Source: Gluconobacter frateurii (GTDB taxonomy: Bacteria > Pseudomonadota > Alphaproteobacteria > Acetobacterales > Acetobacteraceae). Taken from it: DNA of 64,000 nt. Every line of letters begins with the position of its first letter. Position 1 is the stretch's first letter. Location: the NCBI RefSeq assembly GCF_002723955.1, contig NZ_BEWN01000002.1:558001-622000 (forward strand). Direction: 5' to 3'. Made by a program: the position numbers and the translations under genes. This document shows positions 1 through 64,000 of the stretch, piece by piece. A model generated the notes under the pieces. The model saw only the letters and a program-made list of their open reading frames with translations. It had not been told where the DNA came from and made no database searches.

Positions 1-1
1 G

Positions 2-241
2 GAAATCGCCCACAAGCACGACATTGACCTTGAAGGTGCCTGTGAGGGTTCGCTGGCCTGCGCCACCTGTCATGTGATCGTGGACCCGGAATGGGCTGGC
101 AAGCTGTCCGAGCCGACCGACGATGAAGAAGACATGCTCGATCTGGCGTTCGGCCTTGAGCAGACGTCCCGTCTGGGCTGCCAGATTGTCATGACCGAAG
201 ATCTGGATGGCCTGACCGTTCAGCTTCCGAAGGCGGGCTGA
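2..241 (+). CDS. 2Fe-2S ferredoxin, adrenodoxin/Isc type (C-terminal part)
   Basis: The window opens inside this gene; the last 79 codons are present and end in TGA at 239-241. Three cysteines in the spacing C-x5-C-x2-C ([13 protein letters not shown]) and a fourth cysteine about 37 residues later (RLGCQI) form the 2Fe-2S ligand set of adrenodoxin-type ferredoxins. Proteins of this family carry single electrons, and those of the Isc type serve iron-sulfur cluster assembly in the cytosol. The acidic stretch after the third cysteine ([11 protein letters not shown]) is typical of the partner-docking helix. mnmA begins 5 bp after the stop, so the two are probably co-transcribed, which fits because tRNA thiolation depends on sulfur trafficking. 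Start and upstream genes lie outside the window. Confidence 0.9.
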
Positions 242-246
242 AGACC

Positions 247-1329
247 ATGCGTATCCTCGTTGCCATGTCGGGAGGCGTGGACAGCTCCGTAGTGGCCGCG
301 CTTTTAAAACGGCAGGGCCACGAGGTGATTGGCGCGACACTCCAGCTTTACGATCACGGTCAGGCGTCAAAGCCGGGCGCGTGCTGTGCCGGGCGCGACA
401 TCATGGATGCGCGCGCCGTGGCGGATAAGCTGGGCTTCCCGCATTACGTTATTGATGCGGAAAGCCGCTTCCGGGACAGTGTGATCGAGAACTTTGCGGA
501 CGCCTATGCGCGCGGGGAAACCCCCGTGCCGTGCGTGGCCTGTAATCAGGGCGTGAAGTTCACTGATCTTCTGGGCATGGCGCGCGATCTGGGCTGTGAA
601 GCCATGGCGACCGGGCATTATGTCCGTCGTGTGGAAGGCCCGGATGGCGCAGAAATGCACCGCCCCGTTGATGCGGAGCGGGACCAGACCTGGTTCCTGT
701 TCGCGACGACGAAAGACCAGCTCGATTACCTGCGCTTTCCGCTTGGCGAAATGCCGGACAAGGCGCATGTGCGGGAACTGGCGCAGGAACTTGGGCTGGA
801 AATCGCGGCCAAGCCGGACAGTCAGGATATCTGCTTCGTCCCGAGCGGGTCTTACGTCGATATCGTAGAAAAGCTGCGGCCCGAAATTCGGGGTGAGGGC
901 GAAATCGTGGATGAACAGGGCAATGTCCTTGGTCATCATGAGGGCGTTGCGCGCTATACGGTCGGCCAGAGTAAGCGTCTCGGAGACATCCATACGGCTG
1001 TTGGCGAGCGCCAGATGGTGACGCGGATTGATGTGCCCAAGCGTCGGATTGTCGTGGGACCTCGCGTTCAGGCGACTGAAGTCGAGACCCGCAAGACGAT
1101 CCGTTTGCGAGATATGAACTGGCTGATGGATGCGCCCCCTGAAGGCGTGTCCTGCGGCGTGCAGATCCGTGCCCGTGAGAAGCTCCGAGATGCGGTTGTG
1201 AAGCCATTGGCGAACGGTGAGGCGCTCGTGGAGCTTCTGGAGCCAGCTATGCCGGCACCGGGGCAGGCCTGTGTTCTGTATGATGGAAGCCGTGTTCTGG
1301 GCGGCGGGTTTATTCTGGCGGGAGCATAA
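247..1329 (+). CDS. mnmA: tRNA-specific 2-thiouridylase MnmA
   Basis: MnmA adenylates uridine 34 of Lys, Glu and Gln tRNAs and replaces O2 with sulfur received from the Isc/Tus relay. The 360-residue length is normal. Visible motifs are the PP-loop SGGVDSS (residues 8-14) that binds ATP pyrophosphate, PCVACN with the catalytic Cys99, and SQDICF with the second catalytic Cys196. The C-terminal part is the usual beta-barrel domain. The ATG at 247 lies 5 bp after the ferredoxin stop, and the next gene begins 2 bp after the mnmA stop, so the three form one transcription unit. The family assignment is secure; nothing in the sequence is odd. Confidence 0.97.
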   Translation: MRILVAMSGGVDSSVVAALLKRQGHEVIGATLQLYDHGQASKPGACCAGRDIMDARAVADKLGFPHYVIDAESRFRDSVIENFADAYARGETPVPCVACNQGVKFTDLLGMARDLGCEAMATGHYVRRVEGPDGAEMHRPVDAERDQTWFLFATTKDQLDYLRFPLGEMPDKAHVRELAQELGLEIAAKPDSQDICFVPSGSYVDIVEKLRPEIRGEGEIVDEQGNVLGHHEGVARYTVGQSKRLGDIHTAVGERQMVTRIDVPKRRIVVGPRVQATEVETRKTIRLRDMNWLMDAPPEGVSCGVQIRAREKLRDAVVKPLANGEALVELLEPAMPAPGQACVLYDGSRVLGGGFILAGA

Positions 1330-1331
1330 GA

Positions 1332-1988
1332 ATGGCTGGCACACTTCTTATCGGATCAAGGCGCTACTCTTCCTGGTCCCTGCGAGGCTGGCTGGCCGTC
1401 AAGCTGGCGAAGCTGGATGTGGACGAGAAGGTCATTGCGCTCAAGGGCGGTGGCAAGACCACGGAAATCCACGCGCTGTCTCCCAACAAGCTGGTGCCGT
1501 ATTTGCAGCATGACGGCGCGCATGTCTGGGAAAGTCTGGCGATCTGTGAATACTGTGCCGAGTACGAGCCCGGTCTTTGGCCGCAGGACCGTGTGGTACG
1601 CGCCCACGCTCGGAGCATTAGCGCGCAGATGCATGCCGGTTTCCGCCCGATCCGGCAGAACTGCCCGATGGATGTGGAGCGCGTTCCTTCACCCCTGGCA
1701 GAGATCAGCGAAGATCTTGCCAAGGATGTTGCCCTGTTGAGCGAGACGCTGGAGGGCGCGCTTCTGCGGTCTGGTACGGCCACGCCTTATCTTTTCGGTG
1801 ACAGCCTGACCGTTGCGGACTGCATGTATGCGCCTGTCGCGATCCGCATTCACACCTATCAACTGGATGTCGATCCGGCCGTAAAGACATGGGTGCAGAC
1901 GCTGTTGGCGCACCCACTGATGCAGGAATGGTATGCTCTTGCAGTGGCTGAGCCTGCCGAATGGCGGCTGTCTTACGAGGACAAGTAA
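1332..1988 (+). CDS. glutathione S-transferase family protein
   Basis: A 218-residue cytosolic protein with an N-terminal thioredoxin-like half beginning TLLIGSRRYSSWSLRGW, where the serine pair is the likely glutathione-activating site of the GST_N_3 type, and a helical C-terminal half containing TPYLFGDSLTVADC, the conserved N-capping/hydrophobic staple region of GSTs (SxAD). The LVPYLQHDG segment around residues 50-58 corresponds to the cis-proline turn. ATG 1332 follows the mnmA stop by 2 bp. The substrate is not predictable: members include detoxifying transferases, maleylacetoacetate-isomerase relatives and stress proteins. Confidence 0.88.
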   Translation: MAGTLLIGSRRYSSWSLRGWLAVKLAKLDVDEKVIALKGGGKTTEIHALSPNKLVPYLQHDGAHVWESLAICEYCAEYEPGLWPQDRVVRAHARSISAQMHAGFRPIRQNCPMDVERVPSPLAEISEDLAKDVALLSETLEGALLRSGTATPYLFGDSLTVADCMYAPVAIRIHTYQLDVDPAVKTWVQTLLAHPLMQEWYALAVAEPAEWRLSYEDK

Positions 1989-2003
1989 GGCCTGCGGTTT
2001 CGT

Positions 2004-2219
2004 TCAGTGATGGACGAAGCCCATTCCGGTTTGCAGCGCGGTGCGGAAGACGTCTGACCAGATGCTGTTGTTGCCGCCCCGTCCTCCGCCTGGTCCACCT
2101 GCCGTTTGGGTATAAGGCGCACCATCACTTCCATCGGCAGTTTCCGACATATCGGACGGTGTGTGTGATGCACAGCTTGCGAGCAGGAGCAGGCCGCATC
2201 CCCACAACAGTCGTTTCAT
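2004..2219 (-). CDS. small predicted lipoprotein
   Basis: A 71-residue protein with a short basic start (MKRLLW), a hydrophobic stretch and the lipobox LLASC followed by a small polar, Gly/Asp-rich tail. Cleavage before Cys16 by signal peptidase II is expected, leaving about 56 residues anchored in the outer or inner membrane. The stretch GGPGGGRGGNN suggests a flexible, unfolded chain. A purine-rich site (AGGGA) precedes the ATG on the minus strand. I recognise no family. It converges on the GST gene, 15 bp apart. The lipobox and ribosome site are the main reasons to accept it; small size leaves some doubt. Confidence 0.6.
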   Translation of the reverse strand: MKRLLWGCGLLLLASCASHTPSDMSETADGSDGAPYTQTAGGPGGGRGGNNSIWSDVFRTALQTGMGFVHH

Positions 2220-2377
2220 GACGGCGTTTTCCCTGTTCTGAAAAGAGTTCGCTTCTACGTCGCCTGCGACACGGTGGCTGTCATGTCAGGAAGTATCAGG
2301 AACCGTAAGCGGATCTGACGAAACTCCCGTTCCTGAAGCACGCTGTTACAGACGGACGGAGAGGGAACGGTAGAAAC

Positions 2378-3463
2378 GTGACAGCAAAACTTTCACCAGA
2401 GCAGAAACAGGCCAGACGCGCAGGGCTTCACTACGTTGACCGCACTGAACCCGGCATTACACGTAGAAGAGCGGGTAAGGGGTTTGCTTATTATGATCCT
2501 ACTGGAAAGCGCATTGCCGATCAGGACGTCATTAGCCGCCTGAAACGTCTTGGTATTCCTCCAGCGTATCGCGATGTATGGATCTGTGCTGATCCGGACG
2601 GGCATTTGCAGGCCGTAGGCACGGACGCGCGTGGACGGTTGCAGTATCGCTATCATCCCAAATGGCGCCAAACGCGGGATTTTGCGAAGTTTGATCGCAT
2701 GCTGGTGTTCAGCGAGAAGCTTCCGGCGCTCCGGGCACAGGTTGCGAAGGATCTGGCACGTAAGAAGCTGGACCGGGACCGGGTTCTGGCTGCCATTGTC
2801 TTCATCATGGAGCGCACCATGGCCCGGATTGGCAATGACCGTTATGCACGCGAAAACCGGAGTTACGGCCTTACGACCCTTCGTCACCGGCATGTGGATG
2901 TCAGTGGGAAGCATGTCACGCTCGACTTCCGTGCCAAGCATGGCATTGAGCAGCATCTGGACCTTTCTGATGCGCGTCTGGCACGGCTTGTTTCCCGGCT
3001 GGAAGATCTGCCGGGGCAACGTCTGTTTCAGTATCTGGACGAAGACGGTGCGCGGCATGATGTGCATTCGCAGGACGTGAACGAGTATCTTCAGACGGTG
3101 ACTGGCGAGGAGATTACAGCGAAGGATTTCCGAACCTGGGCTGCTACGCAGCTTGCGGCCGTTACGCTTTGTGCGTTCAATGACTACGATACGAAAGCGA
3201 AAGCCAAGAAACAGATTGTCGAGGCTGTGAAATCCGTGGCCGCCCGGCTTGGCAATACGCCTGCCGTGTGTCGGAAAAGCTATATCAATCCCTGCGTGGT
3301 GGATGGCCATCTGGATGGCACGCTTCGGGCAGCGTTCCAGAAAAGGGCGAAGGATGTTCTTGAGGCGCCGGAGCATGGATTGTCTGCTGAAGAAGCTGCT
3401 GTCACGGGCTTCCTGGCGAGCCGACTGTCACATCTTCAAAATAATGGCGCGGTAAAACCCTGA
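2378..3463 (+). CDS. DNA topoisomerase IB (poxvirus/bacterial type)
   Basis: Type IB topoisomerases nick one strand through a 3'-phosphotyrosine and relax supercoils by rotation without ATP. The 361-residue protein has the N-terminal beta-rich domain (VWICADPDGHLQAVGTDARGR, residues 67-87) and the catalytic domain with NDRYARENRSYGLTTLRHRHV carrying the conserved arginine (near 160-172), FRTWAAT (251-257) and the nucleophile Tyr302 in KSYINP. Start is GTG at 2378 behind GAGAGGGAAC. Length and motifs match the short bacterial family found in many proteobacteria. It stands alone, with about 158 bp of upstream non-coding DNA. Confidence 0.93.
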   Translation: MTAKLSPEQKQARRAGLHYVDRTEPGITRRRAGKGFAYYDPTGKRIADQDVISRLKRLGIPPAYRDVWICADPDGHLQAVGTDARGRLQYRYHPKWRQTRDFAKFDRMLVFSEKLPALRAQVAKDLARKKLDRDRVLAAIVFIMERTMARIGNDRYARENRSYGLTTLRHRHVDVSGKHVTLDFRAKHGIEQHLDLSDARLARLVSRLEDLPGQRLFQYLDEDGARHDVHSQDVNEYLQTVTGEEITAKDFRTWAATQLAAVTLCAFNDYDTKAKAKKQIVEAVKSVAARLGNTPAVCRKSYINPCVVDGHLDGTLRAAFQKRAKDVLEAPEHGLSAEEAAVTGFLASRLSHLQNNGAVKP

Positions 3464-3601
3464 ACAGCGATATGTTGAAATCTTACGGTTGAAACTCTGC
3501 CTGTTACAGAAGCTTTCTGTGTCTGACAGTGAATGTAAAAATGCGCCCTGATGAATGTTCAGGCGGGCGGCGGGAAGCTAGGGCATGATGGAGCAGGGCA
3601 G

Positions 3602-4855
3602 ATGAATTCACTCGGACTTTTTGCGTTGCTGATGGTTGGGGCAACGTGTTTTGGAGTTCTGAACGAGCGTCTGCTCAAACTGCCCATGACAATCGGCATT
3701 CTCCTGATCTCCATGGTCATTTCGATGCTGGTCATGCTGATCAATCCGCTGATCCCCGGCTATGACCTTCAGCACATTCCCCGCTCCCTGCTCGGGCAGG
3801 TCAATCTGCCTGAAACCTTTCTCGAAGGGGCGCTTTCCTTCCTGCTGTTTGCGGGCGCCATGCAGGTCAATCTGGGGCTTCTGCTATCGAGAGGAAAAGC
3901 GGTCGCAGCACTGGCAATTTTTGGCACCGTACTGGCTGTGGCTCTTCTGGCCGGCGCGGCCTGGCTTGTTTTCCCGCTGTTGGGGATGAATGTGCCCTTC
4001 AGTTGGTGTGTGGTTCTTGGGGCCATTCTTGCACCGACAGATCCTGTGTCCGTGGTGGGTATGTTGCGTCGGCTTGGATTGCCGGACTCCTTACAGGCGG
4101 TCTTTGCTGGCGAAAGCCTGTTTAATGACGGCGTAGGTGTCGTGATTTTCGGGACAGTGATCGGAGTGGCAACCGGCGAGGTCCAGAGTGTGGCCATGAT
4201 GGATTTTGTCGTACGGTTTTTGATTGAAGCCGTCGGAGGTGGCTTGTTGGGAGGCGTGACGGGCTGGCTCACCCTGAAAATCATTCGAGGCGTGGAGGAT
4301 ATGCAGATTGACCTCCTTGCTTCGCTGGCGCTTGCCACGGGGACGTATAGCCTGGCCAGCGCCTTCCATATGTCGGGCCCAATTGCGGTCGTGGTTGCAG
4401 GCATGTGGCTGGCGACCGACGCGGGAAAACGCGCTATTCCCGAGCGTTCCCGGCAGGAGCTGACGACGTTCTGGGGGCTGATTGACGAAATCCTGAATGC
4501 CCTGCTGTTTCTGCTGATTGGCTTTGAGCTTCTGGAGATCACGCCGCATCTTCCCAATCTGGTCGCAACCCTTCTGATCATCCCACTGTCTGTCATCGTG
4601 CGCGGACTGAGCGTCTTTCTCTCGACAATGCCGGTTCATCTTCAGCAGGGGGAGCGCGGAAAGGCTCTCGGTGTTTTGACCTGGGGTGGGCTGAGGGGGG
4701 GGATTTCCGTGGCGTTGGCTCTGGGATTACCGCCGGGTGAACTTCGGGAAACGCTGCTTCCGGTTTGCTATGGTGTCGTGGTCTTTACAATCGTCGTGCA
4801 GGGGCTGACGATGGAAAAGGTGGTCAACCGGCTTTATCCCAAGAGCACCAGTTGA
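3602..4855 (+). CDS. Na+/H+ antiporter, CPA1 (NhaP-like) family
   Basis: Inner-membrane cation/proton exchanger with about 12 membrane segments. Hallmarks are LAPTDPVSVVG and ESLFNDGVGVVIF, which contain the Asp-Pro and Asn-Asp pairs that form the ion site in the CPA1 fold, and WGGLRGGISVALAL near the C-terminus, the conserved GGLRG motif. The frame is open from an ATG at 3551, but that start lacks a ribosome site and adds a polar 17-residue lead; ATG 3602 (MNSLGLF) is preceded by AGCAGGG and starts directly at the first membrane helix, giving 417 residues. The long soluble C-terminal domain of many NhaP proteins is absent. Likely role is pH and sodium homeostasis, useful to an acid producer. 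Confidence 0.92.
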   Translation: MNSLGLFALLMVGATCFGVLNERLLKLPMTIGILLISMVISMLVMLINPLIPGYDLQHIPRSLLGQVNLPETFLEGALSFLLFAGAMQVNLGLLLSRGKAVAALAIFGTVLAVALLAGAAWLVFPLLGMNVPFSWCVVLGAILAPTDPVSVVGMLRRLGLPDSLQAVFAGESLFNDGVGVVIFGTVIGVATGEVQSVAMMDFVVRFLIEAVGGGLLGGVTGWLTLKIIRGVEDMQIDLLASLALATGTYSLASAFHMSGPIAVVVAGMWLATDAGKRAIPERSRQELTTFWGLIDEILNALLFLLIGFELLEITPHLPNLVATLLIIPLSVIVRGLSVFLSTMPVHLQQGERGKALGVLTWGGLRGGISVALALGLPPGELRETLLPVCYGVVVFTIVVQGLTMEKVVNRLYPKSTS

Positions 4856-4990
4856 AAAATACCTGCCGACCATGTCTGGCAGATGACAAACAGACCGGCA
4901 GGAGTACGACTGAATGACGACATTAAAGCGCGCAATGGGCTTGAAGGTCTGGTCAGCGGCTCTGATATAAGATAGGTAGTGGTGATTGGG

Positions 4991-5022
4991 GATTGATCTG
5001 TATTCGGTCTGACCGATCAATC
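4991..5022. promoter_or_regulatory. inverted repeat upstream of ahpC
   Basis: GATTGATC (4991-4998) and GATCAATC (5015-5022) are perfect 8-bp arms 16 bp apart, and the spacer itself contains the small palindrome GGTC-t-GACC (5006-5014). The repeat sits about 90 bp before the ahpC start, a usual operator distance. It does not match the OxyR tetramer pattern, so the binding protein is unknown. Confidence 0.4.
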
Positions 5023-5028
5023 ATATTG

Positions 5029-5046
5029 ACAGGAACTGTTTCCTGT
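5029..5046. promoter_or_regulatory. second inverted repeat upstream of ahpC
   Basis: ACAGGAA and TTCCTGT are perfect 7-bp arms with a 4-bp spacer, overlapping a TTGACA hexamer at 5026-5031 that could be a -35 box. A repressor or activator site is possible; alternatively it forms a small hairpin at the beginning of the ahpC leader. Confidence 0.35.
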
Positions 5047-5111
5047 CCCTCTCATTCTGTGGGACATAGGTTCCGCAACACAACACGAGCGACAAAGCAG
5101 GAGACCTTCTG

Positions 5112-5675
5112 ATGGTTCGCATCAATTCGCCGCTGGCACCCTTCTCGACCGACGCATTCCGCGACGGCAAGTTCCTGACCGTCACGGACGCAGACGTCCG
5201 CGGCAAGTGGTCCGTTTTCTTCTTCTATCCGGCTGACTTCACGTTCGTCTGCCCGACGGAACTGGAAGACCTCGCTGACAACCAGGCTGCTTTCGACAAG
5301 CTGGGCGTTGAAATCTACGCTGTCTCCACAGACAAGCACTTCACGCACAAGGCCTGGCACGACACGTCCCCGGCAATCGGCAAGATCAAGTACACGATGC
5401 TTGGCGACCCGACGGGCACGATCTCCCGCAGCTTCGGTGTTCTGATCGAAGAAGCTGGTCTGGCTGACCGCGGTACGTTCCTGCTCGATCCTGAAGGCAA
5501 GGTTCAGTACATCGAGATCACGGCTGGTGGCGTTGGCCGCTCCGCGACCGAACTGCTCGCCAAGATCGAGGCTGCACAGTACGTCGCAAGCCACCCGGGT
5601 GAAGTCTGCCCGGCCAAGTGGAAGGAAGGCAGCGCAACGCTGAAGCCGTCCCTCGACCTCGTCGGCAAGATCTGA
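5112..5675 (+). CDS. ahpC: alkyl hydroperoxide reductase subunit C (peroxiredoxin)
   Basis: AhpC reduces hydrogen peroxide, alkyl peroxides and peroxynitrite in the cytosol. The 187-residue protein is a typical 2-Cys peroxiredoxin: peroxidatic Cys47 in FTFVCPTEL and resolving Cys166 in GEVCPAKW. The ATG at 5112 follows the purine-rich AGGAGACC. ahpF, its disulfide reductase, starts 100 bp downstream beyond a strong terminator hairpin, so AhpC can be made in excess of AhpF. The coding region uses a strongly biased set of C-ending codons compared with ahpF, consistent with high expression. Two inverted repeats upstream suggest dedicated regulation. Confidence 0.97.
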
Positions 5676-5710
5676 TCCTGCCCGGTGAGGCAGGACAGCC
5701 TCACCATCCT

Positions 5711-5738
5711 CCTGCCTCTCCTGGAGAGGCAGGATTTT
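5711..5738 (+). terminator. intrinsic terminator between ahpC and ahpF
   Basis: Perfect 11-bp arms CCTGCCTCTCC and GGAGAGGCAGG (5711-5721, 5723-5733) are followed by ATTTT. The hairpin lies 35 bp after the ahpC stop and 38 bp before ahpF, so it should end most transcripts after ahpC and let a fraction read into ahpF. Confidence 0.85.
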
Positions 5739-5775
5739 AACAAGAATTTTTCTTACAAAAACGCTGGAGAAAACG

Positions 5776-7356
5776 ATGCTTCAGGACGACCTGAAAACCC
5801 AGATGCGCGCCTATATGGAGTACCTGCGGAGCGACGTCGTGCTCGAAGCCACGCTTGGCTCTGACGACCGCTCTGTTGAAGTACGCGGATTGCTGGAAGA
5901 TATTGCCAGCCTGTCAGACAAGGTGACGTTTTCCGACGCCGGAACAGCATCGCGCCGCCCCTCCTTTGTGATCCGCCGTGCCGGTTCCGTAGAACAGGTG
6001 ACGTTTGCCGGCCTGCCTATGGGACATGAGTTCACGTCTCTGGTTCTGGGTCTGCTTCAGGTTAGTGGGCATCCGCCCAAGATCGAGGCCGATCTTGTTG
6101 AACAGATCAAGGCGCTGGACGGGGACTTCCATTTCGAGACGTATTTCTCCCAGTCCTGCCAGAACTGCCCGGATGTTGTGCAGGCTCTGAACGCCATGAG
6201 CGTTCTCAACCCGAAGATCCATCACACAGCGATTGATGGCGCGGACTTCCCGGAAGAAGTGGAACGTCTGGGTATTCGCTCCGTCCCGCAGGTCTATCTG
6301 AATGGGGAGCCATTCGCATCTGGCCGTATGGAAGTTGCGGATATTCTCGCCAAGCTGGACGCCTCTTCCGTTGAGCGCGCTGCTGCGAAGCTGAAGGATG
6401 TGGCACCATTTGATGTGCTTGTGCTAGGTGCTGGCCCTGCTGGTGCGTCGGCTGCTATTTATGCTGCGCGTAAAGGCCTGCGGACGGGGCTGGTGGCTGA
6501 TCGTTTTGGCGGGCAGGTCATGGATACGGCTGGGATTGAGAACTTCATTTCCGTGAAGGAAACGGAAGGTCCTCAGTTGGCCGGAGCGCTGGAAGCCCAT
6601 GTGCGCCAGTATGATGTGCAGATTATTGCCTCCCAGAAAGCTGCGAAACTGGTTCCGACAAAGCAGCCGGGTGGATTGCACGAGATTGTTCTGGAAAGCG
6701 GAGCGACCCTGCGGTCCAAGACGATTATTCTGGCGACAGGCGCGCGCTGGCGTCAGCTTGGCGTCCCTGGTGAGGAAGAATATCGCACGAAGGGTGTAGC
6801 CTATTGCCCGCATTGCGACGGCCCGTTCTACAAGGGACGGCCGGTTGTCGTGACTGGCGGCGGTAATAGCGGCGTGGAAGCTGCGATCGATCTGGCCAAT
6901 ATCGTGTCCCATGTCACGCTTCTGCAGCGCGGTGCACATTTGAAAGCCGATAAGGTTTTGCAGGACAAGCTGTTGAGCCTGCCAAACGTCACGGTTCTGA
7001 TGAGCGCGCTCACCACGAAGATCGAAGGCGATGGCAAGGAAGTCACGGGTCTGACTTACAGCGATGCGGATGGTGGTCTGCATCACATCAAGACAGATGG
7101 TGTGTTCGTGCAGATCGGACTGCTACCGAACACGGACTGGCTTAAGGGTTCTCTGGACCTGAGTCCGTATGGCGAAATCGTTATTAACGACCATTGCGCC
7201 ACGTCCGTCCCCGGGATTTTCGCGGCTGGTGATGCGACGACTGTGCCCTACAAGCAGATCGTGATTGCGATGGGTGAGGGGGCAAAGGCATCTCTTTCCG
7301 CCTTTGATTATCTGATCCGTATGCCGGCTGTTCAAAAGGAAGTTGAACTGGCCTGA
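5776..7356 (+). CDS. ahpF: alkyl hydroperoxide reductase subunit F
   Basis: AhpF is the NADH-dependent flavoprotein disulfide reductase that regenerates AhpC. The 526-residue protein has the expected order: an N-terminal tandem thioredoxin-like domain with the redox pair Cys128/Cys131 (SCQNCPD), the FAD site GAGPAG (218-223), the second redox pair Cys344/Cys347 (YCPHCDG) and the NADH site [10 protein letters not shown] (361-370). A C-terminal FAD motif with GIFAAGD follows. Length is normal (E. coli about 521). It lies downstream of the ahpC terminator and is probably expressed by read-through, though a separate promoter in the 38-bp gap cannot be excluded. Confidence 0.97.
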
Positions 7357-7398
7357 TCAGGGATTGGGGGGCAGAAGAAGCGAGTGTATGGTCTGGCC

Positions 7399-8049
7399 AT
7401 GCATCCCTATCTGCTTCCCCTTCTTGCGTTTGCTGCCACCGCAGCGATCTTCACCATTACCCCCGGTCTTGATACGGCCATGACCTTGCGAACAGCCACG
7501 ACATCGGGCTGGAAAGCCGGGTTGGCAGCCGTTCTGGGGATCTGTCTTGGGCTTGCTGTCTGGGGGCTGGGTGCGGCCTTCGGCCTGACGGCCTTGCTGG
7601 CCGCTTCGGAAACAGCTTTCACGGCTGTTAAGTGGGCAGGGGCGCTCTATTTGGGATGGATGGGCATCAAGCTATTGCTTCATCCTCGTTCTTCCCTTGC
7701 CCATGAACAAGAAGAAGCTGCTGCCGGGCAGCTGACAAACCGCCCGGAAGCTGGGGCCGCGTTCCGCCGTGGTCTGCTGAGCAATCTGCTCAACCCAAAA
7801 GTCGGCGTGTTTTACATGACGTTCATGCCGCAGTTTATTCCGCCGCACGTCAATGTTCAGGAGTTTTCTTTGCTCCTCACGGCCATTCAGGCAGTCCTTT
7901 CCTTCGCATGGCTTGGGCTGCTGGTCGCGCTGACCATTCCGCTTGGGCGGTTTTTGTCGAGTCCTGTTGTGGTGCGCCGTATGGACCGTCTGACCGGCGG
8001 CGTCTTTCTGCTGTTCAGTCTGAAACTTGCTTTGGCACGCCGGGCCTGA
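7399..8049 (+). CDS. LysE/RhtB family amino-acid exporter
   Basis: A hydrophobic protein of about 216 residues with six predicted membrane segments. The N-terminal FTITPGLDTAMTLRTATTSGWKAGLAAVLGI carries the family signature around TPGxD followed by a glycine-rich helix, and LLSNLLNPKVGVFYMTFMPQF in the middle is the second conserved stretch (NPK). Members export amino acids such as lysine, homoserine, threonine or leucine. Start is uncertain: ATG 7399 begins just before the first helix, while a GTG at 7384 adds five residues and has AGAAGAAG in front of it. It follows ahpF by about 40 bp and may share its transcript. The substrate cannot be read from the sequence. Confidence 0.85.
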   Translation: MHPYLLPLLAFAATAAIFTITPGLDTAMTLRTATTSGWKAGLAAVLGICLGLAVWGLGAAFGLTALLAASETAFTAVKWAGALYLGWMGIKLLLHPRSSLAHEQEEAAAGQLTNRPEAGAAFRRGLLSNLLNPKVGVFYMTFMPQFIPPHVNVQEFSLLLTAIQAVLSFAWLGLLVALTIPLGRFLSSPVVVRRMDRLTGGVFLLFSLKLALARRA

Positions 8050-8053
8050 GTTG

Positions 8054-8461
8054 TCAGACTGTTCTGGGAAGAACAAAAGCCCGATCTGTCTGAGGCATCC
8101 CGATATGCTGATAAAAGGACACAGCGTCAGGGGCGGCAATCAGGATGCAGGCACATTCCGGGCCTGCATGATCCTGTGTTGTCGCGATCAGTTTTTTGCC
8201 AATGCCATGACCCTTGTAATCTTCATGCACAGCAAGATCTGACAGATAGCAGGCATAGGCACCGTCCGTAATGGAGCGTGCTATTCCAACGAGTTCTCCG
8301 CTCTGACTATCCCGTGCCGTAACCGTCAGGTTTGCACCATCAAGCATACGCTGCAGGCGCGCGAGGTCATCGACGGGCCGACGCACACCTAGGCCTGATT
8401 TCCGTAATAGATGCGCAAATTCTTCGGCAGACGGTACGGCTCGATCATAAAGAATGGTCAT
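8054..8461 (-). CDS. GNAT family N-acetyltransferase
   Basis: A 135-residue single-domain acetyltransferase. The central strand-helix unit SDLAVHEDYKGHGIGKKLI holds the acetyl-CoA pyrophosphate loop (Q/R-x-x-G-x-G/A pattern, here YKGHGIG), and GIARSITDGAYACYLSDLAV is the preceding beta-sheet. The C-terminal AAPDAVSFYQHIGM is the usual end of the fold, with the tyrosine near the acid-base position. It is close to the YhbS/SatA-like small GNATs; the acceptor may be an amine, amino acid or antibiotic, and the sequence does not decide. It follows acnA on the same strand with a 69-bp gap and ends 4 bp from the exporter gene on the opposite strand. Confidence 0.85.
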   Translation of the reverse strand: MTILYDRAVPSAEEFAHLLRKSGLGVRRPVDDLARLQRMLDGANLTVTARDSQSGELVGIARSITDGAYACYLSDLAVHEDYKGHGIGKKLIATTQDHAGPECACILIAAPDAVSFYQHIGMPQTDRAFVLPRTV

Positions 8462-8530
8462 GGGGTAAGGTCTTTGCCGGTCGAGAGAGACCCTGACGAT
8501 CTGGACGAAGCAGATCGTCAGAGGTGAAGC

Positions 8531-11221
8531 TCAGGCTGCTGCCATGCCGCGCAGGACATAAGGTAGGATGCCGCCATGGCGGTAATAGTCGGCCTCGTCT
8601 ACGGTATCGACACGGCAGAGCAGGGGAACCTGCTGCTGGCTGCCATCCTGACGAGTGATGGTCATGATCAGTGTCTTATGGGGCGTCAGGTCCTTGATGC
8701 CCGCAATGCTGATCGTCTCGGTCCCATCCAGCCCCAGGGTTTTGCGGGTTGTGCCGTCCTCGAACGTCAGGGGGAGAACGCCCATGCCGACGAGGTTTGA
8801 GCGGTGGATGCGTTCGAAACTTTCCGCAATCACAGCTTTGACGCCGAGCAGACGCGTGCCCTTGGCCGCCCAGTCTCGGGACGAGCCCATGCCGTATTCC
8901 TTCCCACCGAAGACGACGAGTGGTGTGCCTTCTTCGGCATAGCGCGTGGCGGCGTCGTAGATCGGCATGAGGGTTCCATCGGGCTGATGGCGTGTCATGC
9001 CGCCTTCAGTTCCCGGTGCCATCTCGTTGCGGATGCGGATGTTGGCGAATGTGCCTCGCACCATGACGCGATCATTGCCACGGCGGGAGCCGTAGGAGTT
9101 GAAATCCTTGACCGAGACCTGATGCTCCTGAAGGTATTCACCTGCGGGGGAAGATGCAGCGATGGAACCCGCCGGGGAGATATGGTCCGTCGTGATGTTG
9201 TCACCCAGCAGAGCCAGAACGCGGGCGCCGGAAATATCGGTCGGGTTCTGGGGATCAGCCTTCAGGTCCGTGAAGTAAGGCGGGTCCTGCACATAGGTTG
9301 AGCCGGGCTGCCACTTGAAAGTGGCGGACTCGCTGGCAGATCCGAGAGCCTGCCATTCCGGCGTGCCTTCGGTGATGCGGCTGTAGCGATCCACGAAGGC
9401 TTCCCGCGTGACAGCCGTGCCGACGAGTTCGGCGACTTCGTGGTTGGACGGCCAGAGGTCCTTGAGATGCACGGGCGTTCCGTCCGGTGCATGGCCCAGA
9501 ACCGCCGTTGTAATATCCTGTCGCATGGTGCCAAGCAGGGCATAAGCGACTACAAGCGGGGGGCTGGCAAGGTAGTTCGCGCGGACGTTCGGCGAGATGC
9601 GACCCTCGAAGTTGCGGTTCCCTGAAAGAACGGACGTTGCAACCAGATTATGGCCTTCAATCGCATCAACCAGCGGCTGGTCCAGCGGGCCGGAGTTGCC
9701 GATGCAGGTTGTGCAGCCATAGCCTACGGTTTCGAAGCCGAGCGCATCAAGGTCAGCGGACAGGCCAGCGCGATCCAGATAATCCGTCACGACCTGAGAG
9801 CCGGGAGCGAGGGATGTCTTGACCCAGGGCTTGGGCTTGAGGCCAAGCGCACGCGCTTTCCGGGCGACCAGACCAGCCGCCACGAGAACAGCGGGATTGG
9901 ACGTGTTGGTGCAGGACGTGATGGCCGCAATGACGACGGAGCCATGCTCCAGCGCGTAATCCGTTCCGGCGACCGGAGCGGTGACGATGGTGTTTTCCGG
10001 TTTGACGCCGAGCGTTTCTGTCAGGGCCTTCTCGAAAGCCTCGGAGGCCGAGCGGAGTTCAACACGATCCTGCGGGCGCTTCGGACCAGCAAGAGATGGG
10101 GTGACAGTGCTGAGATCCAGTGAGAGCGTGGATGAGAAAACTGGCTCTGGCGTGGAAGCATCACGGAACATGCCTTGCGCTCGCAGATAGGCTTCGACAA
10201 GTGCAATCCGGTGTTCATCCCGGCCGGTCTGGCGCAGGTAATCCAGTGCCAGTGCATCAACGGGGAAGAAGCCACAGGTCGCCCCGTATTCCGGGGCCAT
10301 GTTGGCGATGGTTGCGCGGTCGGCAACGGGTAGGTGGTCCAGCGCAGGACCATAGAACTCGACAAATTTCCCGACAACGCCCTTGGCGCGCAGCATTTGC
10401 GTGATGGTCAGGACAAGGTCTGTGGCCGTGGTGCCTTCAGGAAGTTTGCCGTCCAGGCGGAAACCGACGACATCCGGAATGAGCATGGAAATCGGCTGGC
10501 CGAGCATCGCGGCTTCGGCTTCAATGCCCCCGACGCCCCAGCCCAAAACACCCAGACCATTGACCATGGTGGTGTGGGAATCCGTTCCATACAGCGTGTC
10601 CGGATAGGCGTAGGTCACGCCGTCGATCGTGCTGGTCCAGACGACCTGGGACAGGTATTCCAGATTGACCTGATGGCAGATGCCCGCACCCGGTGGCACA
10701 ACGCGGAACTGGTCGAACGCCTGCTGGCCCCAGCGGAGGAATGCGTAACGCTCGCCATTTCGTTCGAATTCCAGCGATACGTTCTGCTGAAGGGCATCCG
10801 CACGACCTGCCACATCCACCATGACGGAATGGTCGATCACGAGATCCACGGGAACGAGCGGGTTGACCTTCCGCGGGTCGCCGTTGAGGGACAGGATACC
10901 GTCGCGCATGGCGGCCAGATCGACAACGGCTGGAACGCCCGTGAAATCCTGCATCAGAATGCGGGACGGCTTAAACGGTACTTCCTGCGTGGAACCGGCA
11001 TAACGCAGCCAGTCCGCGATAGCCTGTGCATCTTCCACCTTGTAGCTCGTGCCGTCCGTAAAGCGCAGGACGTTTTCAAGCAGAACCTTGAGGCTGACAG
11101 GAAGACGGGAAATATCCCCGATCTTCTCCGCGGCCACGGGAAGGGAGAAATAGCGATAGGTCTGTCCGTCAACGGACAGGTCGCGCTGGCTGCCCAGAAG
11201 ATCGTGTCCAACCTGTTTCAT
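8531..11221 (-). CDS. acnA: aconitate hydratase A
   Basis: AcnA interconverts citrate and isocitrate in the TCA cycle using a [4Fe-4S] cluster. The 896-residue length fits the AcnA/IRP1 type. The three cluster ligands are Cys437 (SCTNTSNP), Cys503 and Cys506 (GYGCTTCIGNSG). QDFTGVPAVVDLAAMR near residue 91, DSHTTMVNGLGVLGWGVGGIEAEA near 214 and GSSRDWAAKG in the swivel domain are conserved active-site stretches. The gene lies 33 bp behind icd on the same strand, giving consecutive TCA steps in one operon. AcnA proteins can also bind mRNA when they lose the cluster; nothing here tests that. Confidence 0.97.
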   Translation of the reverse strand: MKQVGHDLLGSQRDLSVDGQTYRYFSLPVAAEKIGDISRLPVSLKVLLENVLRFTDGTSYKVEDAQAIADWLRYAGSTQEVPFKPSRILMQDFTGVPAVVDLAAMRDGILSLNGDPRKVNPLVPVDLVIDHSVMVDVAGRADALQQNVSLEFERNGERYAFLRWGQQAFDQFRVVPPGAGICHQVNLEYLSQVVWTSTIDGVTYAYPDTLYGTDSHTTMVNGLGVLGWGVGGIEAEAAMLGQPISMLIPDVVGFRLDGKLPEGTTATDLVLTITQMLRAKGVVGKFVEFYGPALDHLPVADRATIANMAPEYGATCGFFPVDALALDYLRQTGRDEHRIALVEAYLRAQGMFRDASTPEPVFSSTLSLDLSTVTPSLAGPKRPQDRVELRSASEAFEKALTETLGVKPENTIVTAPVAGTDYALEHGSVVIAAITSCTNTSNPAVLVAAGLVARKARALGLKPKPWVKTSLAPGSQVVTDYLDRAGLSADLDALGFETVGYGCTTCIGNSGPLDQPLVDAIEGHNLVATSVLSGNRNFEGRISPNVRANYLASPPLVVAYALLGTMRQDITTAVLGHAPDGTPVHLKDLWPSNHEVAELVGTAVTREAFVDRYSRITEGTPEWQALGSASESATFKWQPGSTYVQDPPYFTDLKADPQNPTDISGARVLALLGDNITTDHISPAGSIAASSPAGEYLQEHQVSVKDFNSYGSRRGNDRVMVRGTFANIRIRNEMAPGTEGGMTRHQPDGTLMPIYDAATRYAEEGTPLVVFGGKEYGMGSSRDWAAKGTRLLGVKAVIAESFERIHRSNLVGMGVLPLTFEDGTTRKTLGLDGTETISIAGIKDLTPHKTLIMTITRQDGSQQQVPLLCRVDTVDEADYYRHGGILPYVLRGMAAA

Positions 11222-11254
11222 GATGTCTGTATCCCTGCTGGTCGTGTCGTCTGT

Positions 11255-12277
11255 TCAGTGAATGGCGCGCAGGAGGGCCTGCGTAACGTCTTCTGTCGTG
11301 GCAGTGCCGCCCAGATCGCGGGTGCGGACGCCGTCCGTCGTCAGGATCTGCTTCATGCCGCCATCAAGGCGGGCAGACAGATCCTGACGTCCCACATGGG
11401 CCAGCATCATGCTGGCGGCCATCATGAGCGCCAGCGGATTGGCAACACCCTTGCCAGCAATATCCGGGGCCGATCCGTGGACGGCCTCGAACACAGCCAT
11501 CTTCTCTCCAATATTGGCTCCCGGAGCCATGCCCAGACCGCCTACGAGGCCAGCTGTCAGATCGGAGAGGATATCACCAAACAGGTTGGTTGTGACGATA
11601 ACATCGTAGTTTTCCGGCTTGATGACGAGTTCCATCGCGCAGGCATCGACAATACGTTCTTCAAGCTCGATGCGGCCTTCATATTCGGCAGCTACGCGGC
11701 GGCCTTCGTGCAGGAAGATTCCGCTGAGGATCTTGAGAATATTGGCCTTGTGAACCAATGTGACCTTCTTGCGGCCATTTTTCACAGCGTATTCGAAAGC
11801 GAATCTTACGATACGATTACATTCCGCACGTGTGTTGAAGCCTGCGCCATAGGCTACGGCTTCCGGGTCATCGCCCACGCGCATGTAGTGTTCCATGGCG
11901 GCATAAAGGCCTTCGACATTCTCGCGGATCACGACCAGATCAACATTGCTGTAACGGCCGCCCGGCACAATTGTTTGCGTTGGGCGGACATTGGCATACA
12001 GGTCAAACTGCTGACGGAGGGTCACATTGATGGAGCGGAAACCCTTGCCGACCGGCGTTGTTAGCGGGCCCTTGAGAACCAACCCCGTGCGGGCAATGCT
12101 GTCGAGCGTGATGTCCGGCAAGGCGCTGCCCTGATTTTCCAGCGCGCCCATTCCGGCATTCTGATGATCCCAGACGAAGGGTGCGCCCAGCGCATCCAGT
12201 ACAGTCGTGACAGAGGCCATGATCTCAGGTCCGATACCGTCACCGGCGATGAGCGTGGCGGGAATTTTGTCGGTCAT
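11255..12277 (-). CDS. icd: isocitrate dehydrogenase, NAD-type (isocitrate/isopropylmalate dehydrogenase family)
   Basis: This enzyme oxidatively decarboxylates isocitrate to 2-oxoglutarate. It belongs to the short beta-decarboxylating dehydrogenases; [12 protein letters not shown] opens the fold, [28 protein letters not shown] supplies the substrate arginines, [16 protein letters not shown] follows, and [15 protein letters not shown] is the coenzyme loop. The run NVTLRQ and the neighbour acnA favour isocitrate over isopropylmalate or tartrate. The frame is open from 12343, but the ATG at 12277 has AGGAT about 8 bp upstream and aligns with family starts, giving 340 residues. The longer form would extend into the lysR control region. 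Confidence 0.9.
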
Positions 12278-12364
12278 GGCGTATCCTGTCTGTCCGTGCG
12301 TAGAAGGCGTGCGGACTTTAGAGGCGAAAACTGCTAGGTCCAATATTTCGTTGCAGGTTTCATC

Positions 12365-12379
12365 ATACCTTAAAGGTAT
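12365..12379. promoter_or_regulatory. LysR-type operator (ATAC-N7-GTAT)
   Basis: ATACCTT-A-AAGGTAT is a perfect 15-bp palindrome that includes the T-N11-A core of LysR binding sites (T12366, A12378). It ends 3 bp before the lysR ATG and contains the AAGG that serves as that gene's ribosome site, so a bound regulator would cover its own translation start region. It lies about 90 bp upstream of the icd start on the opposite strand. Confidence 0.6.
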
Positions 12380-12382
12380 CGC

Positions 12383-13315
12383 ATGGTTGAGTTACGTCAT
12401 TTCCGCGCCGTTGTGGCTATTGCCGAAGAGGGAAACCTGACGCGGGCGGCAGAACGGCTGGGGATTCAGCAGCCCCCTCTGACGCGGATGTTGCGCTCCT
12501 GCGAGGAGGCGATGGGCGTTCAACTTTTTGAGCGCCATGCCAAAGGCATGCGTCTGACGGCTGCCGGGCGCAGCATGCTCAAAGGTGCGTATGATATTCT
12601 CGATCGGGTTGATGAGACGGTTGAGGATGTGAGGCGGGTCGTACGGGGCGAAAGTGGCGAACTCTCTGTTGGTTTTACCAATTCGGCCATGTGTCATCCC
12701 AGCTTGCCAGCCGTATTGGGGCACTTCAGGGAGAGTTGGCCGGATGTGACGCTGAGCCTGACAGAGGGAAATTCCAGTCAGCTTCTTGGGGCTTTGCGCG
12801 ATGATCTTGTGGATGTGGCGTTCGTGCGTGCCTCCATCCCGGATGTATCGGATGTGATGGTGGAACTGATTCTGGAAGAGCCGATGGTGGTGGCTGTTCC
12901 CAGGGCGCACCCACTGGCTCTCAACCCCCCAGCAGAGGGGCTCAGGCTGGCGGATCTCGAGAACGAAGACTTCATCCTCTATCAGAGCCAGTATAACAAC
13001 GGCCTCTACAAGACGATTGTGGATGCCTGTCTGGGTGCCGGATTTATGCCCAATATTCGGCAGAAAGGCCCGCAGCTTATGGCGGCGCTCAGTCTGGTGG
13101 CCGGAGGGCTGGGTATTTCTGTCGTGCCACACTCGATGCAACAGCATCATGCGGGGCAGATTACGTACATCCCCCTTTCATCCCGAACGGCTCTGACGGC
13201 ACCCGTCTATCTTGTGTACCGGTCTGTGCGAATGACGGGTGCCAAGCTGTACTTTATTCATCAGGCGCGTCAGATGCGGACGCGCCAGTTCGGGGGAACT
13301 AAAGCTGCGTCTTAA
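12383..13315 (+). CDS. LysR family transcriptional regulator (probable icd-acnA regulator)
   Basis: A 310-residue LysR protein. Residues 1-60 form the winged helix-turn-helix (ELRHFRAVVAIAEEGNLTRAAERLGIQQPPLTRMLRSCEEAMGVQLFER, with the recognition helix around QQPPLTR), followed by a linker helix and the two-lobed effector domain beginning at GELSVGFTNSA. It is divergent from icd-acnA and the palindrome before its start fits autoregulation. The effector might be a tricarboxylate or related metabolite, judged only by neighbours. The C-terminal stop overlaps the stop region of the converging zinc peptidase by 4 bp. Confidence 0.92.
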   Translation: MVELRHFRAVVAIAEEGNLTRAAERLGIQQPPLTRMLRSCEEAMGVQLFERHAKGMRLTAAGRSMLKGAYDILDRVDETVEDVRRVVRGESGELSVGFTNSAMCHPSLPAVLGHFRESWPDVTLSLTEGNSSQLLGALRDDLVDVAFVRASIPDVSDVMVELILEEPMVVAVPRAHPLALNPPAEGLRLADLENEDFILYQSQYNNGLYKTIVDACLGAGFMPNIRQKGPQLMAALSLVAGGLGISVVPHSMQQHHAGQITYIPLSSRTALTAPVYLVYRSVRMTGAKLYFIHQARQMRTRQFGGTKAAS

Positions 13316-14394
13316 CGAAGGGCCTGTGTTTCCCGGATCAGGGCGTGAATGAATGCCAGCTTCTCCCGTACACCTAAAGTCAGGACAAACGGGTAAAAAT
13401 CAGCCAGCCCCATGGATCGGTTGAGGCTGTTGACGGCAGAGGTCAGCGGAACCCAGGCATCCATGATCTCGTCAAAAGTCGCGGTTAGATACGGGTCATT
13501 CATCGGGCCGTCCGTCGACAGGGTGGATGGATCTGGGATGCCCGGATGGATCGTGACGCCGTAAGCCCAGGCTGTTTCGAGAGTGGAGACGATGTGCAGG
13601 TAGTGGGCCCATGTCTCGGCAAAGTCTTCCCATGGGTGGGATGTGGCGTAGCTGCTGACGTGGCGTTCGCGCCAGTCTTCCGGAGGGGGATTGTTATAAT
13701 GGCGTTGTAGGGCTTCCTGATAATCCTGACTGTCATCTCCGAAGATGGCGCGGCAGCTTTCCAGACGCCCGGCATCGCGCACCAGAACATTCCAGTAATA
13801 ATGGCCGATTTCGTGGCGGAAATGGCCCAGAAGGGTGCGGTAATATTCGCCCATTTCCACGCGCATGCGCTCGCGTTCGGCGTCATCGGCTTCCCGGATT
13901 GCAAGCGTGATAAGACCGTTGTTGTGGCCTGTCATGACTGGCGCTGAACCGTCGGGGGCATCATCGAGAAAATCGAAAGCAAGCCCATTATCCGAATCTT
14001 CCCGCCAACTGCGGATCGGAAGTTTCAGGCGAAGCAGCGTGTAGAACAGACGATGCTTGGCGACTTCGATTTTTCGCCACCGTTCAAGGTTTTTCGGATC
14101 TTCCAGATTGGGAATGGTTCGATTGAAGCGGCAGGCGAAACAAATGGGAGGCTGGCCTGTCTGGCTTGGAGTTGTGAGCCAGTTACAGGCGCCATGATCA
14201 TGATTGGAGCAATAAACGAGTTCTGCATTCCGAACCTGTGGTTCCAGAGGGTGCCACCGGCCGTGCCCCGCAGGTTCAAGGGCCGTCAGCGCGGAGAGGC
14301 CGGGAAGATACCCAACCGGATGATGGCAGGACTCACATGCCGTATTTTCGAAATACAGAGCCTGCTGGCAGCACTGACACGAGAAAAGTTTCAC
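13312..14394 (-). CDS. putative zinc-binding metallopeptidase with zinc-ribbon N-terminus
   Basis: A 360-residue protein of the family usually annotated as zinc-ribbon putative metallopeptidase (DUF2248 type). The N-terminus has cysteine pairs C6/C9 and C20/C23, with further cysteines at 62, 70, 85 and 88 that look like a second zinc site. HEIGH at 194-198 is the HExxH zincin motif, preceded by YYRTLLGHFR, and EDFAETWAHYLH later supplies the third ligand candidate. Start is GTG at 14394 behind AAAGGTG. It is the downstream gene of a leftward pair with the transglutaminase and faces the ATP-grasp/alpha-E pair, the partners with which this family is commonly found. The substrate is unknown. Confidence 0.85.
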   Translation of the reverse strand: MKLFSCQCCQQALYFENTACESCHHPVGYLPGLSALTALEPAGHGRWHPLEPQVRNAELVYCSNHDHGACNWLTTPSQTGQPPICFACRFNRTIPNLEDPKNLERWRKIEVAKHRLFYTLLRLKLPIRSWREDSDNGLAFDFLDDAPDGSAPVMTGHNNGLITLAIREADDAERERMRVEMGEYYRTLLGHFRHEIGHYYWNVLVRDAGRLESCRAIFGDDSQDYQEALQRHYNNPPPEDWRERHVSSYATSHPWEDFAETWAHYLHIVSTLETAWAYGVTIHPGIPDPSTLSTDGPMNDPYLTATFDEIMDAWVPLTSAVNSLNRSMGLADFYPFVLTLGVREKLAFIHALIRETQALR

Positions 14395-14432
14395 AGTTTC
14401 GGCACCTTTGCAGCTCTTGCCGAAGCATGATG

Positions 14433-15287
14433 TCAGGTATTCGCCACTTCATGCAAATGCTGCGCTTCCATCAGGACGTCAAAACGTGCCTGACAGTGAT
14501 CCAGCAGCCCTGAAACTGGAGCTGCGTCTTCCGGCGTGGCGGAAACGGCAAGAGGAATGTGGTTCTGCGCCGTGATCAGACCGGATGTAGTGTCAAAGCC
14601 AAACCAGCCCCGTTCCGGGATCAGAATCTCCGCCCAGGCGTGCAGGTCGCACGTCAGAGGATTGGATTCTGTGTTCTGGAGAGCGGACTGGATGAGATAT
14701 CCGGAGACAAACCGGGCAGAAAAGCCAAGGTGTCGGGCCAGAGCGATCAGGAGCCATGCACTGTCCCGGCATGAACCCGTCTGTCGCGACAGTGTCTCAG
14801 TAGGAGACCAGATGCCCGGTTCCATGCGTGTCTTGTAATGGAGAAAAGCGGCGAGCTTCCGGTTGAGCCAGATTAGGCGATCCAGATCAGTTTCTCCCGA
14901 GGTGGAAAAGTCGCCATTGAGGAAAGTATCCAGAACGGACGCGTCAGAAATAGGCTGCCTGTAACTGGGCTTCTGATCTGCCGTAATGTCCGAAAAGGGG
15001 AGGCGTGTAATGGTAAATGGATCATACGGGGTCAGATCAACCGTCATCCGGACTTCAATGTCGAAATGCGACATCTGCTTGGTAAAAACTGCTTCGGCTA
15101 CTGTGTTGTCGTACGTGTCCTGGCGCCAGATAAGCCTGCCGTCAGTGGGCCCGATATTGAGCGCATAGGTCAGGACAGGATTGTGTGTTCTCGCAGGGGG
15201 GCGAAGGCGAATGGTCTGTGGGCCGAGAAACACAGGTCGATCATAGCGATAGGAGGTGTGATGACGAAGCATCACGGCCGTATTCAT
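14433..15287 (-). CDS. transglutaminase-like cysteine protease family protein
   Basis: A 284-residue protein with the N-terminal bacterial transglutaminase-like beta domain (LRHHTSYRYDRPVFLGPQTIRLRP, residues 7-30) and the catalytic transglutaminase fold. The triad is Cys173 in TGSCRDSAWLL, His216 in LHAWAE and Asp232 in FGFDTTSG. Bacterial members are mostly peptidases or amide-transfer enzymes rather than protein cross-linkers. No signal peptide is visible, so it should act in the cytosol. It is the first gene of the leftward pair with the zinc peptidase (38-bp gap) and divergent from the circularly permuted ATP-grasp gene, an association repeated across proteobacteria. It may hydrolyse or transfer the peptide bond made by that ligase. 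Confidence 0.9.
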   Translation of the reverse strand: MNTAVMLRHHTSYRYDRPVFLGPQTIRLRPPARTHNPVLTYALNIGPTDGRLIWRQDTYDNTVAEAVFTKQMSHFDIEVRMTVDLTPYDPFTITRLPFSDITADQKPSYRQPISDASVLDTFLNGDFSTSGETDLDRLIWLNRKLAAFLHYKTRMEPGIWSPTETLSRQTGSCRDSAWLLIALARHLGFSARFVSGYLIQSALQNTESNPLTCDLHAWAEILIPERGWFGFDTTSGLITAQNHIPLAVSATPEDAAPVSGLLDHCQARFDVLMEAQHLHEVANT

Positions 15288-15469
15288 TCTGGCCTCTGTC
15301 CTGAATGCAATCGCATGGTTGTCTGCTCCTGAACCCCTGACCTGTGAGGGGTATAATCCCTGATCCTTCTCTTATCGTAACAGGAAGAGCGGGAACGGCA
15401 ACTCTCCTGATATGATCAGGAAAAAACAGAACTGCTCTGTGCTTTTAACGCTTGGCAAACAGGGGGGAG

Positions 15470-15497
15470 TTGATAGGTTAATAAATAATCGTAATGA
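15470..15497 (+). promoter_or_regulatory. candidate promoter of the ATP-grasp/alpha-E operon
   Basis: TTGATA (15470-15475) and TAATGA (15492-15497) are separated by 16 bp in an AT-rich island, about 53 bp before the ATG at 15550. The match to a housekeeping promoter is fair, no more. The remainder of the 262-bp divergent region (15288-15549) also holds an imperfectly placed ACCCCT/AGGGGT inverted repeat at 15333-15352. Confidence 0.35.
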
Positions 15498-15549
15498 TCC
15501 GGCCGGGTATGCTTCATACAATTGTCGGGTAAGGAAGCGGGGCACACAG

Positions 15550-17022
15550 ATGAAGTCCAACGTCTTGCAATCCCAGGCCCAGGAAGCCGGTATTTTTTCT
15601 GCCTATCACCGGCCTGAATTCTTCTGCGAACTTATGAACCGTGGAGAAGAGCTTCCGGAAGCGCTTCGTCAGGTTCAGGAACGTTTGGCCCATTTTGACA
15701 TCAAGGAGCTTAGACACCGGACTGCGAATGCTGAAACCCAGCTTTATCGGCTGGGGATTACGTTCACCGTTTATACGGACCGGGAGGCTATTGACCGTGT
15801 CCTGCCATTCGACGTCATTCCCCGTGTTCTAACGGCTGAGGAATGGGCGTTCATCGAGCGGGGTGTGCAGCAGCGCGTCAAGGCGATCAACATGTTCCTG
15901 TGGGACATTTACCATGATCGGAAGATCCTCCAGGACGGTCTGATTCCGGCTGATCTGGTTCTGAAAAACGCTAATTACTGTCAGGCGATGGTCGGCGTGG
16001 ATGTGCCGGGCGGTGTTTATGTCCATATTAATGGAACGGATCTGATCCGGGATCGATGCGGGCGCTTTCTGGTTCTGGAAGACAATGCGAGAACCCCCTC
16101 GGGTGTGTCGTATGTGATCGAGAACCGTCACATGATGCTTCGGCTTATGCCGGATCTGGCATCCGGAATGCCGCTGCGGTCCGTTGAGGATTATGGATTG
16201 CGCCTGCATAGGGCTTTGTGTGATGTCGCCCCGGAAGGGGTGGAAAACCCACAGGTCGTTCTGCTGTCCCCGGGGATCTACAATTCCGCCTATTTCGAGC
16301 ATGTGTTTCTGGCTCGGGAGATGGGTGTGCCTCTGGTGGAAGGGCGCGATCTTCTGGTGGAGAACCACCATGTCTATATGCGGACCGTCGCGGGTCTGCG
16401 GCCAGTGCATTCCATCTATCGCCGCATTGATGACGCCTTTCTGGACCCCTTGGCCTTTAATCCAGAGAGTCTTCTCGGCGTGCCGGGGCTGGTCGAGGCG
16501 TATCGGCGTGGGAATGTGACGATTGCCAATGCGCTGGGCACCGGCGTTGCGGACGACAAGGCTGTGTATGCCTATATGCCTCGGATTATCCGGTATTATC
16601 TCAATGAAGAGCCTATTCTGGGGAGTGTAGAGACGCATATTTGCGCTGAGCCGGAAGGGTTGGCTTTTACGCTTGCCAATCTCGAGAAGCTTGTCGTGAA
16701 GCCTGTGGGAGAGTCGGGCGGGTACGGACTGTTGATTGGTCCACATGCGACTGAAAGCGAGCTCGAAGATTTCAGGCAGCGTTTGCAGGACAATCCCTCA
16801 AATTATATCAGCCAACCAGTCATCGACCTGTCGGTGGCGCCCACTTTGTGTGATGCGGGCGTGGAAGCGCGGCATGTGGATTTGCGACCCTTCGCCCTGA
16901 CCGGGAAATCGACCTGGGTTCTGCCTGGCGGGTTATCCCGCGTGGCGCTTCGGAAAGGCTCTCTGGTTGTAAATTCTTCTCAGGGCGGCGGTTCCAAGGA
17001 TACGTGGGTGATGTCCGTATGA
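15550..17022 (+). CDS. circularly permuted ATP-grasp family protein
   Basis: A 490-residue protein of the circularly permuted ATP-grasp type 2 family (COG2308-like), predicted amide ligases that activate a carboxylate with ATP and join it to an amine. Recognisable runs are RTANAETQLYRLGITFTVY, FDVIPRVLTAEEW, ING..LIRDRCGRFLVLEDNARTPSGVSYVIENR (the nucleotide- and metal-binding part) and the C-terminal KPVGESGGYGLLIG. An upstream extension to 15412 is open, but ATG 15550 has GGAAGCGGGG before it and fits family starts. The stop overlaps the alpha-E start by 4 bp (ATGA), so the two are translationally coupled. Product and substrate are unknown. Confidence 0.9.
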   Translation: MKSNVLQSQAQEAGIFSAYHRPEFFCELMNRGEELPEALRQVQERLAHFDIKELRHRTANAETQLYRLGITFTVYTDREAIDRVLPFDVIPRVLTAEEWAFIERGVQQRVKAINMFLWDIYHDRKILQDGLIPADLVLKNANYCQAMVGVDVPGGVYVHINGTDLIRDRCGRFLVLEDNARTPSGVSYVIENRHMMLRLMPDLASGMPLRSVEDYGLRLHRALCDVAPEGVENPQVVLLSPGIYNSAYFEHVFLAREMGVPLVEGRDLLVENHHVYMRTVAGLRPVHSIYRRIDDAFLDPLAFNPESLLGVPGLVEAYRRGNVTIANALGTGVADDKAVYAYMPRIIRYYLNEEPILGSVETHICAEPEGLAFTLANLEKLVVKPVGESGGYGLLIGPHATESELEDFRQRLQDNPSNYISQPVIDLSVAPTLCDAGVEARHVDLRPFALTGKSTWVLPGGLSRVALRKGSLVVNSSQGGGSKDTWVMSV

Positions 17023-18050
17023 CACAGCTTTCTCCAACCTCGACCGGCATGCTCTCCAACCTCAACACACTTCTGTCGCGCTATGCAGAGAGTATGATGT
17101 GGCTGGCTCGTTATATGGAGCGTATCGAAAACCTAGCCCGGCTGATTGAAGTTACGGAAGCGTTCGTCCGGGGACCTGATGGCAAAACCGTCTGGGAAAC
17201 CATCGTTCAGATCAACTCCGATGAGGAGCGCTTTCAGGCACTGCATCCTGCTGCAACGGAACAGGATTACATCCAGTTTTACATCACGGATCTGGCCAAT
17301 CCGAGTTCCATCAAAGGTATGGCGAGTGCGGTGCGCGAGAATGCCCGCTCTGCACGACCACTGATTTCCACCGAAATGTGGATGCATCTGAACGTCTTCA
17401 CACGATGGGTTCTGGATCTTGATCCGTCAGATATTCGCCGAACCGGTCTTTCTGCGCTTTGCAACAGGATCAAGCAGGACTGTCAGACGCATACAGGCGT
17501 GACGGAAGGCACGCTATACCGCGATCAGGCGTGGCTGTTCTATCTTCTGGGGCGCCATCTGGAGCGCAGCGACCAGATCACGCGCCTGATTGACACACGG
17601 TACCATACGCTTCTGCCCTGCGAGGAAGAGGTCGGCTCGGAAATCGATACGACGCAGTGGGCATCTGTCCTGCGTTCGGCTGCGGCTTATCATGCGTTCC
17701 GCCGTTTGCAGCCTGTGACAACCACGCCCGCCAATGTTGTTGGGTTTCTGCTGAAAAACGAAGGTTTTCCAAGGTCTCTGGCGTTGAACCTCCGGCAGAC
17801 TGATGCGGTGCTGGCGGCCCTGTCTGCGCATTACAATCTCCGCCGGCAGAATTATGCCATTCAGGAACGGTTGTCTGAACTCCGGGCCACTCTGGAAGAT
17901 CAGACGGCCGAGGAGATCATCATTCGCGGGCTTCATGAATACATGCACTGGATTCAGGCGCAGATCGAGGCCATTCAGAGTGAAGCCGCGTCGGCCTATT
18001 GGCCTCCGATTGAAAAGCTTCATGTTCCTGAATGTTATGTGGAGCAATGA
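17019..18050 (+). CDS. alpha-E domain-containing protein
   Basis: A 343-residue all-helical protein of the alpha-E family (COG2307), named for its pattern of conserved glutamates. It opens with LLSRYAESMMWLARYMERIENLARLIEV, the diagnostic motif (RYxERxENxAR), and repeats a similar helix at LGRHLERSDQITRLID. Proteins of this family nearly always travel with the circularly permuted ATP-grasp protein and are thought to be its partner or to carry the growing product. Start is the ATG at 17019 overlapping the upstream stop; an in-frame ATG at 17004 is less likely. The gene is followed by decayed DNA rather than by further intact members of the cluster. Confidence 0.9.
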   Translation: MTQLSPTSTGMLSNLNTLLSRYAESMMWLARYMERIENLARLIEVTEAFVRGPDGKTVWETIVQINSDEERFQALHPAATEQDYIQFYITDLANPSSIKGMASAVRENARSARPLISTEMWMHLNVFTRWVLDLDPSDIRRTGLSALCNRIKQDCQTHTGVTEGTLYRDQAWLFYLLGRHLERSDQITRLIDTRYHTLLPCEEEVGSEIDTTQWASVLRSAAAYHAFRRLQPVTTTPANVVGFLLKNEGFPRSLALNLRQTDAVLAALSAHYNLRRQNYAIQERLSELRATLEDQTAEEIIIRGLHEYMHWIQAQIEAIQSEAASAYWPPIEKLHVPECYVEQ

Positions 18051-18132
18051 CGGGGTAAACGTATGAGTAGGAACGGTGATAGCATCAAAGGTGTTCTCAG
18101 CCGCTCCTGACTCTCCGAAGAGTTTAACACCG

Positions 18133-19130
18133 TCACAACCATTTTCGATGGTCGCGCAAAATACGCGTCTTCCGAATGACATAGGGTACGAGTGGTGAAG
18201 TGTTCCGAACGATTGGATCAGGACTTTCCCGCATGATTAGGGCGGAGAAGCGGTCTCCTACGATCCACATACCAATGGACGCTGTTACATCGTCAATGCG
18301 GTGATCCGCGAATTCCTCAAAGACTTTAGGATAGCCGGCCGACAGTAGATTGGGATGTCCCGGATAGCATTTCCAGAGGGCGGGAAGGAGAGCCTTGTTG
18401 GAAAGCAGGGCCGCCCATTGCGGATTGAGAAAGGTGGAGCCGCAGTTTTGAAGGTGGCGTGCTTCTGGGGCCCGGAACATCCGTTCCCATGGGTGCATAC
18501 GGGCCATGCTTCGGAGGATCCGCCCGCGGTGAAGGAGCTATCCCTGATGAGTAATATCCAGGTCTTTTCAGCTCGCAACGAACCGCATCCAGACCGGCCT
18601 GCTGCACCTGTTGCTTGTAACACACGGCATGCGTCGTATGCTCGCTGTTGTCGGGTAAGGGACAATATGAACCGTTTGGTTCGTCTTGCCTGCCGTAACT
18701 CCCGAAGGTGTTCGATAAGTGTCTGGACTTCTAACGAGGGTGGGCATGGGGCTGCCCTCTCTGCTGATGCCATGCGGTCTGCATGCGCGTGCTTTCTGGG
18801 AGGGTAGCAGGTGTATCAGCATTGTACTTGATCAGTTTGAGCTGACCTTTGCATCAGCCCAGATCAAATCTGCCAATTAAAAATGGATCCTGGCGCCTTC
18901 AGGAGTCTCGGACAATATCCTGCATCGGCTGTGGAATATGGTAACTCATTTAGTCCTTCAGAACGATGGATCGCGGCCGTTATGACTTCAAGGGAGCGTT
19001 GATGAAGTGCATCGGTGAGACGCCGGATCAGCGTCAGAGATGATGCACTGAATTCGTAGCAGACGCCTTCGCCAGTCGAAGCTGCCATCCGCATTTTTAT
19101 AGTAGTGATATCCAGTCTGAGCGGCCGGAA
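18133..19130 (-). pseudogene. decayed glutathionylspermidine synthase-like ATP-grasp gene (ygiC type)
   Basis: Read leftward, broken frames give an ordered series of pieces of this family: GYHYYKNADGSFDW, CYEFSASSLTLIRRLTDALHQRSLE, GRFDL, LKLIKYNADTPATLPES, DNSEHTTHAVCYKQQVQQAGLDA, HPWERMFRAPEARHL, NPQWAALLSNKALLPALWKCYPGHPNLL and finally IGMWIVGD..IVRNTSPLVPYVI. The order is that of intact YgiC/YjfC proteins, but reading them needs several frame changes and passes stop codons. Only about 20 residues separate GHPNLL from the WIVGD part, where the ATP-grasp core normally has several dozen more, so an internal deletion is likely. Family recognition is from motif memory; the frame breaks are seen directly. 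The end points are approximate. Confidence 0.75.
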
Positions 19131-19139
19131 GGAAAGCGA

Positions 19140-19440
19140 CGGTGGATGCTAGACATGAGCAGATATTATTCGCCGCCACTGCCGGAATGTCCCCCAGCAC
19201 TTTCGCCAAAACCTGCATGGCTGCCTGACTCTGCCTCAGCCCCACCTTGGGCTGAATGGGAGTCATCCGTGCCGCCTGAAGAGCGAGGGGAATAAAAGCT
19301 ATGACCGCCCGAGCCTCCATGCAGGGAAGAAAAATACTGGCCGTCATAAGTTTGACCGATGACATAAGAAGGAAAAAAGATTTCGGTCACTTCAGAGACT
19401 TGTGGTTTTAGTTTTGAGATCAAATCAAACGATTGGTCCC
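19140..19440 (-). pseudogene. probable remnant of a ygiB-like (DUF1190) gene
   Basis: Just upstream of the decayed ygiC-like gene, on the same strand, a broken frame contains SYVIGQTYDGQYF, SFYSPRSSGG and a Ser/Gly/Gln-rich end with AGFGESA, reminiscent of the C-terminal half of YgiB (which has a MxGY..G block, a PLF/Y-S stretch and a GGFGES motif). In enterobacteria ygiB sits directly upstream of ygiC, the same order as here. No convincing N-terminus or signal peptide remains. The low-complexity tail makes the match weak, so this is a tentative call. Confidence 0.4.
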
Positions 19441-19510
19441 AGAATTTCAGAATGTGGCCTGCCTCTCATTGCAGGCGAAAGCTCTGGATCGATAGGTTGG
19501 AGAACATTTC

Positions 19511-20212
19511 ATGCTGCGAGACATGGCAGTAGAGCCAGGTGACGGTTCGATGGAACAGAAAACAGTTCCATCACTCAGCATGATTGGAACGCGCGCGATG
19601 CTGTTTGAAGCGCCCGGGGATTTTACACTTGCTCAGCAGCGCCGCATTTGGGCGCTCACGGAAGCATCTCGCGAGCGGCATGACGTTGCTGAAGTGATTG
19701 TCGGTGTAACCAACCTGATGCTGGTTTTCTCGCAGGCGCCTGAAGATCCGGAAATCGTAGCGGATTGGCTTCTGAAAGCGTGGGACATGCTGCCGGAACG
19801 CCATATCAAGGGCAGGCTTTTTGAAATCGGTGTGCAGTACGGTGGTGAACTCGGGGAAGACCTGTTTCACGTAGCAGAACATGCGTGTCTGTCTCGGGAA
19901 GAGGTTATTTCTCTTCATCATGGAGCTGAATATACGGTCTGTGCTTTGGGAAGCGTTCCGGGTTTCGGCTATCTTCACGGATTGGACCCGCGGATTGCGA
20001 CGCCTCGAAAATCGGTACCGTCCCTGAACATGCTGGCCGGTACAGTTACCATTGGGGGAATGCAGGCCGGGATATCGGCTCTGACTGGGCCTAATGGATG
20101 GAATTCGATCGGCTTTACGGAAATATCGCTTTTTAATCCTGAAAGGAACTCTCCTTCCCTGTTCGCAATGGGGGACCGGATCAGGTTCTATCCGGAGAGT
20201 ATTGATCTGTGA
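19511..20212 (+). CDS. pxpB: PxpB/KipI-type subunit of 5-oxoprolinase-like carboxyltransferase
   Basis: A 233-residue protein of the KipI/AHS1 family, homologous to one half of the carboxyltransferase domain of urea carboxylase and to PxpB of bacterial 5-oxoprolinase. Typical runs are ALGSVPGFGYLHGLDPRIATPR (the usual form is GFxPGFxYL), SLNMLAGTVTIGGMQAGISAL and GPNGWNSIGFTEISLFNPERNSPSLFAMGDRIRF. ATG 19511 has GGAGAA before it; it gives a slightly longer N-terminus than usual, and ATG 19580 is an alternative. The stop overlaps the GTG start of pxpC. The partner PxpA-like gene is not here but at 31233-32000, next to biotin carboxylase genes, so substrate is open. Confidence 0.85.
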   Translation: MLRDMAVEPGDGSMEQKTVPSLSMIGTRAMLFEAPGDFTLAQQRRIWALTEASRERHDVAEVIVGVTNLMLVFSQAPEDPEIVADWLLKAWDMLPERHIKGRLFEIGVQYGGELGEDLFHVAEHACLSREEVISLHHGAEYTVCALGSVPGFGYLHGLDPRIATPRKSVPSLNMLAGTVTIGGMQAGISALTGPNGWNSIGFTEISLFNPERNSPSLFAMGDRIRFYPESIDL

Positions 20213-21201
20213 TTACAGTTCTTCAGACGCCGCCCCAGAATACCGTTCAGGATCTCGGGCGTTTCGGATATCGGGAATTAGGTGTCGGGACCGCCGGGGC
20301 GATGGATGGTGTTGCGCTTCAGGCTGGCAATATCCTTCTGGGAAATCAGCATGGTGCAGCTGCGCTGGAGATCCAGACTTTTCCCTTTGTCGTCAGGTTT
20401 GACGAAGCGTGTTTTGTTACCGTCACGGGTGGGGACGCAAAACTGGATTTGTCCGGGCAATCTTTTCTTCCCTGGACCTTGAAGCGCGTTGAAGCAGGGC
20501 AGACCCTATCGGTCGGTCGTCCTGCTGTTGGTGCGCGTGTGTATCTCTGCGTGCAAGGAGGGATCGACGTTCCTGCAATCCTTGGGTCACGTAGTACGCA
20601 GTTGCGGGGTGGTTTCGGGGGATTTGAGGGACGTTTCCTTGAGCTCGGGGATGTTCTGAAAACAGGCGACGGGCCAATGAGGCATTCGCTTTACGGCGCT
20701 TTGCCACCGGGCCAGAGGCTTGAGCAACTGGATCCAGAAAAAGGCATCATCGGGCTGAGAGCTATTCCGGCGACGGACTATTTCCGGTTTCCAGAACATG
20801 CCCGTCATCGTTTCTGGAATACGGACTGGAAAATTTCTCCACAGAGCAACCGCACTGGGTATCGCCTGAAGGGTGAAAAGGTTCTTCCGGACAAAGCGGT
20901 CGAACTCCGATCCTATGGTGTGGTTCCCGGTATTATACAGGTTCCTCCTTCAGGCGAGCCGATTGTGCAAATGGCCGATGCCAATACGGCTGGAGGCTAT
21001 CCCAGGATTGCATCGGTCATCGAGGCAGATCTCTGGAGGCTTGGTCAGGCACCGGTTGGAGCCAGAATAAGGTTTATCCCGTGTGATCACGCCGAGGGAA
21101 TTGCTGCGATGAGGGCTGTCACGTCGTATCTGTGTGATCTTATGCAGGTCACAGGTTTATATCAGGGAGAGCGCAACACGCTCTCGCGGGCTATTTCCTG
21201 A
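20209..21201 (+). CDS. pxpC: PxpC/KipA-type biotin-dependent carboxyltransferase family subunit
   Basis: A 330-residue AHS2/KipA protein, the second half of the carboxyltransferase fold. It opens with ITVLQTPPQNTVQDLGRFGYRELGVGTAGAMD, the family signature (QDLGRxGxxxxGVxxxGAMD), and contains GARVYLCVQGGIDVP, LGSRST and, near the end, VPPSGEPIVQMADANTAGGYPRIASV, corresponding to the conserved (P)xGxPIxLxxDxQTTGGYP block in which the more usual glutamine is here asparagine. GTG start at 20209 overlaps the pxpB stop (GTGA). PxpB and PxpC normally form a complex that hydrolyses 5-oxoproline with PxpA and ATP; in urea carboxylase the same fold transfers carboxyl from biotin to urea. Confidence 0.88.
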   Translation: MITVLQTPPQNTVQDLGRFGYRELGVGTAGAMDGVALQAGNILLGNQHGAAALEIQTFPFVVRFDEACFVTVTGGDAKLDLSGQSFLPWTLKRVEAGQTLSVGRPAVGARVYLCVQGGIDVPAILGSRSTQLRGGFGGFEGRFLELGDVLKTGDGPMRHSLYGALPPGQRLEQLDPEKGIIGLRAIPATDYFRFPEHARHRFWNTDWKISPQSNRTGYRLKGEKVLPDKAVELRSYGVVPGIIQVPPSGEPIVQMADANTAGGYPRIASVIEADLWRLGQAPVGARIRFIPCDHAEGIAAMRAVTSYLCDLMQVTGLYQGERNTLSRAIS

Positions 21202-21209
21202 TGCCTTGA

Positions 21210-21256
21210 AATTTGTTTCCTAACCATAGAAAAACATTATGGTCAGGAAACAAATT
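21210..21256. repeat. long AT-rich inverted repeat (hairpin) after pxpC
   Basis: Two 19-nt arms (21210-21228 and 21238-21256) are complementary at 18 of 19 positions around a 9-nt loop (GAAAAACAT). The repeat begins 8 bp after the pxpC stop and lies about 90 bp before the DMT transporter gene. It has no following T-run and low GC, unlike an ordinary terminator, so it may slow RNA decay of the pxpBC part, regulate read-through, or be a protein-binding palindrome. Confidence 0.7.
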
Positions 21257-21347
21257 CCTATGAGAGAACTGTCCATAATCATCTTACACTCTTAAAAACC
21301 TAAAAGGGATGTCTTTTGATAAAGATATTCCGGATAAATAACAAACC

Positions 21348-22370
21348 ATGCTTGGGTGTGGAGATTATTCGGGAGTCTGGCCAGCCGTGCGGCATGATCT
21401 GAAACGAGGCGCACTTCTGCTTGCAACAGCAACGCTGTTCAGCGCCATGGTCAATGCTCTTCAAAAGCTGACGGGTGTTCGTCTTCCGGCGGTGGAAATC
21501 ACGTTTTTCCGGAATTTTTTCTCACTTCCGTTTGTGCTGTTAATCGCGAGCAGAAGAGGGATGGTTCTCAAAACCAGGCATTTTGGCGGCCATGTCATTC
21601 GGTCTGCCATTGGCCTCACCGGAATGATCATGGTTGTTGTGGCAGTAACCCGGCTTCCGCTCGCAGAACAGCAGATACTATCCTACACGCAGCCTCTGTT
21701 TCTGGTTCTGCTCTCCATTCCCTTGCTGAATGAGAAACCCTCTTTGACGCACTGTATTGCGGTGCTTATTGGTTTCTGTGGCGTATTGTTTGTTGCATTG
21801 GGGAAAAATACAGCATCAGCCGTTCCGGGCGTTATCATTCCCCATTGGGTGTATCTGCTTGCCATCGCACAAGGCGCGGTCGGCGCGTTGACGGCCATGC
21901 AGATCCGGCAGCTTTCCGCCACGGAATCCAGCACGACAATTGCGATCTGGCAAGCCATTCTCATGACGCTTGCCACCTTGGTGGCGCTGCCGTTCATTTG
22001 GGTTTCTCCCGGAATAACGGACCTGCTTTGCCTTATCGCCGTTGGGGCATTTGCCGGGATTGCCCAGATCCTCCAGACGGAAGCCTTTGCTTCGGCTCAG
22101 GTCTCGGCCGTTGGGCCTTTTTCGTACACTGGTTTGCTTTGGGCGGCTCTGATTGGCTGGCTTGGCTTTGGTGAACTGCCGGGTGTGACGCTGTTGCTCG
22201 GTGGATGTCTGATTATTGGTTCGGGCGTGTGGATGTTGCGCGCTGATCGCAACAAGCAAACCAGACAGCTTGCCACCCCTTCCAGTGCGGCAGCCTTGAG
22301 TAGCCAGGATGCGCCGCTCGAGGCCAGTGAGCTTACGAACGAAAATCTGGAAAGGACGCCTTCGACCTGA
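21348..22370 (+). CDS. DMT superfamily (EamA) transporter
   Basis: A roughly 340-residue membrane protein with ten predicted helices in two EamA repeats (first LLLATATLFSAMVNALQKL to VLFVALGK; second from VYLLAIAQGAVGALTAMQIRQL to GCLIIGSGVWMLR). Family members move amino acids, nucleobases or other small metabolites, usually outward but sometimes inward. No clear ribosome site precedes ATG 21348, so the start is uncertain. A polar 40-residue tail follows the last helix. The gene follows pxpBC and precedes an MFS gene on the same strand, which suggests transport of the substrate or product of the PxpBC-type enzyme. Confidence 0.85.
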   Translation: MLGCGDYSGVWPAVRHDLKRGALLLATATLFSAMVNALQKLTGVRLPAVEITFFRNFFSLPFVLLIASRRGMVLKTRHFGGHVIRSAIGLTGMIMVVVAVTRLPLAEQQILSYTQPLFLVLLSIPLLNEKPSLTHCIAVLIGFCGVLFVALGKNTASAVPGVIIPHWVYLLAIAQGAVGALTAMQIRQLSATESSTTIAIWQAILMTLATLVALPFIWVSPGITDLLCLIAVGAFAGIAQILQTEAFASAQVSAVGPFSYTGLLWAALIGWLGFGELPGVTLLLGGCLIIGSGVWMLRADRNKQTRQLATPSSAAALSSQDAPLEASELTNENLERTPST

Positions 22371-22453
22371 TGGAGGCACGCAGGGTTCTGCGATTTTTCA
22401 ATGTCGAATGTCCTGACGGGATGCCCAATCCCTGACTGACAAGGAGAGCGGAC

Positions 22454-23767
22454 ATGTCTGAATTTGGAGTTGCAGGATCCGATGTTGAGGACGGCGCACC
22501 AGCCATGAAACTCTCCCGCATCAACGCGTCGTCACAGACGACATCGGCCGCTGCATATCGTTATGTCATGTTTGGATTCATCTTCCTCATGTACATGATC
22601 AGCTATGCAGATCGCGCTGCGTTATCCATCGCGTTACCCGCTTTGGGACAGGAATTTGGACTTGGGTCCGTACAGCTCGGCTGGATTTCATCGAGTTTTC
22701 TGTGGTCTTATTTTATTCTGAATTTACCCTCGTCCATTCTGCTCGATACTATCGGACCTCGCCTGACAGGGGTAATTGCGGTTGCGTTATGGTCGTCTGC
22801 CATGGTGTATGGCGGGACGGTTTCCACAATCCGTCAGTTCATTGCGTCCCGGGTATTCCTTGGAATTGGTGAAGCGCCCACTTTCGGTGTGGGCAGCAGT
22901 GTCGTGCGTGCGTGGGCTCTTCCCAAGGAGCGTGGATCGGTTCTCACGACACTTCTGACTGGCCAGCAGATCGGTCTGGCACTTGGCACGCTCGCAGGCG
23001 CGTTTCTTATCGTGCGTTTTGGATGGCGGTTCGAGTTTGCTGCTCTGGGGGCGATCGGTCTTCTCTGGGCGGCACTCTGGTGGTTTTTTTATAAAGACTC
23101 ACCTTATAAGCCAGTCGCTGAGAAAAAAGGGCCGATCACCAGAGCACAGTTCTTTTCCCTTTTCAGATCTCGTTCATTCTATGCAGTTGTCATTACGCAA
23201 TGTCTTGGTAATTACTTTAATTTCCTCGTAATGTCGTGGCTCCCGGTCTATTTCATCCATAAATTTCATCAGAATGTTTTTCAGTCCGGTGCGAAAAGCG
23301 CGGTCTGTTATGTGTCTGCTTCATTTGGTGCAATTCTTCTTGGGCGCTTTCTGGAAACCTCCGTTCTGCGGCGTAGAACCGAAATCCATGCACGTCGCAT
23401 CATCGTCTGTACCTGCATGGTGCTGAGTGCGAGCGTAGGGCTCTTACCCTTCATGACCTCAATGTCTCTGACGCTCGTGGTTATGGGTGTTTGTCTCGCG
23501 GGAATGATTGCAGGCAGTGGGGCCAATACCGCTCTTCTTGCGGATCTTCTGGATGATGGCAGCAAGATTGGTACCGTGACGGGTCTGACGCTGACCTTCA
23601 GTAATCTGTCCGGACTATTTGCGCCAATTGTCACGGGGTATATCGTGGCTGGAACTGGCAGTTTTGATATCGCCTGGTTTGGCTGCTCCGGAGCTCTCGT
23701 AATTGCTGGCCTGACGTCACTGTTTATGGTCAGCGGGCCTATTCGGACGCTCTTCAACAAGGCATGA
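22454..23767 (+). CDS. MFS transporter, anion:cation symporter (ACS) type
   Basis: A 437-residue twelve-helix permease. YRYVMFGFIFLMYMISYADRAALSIALPALGQEFGL is the typical first helix of ACS-family carriers (D-R/A-x-N/A pattern as in glucarate and hexuronate permeases), followed by QLGWISSSFLWSYFILNLPSSILLDTIGPR and the motif RVFLGIGEAPTFG. These carriers take up organic acids with protons. ATG 22454 has AAGGAG at the proper distance; the first 30 residues are polar and cytoplasmic. It is the last gene before a strong bidirectional terminator and probably imports a carboxylate used by the neighbouring enzymes. Confidence 0.88.
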   Translation: MSEFGVAGSDVEDGAPAMKLSRINASSQTTSAAAYRYVMFGFIFLMYMISYADRAALSIALPALGQEFGLGSVQLGWISSSFLWSYFILNLPSSILLDTIGPRLTGVIAVALWSSAMVYGGTVSTIRQFIASRVFLGIGEAPTFGVGSSVVRAWALPKERGSVLTTLLTGQQIGLALGTLAGAFLIVRFGWRFEFAALGAIGLLWAALWWFFYKDSPYKPVAEKKGPITRAQFFSLFRSRSFYAVVITQCLGNYFNFLVMSWLPVYFIHKFHQNVFQSGAKSAVCYVSASFGAILLGRFLETSVLRRRTEIHARRIIVCTCMVLSASVGLLPFMTSMSLTLVVMGVCLAGMIAGSGANTALLADLLDDGSKIGTVTGLTLTFSNLSGLFAPIVTGYIVAGTGSFDIAWFGCSGALVIAGLTSLFMVSGPIRTLFNKA

Positions 23768-23772
23768 AAAAA

Positions 23773-23800
23773 GGGAGGAAGCTTACGCTTCCTCCCTTTT
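23773..23800. terminator. bidirectional intrinsic terminator
   Basis: GGGAGGAAGC and GCTTCCTCCC form perfect 10-bp arms around a TTAC loop, flanked by AAAAAA on the left and TTTT on the right. It can end both the rightward MFS transcript and the leftward aminotransferase transcript (stop at 23817). Confidence 0.9.
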
Positions 23801-23816
23801 GCTGGAATGGCTTTTC

Positions 23817-25019
23817 TTAGCGTAGGCTTGCAACGAATTCCGCGATGCGGCGGCATCCTTCACGGAGCGTATCCGTGTCTGTCGCATAGGAAATGCGGAA
23901 GAACGGGCTGAGGCCATAAGCTGTACCCTGAACGGTTGCGACCTGTTTTTCCTCAAGCAGAGCCATGACAAAATCGGTGTCGGTATCAATCGTTCTGCCG
24001 CTGGTCGTCTGCTTGCCAATGCAGTCCGTAATATCTGGATAGACATAAAACGCGCCCCGAGGCGTATGACATTTGATGCCCGGAATGTCGTTTAGAAGAC
24101 CGACAACAAGGTCACGGCGCTTCTGGTATTCTGCTGCGCGGTCTTTCAGAAAATCCTGAGGACCTGTCAGCGCGGCTACGGCCGCAGCCTGTGCGATGGT
24201 ATTGATTCCGCTGGTAGCCTGACCCTGCATGTTGTTCATGGCTGCAACGAGGTTCCGTGGACCGCCACAATAGCCGACACGCCAGCCCGTCATGGCATAA
24301 CTCTTCGAGACACCATTAACCGTCAGGACACGGTCTTTCAGGCGGGGTTCGACTTCTGCCAAGGTGTAAAACTTGAAGTCATCATAAACAAGATGTTCGT
24401 AGATGTCGTCAGTCATGATCCACACCTGCGGGTGCTTCAGCATGATCCGGGCAATACTTTCCAGGTCTTCCTTGGAAGCGCATGTCCCGGTGGGGTTGTT
24501 GGGGAAGTTCAGGGCCAGCCACTTGGTTTTCGGGGTGATGGCCGCCTCTAGATCTTCAGGGGCCAGACGGAAGCCGTTTTCCGGACGACACGGAACCTGA
24601 ACGACCTTTGCGCCTCCCAGTCGGGCGAGGTCAGCATAGCTGATCCAGTAGGGGGTCGGGAGGATGACTTCGTCGCCCGGATTGCAAGTCGCCATCATGG
24701 CGTTGAAAATAATCTGCTTGGCACCATTTGCGACGAGAATTTCGTCCAGATCGTAATGCAGATTGTTTTCACGCAGGAATTTTTCCTGGATCGCTTTTCT
24801 CAGCGCGGGCTTGCCATTTTGGGGCGGATATTTGGTATCCCCGCTTCGGGCAGCTTCAATCGCCGCTTCAATGACATGGTCCGGGGTTGGAAAATCAGGT
24901 TCTCCGGAGGAAAGTCCTACGATTTTCAGTCCCTGCGATCGTAGTTCCGAAGCCTTGTCGGTCATTGCCGCTGAAGCGGAAACGGAGATTCCGTTCAGTC
25001 TGTCTGCGAAGCCGGGCAT
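23817..25019 (-). CDS. aatA: aspartate aminotransferase, class I PLP enzyme
   Basis: A 400-residue aminotransferase of the alpha-proteobacterial AatA subgroup. Motifs in order: SSGEPDFPTP (38-47), the PLP-binding NFPNNPTGT (171-179), DDIYEHLVYD (204-213) with the cofactor aspartate and tyrosine, and SKSYAMTGWRVGY with the Schiff-base Lys239. The C-terminal ...FFRISYATD contains the arginine that binds the substrate alpha-carboxylate. It exchanges amino groups between aspartate/2-oxoglutarate and oxaloacetate/glutamate; this subgroup often also accepts prephenate. The gene is divergent from the aspartase-like lyase gene, and a 19-bp inverted repeat lies between them. Cytosolic; start ATG at 25019. 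Confidence 0.93.
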   Translation of the reverse strand: MPGFADRLNGISVSASAAMTDKASELRSQGLKIVGLSSGEPDFPTPDHVIEAAIEAARSGDTKYPPQNGKPALRKAIQEKFLRENNLHYDLDEILVANGAKQIIFNAMMATCNPGDEVILPTPYWISYADLARLGGAKVVQVPCRPENGFRLAPEDLEAAITPKTKWLALNFPNNPTGTCASKEDLESIARIMLKHPQVWIMTDDIYEHLVYDDFKFYTLAEVEPRLKDRVLTVNGVSKSYAMTGWRVGYCGGPRNLVAAMNNMQGQATSGINTIAQAAAVAALTGPQDFLKDRAAEYQKRRDLVVGLLNDIPGIKCHTPRGAFYVYPDITDCIGKQTTSGRTIDTDTDFVMALLEEKQVATVQGTAYGLSPFFRISYATDTDTLREGCRRIAEFVASLR

Positions 25020-25138
25020 CCATTTTTACTCCAATGGGTGAATGGTCAAACAAACCTGGATTCCTGTTCTAGAGGCTTTGCGGAACAATTTGATACCAAC
25101 GAAAATCCTTTGCCCCTATCCAATAAAGATATGAGCGC

Positions 25139-25157
25139 AATATCCGATCTGGATATT
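25139..25157. promoter_or_regulatory. inverted repeat between aspartate aminotransferase and aspartase genes
   Basis: AATATCC and GGATATT are perfect 7-bp arms with a GATCT spacer in the 267-bp divergent region. It is 120 bp from the aminotransferase start and 130 bp from the lyase start, a suitable place for a shared operator. It is not a T-N11-A LysR site. Confidence 0.4.
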
Positions 25158-25286
25158 ACGGTTCCGGCACGGTTTATGTCAGAGGAAGCCCTGAATTAGC
25201 TCACCTGTCATGATCCGCGCCAGCCAGTTCCTGAACACGGAGTCTGCGAGGCGTTTCAACATAAGATATAACCGGAAAAAGCAGGC

Positions 25287-26774
25287 ATGGATAATGCGGT
25301 GAATGACGGGCTGAAACGTCCGGTATATGACGATGCTACTGGCTCTCACGAAGATTTCCGCCCTGAAAAAGATCTTCTGGGCTTTCGGAAGATTCCGCAG
25401 AATGTCCGCTGGGGTATTCATACTGCGCGGGCTCAGGATAATTTTCCGATTAGTGGCATTCCCATTGGAGCCAGTCCGTTTCTTGTGAAGGGAATGGTTC
25501 TCGTCAAACAGGCCGCGGCGAGGACGAATTTCAGGCTTGGGACGCTGGAAACGTGGCGAGCGGACGCGATTGACAAGGCCTGTCAGAATATTCTGGATAA
25601 CCAAGTTCTTCATGAAGAATTTGTCGTTGACGTCATGCAGGGTGGGGCGGGGACCTCCACCAATATGAATGTCAACGAGGTCATAGCAAATGTGGCGCTT
25701 GATCTATTGGGGAAAGCGCACGGTGATTACACCGTTTTGCATCCGAACGACCACGTGAACATGATGCAGTCTACAAATGATTCCTATCCAACCGGATTAC
25801 GTGTCGCTGTTCTTCTGGCGCTGGAACCGCTGTTGGAGACACTCATGGATCTGGCGAAAAGCCTGCGAGCTAAAAGTGCTGAATTCAGGGATGTTCTGAA
25901 GCTCGGACGGACGCAGTTGCGGGATGCTGTACCCATGACGCTCGGACAGGAATTCGGGGCCTTCAGTACCATGATACAGTCCGAAATTGCCAACCTGAAA
26001 AATGTGTCTGGGCAGTTGCTGGCGATCAATCTGGGAGGCACGGCAATCGGGACAGGTATTACGGCACATCCGGACTTCGGGGCATTCGCAACGCAGGAGT
26101 TGCGGCGATTAACCGGCTATGAATTTGAAAGAGCTCCGGATCTGGTGGAGGCGACGTCTGATGTTGGTGCTTTTGTCAGCTTCTCGGGGGCGCTTAAAAG
26201 GCTATCCCTGAAACTCTCGAAAATAGCGGGAGATCTTCGTCTTCTGTCCAGCGGCCCATGGGCGGGATTTGGAGAGATCTCTCTTCCCGCTGTGCAGGCT
26301 GGGTCTTCCATTATGCCTGGGAAGGTGAATCCGGTTATTCCGGAGGCAATTAACCAGGTGGCCTATCTTGTCTGTGGGCATGATTTGACCGTCACTATGT
26401 GTGCGGAGGGGGGTCAGCTTCAGTTGAATCCATTCGAGCCCATGATTGCTCATTGTCTTTTCTCCTCAATGCACTGCCTCACCAATGCTGTGACGGTTCT
26501 GACCACGCGGTGTGTGGATGGCATTGAAGCTGAGTGGGAGCGTTGCCGATCCTATATCGAAGGAAGTGCCAGTATCATTACGGCGTTGGTACCTCGGCTC
26601 GGGTACGAAGTGTGCTCCAGGCTCGCGAAGCGAGCGTTGGTTGAGAAAAGAAAAATCCTCGATCTTCTTCTGGAAGAGAGTCTGCTTCCCTCCGAGGAAC
26701 TGGCGGAACTGCTACGTCCGGAGCTTCTGACAGGTGCGGCTTCGGGTGTCTCGGTGGAAAGACCGCAGTCATAG
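25287..26774 (+). CDS. aspA: aspartate ammonia-lyase (aspartase/fumarase superfamily)
   Basis: Converts aspartate to fumarate and ammonia. The 495-residue protein carries the superfamily signature GSSIMPGKVNPVIPE near residue 340, and the other conserved runs AGTSTNMNVNEVIAN, VNMMQSTNDSYPTG and LGRTQLRDAVPMTLGQEF. The residues TNMNVNEVIAN and QSTND favour aspartase or class II fumarase; the N-terminal VRWGIHTARAQDNFPISG reads more like aspartase (E. coli has YGVHTLRAIENFYIS). The first 30 residues are polar and possibly extra. Together with the divergent aspartate aminotransferase it would channel aspartate into the TCA pool. A start further downstream is possible, since no strong ribosome site is seen. 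Confidence 0.88.
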   Translation: MDNAVNDGLKRPVYDDATGSHEDFRPEKDLLGFRKIPQNVRWGIHTARAQDNFPISGIPIGASPFLVKGMVLVKQAAARTNFRLGTLETWRADAIDKACQNILDNQVLHEEFVVDVMQGGAGTSTNMNVNEVIANVALDLLGKAHGDYTVLHPNDHVNMMQSTNDSYPTGLRVAVLLALEPLLETLMDLAKSLRAKSAEFRDVLKLGRTQLRDAVPMTLGQEFGAFSTMIQSEIANLKNVSGQLLAINLGGTAIGTGITAHPDFGAFATQELRRLTGYEFERAPDLVEATSDVGAFVSFSGALKRLSLKLSKIAGDLRLLSSGPWAGFGEISLPAVQAGSSIMPGKVNPVIPEAINQVAYLVCGHDLTVTMCAEGGQLQLNPFEPMIAHCLFSSMHCLTNAVTVLTTRCVDGIEAEWERCRSYIEGSASIITALVPRLGYEVCSRLAKRALVEKRKILDLLLEESLLPSEELAELLRPELLTGAASGVSVERPQS

Positions 26775-26915
26775 TTCGTGACGATGGGTCGAGATGAAAA
26801 CAATATTGGCGATCACCTTTACGAATACGCAACAATAATGAAAAGGCACCGGTCTGGCTGAGGAAGCGCCATTTCATGATCCTCAGTCAACGCTGGTTGG
26901 CACACGCCACGGAAC

Positions 26916-26942
26916 TGCATCCGGGAGACTTTCCCGGATGCA
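26916..26942. repeat. stem-loop in the leader of the TonB receptor gene
   Basis: TGCATCCGGGA and TCCCGGATGCA are perfect 11-bp arms around the loop GACTT. The hairpin lies 141 bp after the aspartase-like stop and 75 bp before the receptor ATG. There is no T-run, so it may be a Rho-assisted end of the aspA transcript or a leader element of the receptor mRNA. Confidence 0.6.
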
Positions 26943-27017
26943 TTGCTCCGGCAGACCCCCGCTGTGTTTACCGCCCGGTTCCAGGTGTTATCGCCTGTAG
27001 AGATGGAGTAGCCGCCG

Positions 27018-29585
27018 ATGAAAAAGCGCTTTCATATGACTGAGAAAAAACTGCTGCTGTGTACGACCCTGTGCCTGTTCGGTTTTTCTACCAGTGAAGC
27101 AGTCTCAGCAACGACGACGGCTACAACCAAACATACGGACAAGGCAGTCAAAGCCGCCAAGCCTGCCGCTCCTTCGAAGAAGTCGGCAATTCACGATCTT
27201 GAAGACCATCGGAGCGAACAGATCAGTGTGACGGTAGGGCGTCGTGTGGGCCGATCGGTTCTATCCCCATCTACTCCGGCACACAGTACCACGCAGGTCA
27301 CGGTGGTCAGCGGCAGCCAACTTGCGGCAACTGGTCAGAGCAACCTGATGCAGGCACTCTCACAGCTTTCTCCATCCGTTACATCTCCACCAATGCCGGG
27401 CGGCGGTAATAACGGCTTTACACAAACCATGCAGCTTCGTGGGCTGTCTGCTGATCAGACGCTGATCCTCGTCAACGGTCACAGACGGCATATTGGTGCG
27501 AACTTCAATGCTCTTGTTGGACCGCAATGGGGATCTGAACCGGCTGATATTGCTCTTATTCCCATCAGCGCAGTTGATCATGTGGAAGTCATCACCGAAG
27601 GTGCAACGGCGCTGTATGGTCAGGATGCGATGGCAGGTGCCGTCAACATCGTTCTGAAATCAGCGACTCACGGCGGCTCCATCAATTTCAAGAACAGTGG
27701 CTTCTATGCTGGAGACGGGCAGAATATTGACGGTTCCGCCAATCTTGCTTTCGCCTTGGGAAAACAGGGTGGTTATCTGGATCTCGCAGCGCAGGTCATG
27801 CATCAGCTTCCGGCGTCCCGGAACGGTGACTACATCAACCCAAGTCGCTATCCGAACGATTTCTACTATGCGTTGCCCAACGGGAGCGTCGATCCCCGTT
27901 CAAATCGAAGCCGTGATGTTCAGAGATCGAACTCGCTTTCCAAGCGCACGATGGAAACGCTGTCAGCCAATATGAGTGTTCCGTTGACGGAACATATTGA
28001 CCTCTATTCAACATCGACGTACGCGCACCGCAAAGTTTCAGTGGGGCAGACCTATCGTTCAGCAGCTGATGATCTGACGGTTACTTCCCTCTGGCCGGAC
28101 GGGATGCAGCCTTATTATGACATGACTGAAAACGACTTTGAGGTCGATAATGGCTTCAAAGGCCATACATTCGGCTTTTCCTGGGACACTTATGTCAATT
28201 ACGGTAAAGACCTTCAGTCTTATGACATGCGTGATACGGACAATGCGTCTTACGGGGATGCCAGCAAAACCAAGTTCTATACGGGTTCAGCTACTGCAAG
28301 CCAGTTGACGGCAGGTTTCCGGGCATCCCGTAATTTCGATGTTGGTTTCCTGCCTAAGCCTGTCAATCTGGAGTTCGGAGCAGAATATCGCCGCGATACT
28401 TTCACTCTTGGTGCAGGTGAATATGAGTCCTATGCAAGTGGTGGAGTGCCGATTCTCACGGGGCCAGATGCAGGAATGACGGCGACACCCGGTGCAGCGA
28501 CCCATGCCGGTAATCCCGCTTCTGTGGCGGGGAAATACACCCGGGATGTTTATGACGGACACGTCAATCTGGATTTCTTCGTGACCCGGAAATGGGAATG
28601 GACCCTTGGCGGTCGGACGGTAGCCTATCACAACTATCCTGTTGTCACGACTGGCGCCATCGGAACGCGTTACAACTTCAACAAGAAGTGGGCGATCCGC
28701 GCCAATATCAACACCGGCTACCGTCCGCCAACGCTTGGCCAGACCTATTATTACTACAGCTCTCCAAGCGCCACCTACTCCACTTTGTCGCTGCCAAATA
28801 ACAGTCCCGCAGCCCGCGCCTTGGGGGCAGGGCCTCTCAAGGGTGAATATTCCCGCAGCTACAGCATCGGTGTCGATGCCACTCCGATTACCAACATGCA
28901 CCTCACCGGTAATCTGTATTACATCGCCATCAATGATCGGCTGGCCAGCACGCCAACCCTTGGCGGAACTTATGTTTCAAACACGCTGGCGGCGTATAAT
29001 ATGGGCAATGCAACTTACGCATCCTACTATGCAAACCCGGTCAACACGAATACCTGGGGCGGTGATCTGGCTCTGGATTACACATGGCGTACACAAGGAT
29101 ACGGGACATTCCGTTTTGGAATCGGTATCAACTTTTCCGACAATGAAATCCGTAGCTACAACAAGACCCCTGCCGTTCTTAAAGCCAATAACATTCCCTA
29201 CTTCAATTCCTATGCGGTGGCGGAACTGCTTCATGCGTCACCCAAGAACCGTGAAAATCTGACCGTCAACTGGACAAAGGGCAAATGGTCCGCGAAGGTT
29301 GAGGAGTTGCGTTATGGTTCTTCTGTCTTCATTGCCGCTCCCAGCCTGCCTACCAACCTGTGGACGGTGCAGAATCCGGCGATCATCACGAATCTTGAAG
29401 TCGGTTATAAGATCGTTCCCTGGTGGAATGTCACAATCGGTGCCAACAATGTGGGTAATAAGTATCCGACCCGTGTGAAAGCGGCGTCCACTGCTTCCAG
29501 CTTCAATATGTACAAATATGCCGCATTCTCTCCGTACGGATATTTCGGTGGTATGTACTATGTCTCAACGTCCATGAATTTCTGA
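27018..29585 (+). CDS. TonB-dependent outer-membrane receptor
   Basis: An 855-residue receptor. Residues 1-31 are a signal peptide ending near SEAVSA; a linker rich in Thr, Lys and Ala follows. The plug begins around VTVVSGSQLAATGQSNLMQALSQLSPSV and contains the conserved MQLRGLSADQTLILVNGHRRH and VDHVEVITEGATALYGQDAMAGAVNIVLKS. The rest is a beta-barrel rich in aromatic strands, ending in YVSTSMNF with the terminal phenylalanine needed for outer-membrane insertion. The plug type is that of substrate receptors annotated for vitamins, sugars or unknown ligands rather than a clear siderophore receptor. An SDR gene begins 27 bp downstream, so ligand uptake and an oxidoreductase are probably co-expressed. 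Confidence 0.92.
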   Translation: MKKRFHMTEKKLLLCTTLCLFGFSTSEAVSATTTATTKHTDKAVKAAKPAAPSKKSAIHDLEDHRSEQISVTVGRRVGRSVLSPSTPAHSTTQVTVVSGSQLAATGQSNLMQALSQLSPSVTSPPMPGGGNNGFTQTMQLRGLSADQTLILVNGHRRHIGANFNALVGPQWGSEPADIALIPISAVDHVEVITEGATALYGQDAMAGAVNIVLKSATHGGSINFKNSGFYAGDGQNIDGSANLAFALGKQGGYLDLAAQVMHQLPASRNGDYINPSRYPNDFYYALPNGSVDPRSNRSRDVQRSNSLSKRTMETLSANMSVPLTEHIDLYSTSTYAHRKVSVGQTYRSAADDLTVTSLWPDGMQPYYDMTENDFEVDNGFKGHTFGFSWDTYVNYGKDLQSYDMRDTDNASYGDASKTKFYTGSATASQLTAGFRASRNFDVGFLPKPVNLEFGAEYRRDTFTLGAGEYESYASGGVPILTGPDAGMTATPGAATHAGNPASVAGKYTRDVYDGHVNLDFFVTRKWEWTLGGRTVAYHNYPVVTTGAIGTRYNFNKKWAIRANINTGYRPPTLGQTYYYYSSPSATYSTLSLPNNSPAARALGAGPLKGEYSRSYSIGVDATPITNMHLTGNLYYIAINDRLASTPTLGGTYVSNTLAAYNMGNATYASYYANPVNTNTWGGDLALDYTWRTQGYGTFRFGIGINFSDNEIRSYNKTPAVLKANNIPYFNSYAVAELLHASPKNRENLTVNWTKGKWSAKVEELRYGSSVFIAAPSLPTNLWTVQNPAIITNLEVGYKIVPWWNVTIGANNVGNKYPTRVKAASTASSFNMYKYAAFSPYGYFGGMYYVSTSMNF

Positions 29586-29612
29586 ATAAATCATAAGTGG
29601 AAGGAAGTTGAG

Positions 29613-30305
29613 ATGCTTGCAATATCCGGGCGTGTCATCATGGTTTCGGGGGCGTCCCGAGGAATTGGCGCCGCCGTATGTGCTCGTCTTCTCGAGGCCG
29701 GGTTCAAAGTTTCAGGGGGGATGCGCTCACCTGAAACCGCGCTGACGCATCCTAACTTCTTTCCATGCACCTACGACGCGGGATCGCTTGAAGCCGCGTC
29801 AGGCTGGGTGCAGGCCACGGTTCAGCATTTCGGCAGGATTGATGCGGTCGTCAATATTGCCGGGATCAACCCTCGCGTCACTGTTGAGCATGGGGATGAA
29901 GAAAAGCTTGATCAGATGTGGCGGGTGAACGTGAAAGGCCCTCTACGGCTTGTTCGTGCAGCACTTCCTCATCTGAAATCCAGCGGCACAGGGCGTGTTA
30001 TAAATCTCGCCTCCCTGGCGGGAAAACGCGTGGGGACAAATGTCGGATATGCGATGACGAAGTTTGCGCTTGTCGCTCTGACCCATGGTATCAGGCAGGA
30101 ATTCTGGAACGATGGCATCCGTGCCTGTGCTGTGTGTCCTGGTTACGTCGCCACTGACATGACGGCTCATGAAACGGAAGTGGCCGCGCCGGATATGACG
30201 CAGCCCGAAGATCTGGCGGAAATTGTTGAGACTGTCCTGCGCCTGCCAAATTCAGCATCCCTGTCAGAAATTCTGGTCAACTGCCGCAAGGAAGGAATGT
30301 TGTAG
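29613..30305 (+). CDS. SDR family oxidoreductase
   Basis: A 230-residue classical short-chain dehydrogenase/reductase. The NAD(P) loop is SGASRGIGAAV (residues 13-23), the NAG-type motif is replaced by VNIAGIN, catalytic serine lies in INLASLAG and the YxxxK pair in YAMTKFAL. VCPGYVATDM follows as expected. No substrate can be named; the cofactor site has an arginine after SGAS, which favours NADPH. The ATG at 29613 follows the TonB receptor stop by 27 bp with GGAAG as ribosome site, so it is probably translated from the same mRNA. It converges with the LysR gene at 30316. Confidence 0.88.
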   Translation: MLAISGRVIMVSGASRGIGAAVCARLLEAGFKVSGGMRSPETALTHPNFFPCTYDAGSLEAASGWVQATVQHFGRIDAVVNIAGINPRVTVEHGDEEKLDQMWRVNVKGPLRLVRAALPHLKSSGTGRVINLASLAGKRVGTNVGYAMTKFALVALTHGIRQEFWNDGIRACAVCPGYVATDMTAHETEVAAPDMTQPEDLAEIVETVLRLPNSASLSEILVNCRKEGML

Positions 30306-30315
30306 AGCGCGTGAA

Positions 30316-31227
30316 TTAGGTGGCTGATGCACCGTGCAGGTTCATTGTCTCTTCCCTCAGGATCTCGATAACGGCGGTCGCTGCGACAGAGTGCGTGGCT
30401 TCGTCCTTCAGGCACAGGGAAATCGGCGCAATGATCTCTGGTTCCGTCAAGGCGCGGACCGTAACAGGAAATACGCGTTGCAATTCGAGCGCCACGGGAA
30501 AGGGCAGAATCGTGATGCCTAATCCTTCGGCGAGGGCTTCGCCCAGTGTCGAAAGGGATTCAAGCTCCGCAATGATGTGTGGGCTGAAACCACTTTCGCG
30601 GCATGCCTTTTCAATGCGAGCGCGGGGATAGGTTGAACGGACGGGGAGGAACATCTCTCTGTCCGCGAGTGCGGCCAGAGGAATGACGTCATTCCCTACA
30701 GGGAAAAATTCTTCCAGCCCGACAACACACCACCGTTCTGTCGCTATTGTCTCAAAAGACAGCCCTCTGATTGGACCGACATCGTAAAGAACGGCGACGT
30801 GCATCGCGTCTTTCATGATGAGTTCTGTCAGAGCAGGGCCAAAATGTTCCCTGATATGCAGGATGACATTGGGATATTTTTCCCGAACCTTTCTCAGGAG
30901 AGGAAGGGCGAGGGACGTTGCGCTACTGGACGGAGCCAGCCCGACGCAGACCTCACCTGAAACAACAAGTTCCGGTTGAGAAACGCTCCGGCGGGCCTCG
31001 GCCTCCTGACGGAGCATGATGTGGGCGTGATGATACAAGGCGCGTCCGGCGGGGGTGAGGCTAACGCCTCGCGGACTGCGGATAAGAAGCTTCTGCCGAA
31101 ACTCCCCCTCCAGTGCGACCATCTGCTGGCTTAAGGCCGGTTGCGCGATGTGCAGCAGACTGGCCGCACGCGTCACGCTTCCAACGTCCACAACCTTGAT
31201 GAATGCCGCGAGACGCCTTGTGTCCAT
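30316..31227 (-). CDS. LysR family regulator of the biotin-carboxylase/PxpA operon
   Basis: A 303-residue LysR protein with the N-terminal HTH (RRLAAFIKVVDVGSVTRAASLLHIAQPALSQQMVALE, nearly canonical for the nac/cbl-like branch) and the effector domain starting at SGEVCVGLAPSS. It begins 5 bp after the PxpA-like stop and is thus the last gene of the six-gene leftward operon, an arrangement that puts the regulator under the control of its own target promoter. The palindrome CATAA-N7-TTATG at 35177-35193 is a possible site. The inducer is probably the substrate or product of the operon enzymes. Confidence 0.9.
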   Translation of the reverse strand: MDTRRLAAFIKVVDVGSVTRAASLLHIAQPALSQQMVALEGEFRQKLLIRSPRGVSLTPAGRALYHHAHIMLRQEAEARRSVSQPELVVSGEVCVGLAPSSSATSLALPLLRKVREKYPNVILHIREHFGPALTELIMKDAMHVAVLYDVGPIRGLSFETIATERWCVVGLEEFFPVGNDVIPLAALADREMFLPVRSTYPRARIEKACRESGFSPHIIAELESLSTLGEALAEGLGITILPFPVALELQRVFPVTVRALTEPEIIAPISLCLKDEATHSVAATAVIEILREETMNLHGASAT

Positions 31228-31232
31228 GGAGA

Positions 31233-32000
31233 TCAGCCTAGCAGAACATGGGCAGGAACAATTTCACCGCCGCCACTTTCGATCTCTGACCTTATGACAC
31301 GGGCCAGATCTACGGAACCAGGTGTATCGCTGTGAACGAGAATGGAGGAAGCTTCGATCCGGCGGGTCTCGCCCTCGATCGTCTTGACGGTGCCACTATC
31401 CAGAAATTGACGAACCCTGTCCCGCAGTTGCGCATGATCGTGGATGACCGCGCCTTCGCGTCCGCGTGGAACCAGATTGCCTTTCAAATCATAAGCCCGG
31501 TCGGCCAGAAAGATTGGCAGAACCCGCAGACCTGCTTTTTCTGCTGCGCGGCCAACAGGTTGATCCGGCATGGAGAAGAAGATCAGGTTACGATCCATGG
31601 TGGCAATGACTTTGGCAAGCCGCTCGGCGAGGGCTTCGTCTGCATTGATCGCATTTCCAAAAGCCGCGTGGTACGACACATGCGTAACGCGGGCACCGTA
31701 TCGGGACGCAACGCCCTGCAGGGCTCCGATCTGGTAGGCCAGAATGGCTTCCATTTCCTTGGGCGAAAGCTGCATGAAGCGGCGGCCAAAACCGCTCAGG
31801 TCCGGAAAGCCGGGGTGCGCCCCAATGCCGACACCTCGCTCAATGGCCATGCGGACGGTGTGGTCCATGATCGATGGGTCGCCGGCATGAAAGCCGCATG
31901 CAATGTTTGCGGAGGAAATGACGTCCAGAAGACCGTCGTCATCGGCCACTTTCCACCGGCCATATCCTTCACCGAGGTCCGAGTTCAGGTCGATCTTCAT
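31233..32000 (-). CDS. PxpA/LamB-YcsF family protein, divergent form
   Basis: A 255-residue TIM-barrel-like protein of the LamB/YcsF family, the PxpA component of 5-oxoprolinase. It keeps DLNSDLGEGYG (4-14), SANIACGFHAGDP (30-42), GAHPGFPDLSGFGRR (60-74) and FLADRAYDLKGNLVPRGREGAVI. It departs from the usual family at residues 108-117, which read VSYHAAFGNA where HVKPHGALYN-like sequence is expected, so the Lys-Pro pair is lost, and at ILVHSDTP for the usual CVHGDTP. AGGAGG precedes the ATG. The gene is in an operon with biotin carboxylase subunits while PxpB/PxpC are 10 kb away. The changed motif suggests a substrate other than 5-oxoproline, or altered activity. Confidence 0.85.
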   Translation of the reverse strand: MKIDLNSDLGEGYGRWKVADDDGLLDVISSANIACGFHAGDPSIMDHTVRMAIERGVGIGAHPGFPDLSGFGRRFMQLSPKEMEAILAYQIGALQGVASRYGARVTHVSYHAAFGNAINADEALAERLAKVIATMDRNLIFFSMPDQPVGRAAEKAGLRVLPIFLADRAYDLKGNLVPRGREGAVIHDHAQLRDRVRQFLDSGTVKTIEGETRRIEASSILVHSDTPGSVDLARVIRSEIESGGGEIVPAHVLLG

Positions 32001-32035
32001 TCATTCCTCCTGGGTGTGTTTCTGGCGCGTTTTGT

Positions 32036-32488
32036 TCAGTCGTGCGTAGGGGTGAGTGTAAGAATGGTTGTCCCATAGCCGGTCAGATCGCCGTTCTGTG
32101 TCAGAACCTCTGCTACCGTTCCGGCGCAGGGTGCCGTAACGCTGATCTGCATGGGGCCAATCGAGAGTAGAGCCACGGTGTCGCCAGCGTTTATGGAACT
32201 ACCTACAGGGGCCAGTGGCTCATTCTGCATAGGGCGCAACAGGGACAGAACACCAAAATAGGGGCTTTTTACAGCGACAGTGTCATCTTGTTTGGGAGCT
32301 GTCTCAGGAATTTGGACCGCTGCGGGCTCGGATGCGGTGATAGGGCTCAGAACGATTTTGAAGGACCGCTCTTCAGCCGTTACTTCCAGACTATCCAGGC
32401 CCGCATTTCGGAGCCAACCGATGATCTGCGCTGTTTCATCCGCAGTCGGGATCTGGAACAAAGCGAAGTCATTTTGCAAAGATGTCAT
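32036..32488 (-). CDS. biotin carboxyl carrier-like protein lacking the biotinylated lysine
   Basis: A 150-residue protein built like AccB: a helical N-terminal segment, a Pro/Ala-rich linker (residues 50-70) and a C-terminal beta-barrel starting KSPYFGVLSL and ending GTTILTLTP. In a working carrier the hairpin turn has E-x-M-K followed by an acidic stretch; here residues 109-116 are SIGPMQIS and the loop contains no lysine at all. The fold is otherwise preserved, including SINAGDTVALL and APCAGTVAEV. The start overlaps the biotin carboxylase stop (ATGA). It can hardly carry biotin, so it may be a structural or regulatory partner of the true carrier at 33849. Confidence 0.85.
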   Translation of the reverse strand: MTSLQNDFALFQIPTADETAQIIGWLRNAGLDSLEVTAEERSFKIVLSPITASEPAAVQIPETAPKQDDTVAVKSPYFGVLSLLRPMQNEPLAPVGSSINAGDTVALLSIGPMQISVTAPCAGTVAEVLTQNGDLTGYGTTILTLTPTHD

Positions 32489-33852
32489 GGTTCTTCGCGT
32501 ATCCTGAGCCAGTTCTCCAGGAAGTGGATGTCGACGCTGCCCTCACGAAAGGCAGGGTCGGCAACAATATCCTGATGAAGGGAAAGGTTTGTCGTCACGC
32601 CCTCGACGCGCATTTCGGCAAGAGCAATTTCCAGACGGGCAAGAGCTTCTTCACGCGTTTCACCATGCACAATGATCTTCCCGATCATTGAGTCATAGTG
32701 AGGGGGAATGGTGTAGCCAGCTGTGACATGCGTATCGATGCGTACACCTGGGCCGCCGGGGAGATCCCATCTTGAAATACAGCCTGGAGAGGGGCGGAAT
32801 GTCTTTGGGTCTTCCGCATTGATGCGACATTCAAACGCATGTCCGCGTGTCACGATGTCCTGCTGACGCAAATTCAGCTTTGCGCCGTGTGCGATACGAA
32901 GCTGCTCGCGGACAATGTCGATACCGGTCGTTTCTTCGGTAATCGGATGCTCTACCTGAACGCGCGTGTTCATTTCGATAAAGGCAAAGAGACCGTCTTC
33001 GTACAGGAACTCGAACGTCCCAGCGCCGCGATAGCCGATCCGATGACAGGCTTCGGCGCAGAGCGTTCCGATGCGGGCGATGTCTTCTGCCGGTATGTCA
33101 CAGGGGGGCGCTTCTTCCAGAACTTTCTGATGACGTCGCTGGAGGGAACAATCCCGGGCGCCAAGCCATAATGCTGTTCCGTGCGTATCGCAGAGCACCT
33201 GGATCTCGATATGCCGCGGCTTTTGCATGAATTTTTCGAGGTAAAGGGTTCCGTTCCCGAAAGCCTGCCGCGCCTCATGCGCTGTCAGGCTGACGGCTTC
33301 GGCCAGTTCTTCCGTAGACCAGACAACGCGCATGCCTTTGCCACCACCGCCGCCGGTCGCTTTCACAATGACTGGGTAGCCTACGGAATCCGCAATGGTT
33401 GCAACGTCTTCAATTCTCTCGGGGAGGGAGCCGTCAGATCCGGGAACGCACGGTACGCCAGCTTCCAGCATGGCCTGCTTGGCGGAAATCTTGTCACCCA
33501 TAATACGGATGGATTGCGCTGTCGGGCCTACGAAAATCAGCCCGACAGCTTCCACAGCTTCTGCAAAATCTGCATTCTCGGATAAAAAGCCGTAGCCGGG
33601 ATGAATGGCGGTCGCGCCCGTCACCCGCGCGGCTAGCAGAAGCCGTTGCGGATCAAGGTAGCTTTTTGCTGCTGATGCCGGTCCAATGCAAAGCGCGATA
33701 TCCGCTTCCTGAACATGGCGGCTCTCACGGTCAGCTTCTGAAAAGACCGCAACCGTTTCAAGTTTCAGGGCTCGGCACGCACGCTGGATGCGCAGGGCGA
33801 TTTCACCGCGATTGGCAATCAGAACGCGGCCTGTGATCTGGGGCGCGGTCAT
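32485..33852 (-). CDS. biotin carboxylase subunit (AccC family)
   Basis: A 455-residue ATP-grasp enzyme that carboxylates protein-bound biotin with bicarbonate and ATP. Motifs: RVLIANRGEIALRI at the N-terminus, the ATP loop KATGGGGGKGMRVV, EKFMQKPRHIEIQVLCD and FIEMNTRVQVEHPITE with the catalytic residues. Length and order are as in AccC. Because it is embedded between two carrier-protein genes and next to a PxpA-like gene, this is probably a paralogue dedicated to a special carboxylase rather than the housekeeping acetyl-CoA carboxylase subunit, though the sequence alone cannot exclude the latter. ATG 33852 overlaps the carrier stop by 4 bp. Confidence 0.92.
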   Translation of the reverse strand: MTAPQITGRVLIANRGEIALRIQRACRALKLETVAVFSEADRESRHVQEADIALCIGPASAAKSYLDPQRLLLAARVTGATAIHPGYGFLSENADFAEAVEAVGLIFVGPTAQSIRIMGDKISAKQAMLEAGVPCVPGSDGSLPERIEDVATIADSVGYPVIVKATGGGGGKGMRVVWSTEELAEAVSLTAHEARQAFGNGTLYLEKFMQKPRHIEIQVLCDTHGTALWLGARDCSLQRRHQKVLEEAPPCDIPAEDIARIGTLCAEACHRIGYRGAGTFEFLYEDGLFAFIEMNTRVQVEHPITEETTGIDIVREQLRIAHGAKLNLRQQDIVTRGHAFECRINAEDPKTFRPSPGCISRWDLPGGPGVRIDTHVTAGYTIPPHYDSMIGKIIVHGETREEALARLEIALAEMRVEGVTTNLSLHQDIVADPAFREGSVDIHFLENWLRIREEP

Positions 33853-34301
33853 TGAAGGCGCAGGAGAGGGGCGCCAGCCTCCACTTCCTCTCCATCTGAA
33901 GCGAGCAATGCCATGACCGTGCCTGAGGCGTCTGCCTCAATGGCACTAAAGACTTTCATTGATTCCATGAGGCCGACCTGCTGCCCTTTTTCTACTTTGT
34001 CTCCCACAGTGACAAAAGGGGGAGACCCAGGGGCTGGGCGTTGATGGAAAATGCCGTATGCCGGTGCGGAAACGATATGTTCGGACGGACGGACCTCTTC
34101 CACAATCGGGGAAGAGGGGGCTGGTATGGCCTGAATGGCCGTCGGGCTCTGGTCCTGTGGAAGGGGAGCGGACGGCACGGCAACGGCTGGACTGCGGGAA
34201 AGGCGGATGTAAATTTCGCCCTCTCTCAACTCCATCTCCGTAACGCCGGAGCGGCCGGCAAGCTCAATCGCCTCCCGGATACGGTCCATCCATGACATCA
34301 T
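33849..34301 (-). CDS. biotin carboxyl carrier protein (AccB-like)
   Basis: A 150-residue carrier with N-terminal helices (MDRIREAIELAGRSGVTEMELREG), a Pro/Ala linker and a biotinyl barrel beginning VSAPAYGIFHQRPAPGSPPFVTVGDKVEKGQQVGLMESMKV. Lys116 in ESMKV is the expected biotin attachment site. The thumb-like insertion of E. coli AccB is present (PGSPPFVTVGD region). The ATG at 34301 overlaps the SDR stop (ATGATG/TGA) and the stop overlaps the biotin carboxylase start, so translation is coupled on both sides. This is the only lysine-bearing carrier of the operon and should be the substrate of the neighbouring biotin carboxylase. Confidence 0.9.
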   Translation of the reverse strand: MMSWMDRIREAIELAGRSGVTEMELREGEIYIRLSRSPAVAVPSAPLPQDQSPTAIQAIPAPSSPIVEEVRPSEHIVSAPAYGIFHQRPAPGSPPFVTVGDKVEKGQQVGLMESMKVFSAIEADASGTVMALLASDGEEVEAGAPLLRLQ

Positions 34302-35053
34302 TCTTTTGGTGTCGTTCTTTTGGCGAAGTTCAGACCGCCCACGACCTGTGTGGTGGGCAGGACCTCCATGAAGCTGACATTCATGCGCTGCGGTGCCGTA
34401 ACGGCGAAGGTAACGGAATTTGCGATGTCGATCGGGAGCAGGGAGTCGTATTCATCAAAGAACCGACGCTTGGCTTCTTCCATATTGCCGATCAAACGAC
34501 CGAAGACTTCCGTTTCCACTCGGGCCGGGGAAATCTCGGTGACGCGGATATGAGATCCGTACAGGTCACAGCGGAGCTGTTGGGACAGGGAATGCACGCC
34601 TGCCTTGGTCGCGTGATAGACGGTATTGCCCCCCGCAAACGCATAATGGCCAGCGATGGAGCTGATGTTGACGATATGGCCGCGATCGCGCTCGACCATG
34701 CCCGGTACAATCAGGTGCGTGAGTTGTAGAACTGCACGCAGATTGACGTCTACCAGACTGTCAATGTCTTCACGGGTTGTTTTTGCGATATTGCCACTCC
34801 GGGACTGGCCTGCGTTGTTCACGAGAACGTCGAAAGGAATTTCCTGCGTGAGCTGCTTAAGCGCATCGTAGTCCTCAACACTGATTGCATGAGGAATACA
34901 TCCCGTTTTCTCGGCCAGTTCAGCAAGGCGCCCTGCATCGCGTGCGATCGCATGAACTTCCAGGCCGCTTTCCCGAAGACGTGCGACAATAGAGGCTCCG
35001 ATGCCGGAGGAGGCTCCTGTGACAAGTGCTGTACGGTAAGGAAATTCACTCAT
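34298..35053 (-). CDS. SDR family oxidoreductase (YdfG-like), first gene of the carboxylase operon
   Basis: A 251-residue short-chain dehydrogenase. The coenzyme loop is TGASSGIGASI (9-19), followed by NNAGQSRSGNI, catalytic serine in VNISSIAGHYAF and the YxxxK pair in YHATKAGV. RVTEISPARVETEVFGR resembles the serine/3-hydroxy-acid dehydrogenase YdfG group, which oxidises beta-hydroxy acids with NADP. It leads the six-gene leftward operon, so it probably acts on a compound of the same pathway. Stop and next start overlap by 4 bp. About 420 bp of non-coding DNA lies upstream. Confidence 0.9.
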   Translation of the reverse strand: MSEFPYRTALVTGASSGIGASIVARLRESGLEVHAIARDAGRLAELAEKTGCIPHAISVEDYDALKQLTQEIPFDVLVNNAGQSRSGNIAKTTREDIDSLVDVNLRAVLQLTHLIVPGMVERDRGHIVNISSIAGHYAFAGGNTVYHATKAGVHSLSQQLRCDLYGSHIRVTEISPARVETEVFGRLIGNMEEAKRRFFDEYDSLLPIDIANSVTFAVTAPQRMNVSFMEVLPTTQVVGGLNFAKRTTPKE

Positions 35054-35176
35054 GATTGGCTGCCATCTGTTGCGGAGGAAGAGCTAGCTGCTCTTTCATT
35101 CAAGCGTATCAATGTGTCTCGAAAAACATGATAGTTCCGTAACAAAACCCGATCCAACAGAACTTCGGTCTTGGGT

Positions 35177-35193
35177 CATAAGAATATGTTATG
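35177..35193. promoter_or_regulatory. inverted repeat upstream of the carboxylase operon
   Basis: CATAA and TTATG, 7 bp apart, form a 17-bp symmetric site 124 bp upstream of the first gene of the leftward operon. Size and AT-rich character suit a LysR-type operator, and the operon encodes a LysR protein; the pairing is inferred. Confidence 0.4.
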
Positions 35194-35260
35194 TCCGGTT
35201 TTGTGAATGCCCAAAGGTTAAATTTTTTTTATCACAAGGTCTTAAAAACGCTGGACCTGG

Positions 35261-35277
35261 GTGACACTTTTTGTCAC
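35261..35277. promoter_or_regulatory. GTGACA/TGTCAC inverted repeat
   Basis: Perfect 6-bp arms around CTTTT in the divergent region, roughly 200 bp from either start codon. A regulator site of unknown identity; spacing does not fit a LysR T-N11-A site. A small hairpin in RNA is the alternative. Confidence 0.35.
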
Positions 35278-35474
35278 AGTGGCGATTGTCTGGTTAAAAA
35301 TGGCAGGTAAATGTCATGGTTTGGATCAGGCAGGGAAGAAACTCATCTGACTATCTTAGGCCAGCCGAGAAGACATGAAGCCCTTACTCCTCGTGCCACG
35401 ACCATCAAGCAACGGCAGCTTCGCTTCGAAAACTGAGTCTGGTTTTAAGTCTCATACTCTGTGGAGATTAGCCA

Positions 35475-37160
35475 ATGGCTACAACGTCTAGTGGATCGAC
35501 TTTCAGTGGCACCGTAGGGCCAGGGCAAAGTCAGGTTGCGCTCTCGGGCGCGAAAGTTGTTTCTGCAACTGTGTCAGGAAGTGGTGCAGTCCTGACTGTT
35601 TCGTCTGGCGCGAGCCTGACCGGAACGACTGTGGTTGCTGGTGGATCTATTCAGCTTTACGCCGGTAGTGGCAGCGCAAGTGGCAATATTATTAGTTCGG
35701 GTGGCGTCCTGAACGTTGCCCCCGGCGCCGCGACAAGCAAGGACACGATCTACTCTGGTGGCGTAGTGAACTACTCCAGTGGTTCGACGGTTACTTCAGG
35801 GGGAGAGACGGTCTCGTATGGTGGCCGCGTTGTTCTGGGATATGGTGCCATCGTTAGCGGAGTTGGCGCAACAATCAGCTCCGGTGGAACAGTCGAAATC
35901 ATTAACGGCGTCAATTACGTCAATGGCGCGACCATTAATGTCCTCGAAGGCGGCGTCGTTGATTTCAACGCTGTTCAGTACAGTTCTGGATACACGTATT
36001 CGGGTGTTGTCAGCGGTAACCGTCTGGCAGCCTATGTGAATGGTGGCTTCACGGCTTACGTCTATCTCAGCACCAGTGCCTATAGCGGTCAGACCTTCTA
36101 CGGCAGCAAAGATCCGTATGATAATGGGCTGGACATCATCATCTGCTATCTTGCAGGCACGATGATCCGGATGGCCGATGGCAGCGAACATGCTGTTGAA
36201 GACATCACGGTTGGCGACGAGATTCAGACGCTCGTTGACGGTCAGGTTCAGACGCAGGCTGTTACCTGGGCAGGCGCCAAAAAGCAGGTTGTTCAGGCTG
36301 GTGTGCCAGATGACCGTGCAGGCTATCCGGTGCGGGTCCGGGCAGGGGCACTTGGCGATGGTGTTCCTTACAAGGATCTACTCGTTACTGCTGATCATTG
36401 CCTGTATCTTGAAGGTCGTTTCGTTCCCGTCCGTATGCTGGTCAATGGTGCGTCAATTGATTACGATCGTTCGATCACTGAATTCACCTACTATCATATC
36501 GAGACCGAGCGTCATTCCGTAATCTGGGCTGACGGTGCTCTGGCGGAGAGCTATCTTGATACCGGTAACCGTCGTGGCTTCTCGCAGCACGGTCAGATTG
36601 CTGTTCTCAAGCCCCGGTCAACGAACTGGGTGGAGGATGCTGCCGCGCCGCTCTGTGTGGACCGGGAATTCGTAGAGCCGATCTATAACCGGATTATTGA
36701 ACGCTGCGGCAATGTAGTGCGTGCGACTGAGACCGTCAGTGATCCAGCGCTCTCTCTGATCACGAATGAGGGGCATAAGGTCGAGGCTATCCGCCATAAC
36801 GGCCAGCAGGTCATGTTCCTTCTGCCTGCGGGTACGACCTCCGTCCACATGGTGTCTCGGGCTTCTCGCCCATGTGACATCGTGGGGCCGTTTGTGGATG
36901 ACCGTCGGGAACTGGGCGTACAGGTGCGCGATATCAGTTTGTGGTCTGGCAACAAGCACACGGTGATCGATACGCATCTCATGCACGATCATTCTGGGTG
37001 GCATGGTCGTGAAGAAGGCTCGCGTCGCTGGACCAACGGAAATGCGTTCCTGCCACTTCCTTCGCGACTGACTGAAGAAACGCTGTTGAGCGTCGAAGTC
37101 GTTGCGGGTGGTCCGTACCTTGAAAAGGCTGAGAGCCCTGTTCTCCTGAAGACGGCCTGA
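35475..37160 (+). CDS. Hint-domain surface protein with AIDA-like glycine/serine repeats
   Basis: A 561-residue protein with two parts. Residues 1-170 form degenerate repeats built on SGG-x-V and GxTV units (VSSGASL, ISSGGVLNV, IYSGGVVNY, ISSGGTVEI), predicted to fold as a beta-solenoid like adhesin passengers. Residues 222-370 are a Hint_2 domain: Cys224 in ICYLAGTMIRMADG, VEDITVGDEI, PVRVRAGALGDG and TADHCLYLEGRFVPVR with His308, then AESYLD. The last 190 residues are not recognised. No classical signal peptide or barrel is seen, so export is probably by another route. GGAG precedes the ATG. Hint domains can self-cleave, but this family's activity is largely untested. Confidence 0.85.
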   Translation: MATTSSGSTFSGTVGPGQSQVALSGAKVVSATVSGSGAVLTVSSGASLTGTTVVAGGSIQLYAGSGSASGNIISSGGVLNVAPGAATSKDTIYSGGVVNYSSGSTVTSGGETVSYGGRVVLGYGAIVSGVGATISSGGTVEIINGVNYVNGATINVLEGGVVDFNAVQYSSGYTYSGVVSGNRLAAYVNGGFTAYVYLSTSAYSGQTFYGSKDPYDNGLDIIICYLAGTMIRMADGSEHAVEDITVGDEIQTLVDGQVQTQAVTWAGAKKQVVQAGVPDDRAGYPVRVRAGALGDGVPYKDLLVTADHCLYLEGRFVPVRMLVNGASIDYDRSITEFTYYHIETERHSVIWADGALAESYLDTGNRRGFSQHGQIAVLKPRSTNWVEDAAAPLCVDREFVEPIYNRIIERCGNVVRATETVSDPALSLITNEGHKVEAIRHNGQQVMFLLPAGTTSVHMVSRASRPCDIVGPFVDDRRELGVQVRDISLWSGNKHTVIDTHLMHDHSGWHGREEGSRRWTNGNAFLPLPSRLTEETLLSVEVVAGGPYLEKAESPVLLKTA

Positions 37161-37176
37161 GCTTTCCGCCGCTGTT

Positions 37177-37218
37177 AAGAATCCTGCTGCCGTATCATGG
37201 TTCGGCAGCAGGGTTCTT
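37177..37218. terminator. bidirectional stem-loop terminator
   Basis: Arms of 16 nt (37177-37192, 37203-37218) pair except for one G-T position around a 10-nt loop. The core CCTGCTGCCG/CGGCAGCAGG is GC-rich. It separates the converging Hint-protein and siderophore receptor genes. T-runs are short, so Rho may assist. Confidence 0.65.
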
Positions 37219-37225
37219 CAGATTA

Positions 37226-39433
37226 TTACCAGCTATACCCTATGCTGGCCTGCGCATTACGCCGCTCTCCGTAATAGCAGTATTCTCCATCTGATCCGTA
37301 AGCGAAGCAGTTGGCGATATAGTTCTTGTCAAAGAGATTACGGACGCTTGCTGACGCTTTCCATCCACGAAGCGAGTGAGACATGTTCGCCAGATCGTAG
37401 CTGATGGATGCGTCAAAGAGAGCGTATTGTGGGAGCCATACGCTGCCATATGTCGCTTCACCCCCATAAGTTTTCGCCGAGTACCGCATGCCCCCACCGA
37501 AGCCAAAGCCTTTGAGTGGTCCGGATGGCATCGTGTAGAATGCGAACAGGGACGCATTTCCCTTGCCGGATTGAATCAATGGCTTGCCCGTTGAGTCATC
37601 CTTGATCTTCTGGAAGCTTACCGCTGCTGTCAGCATAAGATTATGGAACGGCTCGGCGTGGGCTTCAAACTCAAAGCCATCCGAATGAACCAGTCCGCTC
37701 TGTACGCTGTATCCAGTATTGGCGACTGAGACGAGGACGTTACTCTGCTCGATATGGAAGCCAGCCGCCGTGAGCAGGAGGGACGTGCCGGGAACCTGAT
37801 ATTTGAGACCACCTTCAAGTTGCTTGCCGAGGGAAGGGTTGGCCTGTCGTACAGTCGCGCCTCCATCATTGGAGACAGAACCAGACTGTGGCTGGAAGGA
37901 TGTCGAATAGCTGATGTAGGGCGAGAGGCCGAAGTCGAAGTGATAGAGGCCCGAGGCACGCCAGGTAATCTGGCTGGAATTCTGGCGGCTGTCAGAGGGT
38001 GTCAGAGACTCAACCTGATGGGAGCGGTACCAGTCATTGCGGATGCTGCCTGTCAGGATCAGCCGATGCCATCGGATTTCATCCTGACCGTAAGCACCGA
38101 TCTGATGGGAATGCGTGACGTAATTCAGATAGGGCGAAAGAGCAGGAATGTTCATGTGATAGTCAGGGTGCAGCACGTCCAGATCCGGGGCTTCACCATA
38201 GGCTTCCGCATCGTTCGCTTTCTGCTGCATGTAGTCAAAGCCGAACATCAGGGCATGACGAAGTGGCCCGGTGCGAACACGACCTTTGAACTGGCTGTCA
38301 AAGGCCAGATTGTAAGTGTGTTCCTGCGTTCCGTATGCTGAGCGGGAGAGCATTTCACCGCTAGTGCCATCATCGCTGTCGTAATAGCCATTATTATAGA
38401 CACTGCGGTAAATGGTCTTGATATCGTCGTAACGTCCGCGCGTGCTGAAGCTCCAGTCATCGTTGAAGCGATGATTGAGGATATAAGTAATCGCACCCTG
38501 CTTGCGGTTGAACTTCTCAGATGGCACGTCGCCATCATAGAAATTCCGAGGCAGATAGCCGTATGACGCCCGCTTGAGCGAGCCGACCAGAGGCACACCG
38601 CCGTATGAGCCGCTCTCAGGATCATACTGATAATTGCCGAGAAGGGTGAGGGTGGTTGGTCCGTCACCACCAAACGTAACGGCCGGGCTGATGCTGAAGC
38701 GTCGGCTTCCTGTTCTGCTGAGTTGAGTGTGCTGTCCGTTGATTGTGCCATAGAGCCGGTAGCGGACGAGCCCATCGTTGGTCGCAAATCCACCGACATC
38801 TGCATCGACACGATAAAGATCGAACATGCCGCCGGTTGTGTTGACACTGCCGTAAAACCGCTGGTCAGTCGGCAGTTTGCTGGACAATGCGGTCAGGCCA
38901 CCGGGGCTGGACTGACCATAAAGCGCAGAAGCTGGCCCTTTGAGAAGTTCCACACGATCAAGGCGGAACGTGTCTGTCTGGGCTACGGCAAAGCCTGTTG
39001 GGCTGTCCTGAAACTTCAGCCCATCCAGGAAGGTCGGTACCGTGAAACCGCGCAGATCGAAGAGGTCATAGCGTGTACCTTCTCCGCCACGTGTGTCAGC
39101 AGTGATGCCGGCAGCATAGCGCACGGCCTGATTGAGGGTCAGGACACCGCGGACGTCCATTTCGTCACGGGTAATGACGGTGACGGACTGTGCGGTTTCG
39201 ACAAGGGGGGTGTTTGTCTTTGTTGCGGAAGACGCAATCGTCGATGTTTTGCGACCGCGGACTTCAACCCGATCAACTGAAGGATTATGGGTCTTGGATT
39301 TCTCAGTGGCAGTCTGAGTGGTTGTTTTGGATTGGCGGGGTTCGTCGGGTTTCTTTTCCTGATCGGCAGCGAAGGCCGTGTCGCTCAGGATGAGCGAGAA
39401 AAGAACCGTGTAAATCATCCTGTTGCGCTGCAT
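37226..39433 (-). CDS. TonB-dependent siderophore receptor
   Basis: A 735-residue outer-membrane receptor. A signal peptide (MQRNRMIYTVLFSLILSDTAFA) is followed by a Lys/Thr-rich linker with a TonB-box-like VDRVEVRGRK. The plug reads TPLVETAQSVTVITRDEMDVRGVLTLNQAVRYAAGI, typical of the FhuA/FpvA-type siderophore group, then FDLRGFTVPTFLDGLKF and VELLKGPASALYGQSSPGG. The barrel ends in ASIGYSW with an aromatic last residue. ATG 39433 is preferred over a TTG two codons upstream. A Fur-like site lies in the 5' region and an AraC-type regulator gene is immediately upstream, so both iron and ligand control are expected. Confidence 0.93.
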   Translation of the reverse strand: MQRNRMIYTVLFSLILSDTAFAADQEKKPDEPRQSKTTTQTATEKSKTHNPSVDRVEVRGRKTSTIASSATKTNTPLVETAQSVTVITRDEMDVRGVLTLNQAVRYAAGITADTRGGEGTRYDLFDLRGFTVPTFLDGLKFQDSPTGFAVAQTDTFRLDRVELLKGPASALYGQSSPGGLTALSSKLPTDQRFYGSVNTTGGMFDLYRVDADVGGFATNDGLVRYRLYGTINGQHTQLSRTGSRRFSISPAVTFGGDGPTTLTLLGNYQYDPESGSYGGVPLVGSLKRASYGYLPRNFYDGDVPSEKFNRKQGAITYILNHRFNDDWSFSTRGRYDDIKTIYRSVYNNGYYDSDDGTSGEMLSRSAYGTQEHTYNLAFDSQFKGRVRTGPLRHALMFGFDYMQQKANDAEAYGEAPDLDVLHPDYHMNIPALSPYLNYVTHSHQIGAYGQDEIRWHRLILTGSIRNDWYRSHQVESLTPSDSRQNSSQITWRASGLYHFDFGLSPYISYSTSFQPQSGSVSNDGGATVRQANPSLGKQLEGGLKYQVPGTSLLLTAAGFHIEQSNVLVSVANTGYSVQSGLVHSDGFEFEAHAEPFHNLMLTAAVSFQKIKDDSTGKPLIQSGKGNASLFAFYTMPSGPLKGFGFGGGMRYSAKTYGGEATYGSVWLPQYALFDASISYDLANMSHSLRGWKASASVRNLFDKNYIANCFAYGSDGEYCYYGERRNAQASIGYSW

Positions 39434-39491
39434 ACCCAACTCATTTCGTTACCGGCTTGTGCTGGCTGCGAGGCAGAAACCGGCTTTATTG

Positions 39492-39508
39492 TTAAGAATG
39501 ATACTTAA
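39492..39508. promoter_or_regulatory. Fur-like box upstream of the siderophore receptor
   Basis: TTAAG-N7-CTTAA forms a 17-bp imperfectly Fur-like palindrome (reading leftward ...AAGTATCATTCTTAA), 58 bp upstream of the receptor start. The central ATCATT resembles the NAT triplets of Fur boxes. Assignment rests on this likeness and on the target's function. Confidence 0.45.
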
Positions 39509-39678
39509 TTGCGCTCCTATCTGTGTTCGGAAATGGCATCAAGCAGCCAGAAGGCTGTTGGCCCAAACGCGATTGAATTCTGCCTGATTGCTGAGATTTG
39601 GTCCGTTTGAAGAGCAGAGAGTGCTTGGAGGAACAGCTTTATGAACTGCGTACGGGTCGGTAATCTGAGGACAACGCC

Positions 39679-40461
39679 TTACGACCGTATGGCTGAAGTG
39701 GGGCTTGCGCGGAGTGTTCGGGGGGCAACACCAAAAGTTTTGTGGAACATGGCGCTGAAGCTGCTGGCATTATCATAGCCGAGATCGAATGCGACTTCGG
39801 CAATAGACTGGCCAGTTGCAATCCGGGAAGCCGCTTCAACGACCCGCACTCGGCGACGCCATGCGGCAAAGCCCAATCCCATTTCCTGTTGAAAGAGACG
39901 GGTGAAAGTCCGTCGGGCCATCCCTGCTTCCCGGGCCCAGTAATCGATGTCACGGGAGTTCCCTGGGTGTGCGATAATCGCCTCACACACACGACGCAGA
40001 CGGGGATCGGAAGGAAACAGCAGGCGATCTGCGATGCGAGGTACACGGCCAATTTCATCAAGCAGAAGGCGGCCGATAGTCAACATTCGCTCGTCCATGG
40101 CGAATTCGAAACTCATGGCAATGATTGCGTCTATGAGACCTCGTATCAGGGAAGAGGCTTCAAACATCTTGCACGGGAGATCAGCGGCTCCGGTGAAACC
40201 CGGATCGACATAAATGACCTGAAATAGCAGATCGGTCCGGCATGTTGCCTGATGGACGGTGTTGGCGGGAAGCCAGAGCGCCTGACCGGGGCGAAGTACA
40301 AAACTTTCATCATGCGTGTTGACGGTCACGCTACCGGCCAGAAATACCGACAGTTGTGCGCGGTCATGGGTATGAAACCCATCCACGAAACCTCCGGCAT
40401 AGTAATCCTCGAAACCAACCACAGGGGGTGGATGCAAGGGCAGGTCGGATGTCCGTTTCAT
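39679..40461 (-). CDS. AraC family transcriptional regulator with cupin sensor
   Basis: A 260-residue regulator. Residues 20-110 are a cupin fold (FHTHDRAQLSVFLAGSVTVNTHDESFVLRPGQALWLPANTVHQ) that probably senses the inducer, and residues 160-250 carry two helix-turn-helix units (MARRTFTRLFQQEMGLGFAAWRRRVRVVEAASRIATGQSIAEVAFDLGYDNASSFSAMFHKTFGVAPRTLR). The DNA-binding part is close to the YqhC/NimR type of cupin-AraC proteins. The gene precedes the siderophore receptor on the same strand with about 245 bp between, including the Fur-like box, so it is a candidate regulator of that receptor. Ligand unknown. Confidence 0.9.
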   Translation of the reverse strand: MKRTSDLPLHPPPVVGFEDYYAGGFVDGFHTHDRAQLSVFLAGSVTVNTHDESFVLRPGQALWLPANTVHQATCRTDLLFQVIYVDPGFTGAADLPCKMFEASSLIRGLIDAIIAMSFEFAMDERMLTIGRLLLDEIGRVPRIADRLLFPSDPRLRRVCEAIIAHPGNSRDIDYWAREAGMARRTFTRLFQQEMGLGFAAWRRRVRVVEAASRIATGQSIAEVAFDLGYDNASSFSAMFHKTFGVAPRTLRASPTSAIRS

Positions 40462-40588
40462 GGTGTTTCGATCAAGACTGTCTTAAGGAACGTGCCGTGG
40501 CACTTTAGAATGCTCGGCGGCCTTCTCTCCATAAACAGAGAGAGGAGGCCGCCATCCAGTCCTTTCGGGCAAGAAAGGCTCGGAAACG

Positions 40589-41125
40589 TCAGTCCTGTTT
40601 CAGGATGCCGCAGGCGACGCGGGCACCGGAACCGCCGATTGGCTGGGTTTTGTAATCGTCGGCCTGAGCGTGAATGACCACCGAACTTCCGTCAGCATCC
40701 AGCAGCGCTGCACGTGAAGACGTGCCTCGCAGGGAAACAAACGTCGAGTAGATTTCTGCGGATGCAGTGCCGTCCGGGGCGGCATAAATGTTGGGCAGAT
40801 CGCCAAAATCATTCGCATTGTCATTCAGGAGGCCATGCACGACGGACTTGGCCGTGTGAACATGCGCTCCAGCGCTCGTGAACTTCGGCGCGGCGCAGTC
40901 GCCTTTTTCATGGAAGTGAATTCCGTGCCAGCCGGGCGTAAGGCCTTTGGCTTCGATATGCAGCAGAACACCCTTCGGGGCTTCTGTAACCTGAAGTGTG
41001 CCCGCCGGTTTCCCGTTTGTATCGATGAGGCTTGCTGTGGCTGTCTCGGCAGAGAAAGCAACGGATGGCGCGGTTACCAGACCGATCGTCAAAAGGGCCC
41101 AGAGCGTCGGTTTCAGCGTGAACAT
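40589..41125 (-). CDS. sodC: superoxide dismutase, Cu-Zn family (periplasmic)
   Basis: SodC dismutates superoxide in the periplasm. The 178-residue protein has a signal peptide (MFTLKPTLWALLTIGLVTAPSVAFSAETA) and the copper/zinc ligand pattern: GIHFHEKGDC with two histidines and the disulfide cysteine, SAGAHVHT, and VVIHAQADD with a late histidine; the second cysteine is in GARVACGIL. The usual active-site arginine region near the C-terminus reads GGSGARVACG as expected. The frame extends upstream to 41206, but that adds a non-signal lead; ATG 41125 gives the proper export signal. It lies upstream of the AraC gene on the same strand, 128 bp away. Confidence 0.92.
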   Translation of the reverse strand: MFTLKPTLWALLTIGLVTAPSVAFSAETATASLIDTNGKPAGTLQVTEAPKGVLLHIEAKGLTPGWHGIHFHEKGDCAAPKFTSAGAHVHTAKSVVHGLLNDNANDFGDLPNIYAAPDGTASAEIYSTFVSLRGTSSRAALLDADGSSVVIHAQADDYKTQPIGGSGARVACGILKQD

Positions 41126-41455
41126 TGAAAAATGCTTTCTCTGTTGAGGAGAATGGAGTGCTGTCTTGTGGGTGACGTTGTCGTAAATCAGAATGAATAT
41201 CAACAACGTTTGCGTTTACCATCTTCTCTTCTGCGAGAGCATCATGGAGCTGCGCCTGTTTCGTTTTCCCGCCACATCAGCGGAAAGGCCATCGGGTATG
41301 GACAGCGCGCCATAACGGCGAATTCTCAGCATCCGTTATATGACAAAACGAAAACCAGTCACGAACACCGTTTCTTTCGTTTTATTCTAGCGTGAAGCAT
41401 GGCAGAAGGCGATTTCGTCCCGCGTGATAGCTTCATCACAGTGGTCAGGGAAATT

Positions 41456-42658
41456 ATGCTTTTCAAAACTCTTCCCACGCAGACCGTTATTGGCCTGTGT
41501 GCACTATTCGCGTGTACTTTTACCGCGCTGACCAGTGAAGTCGCGCCTGTTGGCCTGCTGATCGACATGGCGCAGGCATTCCATATTGCCGAAGGTCAGG
41601 CAGGACTGGCTGTCAGTGCATTTGCTCTGATGGTTGCTCTGGGCGCCGTGCCTTTGACTATTCTGACGGCTGCAATCGATCGCAAGAGACTGATGCTGCT
41701 GTCTTTGGGTGGCTATGTTCTTTCCAATCTGATTGTCGCTCTTGCTCCGACATTTCTGGTCTTATGTGCCGGCCGCGCTCTTGGTGGAATCGCGCACGCG
41801 CTGCTGATGTCGATTGTCTCAGCTTATGCGGCCCGGCTTGTGCCCCCCAAGATGACCGGAAGAGCCATTTCGTTTGTCTATGGTGGAACGTCCTTGGGTT
41901 CTATTCTGGGTGTGCCTGGCGCGGCCGCTATCGGGCATTTCGCCAGCTGGCGTGTTGCGATGCTGGTTATGACAGGTATTGCCGTGCTGCTGACGGCCTG
42001 CGTAGCCTTTTTCCTGCCGCCAGTCGCGACATCCGGAGACGCAAGCACGAACTTACCCTCAATGGGGTCGCGGAAAGCCATGCGGATCTTCCTGATGGTT
42101 GTGGCTATTGATGCGATCTTCTTCGTCGCTCACAACATGCTCTACACATATGTCACCCCTCTGCTGCTGGCCCATGGCCTTCCCAAAGGGGTTCTCAGCG
42201 TTGCGCTTCTTCTGACCGGCGCTGTGAGTATTCTGGGACTATGGGGGGCTGGTCAGATTGTAGATCGCTGGCCTGCCGCAGGAATGTTCGCAGGGGGAAT
42301 GGCCATGCTGATTGGCATGGGGCTCATGTATGGACACATTCTCTCTGGGTGGGGGTCTGTAGCGTCAGTTGCTCTTTGGTGTAGCGGCTATTCGGCCATC
42401 ATCCCGTTTGTCATGTCAGGGGCAATTCGTGCACGCGCAACCCGCCCGGACGTGGCCGGAGCGGCCATCAATGGGGGTAGCAATCTTGGTATTCTTCTGG
42501 GCTCCGCGCTGGGCGGCCAGATTCTGACCTGGAGCGGTTTCAATACACTCACCCCGATTGCCATTGTCATCACACTGAGTGCCATTCTGCTGGCAGTTCT
42601 TAATCCTGAATCATTTCCTCGAACGCTTCATTCCTCTGAGGATGAAGCGACGTCCTGA
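41456..42658 (+). CDS. MFS transporter (AraJ-like efflux permease)
   Basis: A twelve-helix permease of about 400 residues in the DHA1/AraJ group. The first helix CALFACTFTALTSEVAPVGLLIDMAQAFHIAEGQAG is typical of this group (FxxxxxE..P.GLL..+A..+.+....AG), and RALGGIAHALLMSIVSAYAARLVPPKMTGRAISFVYGGTSLGSILGVPGAAAIG is the following conserved region with motif C-like G/P residues, indicating an exporter. Start: ATG 41456 has AGGGA six bases upstream; an in-frame ATG at 41399 adds 19 polar residues. It ends at a strong terminator. Substrate may be a sugar, sugar alcohol or drug; the sequence does not settle it. Confidence 0.88.
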   Translation: MLFKTLPTQTVIGLCALFACTFTALTSEVAPVGLLIDMAQAFHIAEGQAGLAVSAFALMVALGAVPLTILTAAIDRKRLMLLSLGGYVLSNLIVALAPTFLVLCAGRALGGIAHALLMSIVSAYAARLVPPKMTGRAISFVYGGTSLGSILGVPGAAAIGHFASWRVAMLVMTGIAVLLTACVAFFLPPVATSGDASTNLPSMGSRKAMRIFLMVVAIDAIFFVAHNMLYTYVTPLLLAHGLPKGVLSVALLLTGAVSILGLWGAGQIVDRWPAAGMFAGGMAMLIGMGLMYGHILSGWGSVASVALWCSGYSAIIPFVMSGAIRARATRPDVAGAAINGGSNLGILLGSALGGQILTWSGFNTLTPIAIVITLSAILLAVLNPESFPRTLHSSEDEATS

Positions 42659-42663
42659 AAACG

Positions 42664-42700
42664 AGAAAGGGGGCCGGATGAAAAACCCAGCCCCCTTTCT
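42664..42700. terminator. bidirectional intrinsic terminator
   Basis: AGAAAGGGGGC and GCCCCCTTTCT form perfect 11-bp arms around a 15-nt loop, with a pyrimidine tract (TTTCTTCTCT) following. It separates the rightward MFS gene from the leftward TonB receptor gene ending at 42741. Confidence 0.85.
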
Positions 42701-42740
42701 TCTCTGTCGATCCAGCCCCGAAAGACTGGACTTCACGTTA

Positions 42741-45212
42741 TCAGAATGATGTAGACAGCGTGCCCATCATCGCGAACGGCGGCATGATGTAATAGGTCGG
42801 TGCTGTATCAGCACTGATCTTGTGGCCATAGACACCGGTCGTGGCCTTGGCATTGTTGGAGAAGTAATAAACGCCACCCAGCTTGTACTGGCTTGTCAGG
42901 TTGGTGAAGTTCAGCTTGAACACCGGGGACTGGGCGATGAAGAACTTCGGCAGATGGTAGCCAAGTGTCAGGGAGTCCGAGAAGTAGGACGGCATGTACT
43001 GGTCGTTCATGAAGGACGAGGCCTGCTTGGACGTGTAATGCACGCTGGCGTTCAGGAAGAACGGACCTTCGTTATAGGTCAGGCCGACGCTGCCTGAGAA
43101 CTTCGGTGACATGACCGCCGTCTTGCCCTTTGTTCGCAGATAATCAACCGAACCATCGTCTGCCGTTGTCTGCAGGTTGTTGTCCATCGTCGTGTGCAGG
43201 TATTCGAACGCGAAATACGGGCTGAAACGATGGAACAGTGGACGGGTGGACAGCATGACATCCACGCCACGGATTGTTTCGCCGCCTGCGTTGATGGTCT
43301 GGCTGACCTGAACGTCGTTGCTGAACATGTTGACCGACAGCAGACGGTTGGAGACGTTCATGTTGAAGAAGCTGATATCCGCCAGGAACAGATCATCATT
43401 ATAGCGGTAACCCAGTTCTTCCTTGATGGAATACTGAGGCTTTGCTCCTGCGCCAGACGTCGTCATCTTACCCGTGCTTGTGCTGTAACGTGAGATCATG
43501 TTGATCGGGGACGGAGCACGGAAATCACCTTCAGCATTGATGTAAAGCTGATGATGAGGGGCGAAATTGTAGGACCAGGAGAAGCGCGGCGTCGGCGAGA
43601 CATACGTATGGTTTATGCGGCCTGCCGTGCTGGGCAGGTAATCCTGTCCTTCCAGCGTCATGGACGTTACCTTGATGCCGCCTGTGATGGACATCTTGTG
43701 GTCCAGAAGATGGACGGTGTCTTCCAGGAAGCCCGAGTTCAGGCTGTACGATCCCAGATAGTCGACGGAATAATAGATATTGCCGCTGGTGGTCCGGTAA
43801 TAGGATGACTTGTCGGTGTCGGACGGCTGAGCGCCTGTGGTCTGGTTCATCTTGGACATCGGGGTGCGCAGGGAATAGCGGTATTCCTCATGCCAGTAGC
43901 CGATCTGTCCGTCGTTGTTCTCGGAATGCCAGCCAAGCGCGGCAACGACGCCACCCTGCTGGGTTACGGACATGGAGTTCGTAGAGACCGCAGCGCGTGT
44001 TGACGTGCTGATCTTGCCATCGCCGTTCAGGTCAACCCGCTGGAGAGCTGTTCCCGCATAAGTGTAACCCTCCTGCAGGCGGGACGCGCTGTTCAGGGTG
44101 ATGTCAGAGCGCTCGTAGTATGGCGAGATGTTCAGCGTGAAGGTGTTGTTCAGGGCGAACTTCATAGGCATGGACACATAGAACTGGTCCTTGTCCGTGC
44201 CATGCACGCCGTAATAGCTGCTCGGGGATGTAGCGCTGAACTGGGCGTTGTAGCTCAGGGGTGTGGAGACCGGGCGGCCATGCTTGTCGTTCTGGAAGTT
44301 TGCCAGCGTCGGGTAGCGGTTCAGGTAATAGTGCGAATGGTTGTATCCGGCGAACAGGTCGATGGAGCTTCGCGTGCCAATCTGCTTCTGCGCGCGGAAA
44401 TCCATATGCTTGCGGTCGCTGTCGCCCGAGCCACGCCATGCATCAGAATGAGTGTTGGAGAACGATGCGTAGCTGGTGATGCCGGTGTGGCCAATCTCGC
44501 CTGAGTCCAGACGGATGAAGCCGCGTGTCCGGTTGAAAGATCCATAGCTGCCGGATACCAGGCCGCCAAACTTCTTGGAAGGAGCACGGGTCGTGATGCT
44601 CAAGGCACCAGCGCCAGCGGAGGTCAGTGGATCTTCAACGGAAATGGAGCCGGGGCTCATGCTTTCGGCGGCAATGTTGTTGCTGTCGATATAGTTCTGC
44701 ACGAAATTGGATGCGGAGGACGTGCCACCATTTGCGATTGGCATGCCGTTCAGCATAATGCCGATATCGTTGTCATACAGACCACGGCTCTGCATGGAGC
44801 CACCTTCGTTTCCGCTCGGGTCCGGTGTTGTGATGTTCACACTTGGCAGATTGGCGATCAGATCGAGCGGGCTGCTCGTGGGGCTCTGCATCTCAATGTA
44901 GTTCTGCGTCACGGTCTGCACGGCACGGGAGGCCGTTTCAACGCGCATCATGCCGCCACCTGGCTGATGGCGCGTTCCCGTCACGCTGATGGACTCTTTG
45001 CCGGCTTCAACGGTGCGCGTGGAATGAGCACGGTGCTTGGTGGGCTCGGTCGTGGTGGAGGTTGCAGCGTAGGCAGTGGGAACAGTGACGGACAGACCGC
45101 TCAGAAATGTTGCTGCCGCGAGCGTTTTCTTTCCCTGCCCGAAAAGAGCGTTAAGCGGAACGGAAAGTCCGGAACGGCTGGAGCGGCTGGGAGGGAAAGA
45201 ACAGGAAGACAT
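42741..45212 (-). CDS. TonB-dependent outer-membrane receptor
   Basis: An 823-residue receptor with an extended N-terminus: about 30 polar/basic residues precede a hydrophobic stretch (TLAAATFLSGLSVTVPTAYA) that looks like the signal peptide. The plug carries ESISVTGTR, VTQNYIEMQSPTSSPLDLIANLPSVNITTPDPSGNEGGSMQSRGLYDNDIGIMLNGMPI, and the barrel ends in MMGTLSTSF. The plug lacks a siderophore signature and resembles receptors for carbohydrates or unknown ligands. It is transcribed alone, with 137 bp to the next gene upstream. An MFS carrier gene of the same strand is just upstream and may form a functional pair. Confidence 0.9.
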   Translation of the reverse strand: MSSCSFPPSRSSRSGLSVPLNALFGQGKKTLAAATFLSGLSVTVPTAYAATSTTTEPTKHRAHSTRTVEAGKESISVTGTRHQPGGGMMRVETASRAVQTVTQNYIEMQSPTSSPLDLIANLPSVNITTPDPSGNEGGSMQSRGLYDNDIGIMLNGMPIANGGTSSASNFVQNYIDSNNIAAESMSPGSISVEDPLTSAGAGALSITTRAPSKKFGGLVSGSYGSFNRTRGFIRLDSGEIGHTGITSYASFSNTHSDAWRGSGDSDRKHMDFRAQKQIGTRSSIDLFAGYNHSHYYLNRYPTLANFQNDKHGRPVSTPLSYNAQFSATSPSSYYGVHGTDKDQFYVSMPMKFALNNTFTLNISPYYERSDITLNSASRLQEGYTYAGTALQRVDLNGDGKISTSTRAAVSTNSMSVTQQGGVVAALGWHSENNDGQIGYWHEEYRYSLRTPMSKMNQTTGAQPSDTDKSSYYRTTSGNIYYSVDYLGSYSLNSGFLEDTVHLLDHKMSITGGIKVTSMTLEGQDYLPSTAGRINHTYVSPTPRFSWSYNFAPHHQLYINAEGDFRAPSPINMISRYSTSTGKMTTSGAGAKPQYSIKEELGYRYNDDLFLADISFFNMNVSNRLLSVNMFSNDVQVSQTINAGGETIRGVDVMLSTRPLFHRFSPYFAFEYLHTTMDNNLQTTADDGSVDYLRTKGKTAVMSPKFSGSVGLTYNEGPFFLNASVHYTSKQASSFMNDQYMPSYFSDSLTLGYHLPKFFIAQSPVFKLNFTNLTSQYKLGGVYYFSNNAKATTGVYGHKISADTAPTYYIMPPFAMMGTLSTSF

Positions 45213-45349
45213 GTCGTGGACTCATTCTGCAGGATGACAACGCTTCGATAGCGTTATGAATTTGGTAAACTAAGATAAAGGAGACAATTATAAGAACATT
45301 CCAAAGAAAAAATTGATAGTTTCAATTTCTGTCAAGGAAATGCTGGCGT

Positions 45350-46618
45350 TCAGGGTATACGGCGATCCAGCAGCGAACGGGCTGAAAAGACGCTGATGAA
45401 CGAAATGATCGCTGTCAGGATCATGTAGAGGGCCGGGGCGTGAGAGAGGCCGGTCCAGGAAATCAGGGCTGCGTTTGTCAGGGGGGCGAGACCGCCGAAC
45501 AGCACCACGCCGAAAGAATATCCCATTGTAAGACCACGCCCTCTGCGTTCACTGGGGAAGAGCTGGCCGATGAAGCCGTCGAGGGCAGCGAAATAGAACA
45601 GTCCGCTCAGATTGAACAGAAGGGGCATGAGCAGAACCGCTTCAGGGAGTGTTTTTATCAACTGGAAGGCAGGAATGGGCAGAAGGGTCAAAAACGCGCA
45701 GGACCAGAGCATTGGCCGTACACTGTGGGTTCTGTCAAAGCGGTCTGCCAGTTTCCATCTCAGCGGGGTGAACAGGAGTTGGCCACCATAGGTCAGAAGC
45801 GGGGCGAGGGATGTGCTGAGACGGGAGAGGCTGTACTGGCTCCGGGCATAGTGGGGCATGTAAAGCCCCAGGTAGGTGATGCCGCTGCCAAGGGCGACGG
45901 AGCCCATGATGAGGGCGGTTCGGCGAACTGTATCGGGTTGCAGAAATGGCGCCGGGGCTGAGCGGGGTTGGGGTGGTGTTTCGGAGTTCTCTGGCGTCAG
46001 CATCATACGCAGGATCAGGCCACTGATTCCTGCCGCAGCCCCCAGGCCAGTTGCAATGCGAAAACCAAAAGTCTCGAAGGTCGTTGAAGGAAGCACGAGA
46101 CCGAGCATCAGTACGACGGTTGCCGCACACAGAGAAGCCGTGATCTGGCCGATGGCCTGCCAGCTTGCCGCGCGGGCTTCGTGTTTTGGGGCGTGTTCGA
46201 TCAGATAGGATGTGGCGCTTCCGAATTCTCCGCCCAGCGAAAAGCCATGAAGAAGTCTGGCCAGAATGACCAGTGCAGGCGCGGCAATGCCAATCTTCTG
46301 ATAGGAGGGCGTAAGTGTGATGAGCAGACTGCCCATGGCCATCAGGAGGATACAGACCATCATCGTGGAGATGCGGCCACGCCTGTCTGCGTAGTTTCCC
46401 AAAACGACGGCACCAAGCGGTCTCGCCAGAAGAGTCAGCCCAAAAGTCGCAAGGGACAGTCCAAGCTGGGACAGCGGCCAGTTGGCTGGGAAAAACGTAC
46501 GGCCTATCGAGGCCGAAAAATATGCGTAAATGACGAAATCATAATACTCGATGATATTGCCGATAATGGAGGCAATCACCGCCTGATTGGGTCTTTGAGA
46601 GGGCCATGCGCCCATCAT
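45350..46618 (-). CDS. MFS transporter, metabolite:H+ symporter (MHS) type
   Basis: A 422-residue permease. SIIGNIIEYYDFVIYAYFSASIGRTFFP at residues 18-46 is the diagnostic first helix of the MHS family (G-N-x-x-E-W/Y-Y-D-F), and LLARPLGAVVLGNYADRRGR contains motif A (G-x-x-x-D-R-x-G-R). The run RLLHGFSLGGEFGSATSYLIEHAP is also typical. Relatives carry citrate, 2-oxoglutarate, shikimate or betaine with protons. The ATG at 46618 overlaps the LysR stop by 4 bp, so the LysR gene (divergent to ggt) and this permease form an operon, a common regulator-transporter layout. Confidence 0.9.
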   Translation of the reverse strand: MMGAWPSQRPNQAVIASIIGNIIEYYDFVIYAYFSASIGRTFFPANWPLSQLGLSLATFGLTLLARPLGAVVLGNYADRRGRISTMMVCILLMAMGSLLITLTPSYQKIGIAAPALVILARLLHGFSLGGEFGSATSYLIEHAPKHEARAASWQAIGQITASLCAATVVLMLGLVLPSTTFETFGFRIATGLGAAAGISGLILRMMLTPENSETPPQPRSAPAPFLQPDTVRRTALIMGSVALGSGITYLGLYMPHYARSQYSLSRLSTSLAPLLTYGGQLLFTPLRWKLADRFDRTHSVRPMLWSCAFLTLLPIPAFQLIKTLPEAVLLMPLLFNLSGLFYFAALDGFIGQLFPSERRGRGLTMGYSFGVVLFGGLAPLTNAALISWTGLSHAPALYMILTAIISFISVFSARSLLDRRIP

Positions 46619-47529
46619 CCGGCATGCGGATTGCTGAGAGACTGGATCAGAAACTGAATGAATGATCGCAGCGTCGGGGCGCTGTAGCGCTCCTTGTGGT
46701 AGAGGAGATAGATCGGACGAGACGGGAGAGTGTAATCCGGCAGAAGCGCCGAAAGCTTTCCTTCCCGGATGTCTTCCCGCACCAGATCTGACGGCAGCAT
46801 GGCAATGCCCATGCCCGAAAGGGCTGCACGCCGCATGGCCTGCGTGTTGTTGAACAATCCTTTGCGCTGCATTTCGACGGAGACGTTCCCCTGCGGCCCT
46901 TCAAAACGCCATTCACGCCGGGCCCAGTGCCAGGGAGAGGCAGGCGTATAGGAGAAGGCAAGCGCATCGTGCATGGCGAGCTGGTGCGGAGACAGGAGTT
47001 CTTCCCGCTGCGACAGATATGCCGGGGAGGCGCAGAGCGTCATGGTGTAGTCGGACAGGCGACGGCAGATCAGGGATGACGGCTCCGGAACGCCCAACCG
47101 GATGGCAATATCGAATTTTTCATGTGTCAGATCGACGCTGCGTTCTGTCAGGACAAGATCCACGTCCACGGCAGGGTGTTCGTTGAGATAGGCCGCGATA
47201 CAGGGCGTGATGCTCTGAGTGCCGTAAGTGACGGGAGCGGTGATGCGGAGTGTTCCTGCGGGAAGGCTCTGGGCGGCTGCGGCCATGCGCTCGGTTTCGT
47301 CGAGCATGCTGAGGATCTTCTGGCATTTGGCGAAATAGATGGAGCCAAAGGCCGTCAGGCTCTGGCGTCTGGTCGTACGACGCAGCAGACTGGTGCCAAG
47401 CCGCTCTTCAAGCAGACGCACGTAGTTTCCCACCATTGTGGGTGAGATGCCGCAACGCTCTGCGGCGGCTGTCATGCTTCCTGTTTCGACGACGGCAATA
47501 AAGGTCGTCATGGCCTGAAAAACGTTCAT
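46615..47529 (-). CDS. LysR family transcriptional regulator
   Basis: A 304-residue LysR protein starting at ATG 47529 (MNVFQAMTTFIAVVETGSMTAAAERCGISPTMVGNYVRLLEERLGTSLLRRTTRRQ), where the helix-turn-helix is complete. The frame is open for 74 further codons upstream, but that lead crosses the divergent control region and overlaps the ggt start. RRTTRRQSLTAFG is the motif of the CrgA/YafC-like branch. The effector domain follows from AGTLRITAPVTYG. The stop overlaps the MHS permease start. A GATAATTATC palindrome 16 bp upstream of the start fits autoregulation. Confidence 0.9.
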   Translation of the reverse strand: MNVFQAMTTFIAVVETGSMTAAAERCGISPTMVGNYVRLLEERLGTSLLRRTTRRQSLTAFGSIYFAKCQKILSMLDETERMAAAAQSLPAGTLRITAPVTYGTQSITPCIAAYLNEHPAVDVDLVLTERSVDLTHEKFDIAIRLGVPEPSSLICRRLSDYTMTLCASPAYLSQREELLSPHQLAMHDALAFSYTPASPWHWARREWRFEGPQGNVSVEMQRKGLFNNTQAMRRAALSGMGIAMLPSDLVREDIREGKLSALLPDYTLPSRPIYLLYHKERYSAPTLRSFIQFLIQSLSNPHAG

Positions 47530-47544
47530 TGCAAACCGAAGGTT

Positions 47545-47554
47545 GATAATTATC
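47545..47554. promoter_or_regulatory. palindrome in the lysR-ggt divergent region
   Basis: GATAATTATC is a perfect 10-bp palindrome 16 bp upstream of the lysR ATG and 90 bp upstream of ggt. A second one, ACCGT-A-ACGGT at 47588-47598, lies between. Either could bind the LysR protein. Confidence 0.4.
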
Positions 47555-47643
47555 GCACCATAACAGCATTTATCGGGAAGATCGAAGACCGTAACGGTTT
47601 GACGTAGATGCTCCCCATCAGGAACTGAAGGTTGATATTGTCC

Positions 47644-49401
47644 ATGCGTATCAGAAGTGCGGCTCTCTCCCAACGAAAGGTTTATGCCCGGACCCCTGTT
47701 CTTGTGGGTCTGCTGGGAGCAACCGCACTCGGCCTGAGCGCGTGTGCCCATCAGTTGCCGCCTGCAACGCCTGTTTCGTCACCGTCTGTGGCCAGCACGT
47801 TCATGGCCGCAACAGCCAATCCCATGGCATCCAAAGCGGCTTCGGATGTGCTCGCGAAAGGCGGAAGCGCGGTTGACGCGGCGATCGCAGCGCAGATGGT
47901 TCTGGCGGTAGTGGAGCCGCAGGCGTCTGGGCTCGGTGGTGGCTCGACAATCCTGTACTGGGACCGCGGAGCCGATCGTCTGAGTTTCTTTGACGGTTTG
48001 GCCAGCGCGCCGATGGGCATGCAGCGGGACTTCATGCACGATCAGAACGGTGTCCGCATTCCGGAAGCCAAGCTCCAGCGGAGCGGCCGCGTCGTTGGTG
48101 TTCCTGGCACGCTGCGGACGCTGGCTCTTCTGCATGACCGTTATGGCAAGCTTCCCTGGGCGGATCTGTTCCAGCCCGCGATTACCGCGGCCCGTGACGG
48201 CTTTCCGCTGGCAGGTTATCTCCATCTCGTCCTGACGGAGCGCCCCGAACTGGCTCACGAACCCCAGTTTTCCGGCTATTTCGATGCGGAAGGCCAGCCG
48301 CTTCCCAAGGGGACGATTCTGCATAATGCCGCTTTGGCGAGCACATTGGAGAATGTGTCGAAGCAGGGGGCCGAATATTTCTACACGGGCGATTTTGCAA
48401 AAAAGCTCTCAGCCGCAGTGGCCAGTGGTGCATATCCTGGCAAACTCACACCTGCAGACTTGAAGGCTTATAAGGTGCATGAGCGCACACCGCTCTGTGT
48501 GACGGCGTTCAATCGCCGGATCTGTTCTTCCGCACCGCCTGTCGCAGGCGGTCTGTCCGTGTTGCAGCAGCTGGCTATTCTTGATCGGCTGAAGATCGGT
48601 CAGTATGCGCCGGGAAGCGTTGAGGCCGCGCATCTTCTGCTGGAAGCGTCCCGTCTGGCTGAGGCAGACCGCCGGAAATACGCTGCCGACCCGGATTATA
48701 CCCGCGTTGATACGGCTGCGCTTCTTGATTCGGCCTATCTGGATGGTCGCGCGGCGCTGGTGGCGAAGGGCGAAGCTGCAGATCGTGTCACGGCGGGGCA
48801 GCTCAAGGGAAAGCTGGCTCTTCTGCCGTCATCCGACCCGATGACTGTGCCAGCCACGACACATCTTTCCATTCGTGACGCGTCCGGCAATGCGCTGTCT
48901 TTCACCACGACGATCAACCTGAATTTTGGTTCAGATATCGTGGTGGATGGTGTGGTTCTGAACAATGCCATCACGAATTTTGCAGGCCGCCCTTTCGTCA
49001 ATGGCTGCCCGACCGCCAATATCGCCGCTCCCGGCAAGCGCCCGATCACAACCATGTCTCCAACCATCGTTTTCGGCCAGAATGGTCAGCCTGAGGTGAT
49101 CGTCGGCGCGGGCGGTGGTGCGCGGATTATTGATTCCGTTGTGCAGACGCTGGTTGGATATCTGGCTTGGGGGCAGAATATCCGCACAGCCATCGAACAG
49201 CCACGCATTGGCGCCCAGAACCATGCGGAGGAGCTGGAACAGGGAACTGCCGCCGCCGGGCTGGCTTCGGCGCTGAGTGCCATGGGGCATCATCCGAAAA
49301 TCGATGTCATGAATGCCGCTGTTCAGGGCATCACCATTGGGCCAGACGGCCTCACGGGCTGGGGAGATCCGCACCGTGACGGCGTGGCCGTCGGTCAGTA
49401 A
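47644..49401 (+). CDS. ggt: gamma-glutamyltranspeptidase, predicted lipoprotein
   Basis: Ggt splits glutathione and other gamma-glutamyl compounds outside the cytoplasm. The protein of about 585 residues has a lipobox (LGLSACAH), so the mature form is probably lipid-anchored on the periplasmic side. The N-terminal half (ATANPMASKAASDVLAKGGSAVDAAIAAQMVLAVVEPQASGLGGGSTILYWD) carries the GGG(S) substrate loop. The autocatalytic nucleophile is the first threonine of VPATTHLSI at residue 405 of this model, and the later GAGGGARII is the GGG oxyanion site. A TTG start at 47632 is possible, but ATG 47644 has GAAGG upstream. It is followed after 28 bp by a lipase-like gene, then cutC. Confidence 0.94.
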   Translation: MRIRSAALSQRKVYARTPVLVGLLGATALGLSACAHQLPPATPVSSPSVASTFMAATANPMASKAASDVLAKGGSAVDAAIAAQMVLAVVEPQASGLGGGSTILYWDRGADRLSFFDGLASAPMGMQRDFMHDQNGVRIPEAKLQRSGRVVGVPGTLRTLALLHDRYGKLPWADLFQPAITAARDGFPLAGYLHLVLTERPELAHEPQFSGYFDAEGQPLPKGTILHNAALASTLENVSKQGAEYFYTGDFAKKLSAAVASGAYPGKLTPADLKAYKVHERTPLCVTAFNRRICSSAPPVAGGLSVLQQLAILDRLKIGQYAPGSVEAAHLLLEASRLAEADRRKYAADPDYTRVDTAALLDSAYLDGRAALVAKGEAADRVTAGQLKGKLALLPSSDPMTVPATTHLSIRDASGNALSFTTTINLNFGSDIVVDGVVLNNAITNFAGRPFVNGCPTANIAAPGKRPITTMSPTIVFGQNGQPEVIVGAGGGARIIDSVVQTLVGYLAWGQNIRTAIEQPRIGAQNHAEELEQGTAAAGLASALSAMGHHPKIDVMNAAVQGITIGPDGLTGWGDPHRDGVAVGQ

Positions 49402-49429
49402 TATCCGCCTCGATCTGCTGGAGACACTC

Positions 49430-50737
49430 ATGAAGCTTTCATTCCGCTCGGCGCTTTGCACTGCCACCCTCCTGTCCCTCTCGGCCTGCGCGACGCCGTC
49501 CCAGCCCGAAAAGCCGCAGGTGGCTGTCGAGGTCGATCGTAATCTGGGGGATGGCGGGGTTAGCGACTTCTACACGCCTCCGGCTCAGGTTCCTGCAACG
49601 GTTGGTCAGATGATCCGCACGCAGGACATTACCGACCGTCCTCTGCCAGAAAACGCCGCCACAGCTGTACGGACGCTCTATACGTCCATTAGTGGCGTCA
49701 ATGCGCCCGATCCGGTCACGGTCTCTGGGCAGATCCTTTTCCCGAAAGGGACGCCGCCGAAGGGTGGCTGGCCAGTTGTGGCATGGGAACACGGCACAAC
49801 AGGTATTGCGGATATCTGTGCACCGTCCTGGAGAGGCTATCTGTCGCGTGACCGCGCCTATCTGGATCACTGGCTGAAGGCTGGTTTCGCGGTCGTTGCC
49901 AGTGATTATCAGGGGTTGGGGACGCCGGGCCCGCATCCGTATCTGATGTATCGTCCGGAAGGATACAGCGTTCTGAATGGCCTGCGGGCTGCGCTGACGC
50001 AGTACAAGGGAACGCTTCAGAACCGCATTATTCTGGTGGGGCAGTCACAGGGTGGTGGTGCAGCACTCGGAACGGCCTGGCTGGCTCCCCAATATGCGCC
50101 GGATCTGCATGTGGTTGGGACTGTGGCAACCGGCGTCGTGACGCAGTTCAAGCTTCCTGAGCACCCGAAGCACGCGCCTCTGCCACGCCTGAATGTGGAG
50201 CCGCCTCACATGGCTGCGGCGTTCGGGATCCTCACGATCGAAGGGTCGCGCAAGAGCCTGCATCCGGAAGTCGATGTTCGTGCAAACATGACGGAAAAGG
50301 GCAAGGACCTGTCGCATCAGGCCCGTCAGTCCTGTCTTGGCGATCTGTTTCGCTATACGGAAGCGCACGATATTACGGAAGACAATGCCTATGCGGGGGA
50401 TACATCCCGGCTTGAGGCAGATTTTCAGGATGCCTTCATGATCCCTGATGCTCACATGACCATGCCGGTGTTTGTGGGAACTGGCCTTGCGGATAACGAA
50501 GCAGGCGTAGCCCAGCAGTACAATGCAGTTGCTGCCATGTGTGATGCCGGGACGAACGTGACGTGGAAGACCTATTCCGGGCTGACCCATAATGGTGCCG
50601 TCAATGGTTCGGCTGACGATTCAGTTCCGTTTGCATTGGCGCTCCTGAAAGGACATCATCCGAGAGGAAACTGCGGGACGATCAAACCCGTTTCCACAGT
50701 GGAGAAGGCGCTGCCGGGAATCCGCTGGAACAACTAA
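49430..50737 (+). CDS. secreted alpha/beta hydrolase of the secretory lipase (LIP) type, lipoprotein
   Basis: A 435-residue protein with a lipoprotein signal (MKLSFRSALCTATLLSLSACAT). The hydrolase fold contains PVVAWEHGTTGIADICAPS, an oxyanion-hole region, WLKAGFAVVASDYQGLGTPG and the nucleophile elbow ILVGQSQGGGAALG with Ser206; the acid/base His is likely in GLTHNGAVNGS near the C-terminus. The pattern is that of fungal and bacterial secretory lipases (triacylglycerol or ester hydrolases). ATG 49430 with GGAGAC is favoured over an upstream ATG at 49313 that overlaps ggt. The gene is second in the ggt operon. Substrate is unknown; esters in the periplasm or outer membrane are plausible. Confidence 0.85.
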   Translation: MKLSFRSALCTATLLSLSACATPSQPEKPQVAVEVDRNLGDGGVSDFYTPPAQVPATVGQMIRTQDITDRPLPENAATAVRTLYTSISGVNAPDPVTVSGQILFPKGTPPKGGWPVVAWEHGTTGIADICAPSWRGYLSRDRAYLDHWLKAGFAVVASDYQGLGTPGPHPYLMYRPEGYSVLNGLRAALTQYKGTLQNRIILVGQSQGGGAALGTAWLAPQYAPDLHVVGTVATGVVTQFKLPEHPKHAPLPRLNVEPPHMAAAFGILTIEGSRKSLHPEVDVRANMTEKGKDLSHQARQSCLGDLFRYTEAHDITEDNAYAGDTSRLEADFQDAFMIPDAHMTMPVFVGTGLADNEAGVAQQYNAVAAMCDAGTNVTWKTYSGLTHNGAVNGSADDSVPFALALLKGHHPRGNCGTIKPVSTVEKALPGIRWNN

Positions 50738-50784
50738 GAACTCTGTCGGCATATGCGCTTTCGCCGAACAGGATGGAGACGGGT

Positions 50785-51519
50785 ATGCCGACGCTTGAAA
50801 TCTGTGTTGAAGATGCTGTCGGCCTGCGGACAGCGCAGCGCCCCGGCGTCACACGCATTGAGCTTTGTTCTGCCCTCGCACTGGGCGGTTTGACGCCTTC
50901 AGCCGGGCTGATGCGTCTGGCTGGTCAGTCCACGGTGCCGGTCTATGCTATGATCCGCCCAAGAGAGGGCGGGTTCGTGTTTACCGCTGAAGAAATCGAT
51001 CAGATGCTGGCGGATATTGACGCCGCCCGTGCTGCGGGTCTGGCGGGTGTTGTTCTTGGTGCAGCCCTGAACGACCGTACGCTCGATATGCAGACCTTGA
51101 AGCTGCTGTCTGACGCGTGTGGTGACATGGGTCGGACACTGCACCGCGTTTTTGATCTCACGCCTAATCCGCTGACTGCTGTCGATCAGGCTGTCGAGCT
51201 GGGCTTCGAGCGCATTCTGACGTCTGGCCAAGCGGTTATTGCGCCGAAGGGACAGTCTGTTTTGAAAAACATCGTGGATCATGCTGCTGGCCGTATCGAG
51301 ATCATGGCTGGAAGCGGTGTGCGGGTCGGGAATGTGCGGGAGCTTGTGCAGGAAACGGGCGTTACGGCCATTCATGCGTCTTGCCGGGGGCCAGCGGTGG
51401 GGCAGGCATGTCGTGTGTGGGAGCTGGGCTTTGGGCGCCTTGCTTCAAGAACCAGTGGCCGGATCATAGATCAGATGCTTGCCATCCTCGCAGAAGATGC
51501 CACGCTGCCGGTGATATGA
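50785..51519 (+). CDS. cutC: CutC family copper homeostasis protein
   Basis: A 244-residue TIM-barrel protein. The N-terminus LEICVEDAVGLRTAQRPGVTRIELCSALALGGLTPSAG contains the paired cysteines and the conserved ELCSAL...GGLTPS run of CutC proteins, and IRPREGGFVFTAEE follows. The C-terminal half retains GFERILTSGQ and IMAGSGVRVGNV. CutC is tied to copper tolerance, though in some bacteria its role is disputed. ATG 50785 has GGAGAC upstream; ATG 50773 is also in frame. It lies third in the ggt-lipase-cutC operon and converges with the glycerophosphodiesterase gene 7 bp away. Confidence 0.93.
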   Translation: MPTLEICVEDAVGLRTAQRPGVTRIELCSALALGGLTPSAGLMRLAGQSTVPVYAMIRPREGGFVFTAEEIDQMLADIDAARAAGLAGVVLGAALNDRTLDMQTLKLLSDACGDMGRTLHRVFDLTPNPLTAVDQAVELGFERILTSGQAVIAPKGQSVLKNIVDHAAGRIEIMAGSGVRVGNVRELVQETGVTAIHASCRGPAVGQACRVWELGFGRLASRTSGRIIDQMLAILAEDATLPVI

Positions 51520-51526
51520 CACTATT

Positions 51527-52366
51527 TCAGAGCCTTTTCTTTAAGGCTGCCTGAAGCTTGAGTGGCGTATTGGTCACCAGGATATCAATGGGAAGCGTTC
51601 GTGCGCGCTTGGCACATTCTTCAGGGGAAACAGCATCTACAATGGCCGTGGGGCCAAGAAGGTCTGTTATGACAACGGCTCCTGCCTCATGTGCTGCTTT
51701 GAACAGGGCGGGGTCTGAGTTCTGGGGCACATAGGCTGCAAAGCGGCGTGCTCCTGCGATCTTGCGATAGGTTGCAATATCCTCTGGCTTTGCAATCAGC
51801 ACAGAAACCAGTGCTTCCGGATCAGCGGCGAAAGCCTCGCGGGCCTGCTTTTCGTGGAATGTGAGAACTACGACCCGGTTGGAAAGCTTATGGAGGCGGA
51901 CAGGTTTCAGAGCTTCGGCAGGGAGAACATCCTTGATGTCGAGCATCAGTAAAGCGTCGGGGGTGCTGCCCGCCCAATCCAGAACATCGCTGTAGGCTGG
52001 AATGTGTTCCAGTGTAGTACCGGATGTGTTTTTCAGATGCAGTTTCTGAACCGCTTCCTGACTGAGTTCAGTGATAGGACCATGGCCCGTCGTCGTTCGG
52101 TCAACATCCGGATCGTGCAGTAGAACAATCCGGCCAGTTTTGTCCTTCGCGAGATCAATTTCCATCATGAACGGGCCGGCCTGATGGGTGCGGTGCATCT
52201 GGCTAAGGCTGTTTTCCGTTCCGGATGGGTCGATCCAGCCTCGGTGCGCGCAGATCAGCGGAGGCATCGCCATGCGGTCCGTTAGAGACTGAGCCACGGC
52301 AGAAAAGGGGCCTGACAAGCCTGTTAGCGCCGTCAGCCCGTAAGCGATGAAAATCCGGCGCTTCAT
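51527..52366 (-). CDS. glycerophosphodiester phosphodiesterase family protein, secreted
   Basis: A 279-residue protein with a signal peptide (MKRRIFIAYGLTALTGLSGPFSAVAQS) and a GDPD TIM-barrel. The catalytic HRG is in ICAHRGWIDPSGTENS, the metal-binding EIDLAKDKTGRIVLLHDPDVDRTT follows with a normal HDP, and the later LMLDIKD supplies another acidic ligand. It should hydrolyse glycerophosphodiesters from phospholipid turnover in the periplasm and yield glycerol-3-phosphate. The frame is open to 52450, but the ATG at 52366 puts the signal peptide at the front. It converges with cutC. Confidence 0.88.
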   Translation of the reverse strand: MKRRIFIAYGLTALTGLSGPFSAVAQSLTDRMAMPPLICAHRGWIDPSGTENSLSQMHRTHQAGPFMMEIDLAKDKTGRIVLLHDPDVDRTTTGHGPITELSQEAVQKLHLKNTSGTTLEHIPAYSDVLDWAGSTPDALLMLDIKDVLPAEALKPVRLHKLSNRVVVLTFHEKQAREAFAADPEALVSVLIAKPEDIATYRKIAGARRFAAYVPQNSDPALFKAAHEAGAVVITDLLGPTAIVDAVSPEECAKRARTLPIDILVTNTPLKLQAALKKRL

Positions 52367-52517
52367 GATTGGTTGTACCTGTTTGAAGTGGGGCATAAAC
52401 ACCGTATTGCTTCTGTTTGCGAAAGAGAAGATTGGCGTCTGTTTCGACATTTACTGGTGAGCTGCCGCCGGAGTGGCTACAGAATTTTCAGATTAATCAG
52501 AACAGGAAAACTCCGTC

Positions 52518-52877
52518 ATGACCGCATCAGTCGTGCTGTATGGCATTAAAGCTTGTGACACCATGAAGAAGGCTCGTGCTTGGCTGGATGAACGGGGTGT
52601 TCCGTACACTTTCCATGACTACAAGAAGGACGGAATTTCTGAGGATGTTCTGAAGGACTGGGTCAGCCAGGTTGGCTGGGACGTTCTCCTCAACAAGGCT
52701 GGCACGACCTTCCGTAAATTGCTTCCTGAGCAGAAGGAAGGCCTGACGGAAGAGCGTGCTGTTGGCCTGATGGTGGCTCAGCCTTCCATGATCAAGAGAC
52801 CTGTGTTGACGCGAGACGGTAAGGTTCTTCGTGTAGGCTTTCGACCAGCGGACTATGAAGAAACGTTTTCGGGCTAA
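52518..52877 (+). CDS. ArsC/Spx-like (YffB-type) thioredoxin-fold protein
   Basis: A 119-residue protein of the ArsC family. YGIKACDTMKKARAWLDERGVPYTFHDYKKDGI is the diagnostic N-terminus, with Cys12 at the position of the redox or regulatory cysteine; it lacks the second CXXC cysteine of Spx. The middle KAGTTFRKLLPEQKEGLTEERAVGLMVAQPSMIKRPVLT is a typical YffB segment (T-x-x-x-K-x-L, PSxIKRPV). YffB-like proteins are glutathione-linked thiol reductases of unclear physiological substrate and are often wrongly called arsenate reductases. It stands alone between two genes on the other strand. Confidence 0.9.
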   Translation: MTASVVLYGIKACDTMKKARAWLDERGVPYTFHDYKKDGISEDVLKDWVSQVGWDVLLNKAGTTFRKLLPEQKEGLTEERAVGLMVAQPSMIKRPVLTRDGKVLRVGFRPADYEETFSG

Positions 52878-52888
52878 GCTGGAAACTT

Positions 52889-53794
52889 TCAGATCGGCAG
52901 GTTCAGCGCTTTGATCTTGCGATGAAGTGTTGAGCGGCTGATTCCCAGCGTGCGGGCGGCCGCACTGACATTGCCCTGCGTCGTCGCCAGAGCAGATCGG
53001 ATGACGTGAACTTCTGCCTTGCGGAAGCTCAGTTCGTCCTCTGAATCCAGAAAATTCATCAGAGCGGGCAGGTGTTCCAGTTCGCCGTCTGGCCAGTGCA
53101 TCCGTACGCGGCTTGAATGCGTGGCACCACGAACATGCCCGTCACGATCCAGAGCCACTAGCGGCGTGGAACTCTCCGCAGCCAGACCAAGGGTAATGAT
53201 GGTTTCGTTCGGGAAAAACTGGCGGAACAGCCGTTCTTCAATCTGGCGTGCCGTGGTGATCATGGTCTCCATCAGCAGGCCCGAAAACGGCATGATGTCA
53301 TTACCGGCGAACGAGCAGATGTTCAGAACACCAGCCAGCTTCCCGCTTGCATTGTAAAGGGGAGCAGCAATTCCGGTCAGGTTCCTGAAGCACAGGCGCC
53401 AGTGCTGGTTTTGTAGCACCATGACGGGCTTTTTTTCCTGAAGACAGGTACCGATACTGTTGGTCCCGGCATTTTCCTCATCCCACAAGGCGCCTGCCTG
53501 AAAGCCCCAGCGGCGACAACCCGTCAGATCCTCCCGGCTTGTCTGCCGGGACAGGACAATCCCATTGGCATCGGCGAGCATCACGGTGAAGCCGAGCGTC
53601 ATGACGAGGGAATGCAGCCGTTCCATTTCCGGCAGCGCATGCTGAATCAGCAATCGCGTCCGGCTGCTGACAAAGCGCAGTTCGGGAGCGCTCAACAGTC
53701 GCGTTTCCCAACGTGCGGCCGGGTCCAGATTGTAGTTGGTCGAGCACCGGATCCATGAGTCGGACAGGCCAGCCTGCGGCGTGATCTTGTTCAT
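52889..53794 (-). CDS. GAF-Fis transcriptional regulator lacking the AAA+ domain
   Basis: A 301-residue protein related to AcoR-type activators. The N-terminal half has the AcoR pattern (SDSWIRCSTNYNLDPA, then VLSRQTSREDLTGCRRWGFQAGALWDEENAGTNSIGTCL) which is a GAF-like sensor, and the C-terminus ends in a Fis-type HTH (AEVHVIRSALATTQGNVSAAARTLGISRSTLHRKIKAL). The central sigma54-interacting AAA+ domain with Walker A/B and GAFTGA loops is absent, so it cannot act as a classical sigma54 activator. The gene is divergent from the PQQ dehydrogenase, with a near-perfect palindrome 55-75 bp upstream of its start. It may respond to a small metabolite and control its neighbours. Confidence 0.87.
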   Translation of the reverse strand: MNKITPQAGLSDSWIRCSTNYNLDPAARWETRLLSAPELRFVSSRTRLLIQHALPEMERLHSLVMTLGFTVMLADANGIVLSRQTSREDLTGCRRWGFQAGALWDEENAGTNSIGTCLQEKKPVMVLQNQHWRLCFRNLTGIAAPLYNASGKLAGVLNICSFAGNDIMPFSGLLMETMITTARQIEERLFRQFFPNETIITLGLAAESSTPLVALDRDGHVRGATHSSRVRMHWPDGELEHLPALMNFLDSEDELSFRKAEVHVIRSALATTQGNVSAAARTLGISRSTLHRKIKALNLPI

Positions 53795-54201
53795 GCCATC
53801 GCTCCGGCCTGCCTAACTGTCTCAGAATTGCGACAGGTGGTGACGATGCAGTCACATTCGGGTGACTGTTGTGTGATTGAGGATGGTCCCCAACAGGATG
53901 CGGCGTGAACAAGGCAACGAGAGCGCAGGGCTGACCGGATCTGGTTATTTCCTCTGGATATCCCGGACCTGAGACAGCTCTCACCTTTCTTATGGAACGC
54001 TTTAGGCGGGAGGTCAGATTTATGGATGAGGAAAAAGCTTTTCAAGGCAGTCATCCGGTCAGCGGGGTCAAGCCTGTGAGCCAGTCTTTCACTCTCGCAC
54101 AAGCATATGGGGCACGGACCATATCCTGCCTCCAGAGCAATTAAGAGAGACAAAATATTTCAGAAAAGATGGTTTTCCATTTTTTGAAGAACAGAGGTGT
54201 C
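53795..54201. other. divergent intergenic control region upstream of the PQQ dehydrogenase
   Basis: No coding frame is believable here; a leftward frame of about 120 codons overlaps the regulator start and reads as unrelated sequence. The stretch contains two inverted repeats: CAGTCAC-N6-GTGACTG at 53849-53868 and TGAGA-cagc-TCTCA at 53970-53983. The right end holds AT-rich sequence, then AGAGGTG before the dehydrogenase ATG. Confidence 0.6.
53849..53868. promoter_or_regulatory. palindrome upstream of the GAF-Fis regulator
   Basis: CAGTCAC (53849-53855) and GTGACTG (53862-53868) are perfect 7-bp arms with the spacer ATTCGG. It lies 55 bp upstream of the regulator start and about 330 bp upstream of the dehydrogenase. 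Its symmetry suggests a dimeric activator or repressor; the adjacent GAF-Fis protein is the natural candidate. Confidence 0.5.
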
Positions 54202-56673
54202 ATGTCTTCTTCTCTCCAGAGGGTGCTCTCGCCAGTAACCTCTATCCTGCTCGCACTTGTCGGGCTTTTCCTGCTGGGCGGGGGCGGTTACCTGCTCGTG
54301 CTCGGCGGATCGTGGTTCTACGCGCTGATGGGCCTTGTCATGCTCATGGCAGCGGCAGTCGGCCTGAAAAGCCCGGCTCAGGCAGGACGCATTTTTGCAG
54401 GCCTGCTGCTGGTCGCGACGATCTGGTCCGTCATTGAAGTCGGTTTCAACATCTGGGGCCTTGAAGTCCGTCTGTTCACGCTGATCGGCATTGCCTGCTG
54501 GATGATGCTGCCATGGGTCTGGCGTTCTGGTGCGTCCTGGATGTCGGACAAGCGTGAACTCGTCGGTTCAGCCGCTATCGCCGTTGTCGCGCTGGTTGCA
54601 AGCTGCTTCACGTCCTACTCGATCGACGGCACGCTGCCTGCTGACCGCATGGCAGCCGCCAATCAGGTCGATGAGACGGGCAAGAACACCCCGGCTTCCG
54701 ACTGGCCCGCATATGGTCGCACGGTTGGCGGTGATCGCTACAGCCCGCTGGGTCAGATCACGCCTGCCAACATCAGCAACCTGAAGCGCGCCTGGGTCAC
54801 CCGTACAGGTGACGTCCAGAAGGCGGACGAAGGCACTGTTGCGGGGCCGGATCAGGGACATGAGTTCAATCTCGAAGTCACGCCGATCAAGGTGGATGAC
54901 ACCCTGTATCTCTGCACGCCGCACAACTGGGTCATGGCCCTGGATGCAGCAACCGGCAAGGTGAAGTGGAAGTTCGATCCGAAGCCTGCTGCTGAAGATC
55001 TGGCGGCCAACGTCTATCTCGCCTGCCGTGGCGTCTCTTACTACAAGGCTCCGGACGACTATACGGCTCCTGATGGCTCCAAGGCCTGCCAGAAGCGTAT
55101 TTTCTCCCCGGTTGGTGACGTTCGTCTCCTTGCTGTCGATGCGGAAACAGGCAAGCCCTGCGAAGACTTCGGCGAGCATGGCTTCATCTCCCTGCGCCAG
55201 TATCTGGGTCATGTGCCCCATGGCTTCCACTTCGTGACGTCTCCGCCGCTGGTGGTGAAGGATCGTGTGGTTCTCGGTGGCTGGATCTTTGATAACCAGG
55301 CGAACTTCGAGCCGTCCGGTGCAATCCGTGCGTTCAACCCGATCTCCGGTGAAATCGAGTGGGCCTGGGACGCTGGTCACAACCCGGAAAACTGGAAGCC
55401 TGGCCCGAACGACGAGCTGACGCGTGACACCCCGAATGCCTGGGGCGTTTACACGGCAGATCCGGACCTCGGCCTGCTGTATATCCCGACGGGTAACTCT
55501 CCGCCGGATAACTGGGGTGGCACACGTCGTCCGTTCGACGATGCAACCTCCAGCGCAACCATTGCTCTCGACATCGAGACGGGTGAGCGTCGCTGGACCT
55601 TCCAGACCGTTCATCATGATCTGTGGGACATGGATCTTCCGATCGGTCCGTCCATGGTTGATCTGCCTGGTCAGAATGGTGAGTCCGTACCGGCTCTGAT
55701 CCAGAGCACGAAGCGTGGCGAGTTTTTCGTTCTGGATCGTCGTACCGGCAAGCCGGTTCCGGGTTATCCGGTTGAGGAACGTCCGGTTCCGACCGCTGGC
55801 GTTGCCGCAGATGACCATGTTTCTCCGACGCAGCCTTTCGCTGTCGGTCTGCCGTCTCTGACGCCGCCTGACCTGAAGGAAAGCGACATGTGGGGCGCGA
55901 CGCTGCTGGATCAGATGATCTGCCGCATCCAGTTCCGTCAGTCCGCGTATGAAGGTCAGTTCACGCCGCCGCATGTTGGCAAGACGACCATCGTCTATCC
56001 GGCATTCTATGGTGTGGTTGACTGGCAGGGTGCGTCTATCGATCCGCAGCGCAAGCTGCTGATCGCCAACGCCAGCTACCTGCCGTTCCGGATCCGTCTG
56101 GAAAAGCGTAACCATGCTGAAGCCTCCGGCATTCTGCCGAAGTGGGACGGTAAGGGTGACAAGCCGGAAGCCAAGGGCGACGCGCTCAGTGTCTCTCCGG
56201 ACTACGGTACGCCTTACATCGCTTACACCAGCCCATGGCTGAACCCGCTTCAGATCCCCTGCAAGGGCCCGGTCTGGGGTACGGTGACTGCGATTGATCT
56301 GGTGACGAAAAAGATCGTCTGGCAGCATCCGGTCGGCACAACGCGCGACACGGGGCCTTTCCGGACGCATAACAACCTTCCGCTTCCGACCGGCATGTAC
56401 AACATCGGTGGCAGTGTGATCACAAAGGGTGGCGTATCCTTCATGGGTGCGACGGCTGACGATTACCTGCGTGCCTTTGATGTCTCGACCGGCAAGGTTA
56501 TCTGGCGTGACCGTCTGCCGGCTGGCGGACAGGCAACCCCGATGTCCTATCAAATGGGCGGGAAGCAGTATGTTTTGATCGCCGCTGGTGGTCATGGGGG
56601 CCTTGGCACCCGCAGCGGTGACTATATCATCGCTTACACGATTGACGGACAGCAGGGCGCAGCCGCGAACTGA
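54202..56673 (+). CDS. membrane-bound PQQ-dependent dehydrogenase, glucose/quinate/shikimate family
   Basis: An 823-residue quinoprotein that oxidises a polyol or sugar in the periplasm and passes electrons to ubiquinone. About five N-terminal helices span residues 10-150, then an eight-bladed PQQ propeller starts at SDWPAYGRTVGGDRYSPLGQIT. Conserved elements are ACRGVSYY, TPNAWGVYTADPDLGLLYIPTGNSPPDNWGG (the catalytic aspartate region), FQTVHHDLWDMDLP and the C-terminal WRDRLPAGGQATPMSYQMGGKQYVLIAAGGH. It is not close enough to settle glucose: the DxxGHVPHGFHFVTSPP and WIFDNQANFEPSG segments differ from typical Gcd. ATG 54202 has AGAGGTG; ATG 54169 is an alternative. An outer-membrane channel gene follows. 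Confidence 0.9.
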   Translation: MSSSLQRVLSPVTSILLALVGLFLLGGGGYLLVLGGSWFYALMGLVMLMAAAVGLKSPAQAGRIFAGLLLVATIWSVIEVGFNIWGLEVRLFTLIGIACWMMLPWVWRSGASWMSDKRELVGSAAIAVVALVASCFTSYSIDGTLPADRMAAANQVDETGKNTPASDWPAYGRTVGGDRYSPLGQITPANISNLKRAWVTRTGDVQKADEGTVAGPDQGHEFNLEVTPIKVDDTLYLCTPHNWVMALDAATGKVKWKFDPKPAAEDLAANVYLACRGVSYYKAPDDYTAPDGSKACQKRIFSPVGDVRLLAVDAETGKPCEDFGEHGFISLRQYLGHVPHGFHFVTSPPLVVKDRVVLGGWIFDNQANFEPSGAIRAFNPISGEIEWAWDAGHNPENWKPGPNDELTRDTPNAWGVYTADPDLGLLYIPTGNSPPDNWGGTRRPFDDATSSATIALDIETGERRWTFQTVHHDLWDMDLPIGPSMVDLPGQNGESVPALIQSTKRGEFFVLDRRTGKPVPGYPVEERPVPTAGVAADDHVSPTQPFAVGLPSLTPPDLKESDMWGATLLDQMICRIQFRQSAYEGQFTPPHVGKTTIVYPAFYGVVDWQGASIDPQRKLLIANASYLPFRIRLEKRNHAEASGILPKWDGKGDKPEAKGDALSVSPDYGTPYIAYTSPWLNPLQIPCKGPVWGTVTAIDLVTKKIVWQHPVGTTRDTGPFRTHNNLPLPTGMYNIGGSVITKGGVSFMGATADDYLRAFDVSTGKVIWRDRLPAGGQATPMSYQMGGKQYVLIAAGGHGGLGTRSGDYIIAYTIDGQQGAAAN

Positions 56674-56690
56674 TCTGACCGCGTTACTGG

Positions 56691-56720
56691 TGGAGCGTGT
56701 CCCTTAGGGGAGACGCTCCA
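56691..56720 (+). repeat. stem-loop after the PQQ dehydrogenase gene
   Basis: TGGAGCGT (56691-56698) and ACGCTCCA (56713-56720) pair, and the intervening TCCC and GGGA extend the stem partially. It starts 17 bp after the dehydrogenase stop, with no T-run. It may slow 3' decay of the dehydrogenase mRNA or act as a weak terminator before the channel gene. Confidence 0.55.
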
Positions 56721-56752
56721 CACTCAATACTTCTCCAGCGGAAATAAATGTC

Positions 56753-57643
56753 ATGGTTCGCACGATCTGGTCCGGAGGGTGTCTCCGGGCCCTGAGTCTC
56801 CTATTGCCCGCGTCATCCCTTCTGCCAGCCGTTGCGGCCCATGCTGCTGATATTCCGCTGGCCATTATTGGCCCGCATGAATATGACCTGCCGGTTGATT
56901 TCAAGCCCTTCAACGTGCTCGTTCAGTACGGAGACGGGAATGCTGCAGGCAGCACTTACGACAGTGGTGGCCGACGTCAGCCGACTGGCGGAAGTCACAC
57001 CTGGGCTGGCATGACCAAATACGTGCACTTCCGTAGCTTTGACGCAATTCCCCATGTTGGATTTGCGTTTGAGGTCATTCAGTCGGAGAGCTTTGTGCTT
57101 TCACAAGGCACGAATTACGGCGGCCTTGGCCCGACCATCGTTGGGCCTGCTGTCTGGTTCAAGCCGAACGCGCACAGCACCTTCGGTATCCAGACCTTCA
57201 TGCAGACGCCAGTTGGCACGCGGGATGCATTGTCACCGAGTTACTGGTCAAACCTGTCGAGCTTCATGTTCGATTATGAATGGAAGCATTTCAGTTTTGA
57301 TGGTGATCTGGGTGCGATCGTAGCCTCGACCAAGCACAAGACTGGCGAACACAGCTATTCGCCGGGAACAGTTTTCCATTCCAACCTGCGTTTCAGTTGG
57401 AAAGCGAGCAAGATTATCGAACCGTTCTTCGCGTTTGACTGGCAGAATACCGCCGGAATGCGCGACAACACGGCGAATAGCTGGGTGAGCGATTCCAGCG
57501 GCCGTGAAGTTGCCCTTGGCGTAGGTGCCATGATCAACATCTCCAAGCGCGTATCCCTGACCGGGCGATACTCTCATTCCGTTGATGGCAGGAACGTGGC
57601 TGAGACGAACGCCTATTACATGAAGCTTGTTTATCTCTGGTAA
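56753..57643 (+). CDS. outer-membrane channel protein of the phenol MetA/SphA type
   Basis: A 296-residue protein with a signal peptide (MVRTIWSGGCLRALSLLLPASSLLPAVAAHA) and alternating hydrophobic strands of a beta-barrel. The pattern LAIIGPHEYDLPVDFKPFNVLVQYG, then WFKPNAHSTFGIQTFMQTPVGTRDA and the ending RYSHSVDG...YYMKLVYLW resembles the transporter-like proteins of the MetA phenol degradation family, which form passive outer-membrane pores. It begins 79 bp after the PQQ dehydrogenase stop, with a stem-loop between, so both could be in one operon. A pore next to a periplasmic dehydrogenase suggests that it admits the dehydrogenase substrate, but family annotation is only moderately secure. 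Confidence 0.75.
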   Translation: MVRTIWSGGCLRALSLLLPASSLLPAVAAHAADIPLAIIGPHEYDLPVDFKPFNVLVQYGDGNAAGSTYDSGGRRQPTGGSHTWAGMTKYVHFRSFDAIPHVGFAFEVIQSESFVLSQGTNYGGLGPTIVGPAVWFKPNAHSTFGIQTFMQTPVGTRDALSPSYWSNLSSFMFDYEWKHFSFDGDLGAIVASTKHKTGEHSYSPGTVFHSNLRFSWKASKIIEPFFAFDWQNTAGMRDNTANSWVSDSSGREVALGVGAMINISKRVSLTGRYSHSVDGRNVAETNAYYMKLVYLW

Positions 57644-57674
57644 ACCTGCCTCTCCCCAGACGGACATTGGGCCG

Positions 57675-58577
57675 TTAGAGACCTAATGTTCGTCGGGCAA
57701 GGCGACAGGCTGCCAGATCCCAGGCGGCACAGCCGACACTTTTGAAGAAAACCGGCCCTTCTGGTTTCTCGTTCCCCGAGAGATAAGCGGCCAGCGGTTT
57801 GACCTCGGCCCAGTCTTTCCCCGCCTGAATGATATCGCCGGCTTCGGACGGCGCACCGATCGGGTCATCTACAATACAGGCGCTTCCGTTGACGATGGTC
57901 GGGCCGATTTCAATCATTTCAGGCCGATAAGCGCCAACGCCGATGACCAGCCGAGAAGAAACCGGAGGCTCGTCGTAGAGGATGCTCCGACTGCTGGTAA
58001 CGGTGATGACGACATCTGGCTCGAAGTATTCCAGATCAGCATTGCGTAGTTGCAGGGCTGGGTATGCGTGGTTTTCTGTAAGGGCACTGACGCGCTCAGC
58101 GGAGCGACCTCGAATATAAATCGTGATACCGGGATAAAGCGTATTCAGGGCCTCAAGATGAGCTTTGGCCTGTACGCCCGTGCCAATGAGAAGAACCGTT
58201 TTCAGATGGGCGGGGCGAAAGCAGTCCAACCCAAGCATGGACATGGCGGCGGTGCGCCGTTCAGTCGTAGCAACCCCGTCCAGCGAGAAAAGAAAACGTC
58301 CGTCGATGGCGTCCATGCAGGTGACCTGACCCTGAATGGCAGGAAGGTTGCGGGTAGCATTGCCATTATAAAGAGTCAGCAGTTTTGTGGTGAGATTGTC
58401 GGGTGCGCAGGCGACCATGGACATGACAGTGCCGGTGCGATCAATCGTCGGAACGACCATGCGTTCAGGGCAGGATATTTGACCTTTGTGATAGTCCACG
58501 ACTGTTTCACGCAGCATTTCCACAAGAGTAGGGAATGGGAGCAGCTTTCGTGTTTCGGCGGCAGTCAAGGTCTTCAT
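57675..58577 (-). CDS. ornithine cyclodeaminase/mu-crystallin family protein
   Basis: A 300-residue protein of the OCD family. LTAAETRKLLPFPTLVEMLRETVVDYHKGQISCPERM is the N-terminal substrate half, and TVLLIGTGVQAKAHLEALNTLYPGITIYIRGRSAERV is the NAD-binding Rossmann part (GxGxQA). The following ITVTSSRSILYDEP and IGVGAYRPEMIEIGPTIV are typical. Members include ornithine cyclodeaminase, alanine dehydrogenase and ketimine reductases, so the substrate is open. It follows the class V aminotransferase on the same strand (75-bp gap), suggesting that the two act in one amino-acid pathway. ATG start at 58577. Confidence 0.88.
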   Translation of the reverse strand: MKTLTAAETRKLLPFPTLVEMLRETVVDYHKGQISCPERMVVPTIDRTGTVMSMVACAPDNLTTKLLTLYNGNATRNLPAIQGQVTCMDAIDGRFLFSLDGVATTERRTAAMSMLGLDCFRPAHLKTVLLIGTGVQAKAHLEALNTLYPGITIYIRGRSAERVSALTENHAYPALQLRNADLEYFEPDVVITVTSSRSILYDEPPVSSRLVIGVGAYRPEMIEIGPTIVNGSACIVDDPIGAPSEAGDIIQAGKDWAEVKPLAAYLSGNEKPEGPVFFKSVGCAAWDLAACRLARRTLGL

Positions 58578-58652
58578 GGGGCACTTTCCTGTTCTCGCTC
58601 AGGAAGGTGCCCCGTCTGGATTTAAAAATGAAGAGGGAGTAGCCCGTTTGGA

Positions 58653-60128
58653 TCAGGCGGCAGCTTTGGGGCGGAAGCGGGCTGTTGAGACATCGCATTC
58701 ATAGGCTTCCGCTACGGAATGCGGATCAAGTGCCAGTTCATCCACGGCATCCAGAATGCGCTCTACCTTGGTGTCATCCATCAGCACGCTGAAGTTCAGG
58801 CGCGTCCAGCCCGGCTTCTCGATTTCCTGACCGGAAAGAATGGCCTGACGGATCGTGTTGGAGGCAGTCTCATCAATATCCAGCAGACGATGGGCGTAGG
58901 GGCCGGCACAGGCACAGCCGCCACGGACCTGAATGCCGTAACGGTCTGACAGCATACGGGTGAAAAGCTGCTGATGGATCAGGCCACCTGTGGCGGTATC
59001 ACGGATCTGGAACGAAAAGATCGGCAGGGCTTTTGCGGTGGCGTGACCCAGAATCCTGATATTCGGATTTTCGCTCCAGCGTGCCATGGCCCGTGCGCGA
59101 AGCTCGGCATTCCGTTCATCCATGAAGCTCTGACCGATCACATCCTTGACGATGAACGCCAGCGCGGCGCGGATATCGCCGATGACGTCCGGTGTTCCGC
59201 TTTCTTCAAGGGCGGCCAGATTGGTCGAATAATCATGGTTCCACGGAGAAACGAATTTGACCGTTCCACCACCCGGAAGCACTGGGCCACAGCGCGTAAC
59301 AGCATCATTGCGAACGATTAGAACACCGGAGGCTGCCGGGCCGCCCATGAACTTGTGGCAGGACACAACAACTGCATCCTTTTCCACGTCTGTGCCCGGC
59401 TTCATGTCGATGGGCAGATACGGGGCAGCGCCTGCATAGTCCCAGATCGAAAGGGCGCCGTGTGTCTTCAGAAGTGCTGTGACGGCGTCCACGTCTGTCA
59501 TGATGCCAGTCACGTTAGAAGCGGCTGAGAACGAGCCGACTTTCAGGCGTCCTTCGTCACAGGACGTCAGGGCTTTTTCAAGAATGGCCAGATCCGGACC
59601 ACCATCCGTGGCTTCCGGGATCTCGATAATTTCGGCTCCACTTTCGCGCCAGGGAAGAATGTTGGAATGATGCTCGTAAGGCCCGATGAAAATAACGGGG
59701 CGGTTGCCAGCCGCACAACGCGCAGGAATTTCCAGCAGGTGTACGAGGCGGTTCAGGCCTGCTGTTGCGCCATTGCCCATGAAGATGGTCGTGAAACGGT
59801 CTTCTGGCGCATGGCAAAAGCGCGCGATCGTGGCTCGGGCAGAATTGCGCATCCGGGTCATATACGCGCCACAGAGCGAGGCTTCGGTGTGGCTGTTGGC
59901 ATAGTAGGGAAGAACTTCGTTCATCACGAAGGTTTCGACCTGAACCAGTGCGCGGCCTGATGCGACGTAATCCGCATAGAGCATCGATTGCACGCCAAAC
60001 GGGCTCATGAACTTCGTACCGTCTCCGAGAACACCTTTGCGCAGGGCATCACGCCCCTTGGCATGCAGGCTCTGCTCAAACTGCGCCAGTGCGGCTGCGC
60101 TGTTCTCAAGACTGCCGATCGTTTCCAT
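58653..60128 (-). CDS. class V aminotransferase / cysteine-desulfurase-like PLP enzyme
   Basis: A 491-residue fold-type I PLP enzyme. The substrate/cofactor run VETFVMNEVLPYYANSHTEASLCGAYMTRMRNSARATIARFC and MGNGATAGLNRLVHLLEIP precede VIFIGPYEHHSNILPWRESG with the conserved HHSN seen in class V enzymes. The Schiff-base lysine is in VVSCHKFMGGPAASGVLIV, and CACAGPYAHRLL near the C-terminus resembles the RVGVHCA/CAGP loop of Csd-type enzymes. It has a longer N-terminus than NifS-like desulfurases. It is upstream of the OCD-like gene and divergent from an Lrp gene, which suggests amino-acid catabolism or an amino-acid lyase rather than iron-sulfur assembly. Confidence 0.85.
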   Translation of the reverse strand: METIGSLENSAAALAQFEQSLHAKGRDALRKGVLGDGTKFMSPFGVQSMLYADYVASGRALVQVETFVMNEVLPYYANSHTEASLCGAYMTRMRNSARATIARFCHAPEDRFTTIFMGNGATAGLNRLVHLLEIPARCAAGNRPVIFIGPYEHHSNILPWRESGAEIIEIPEATDGGPDLAILEKALTSCDEGRLKVGSFSAASNVTGIMTDVDAVTALLKTHGALSIWDYAGAAPYLPIDMKPGTDVEKDAVVVSCHKFMGGPAASGVLIVRNDAVTRCGPVLPGGGTVKFVSPWNHDYSTNLAALEESGTPDVIGDIRAALAFIVKDVIGQSFMDERNAELRARAMARWSENPNIRILGHATAKALPIFSFQIRDTATGGLIHQQLFTRMLSDRYGIQVRGGCACAGPYAHRLLDIDETASNTIRQAILSGQEIEKPGWTRLNFSVLMDDTKVERILDAVDELALDPHSVAEAYECDVSTARFRPKAAA

Positions 60129-60238
60129 GCTGCCTGGTCCTTCCCTGATCCGATGAACAGAAAATATCTCACCGAATTGGCAAAAACCGCACCTTTCTTG
60201 TAGACGAAAACAGAGTTTGTGTTGTCATTTAATCTATT

Positions 60239-60700
60239 ATGAGCAGAATTATCGATCAAACGGATCGCGCTATCCTCCGCATCCTCCAGAAGCAGGGTAC
60301 GCCGTCCCAGCGGGAACTGGCCGAACAGGTTGGTCTGTCCCAGAATGCCTGCTGGCGTCGCCTGAATGCCTTGCGGGAGAGTGGAATCATCAGTCATGAT
60401 ACCGTGCGCCTCAATGCGCAGGCGCTCGGGCTGACCTTGACGGTGTTTGTCCTGATGCGGACGCGCCATCATTCACGCGAATGGTTCGAAACGTTCCGCA
60501 ACGTGGTCGTTTCGATTCCAAACATCGTTGATTTTTACCGGATTGCCGGTGAGTATGATTACCTTCTCAAGGTCGTGGCCTGTGACATGAACGATTTCGA
60601 TCGTGTCTATCAGCAGATCATCAGCAAGGTCGAGCTGGATGCCATTACTTCCTACATGACCATGGAAGCCCTGGCGGATAACAGGGATCTTCCGGTGTGA
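60239..60700 (+). CDS. Lrp/AsnC family regulator
   Basis: A 153-residue regulator. Residues 1-55 hold the HTH (DQTDRAILRILQKQGTPSQRELAEQVGLSQNACWRRLNALRESGII), and the rest is the ligand-binding RAM/AsnC domain (VFVLMRTRHHSREWFETFRNVVVSIPNIVDFYRIAGEYDYLLKVVACDMNDFDRVY). It is divergent from the class V aminotransferase/OCD genes by 110 bp and followed after 23 bp by an amino-acid permease. This placement strongly suggests that it senses an amino acid and controls both sides. No clear ribosome site precedes ATG 60239; the leader is AT-rich. Confidence 0.93.
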   Translation: MSRIIDQTDRAILRILQKQGTPSQRELAEQVGLSQNACWRRLNALRESGIISHDTVRLNAQALGLTLTVFVLMRTRHHSREWFETFRNVVVSIPNIVDFYRIAGEYDYLLKVVACDMNDFDRVYQQIISKVELDAITSYMTMEALADNRDLPV

Positions 60701-60723
60701 CAGACCACTGACAGGGACATTTC

Positions 60724-62037
60724 ATGACTGAACCAGACCAACTCGCCCAAAGCCTGAGAACACGGCATATTGTCATGATTGCTTTGGGTGGCGTGATCGG
60801 TGCTGGTTTCTTCATCGGCTCATCAGCTGCTCTCTCAATGGGTGGTCCGGCGGTTATTGTGTCCTATGTTCTGGCAGGACTTCTGGTCTGGCTGGTCAAC
60901 AGCATGATGCGGGATCTGTCCGCCCTGACGCCGGGGAGGGCGTCTTTTCTGGGGCAGATCCGTTATGCCCTCGGGGATCGTTTTGGCTTTGTGGCGGGCT
61001 GGACGTACTGGCTGACCTGGGTGACGGTCATTGGGGTCGAAGCGATTGCCGTCACGTCTATGCTTACACCCTATATTCCCGTTCCTTATGCAGTTCTGGA
61101 ACTGCTGGTGCTGGGTGCCATGACGACCGTCAATCTGCTTTCCGTCAAAGGCTATGGCGAGTTTGAATACTGGTTTTCAGCCATCAAGGTCCTGGCCATC
61201 ATTGTATTTAGCGGGATCGGTTTCTGGGCACTTGGGGCTCATTCCATTCCGGTGAAAGAAAACCTGTTCAGTCATGGGGGCGTTCTGCCTCATGGGCTTC
61301 TCGCGCTTCTGGCTGTCATTCCGACGGTCCTGTTTTCCATGGGGGGAAGTGAGATTGCGACCGTCGCCGCCGTTGAGTCCGACAATACGGAGCGAAATAT
61401 CGCACGCGCGACCCGCACGATTCCCTTGCGGATCGGTGTTTTCTACCTCGTCACCATCTCGTTGATCCTGTGCCTTGTTCCATGGAGCGACGTCGTTCCG
61501 GGACAGTCACCGTTCCTGCTCGTACTGAATCGTTTTCATGTTCCTTTCGCCGGGCTAGCCATGGGGATCGTCATTCTCGTTGCGGCCCTATCGAGCCTGA
61601 ATTCTGGCATCTACGTCACGTCCCGCATCCTGTATGAGCTTGCGGAAACGGGCGATGCGCCATCCACTTTCCTTGTGGTCGAGCCAAAAACGCAGCTTCC
61701 CCGTCGCGCCCTGCTGGCCAGCGTCGGAGCGTCCATTTTTGTTGCGGCGACGGCTGTTTTGTCACCCGGGCTGATCTTTGCTGTTCTCGTCAGTCTGACG
61801 GGCGGGTTCATGCTGTTCAATAATGCGCTTCTTGTGTTCGGGCGGCTGAAAATTATGCCGCAGAAACCTGCTGGCGCTTATCTGGCCCTGGCTCTCATTG
61901 CCATGGCGATTATTGCCATGATGATCCAGCCTGAGACGCGCTCACAGATCGAAATGGGTGCTTTTGCGATTGTAGTAATTCTGCTGGCAGAGCGTTTTTT
62001 GCCCCGGGCCAAACGTCTTCAGAACAACGCGCCCTGA
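60724..62037 (+). CDS. APC superfamily amino-acid permease
   Basis: A 437-residue permease with about twelve helices. RTRHIVMIALGGVIGAGFFIGSSAALSMGGPAVIVSYVLAGLLVWLV is the diagnostic first two helices of AAT-type carriers (GGxIGxGxFxGSG), and FGFVAGWTYWLTWVTVIGVEAIA the third. The group includes GABA, proline, lysine and asparagine permeases; a basic or small neutral amino acid is likely but unproved. AGGGAC precedes ATG 60724. It lies directly behind the Lrp gene and its stop region overlaps the converging DUF4186 gene by 19 bp. Confidence 0.93.
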   Translation: MTEPDQLAQSLRTRHIVMIALGGVIGAGFFIGSSAALSMGGPAVIVSYVLAGLLVWLVNSMMRDLSALTPGRASFLGQIRYALGDRFGFVAGWTYWLTWVTVIGVEAIAVTSMLTPYIPVPYAVLELLVLGAMTTVNLLSVKGYGEFEYWFSAIKVLAIIVFSGIGFWALGAHSIPVKENLFSHGGVLPHGLLALLAVIPTVLFSMGGSEIATVAAVESDNTERNIARATRTIPLRIGVFYLVTISLILCLVPWSDVVPGQSPFLLVLNRFHVPFAGLAMGIVILVAALSSLNSGIYVTSRILYELAETGDAPSTFLVVEPKTQLPRRALLASVGASIFVAATAVLSPGLIFAVLVSLTGGFMLFNNALLVFGRLKIMPQKPAGAYLALALIAMAIIAMMIQPETRSQIEMGAFAIVVILLAERFLPRAKRLQNNAP

Positions 62038-62417
62038 GCGGGGGATAATGGAACATCCGCGCCCATATCCTTCAGGATCCAGGCGCGGAGAACAGCCAGA
62101 ATCGCCTCTTGGTCTTCTTTTGTCAGAGGCTTTCCGGCGCTGAGACCGTGCCATTTCGACAGGCAACCACGGCAGCAGGAGCCGGTAGCGTGCTGGGCAA
62201 TGAACACCGGATGGCCGCGCATCGGGGTCTGTTTTCCGTCCTGTGGGGGATGGGCCGGAGCTAGCCGATCCCGAATGAATGCCGCCCCGTGCTCCATCAC
62301 GGCGTCCAATCCGCGGCTTTCCAGATACTGTCGTGCCTGTTCGTCCAGATGGAAGCGGGCTCTGAAACGGGATTTCTGCAGTCGCAGGAGAAGCTCTTCG
62401 GGGGAAGAAACGCTCAA
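62019..62417 (-). CDS. DUF4186 family protein
   Basis: A 132-residue cytosolic protein of unknown function. The conserved core is RLQKSRFRARFHLDEQARQYLESRGLD, then DRLAPAHPPQDGKQTPMRGHPVFIAQHATGSCCRGCLSKWHGL, with CCxxC and two histidines that look like a metal site. Family members are widespread and fit this length. The N-terminus MSVSSPEELLLRLQKS has no export signal. It is convergent with the permease gene, overlapping by 19 bp. No operon partner is evident; the next gene (XseA-like) is divergent after 93 bp. Confidence 0.88.
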   Translation of the reverse strand: MSVSSPEELLLRLQKSRFRARFHLDEQARQYLESRGLDAVMEHGAAFIRDRLAPAHPPQDGKQTPMRGHPVFIAQHATGSCCRGCLSKWHGLSAGKPLTKEDQEAILAVLRAWILKDMGADVPLSPAQGALF

Positions 62418-62510
62418 GACAGACCAACCTTCTGAAAATACGTAAAAAAATGCTGTGAGGGCGCTGTCACCCTCTGTGAGAACATCTGTTCTTACTCCAT
62501 ATGGTGCGGG

Positions 62511-63548
62511 ATGGACGCTTTTCCGAGACGCACCCGAACTGATTCTGCATCAGGCGACATGGCCAGCCTGCCAGTTTTGACCCCTCTTCAGGTTCAGGAT
62601 CTGTTCACGGGCCGCCTGGATGAGATCTGTGCGCGGTTCGAAGAATGGGGTTTCCCGCTCGTTGTCGCCGGGCAACTGGGCGATGTCGCGCCTAATGCTT
62701 ATCGCAAATATTATCAGCTTCCCCTGACGGACCCGCAGCTTGGCACATCGATTTCGCTTGAGGCCACCAAATCCATTCTGGCGGCAGCAGACGTCCGGGC
62801 AGGTGACTATGTACGGGTAACGGGCTTTCTGAGGGCCCGACACCTGCGGGGGCAGGTTGCACTGCGTTTCGAGGCACTGGCCGTGGAACCTTATGACCCT
62901 GGGCGGCAAAAGGTGGATCGCGCGGAAAAATCGCTTCTTGATGTTCTTCGAGGGCTAAGCTGGGAATTTCATCCTTATCCTGAGCGCCGCGAAGCAAGGC
63001 TCCTGCTGATCCACTCTGCCTCATCAAACGCTCTGGTAGCGGACGATTTTCTTCAAGGGCTGGGGGGTGGATGGCGGCCAGAACGTATTCGAGCCCTTCC
63101 TGTCGCCATGACAGACCCGCATCGTATTGCTGATGCCGTTGGGACGTGTCGGGAAGACATTGTTGTTCTGATCCGTGGTGGCGGAGACATCTCGGAATTT
63201 GCGGTGTTCGAACATCCGGCTGTTCTTGAGGCTCTTGCGATGTGTCAGGCGCATCGAGTTCTGGGTGTCGGGCATACTGCCAACCGGACACTGGCCGAGC
63301 GTCTTGTTGATCACGCTGCCACCACACCGGCCGATGCAGGGCATTATATTCGCAGGATGAGTGGCCGTGTCTGGCAGCAACAGGAAGAAGCACGGGCCCA
63401 GCAGGAAGAAATTGTCGCTCTGCGGGAAAGCGCGACCTCCATGGCGGTTGTGCCCTCTGCTCCGCCTCTGGGAGGAAGGCTCAGAAATGGTCTCGTCCTA
63501 CTTGTGCTGGGTCTGCTTCTGGGGTGGCTTCTGCCACGCTTTCTTTAA
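62511..63548 (+). CDS. membrane-anchored XseA-like (exodeoxyribonuclease VII large subunit-like) protein
   Basis: A 345-residue protein. Residues 30-130 have a distant OB-like domain (LVVAGQLGDVAPNAYRKYYQLPLTD...AGDYVRVTGFLRAR), and 160-285 match the ExoVII large-subunit catalytic region: LLLIHSASSNALVADDFLQ, DIVVLIRGGGDISEFAVFEHPAVLEAL, VLGVGHTANRTLAERLVDHAATTPADAG. Arg222 and His255 are kept, but the aspartate of the usual GHxxD is Asn258. After a Gln/Glu-rich coil (residues 285-305) comes a membrane helix (GLVLLVLGLLLGWLL, 327-341). The long coiled-coil of normal XseA is missing, and no XseB gene is nearby. ATG 62511 or 62559. It is probably not a functional ExoVII. Confidence 0.8.
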   Translation: MDAFPRRTRTDSASGDMASLPVLTPLQVQDLFTGRLDEICARFEEWGFPLVVAGQLGDVAPNAYRKYYQLPLTDPQLGTSISLEATKSILAAADVRAGDYVRVTGFLRARHLRGQVALRFEALAVEPYDPGRQKVDRAEKSLLDVLRGLSWEFHPYPERREARLLLIHSASSNALVADDFLQGLGGGWRPERIRALPVAMTDPHRIADAVGTCREDIVVLIRGGGDISEFAVFEHPAVLEALAMCQAHRVLGVGHTANRTLAERLVDHAATTPADAGHYIRRMSGRVWQQQEEARAQQEEIVALRESATSMAVVPSAPPLGGRLRNGLVLLVLGLLLGWLLPRFL

Positions 63549-64000
63549 TTCTGGATGAGCATTTGTATTTCAGGGACTGCTTGGCCCAGTTCGGCACGAG
63601 CATCTTCAGACAATGTGGTTACAGCCCGTGCGATGTCGAGAAGAGAGCGGTTCGGATGAAAAAAGAGCCATGTGCAGAACCCCTGAAGAGATAGGCCTTC
63701 GGGCGTATCCGCACCGGGTAAAGACAGGGGAGCAGGTGAAAGCTCCAGCTTTGTAGGTATTTTTTTGAAGGCTTGAGTGCCGATATCGTCATTGACGAAG
63801 AACAGGACGGTATCTTCGGCTGGCATCTGTACGTTGAGCACCGGCTGCTGCAAAGTTCCCGTCTCGTAGCGAACTGGGCGTCCATCCCCAGATAGCAGCG
63901 TCAGTACACCGGCGTGACTATCCTGATAGACGGCAATCAGTTTCCTGTCGGGTTCGAGACCGTCTTCAGGACTGGTGGTTAGCCTTCCGTCTTCTGTCAG
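63545..64000 (-). CDS. uncharacterised protein (C-terminal part, truncated by window edge)
   Basis: The frame is open from the right edge of the window to the stop at 63545, with no in-frame stop, so the gene begins beyond 64000. The visible 151 residues include EDGRLTTSPEDGLEPDRKLIAVYQDSHAGVLTLLSG, then QQPVLNVQMPAEDTVLFFVNDDIGTQAFKKIPTKLELSPAPLSLPGADTPEGLSLQGFCTWLFFHPNRSLLDIARAV. No family is recognised. A TTG or internal start at about 63853 is possible but less likely, because the coding character continues to the edge. The stop overlaps the XseA-like stop by 4 bp in convergent orientation. Secretion or membrane features are not evident in the visible part. Confidence 0.6.
   Translation of the reverse strand: MTEDGRLTTSPEDGLEPDRKLIAVYQDSHAGVLTLLSGDGRPVRYETGTLQQPVLNVQMPAEDTVLFFVNDDIGTQAFKKIPTKLELSPAPLSLPGADTPEGLSLQGFCTWLFFHPNRSLLDIARAVTTLSEDARAELGQAVPEIQMLIQN

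Follow-up and report, generated by a model that had tools for sequence, protein, structure and literature searches.

The window, meaning the whole stretch of 64,000 nucleotides of Gluconobacter frateurii DNA analysed here, carries a leftward operon at 30316-35053 that encodes an SDR oxidoreductase, two biotin carboxyl carrier-like proteins (BCCP1 and BCCP2), a biotin carboxylase (BC), PxpA and a LysR regulator, names which agree with Pfam and NCBIfam (Table 1). The original prediction of six leftward genes that overlap by 4 bp or follow one another closely was borne out for every gene and its position: the pairs SDR/BCCP1, BCCP1/BC and BC/BCCP2 overlap by 4 bp, and gaps of 35 bp and 5 bp separate BCCP2 from PxpA and PxpA from LysR. 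The pxpB and pxpC genes, which also overlap by 4 bp, lie apart from this operon, and genes for transporters and aspartate-linked enzymes stand between the two sets.

Table 1. Genes and promoter elements of the two gene sets, with positions in the window.
Feature	Position	Strand	Evidence
Conserved promoter element, weaker copy upstream of pxpB	19343..19360	-	rank 3 of ~128,000 positions
PxpB, carboxyltransferase subdomain C/D	19511..20212	+	PF02682 3e-57; TIGR00370 170 > cut-off 145.6
PxpC, carboxyltransferase subdomain A/B	20209..21201	+	PF02626 2e-84
EamA/DMT transporter of module	21348..22370	+	PF00892; 63-73% identity in 17 head-to-head clusters
MFS transporter of module	22454..23767	+	PF07690; found in 17 head-to-head clusters
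Aspartate aminotransferase-like enzyme	23817..25019	-	PRK06107 522 bits, below cut-off 617
Possible promoter element between aspC and aspA	25118..25135	+	rank 4, same scan; suggestive only
Aspartate ammonia-lyase family enzyme	25287..26774	+	PRK12273 663 > cut-off 510; TIGR00839 572 < 681
Putative TonB-dependent receptor (name from the original prediction)	27018..29585	+	homologue in 15/17 head-to-head loci
LysR regulator, NAC-like	30316..31227	-	PRK11233 NAC 285 bits, below cut-off 309
PxpA (LamB/YcsF) hydrolase	31233..32000	-	PF03746 7e-88
BCCP2, BCCP paralogue without biotinyl lysine, Pro at site	32036..32488	-	PF00364 2e-8
Biotin carboxylase (BC)	32485..33852	-	TIGR00514 646 bits, > cut-off 626.5
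BCCP1, biotinylatable carrier, ESMK motif	33849..34301	-	PF00364 2.2e-15
SDR oxidoreductase (YdfG-like), operon gene 1	34298..35053	-	PF00106 5e-44
Conserved promoter element upstream of BC operon	35175..35192	-	rank 1 in window scan

The PxpA, PxpB and PxpC families are all present in the window, with TIGR00370 and PRK05406.1-3 over their cut-offs, and PxpA was found in single copy in the genome. PxpC scores 291 bits against the NF045499 equivalog, below the cut-off of 500, and its predicted model (pLDDT 92) has E. coli YbgJK (5dud) as its closest fold. The true start codon of PxpB may lie about 20 codons further in, as judged from relatives that align from about residue 20. The best NCBIfam match of the SDR is PRK10538 YdfG (161 bits, under the cut-off of 411). 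Both carriers are 150 residues long, and BCCP1 scores 105 bits against TIGR00531, below the cut-off of 115. An NCBIfam search with the putative TonB-dependent receptor gave zero matches.

The genome holds a second BC (contig C5, 221955-222272) adjoined by a second carrier gene with an EAMK motif (223280-223498), and hence the window operon is not its only accBC pair and is distinct from the housekeeping acetyl-CoA carboxylase; the refuting case named in the original prediction, a single accBC pair in the genome, does not hold. The two BCs are 58% identical; Pxp-type BCs at about 60% and housekeeping BCs at about 58% are not separated by identity alone. A carboxyltransferase search of the genome, which covered the CT_A_B and PF01039 families, found PxpC as the sole CT_A_B protein; PF01039 was matched twice, once on contig C1 and once on C6, and never beside the cluster. 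From the portion of the domain matched, we read these two as AccA and AccD. The other BC and carrier, together with the PF01039 matches on other contigs, rule out the window genes as the housekeeping enzyme. In BCCP1-class carriers, the class being set by profile score, the biotinyl lysine of the E-x-M-K site is found in 67 of 67 sequences.

In relatives, pxpB lies head to head with the SDR-BCCP1-BC-BCCP2 operon in 17 of 40 loci with large flanks, a fraction that is no population frequency, as the 40 were hand-picked from 54 PxpA rows (41 genomes) and from BCCP2 rows; the BCCP2 of one of them, L091, was confirmed separately. The transporters and aspartate-linked genes that the original prediction had assigned to the system accompany it there, with homologues of the DMT and MFS transporters and of the aspartate aminotransferase-like enzyme in 17/17 head-to-head loci, of the TonB receptor in 15/17 and of the aspartate ammonia-lyase in 13/17; the SDR is present in all 17, at 75-82% identity. 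Among the genomes examined, only the window genome has the two halves apart, and it carries a rearranged form of the head-to-head cluster.

That such genes combine elsewhere was also correctly foreseen. In a scan of named genomes, BC occurs in 35/80 PxpA loci, in several gene orders, and is not seen in the other 45 within the available stretch, some stretches being short; most loci of the PxpBCA-BCCP1-BC type were examined with flanks of 1.5 kb only. Nine annotated plasmid loci, our choice among 40 BC matches listed of 249 records, each carry one carrier with the lysine, one without it, BC, pxpABC and an SDR, with an aminotransferase in 8/9 and a gene for RraA or 4-carboxy-4-hydroxy-2-oxoadipate aldolase nearby in 3/9. 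The aminotransferase, the SDR and often a NAC-like LysR recur beside the module in other families. One genome (G051) has the BC operon and no PxpC or PxpB match. Its LysR gene is cut short and adjoins a transposase-like gene pair.

The head-to-head loci also share a promoter element. A matrix of 24 of 28 sites was built from relatives only, with the window excluded, after alignment of the intergenic regions of 14 of the 17 loci (all except L071, L078 and L091). The copy upstream of pxpB in the window has the same orientation as in relatives, and 0.9% of 311-bp stretches reach its score. The synteny in relatives and the promoter element together rule out a chance neighbourhood, and the proposal that PxpB/PxpC and the BC operon form one module is strongly supported.

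The second carrier-like protein of the operon, BCCP2, is a BCCP paralogue; it has SIGP at the position of the biotinyl motif, where BCCP1 has ESMK, and since it cannot be biotinylated, it is no usual carrier. The biotinyl lysine is present in 0/50 BCCP2-class sequences (one genome being represented twice, as L072 and L110) and in 0/9 of nine further loci. Because a profile score decided the class of each carrier, a procedure that might bias towards such a split, the split was checked by a tree without the motif columns and by the occurrence of one carrier with the lysine and one without it per locus. With identical rows dropped, BCCP2 forms one clade (58/58) with a support of 0.98, which becomes 0.93 when the motif columns are removed. 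BCCP2 is under purifying selection (dN/dS 0.14 to 0.22, one pair), and its predicted model (pLDDT 88) has E. coli BCCP as its closest fold; alignment A2 took 38 of the 50 sequences. Across 150 genomes belonging to the order, the best 22 BCCP2 matches, window included, have a PxpA match within about 8 kb. BC was not seen in four of the 50 BCCP2 loci, either within about 10 kb on each side (L116, L177) or up to contig ends (L120, L123). What is new is, on sequence grounds, a conserved BCCP copy predicted to be unable to hold biotin that is part of a pxpABC-linked cluster, and BCCP2 may serve in assembly or docking.

In 5-oxoprolinase, PxpA is the subunit that opens the ring; the founding account of PxpABC is that of Niehaus (2017). 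The window PxpA has a serine where the V-K-x-H-G motif commonly has lysine, a residue common in BC-less PxpA. This lysine is found in 0/42 sequences of the window's subgroup versus 39/49 from loci in which no BC was seen within the available stretch. It is kept in 30/30 sequences of two other BC-linked groups, 8/8 of the TBDR-MFS-PxpBCA-BCCP1-BC-BCCP2 type and 22/22 of the group with BC and without BCCP2, so that its loss does not extend to all BC-linked PxpA or to all BCCP2 loci. The groups were set by gene order after alignment A1 had been inspected; L076, L103-L107 and L109, also with BCCP2, form a separate PxpA group, identical rows were dropped, and the L099 PxpA was excluded from A1 for an in-frame stop. 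In the window's subgroup all three Pxp proteins differ from their BC-less counterparts, at columns whose residue is almost fixed on one side and uncommon on the opposite one.

Lys1605 of Kluyveromyces lactis urea carboxylase is described as the likely general base of the carboxyltransferase (PMC5770610). It aligns with Arg166 of PxpB, an arginine shared by every sequence of alignment A3 (24 of 108 PxpB; A4 took 18 of 111 PxpC), although the window PxpB has a lysine directly after Arg166, and an alignment error of one residue would alter this result. A carboxyltransferase residue separating BC-linked from BC-less PxpB was sought; the Lys1605 column is arginine in both and so lends no support. 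Hence, urea-carboxylase chemistry cannot be transferred directly to this system.

We favour, with a probability of roughly 0.58, the reading that a carboxylase dependent on biotin and a hydrolase, encoded together by the two operons as one split enzyme, open an amide or lactam nutrient with ATP. Of this idea, already put forward in the original prediction, the single module is supported, the view of BCCP2 as a second carrier has changed, and the reaction is still a proposal. Its observed basis is the gene content, the synteny, the shared promoter element, and the missing lysine with its conservation. Counting against it are the arginine in the Lys1605 column, the PxpA lysine kept in other BC-linked groups, the BC operon without PxpBC in G051 and the four BCCP2 loci with no visible BC. 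BC, with ATP and bicarbonate, would carboxylate the biotin on BCCP1, and PxpB/PxpC, which have the carboxyltransferase fold of urea carboxylase, would hand the carboxyl on to the nitrogen of an amide or lactam, in a substrate resembling an amino acid. Hydrolysis of the amide activated in this way would fall to PxpA, with loss of CO2 from the N-carboxy product, so that ATP drives ring opening. BCCP2, unable to carry biotin, would assist assembly or docking, and the aminotransferase and the aspartase-like enzyme would then free the nitrogen under the control of the NAC-like LysR. We infer a physical complex, as the interleaving of BC, BCCP1 and BCCP2 with pxpABC in several orders suggests. We propose more tentatively that a widespread biotin-dependent branch of PxpABC exists, in which CO2 placed on the amide nitrogen by carboxybiotin takes the role of phosphate in activating an amino-acid lactam, and in which BCCP2 is an essential structural subunit, as a bacterial counterpart of the plant BADC proteins. 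A possible substrate class in that case, given the recurring aminotransferase and SDR genes and the RraA-type aldolase genes in some loci, would be 5-oxoproline with a substituent at position 4, or a related amide from plants.

The cluster could instead encode an ordinary ATP-dependent 5-oxoprolinase, in which PxpBC would phosphorylate and PxpA would open the ring, with the BC and carrier genes doing a separate, co-regulated job such as providing carboxybiotin to another enzyme. The PxpABC of Corynebacterium glutamicum is reported to be a 5-oxoprolinase required for growth on 5-oxoproline, and the available part of that report contains no role for BC or biotin (PMC13274462); moreover, the 45 PxpA loci without a visible BC and the retention of the BC operon without PxpBC in G051 agree with two independent functions. 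This account is nevertheless rather unlikely, as it leaves unaccounted for the interleaving of the two gene sets in several orders and the near-fixed differences of PxpA, PxpB and PxpC from their BC-less relatives, and the other carboxyltransferases found, within the families searched, are the two PF01039 proteins on other contigs.

The use of carboxybiotin by PxpBC for another carboxylation, of a carbon, an acid or an alcohol, whose product PxpA and the SDR would process with no amide opening, would fit the constant presence of the SDR in the head-to-head and annotated plasmid loci, the aldolase genes near three of the latter and the arginine in place of the urea-carboxylase lysine. It appears improbable in view of a carboxyltransferase related in sequence and fold to one acting on an amide nitrogen, and of a PxpA family described as the ring-opening subunit in the available part of PMC13274462. 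That BC and BCCP1 form a second acetyl-CoA carboxylase isozyme serving the housekeeping AccA/AccD is very hard to sustain: BC does exceed the accC cut-off and the two PF01039 proteins could be its partners, but a carboxyltransferase of this kind is absent beside the cluster, where the neighbours are pxpABC, another BC and carrier exist elsewhere, and BCCP1 is under the BCCP cut-off.

Among the titles and abstract openings listed in a literature search, with subscription journals mostly outside it, we found no biotin-dependent PxpABC and none with a BCCP lacking the lysine. Database records, from rhizobia, burkholderias and others, label these genes accC (fatty-acid biosynthesis), biotin carrier, 5-oxoprolinase or 'hypothetical protein'. 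If they encode one enzyme, as in our preferred reading, this common annotation is wrong, and the enzyme would provide a new biotin-dependent route to amide opening.

The PxpABC 5-oxoprolinases of E. coli (YbgJKL), Bacillus subtilis and C. glutamicum share the same three families and related solved structures, whereas the window cluster adds BC, a biotin carrier and a lysine-less carrier, has different transporters and a NAC-like LysR, and combines a PxpA subgroup without the V-K-x-H lysine with a PxpC under the equivalog cut-off. Urea carboxylase and urea amidolyase (K. lactis 3va7 and 5i8i; bacterial TIGR02712) likewise unite BC, CT_A_B, CT_C_D and a carrier, but in a single chain; in the window these are separate proteins accompanied by an extra, lysine-less carrier, the hydrolase is PxpA and not allophanate hydrolase, and the carboxyltransferase Lys1605 aligns with arginine. 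Against TIGR02712 (one chain, cut-off 1303.85 bits), single chains of the window reach between 19 and 496 bits, and the three of 58 genomes that exceed the cut-off do not include the window genome.

PDB entry 9yx5 holds both chains of a PxpB/PxpC-family pair (allophanate hydrolase subunits, with a score near-identical to that of Mycobacterium smegmatis 3mml) together with the BC-BCCP chain AccA3. Unlike the window, it also contains two carboxylase beta-type chains, and since these are acyl-CoA carboxyltransferases, the entry, judged from chain lists, is a case of proximity and not of coupling; it was not among the 50 matches listed by Foldseek for the PxpC model.

BCCP2, a BCCP fold without the biotinyl lysine beside a working BCCP and BC, resembles the plant BADC proteins, which are BCCP relatives without the biotinylation motif in the same company (PMC11926652, available part); the likeness is one of motif absence and gene company. 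BADC acts in the plastid acetyl-CoA carboxylase, whereas the BCCP2 cluster is bacterial and goes with pxpABC, and the 'glue' role of BADC is, in the part of that paper available, reported for plants only. If the genes do encode one enzyme, BCCP2 would make it possible to study in bacteria the reason for which plants retain BADC proteins.

The six leftward genes of the biotin carboxylase (BC) operon and the two rightward genes pxpB and pxpC are placed as in the original prediction, and the tie it claimed between them is borne out by synteny in relatives. Within the operon, successive 4-bp overlaps join the SDR gene to the first carrier (BCCP1), BCCP1 to BC and BC to the second carrier (BCCP2), with pxpA following after 35 bp and LysR after a further 5 bp; the pxpB-pxpC junction is a 4-bp overlap too. 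Of 150 genomes of the order, 41 contain PxpA. Among 40 loci with large flanks, selected from PxpA and BCCP2 rows, 17 (L071-L075, L077-L081, L083-L088 and L091) are arranged head to head, with MFS-DMT-PxpA-PxpC-PxpB running one way, SDR-BCCP1-BC-BCCP2 the other, and pxpB and SDR facing each other (3 kb apart in L071). In the stretches covered, AspC (17/17), AspA (13/17), LysR (15/17) and a TonB receptor (15/17) accompany them, and their proteins are 66-79% (PxpB), 53-63% (PxpC), 60-70% (PxpA), 70-78% (BC) and 75-82% (SDR) identical to those of the window. Hence, PxpB/PxpC and the BC operon are one module, rearranged in the window, where pxpA lies inside the BC operon and about 9 kb separates the halves. 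A second cluster type, L092, in one relative, showed no BC across 19 kb; its PxpA is 70% identical to the window's, and since its TonB receptor (78%), second SDR (76%) and LysR (59%) resemble those of the window, the latter looks like a mosaic of the two types.

Counting against the one-module reading, genome G051 keeps the BC operon and no match to PxpC or PxpB was found in it. Its LysR is cut short and adjoins a transposase-like gene pair (both in L070, 4000-7800), so a recent loss of PxpB/PxpC is likely, if unproven. Six genomes have two PxpA genes each (G055, G108, G121, G137, G141 and G147), which in all but G055 lie in different BC-linked cluster types, suggesting different substrates; G041 and G105 have four each. 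PxpC of L078, and both PxpA and PxpC of L108, are each split into two neighbouring pieces, as a frameshift or stop would produce.

The 3.31 Mb genome (10 contigs) contains one match each to PxpA and PxpC and two biotin carboxylases, that of the window and one on contig C5, which adjoins a carrier with EAMK. Because of this second pair, the window BC was rejected as the housekeeping enzyme, and the original prediction does not fall on its being the only accBC pair. The carboxyltransferase domain PF01039 has two matches in the genome, located on C1 and C6; judging by which portion of the domain is covered, they are read as AccA and AccD. Elsewhere in the genome lies a hydantoinase-B-family protein, a possible separate lactam hydrolase, so the strain may do without the Pxp module for plain 5-oxoproline. 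Another window protein, with a repeat-rich N-terminal half, has a CYLAGTMIRMADGSEHAVEDITVGDEI stretch, which we take to resemble a Hint domain.

An element like ATCGGATAATCTTATGGC, in two copies per region, was found in the alignment of 14 of the 17 head-to-head intergenic regions. To scan the window (about 128,000 positions), 24 of the relatives' 28 sites were made into a matrix, with no window sequence included. The first-ranked copy is strong, and the two others are suggestive, the score of the pxpB site being attained by 0.9% of 311-bp stretches. A plain consensus search gave 7 matches against 5.3 expected, no excess over chance; a longer pattern gave 3 against 0.24 expected, with an exact match at 35164 (-).

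Positions of candidate promoter elements and other features
Feature	Position	Strand	Remarks
Element	35175	(-)	upstream of SDR-BC operon; rank 1 (own reverse strand, rank 2)
Element	19343	(-)	upstream of pxpB, orientation as in relatives; rank 3
Element	25118	(+)	between aspC and aspA; rank 4
L092	G041:C4:250000-269000		MFS, TonB receptor, SDR, LysR, PxpA, DMT, PxpC-PxpB
Hydantoinase-B family	G000:C3:324862-326376		
Repeat-rich protein	35475-37160		

With carrier classes set by scoring, the biotinyl Lys of E-x-M-K is present in 67/67 class 1 (BCCP1-type) and 0/50 class 2 (BCCP2-type) carriers, one genome being counted twice in the latter (L072 and L110); 25 to 27 residues further on, class 1 mostly has E-A-G and class 2 G-[YF]-G. 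The Lys is also present in six AccB-like carriers of other genomes and in the C5 carrier. In a tree of 141 carriers, a single split (support 0.98, falling to 0.93 once the four motif columns are removed) sets the 58 class 2 proteins apart from the rest, and the Lys-less class is thus one clade. For the single pair of the window and G051, dN/dS was 0.14 (NG86) or 0.22 (YN00) for BCCP2, 0.20 (NG86) for BCCP1 and 0.04 to 0.05 for BC. The closest structural match of the predicted BCCP2 model (pLDDT 88, pTM 0.56) is the BCCP domain from E. coli (rmsd 1.2 A over 75 columns). A BCCP2 search gave some match in 132 of 150 genomes, and the 22 best, among them that of the window, all have a PxpA match no more than about 8 kb away; of eight lower matches inspected, seven have the Lys and L066, at a PxpA locus, is a further class 2 carrier. 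Also counting against the one-module reading, BC above the score used is missing at 4/50 BCCP2 loci, with contig ends cutting L120 and L123, not L116 and L177.

When named genomes were scanned to look beyond the family, an Acetobacteraceae-derived PxpA alignment gave at least 590 matches, and among the best 80 loci BC occurs in 35 and a BCCP2-type carrier in 21, fractions that are not population frequencies. BCCP2-type hosts include Komagataeibacter, Acetobacter, Sinorhizobium, Phyllobacterium, Rhizobium, Agrobacterium, Martelella, Paraburkholderia, Trinickia, Variovorax, Pseudomonas, Maritimibacter and metagenome bins, with several gene orders. All nine annotated plasmid records, picked among the BC matches listed, contain BCCP1, BC, BCCP2 and pxpABC and repeat the Lys/Lys-less carrier pattern, BCCP2 being named 'hypothetical protein' (6), 'biotin/lipoyl-containing protein' (2) or 'biotin carboxyl carrier protein subunit' (1). 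Neighbours are SDR (9/9), an aminotransferase (8/9), a nac-named regulator (5/9) and an amino-acid ABC transporter (5/9). RraA or 4-carboxy-4-hydroxy-2-oxoadipate aldolase genes lie near the cluster in L203, L206 and L210 (Burkholderia pyrrocinia, Terrarubrum and Bradyrhizobium plasmids). In a distinct BC-linked class, BCCP2 is missing and the open frames of PxpC and BC are long, suggestive of a fusion.

In the window's PxpA subgroup (BCCP2 loci minus seven of TBDR-MFS-PxpBCA-BCCP1-BC-BCCP2 type), the Lys of V-K-x-H-G is found in 0/42 proteins, with Ser, Asn, Gly or Tyr instead. It is kept in 8/8 PxpA of the seven set-aside loci, where BCCP2 is also present, in 22/22 of the group with BC and without BCCP2, and in 39/49 from loci that showed no BC. 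The subgroup also stands out in its PxpB and PxpC, at alignment columns where a residue nearly fixed in one group is rare in the other. As outlined in PMC13274462, the usual scheme assumes that PxpBC phosphorylates 5-oxoproline and PxpA opens it. The Lys loss would fit a changed activation step; since other BC-linked groups keep the Lys, it may instead mark the substrate.

Alongside the observed gene content, synteny, promoter element, conserved lysine loss and Lys-less clade, a mechanism can be proposed in which BCCP1 would carry carboxybiotin, PxpBC would pass the carboxyl to an amide or lactam nitrogen and PxpA would open the product, CO2 then being lost, with BCCP2 as a putative assembly subunit. 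Transamination by AspC and ammonia release by AspA would follow, steps that would fit glutamate, or a related compound, as the product; more speculatively, the recurring SDR and RraA-type aldolase genes (the latter in 3/9 annotated loci) could point to a hydroxylated or substituted one. No assignment of this combination was found among the matches listed in an incomplete collection of titles and abstract starts. PDB 9yx5 is listed both for AccA3 (a BC-BCCP chain) with two propionyl-CoA carboxylase beta-type chains and for the two chains of a pair from the PxpB/PxpC family, named as allophanate hydrolase subunits; the titles of its sister entries 9yx1 and 9yx2 give the long-chain acyl-CoA carboxylase complex from M. 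smegmatis. This shows both protein kinds in one solved structure, which is not proof of joint function.

Lys1605 of K. lactis urea carboxylase, described as the likely general base (PMC5770610), aligns with Arg166 of PxpB, which is conserved in all 24 PxpB compared, from loci with BC and loci without it, and is followed in the window by Lys; this difference counts against direct urea-carboxylase chemistry. The closest analogues of BCCP2 are the plant BADC proteins, likewise BCCP relatives without the biotinylation motif, which are reported to aid BC-BCCP assembly, an inhibitory role having also been proposed (PMC11926652).
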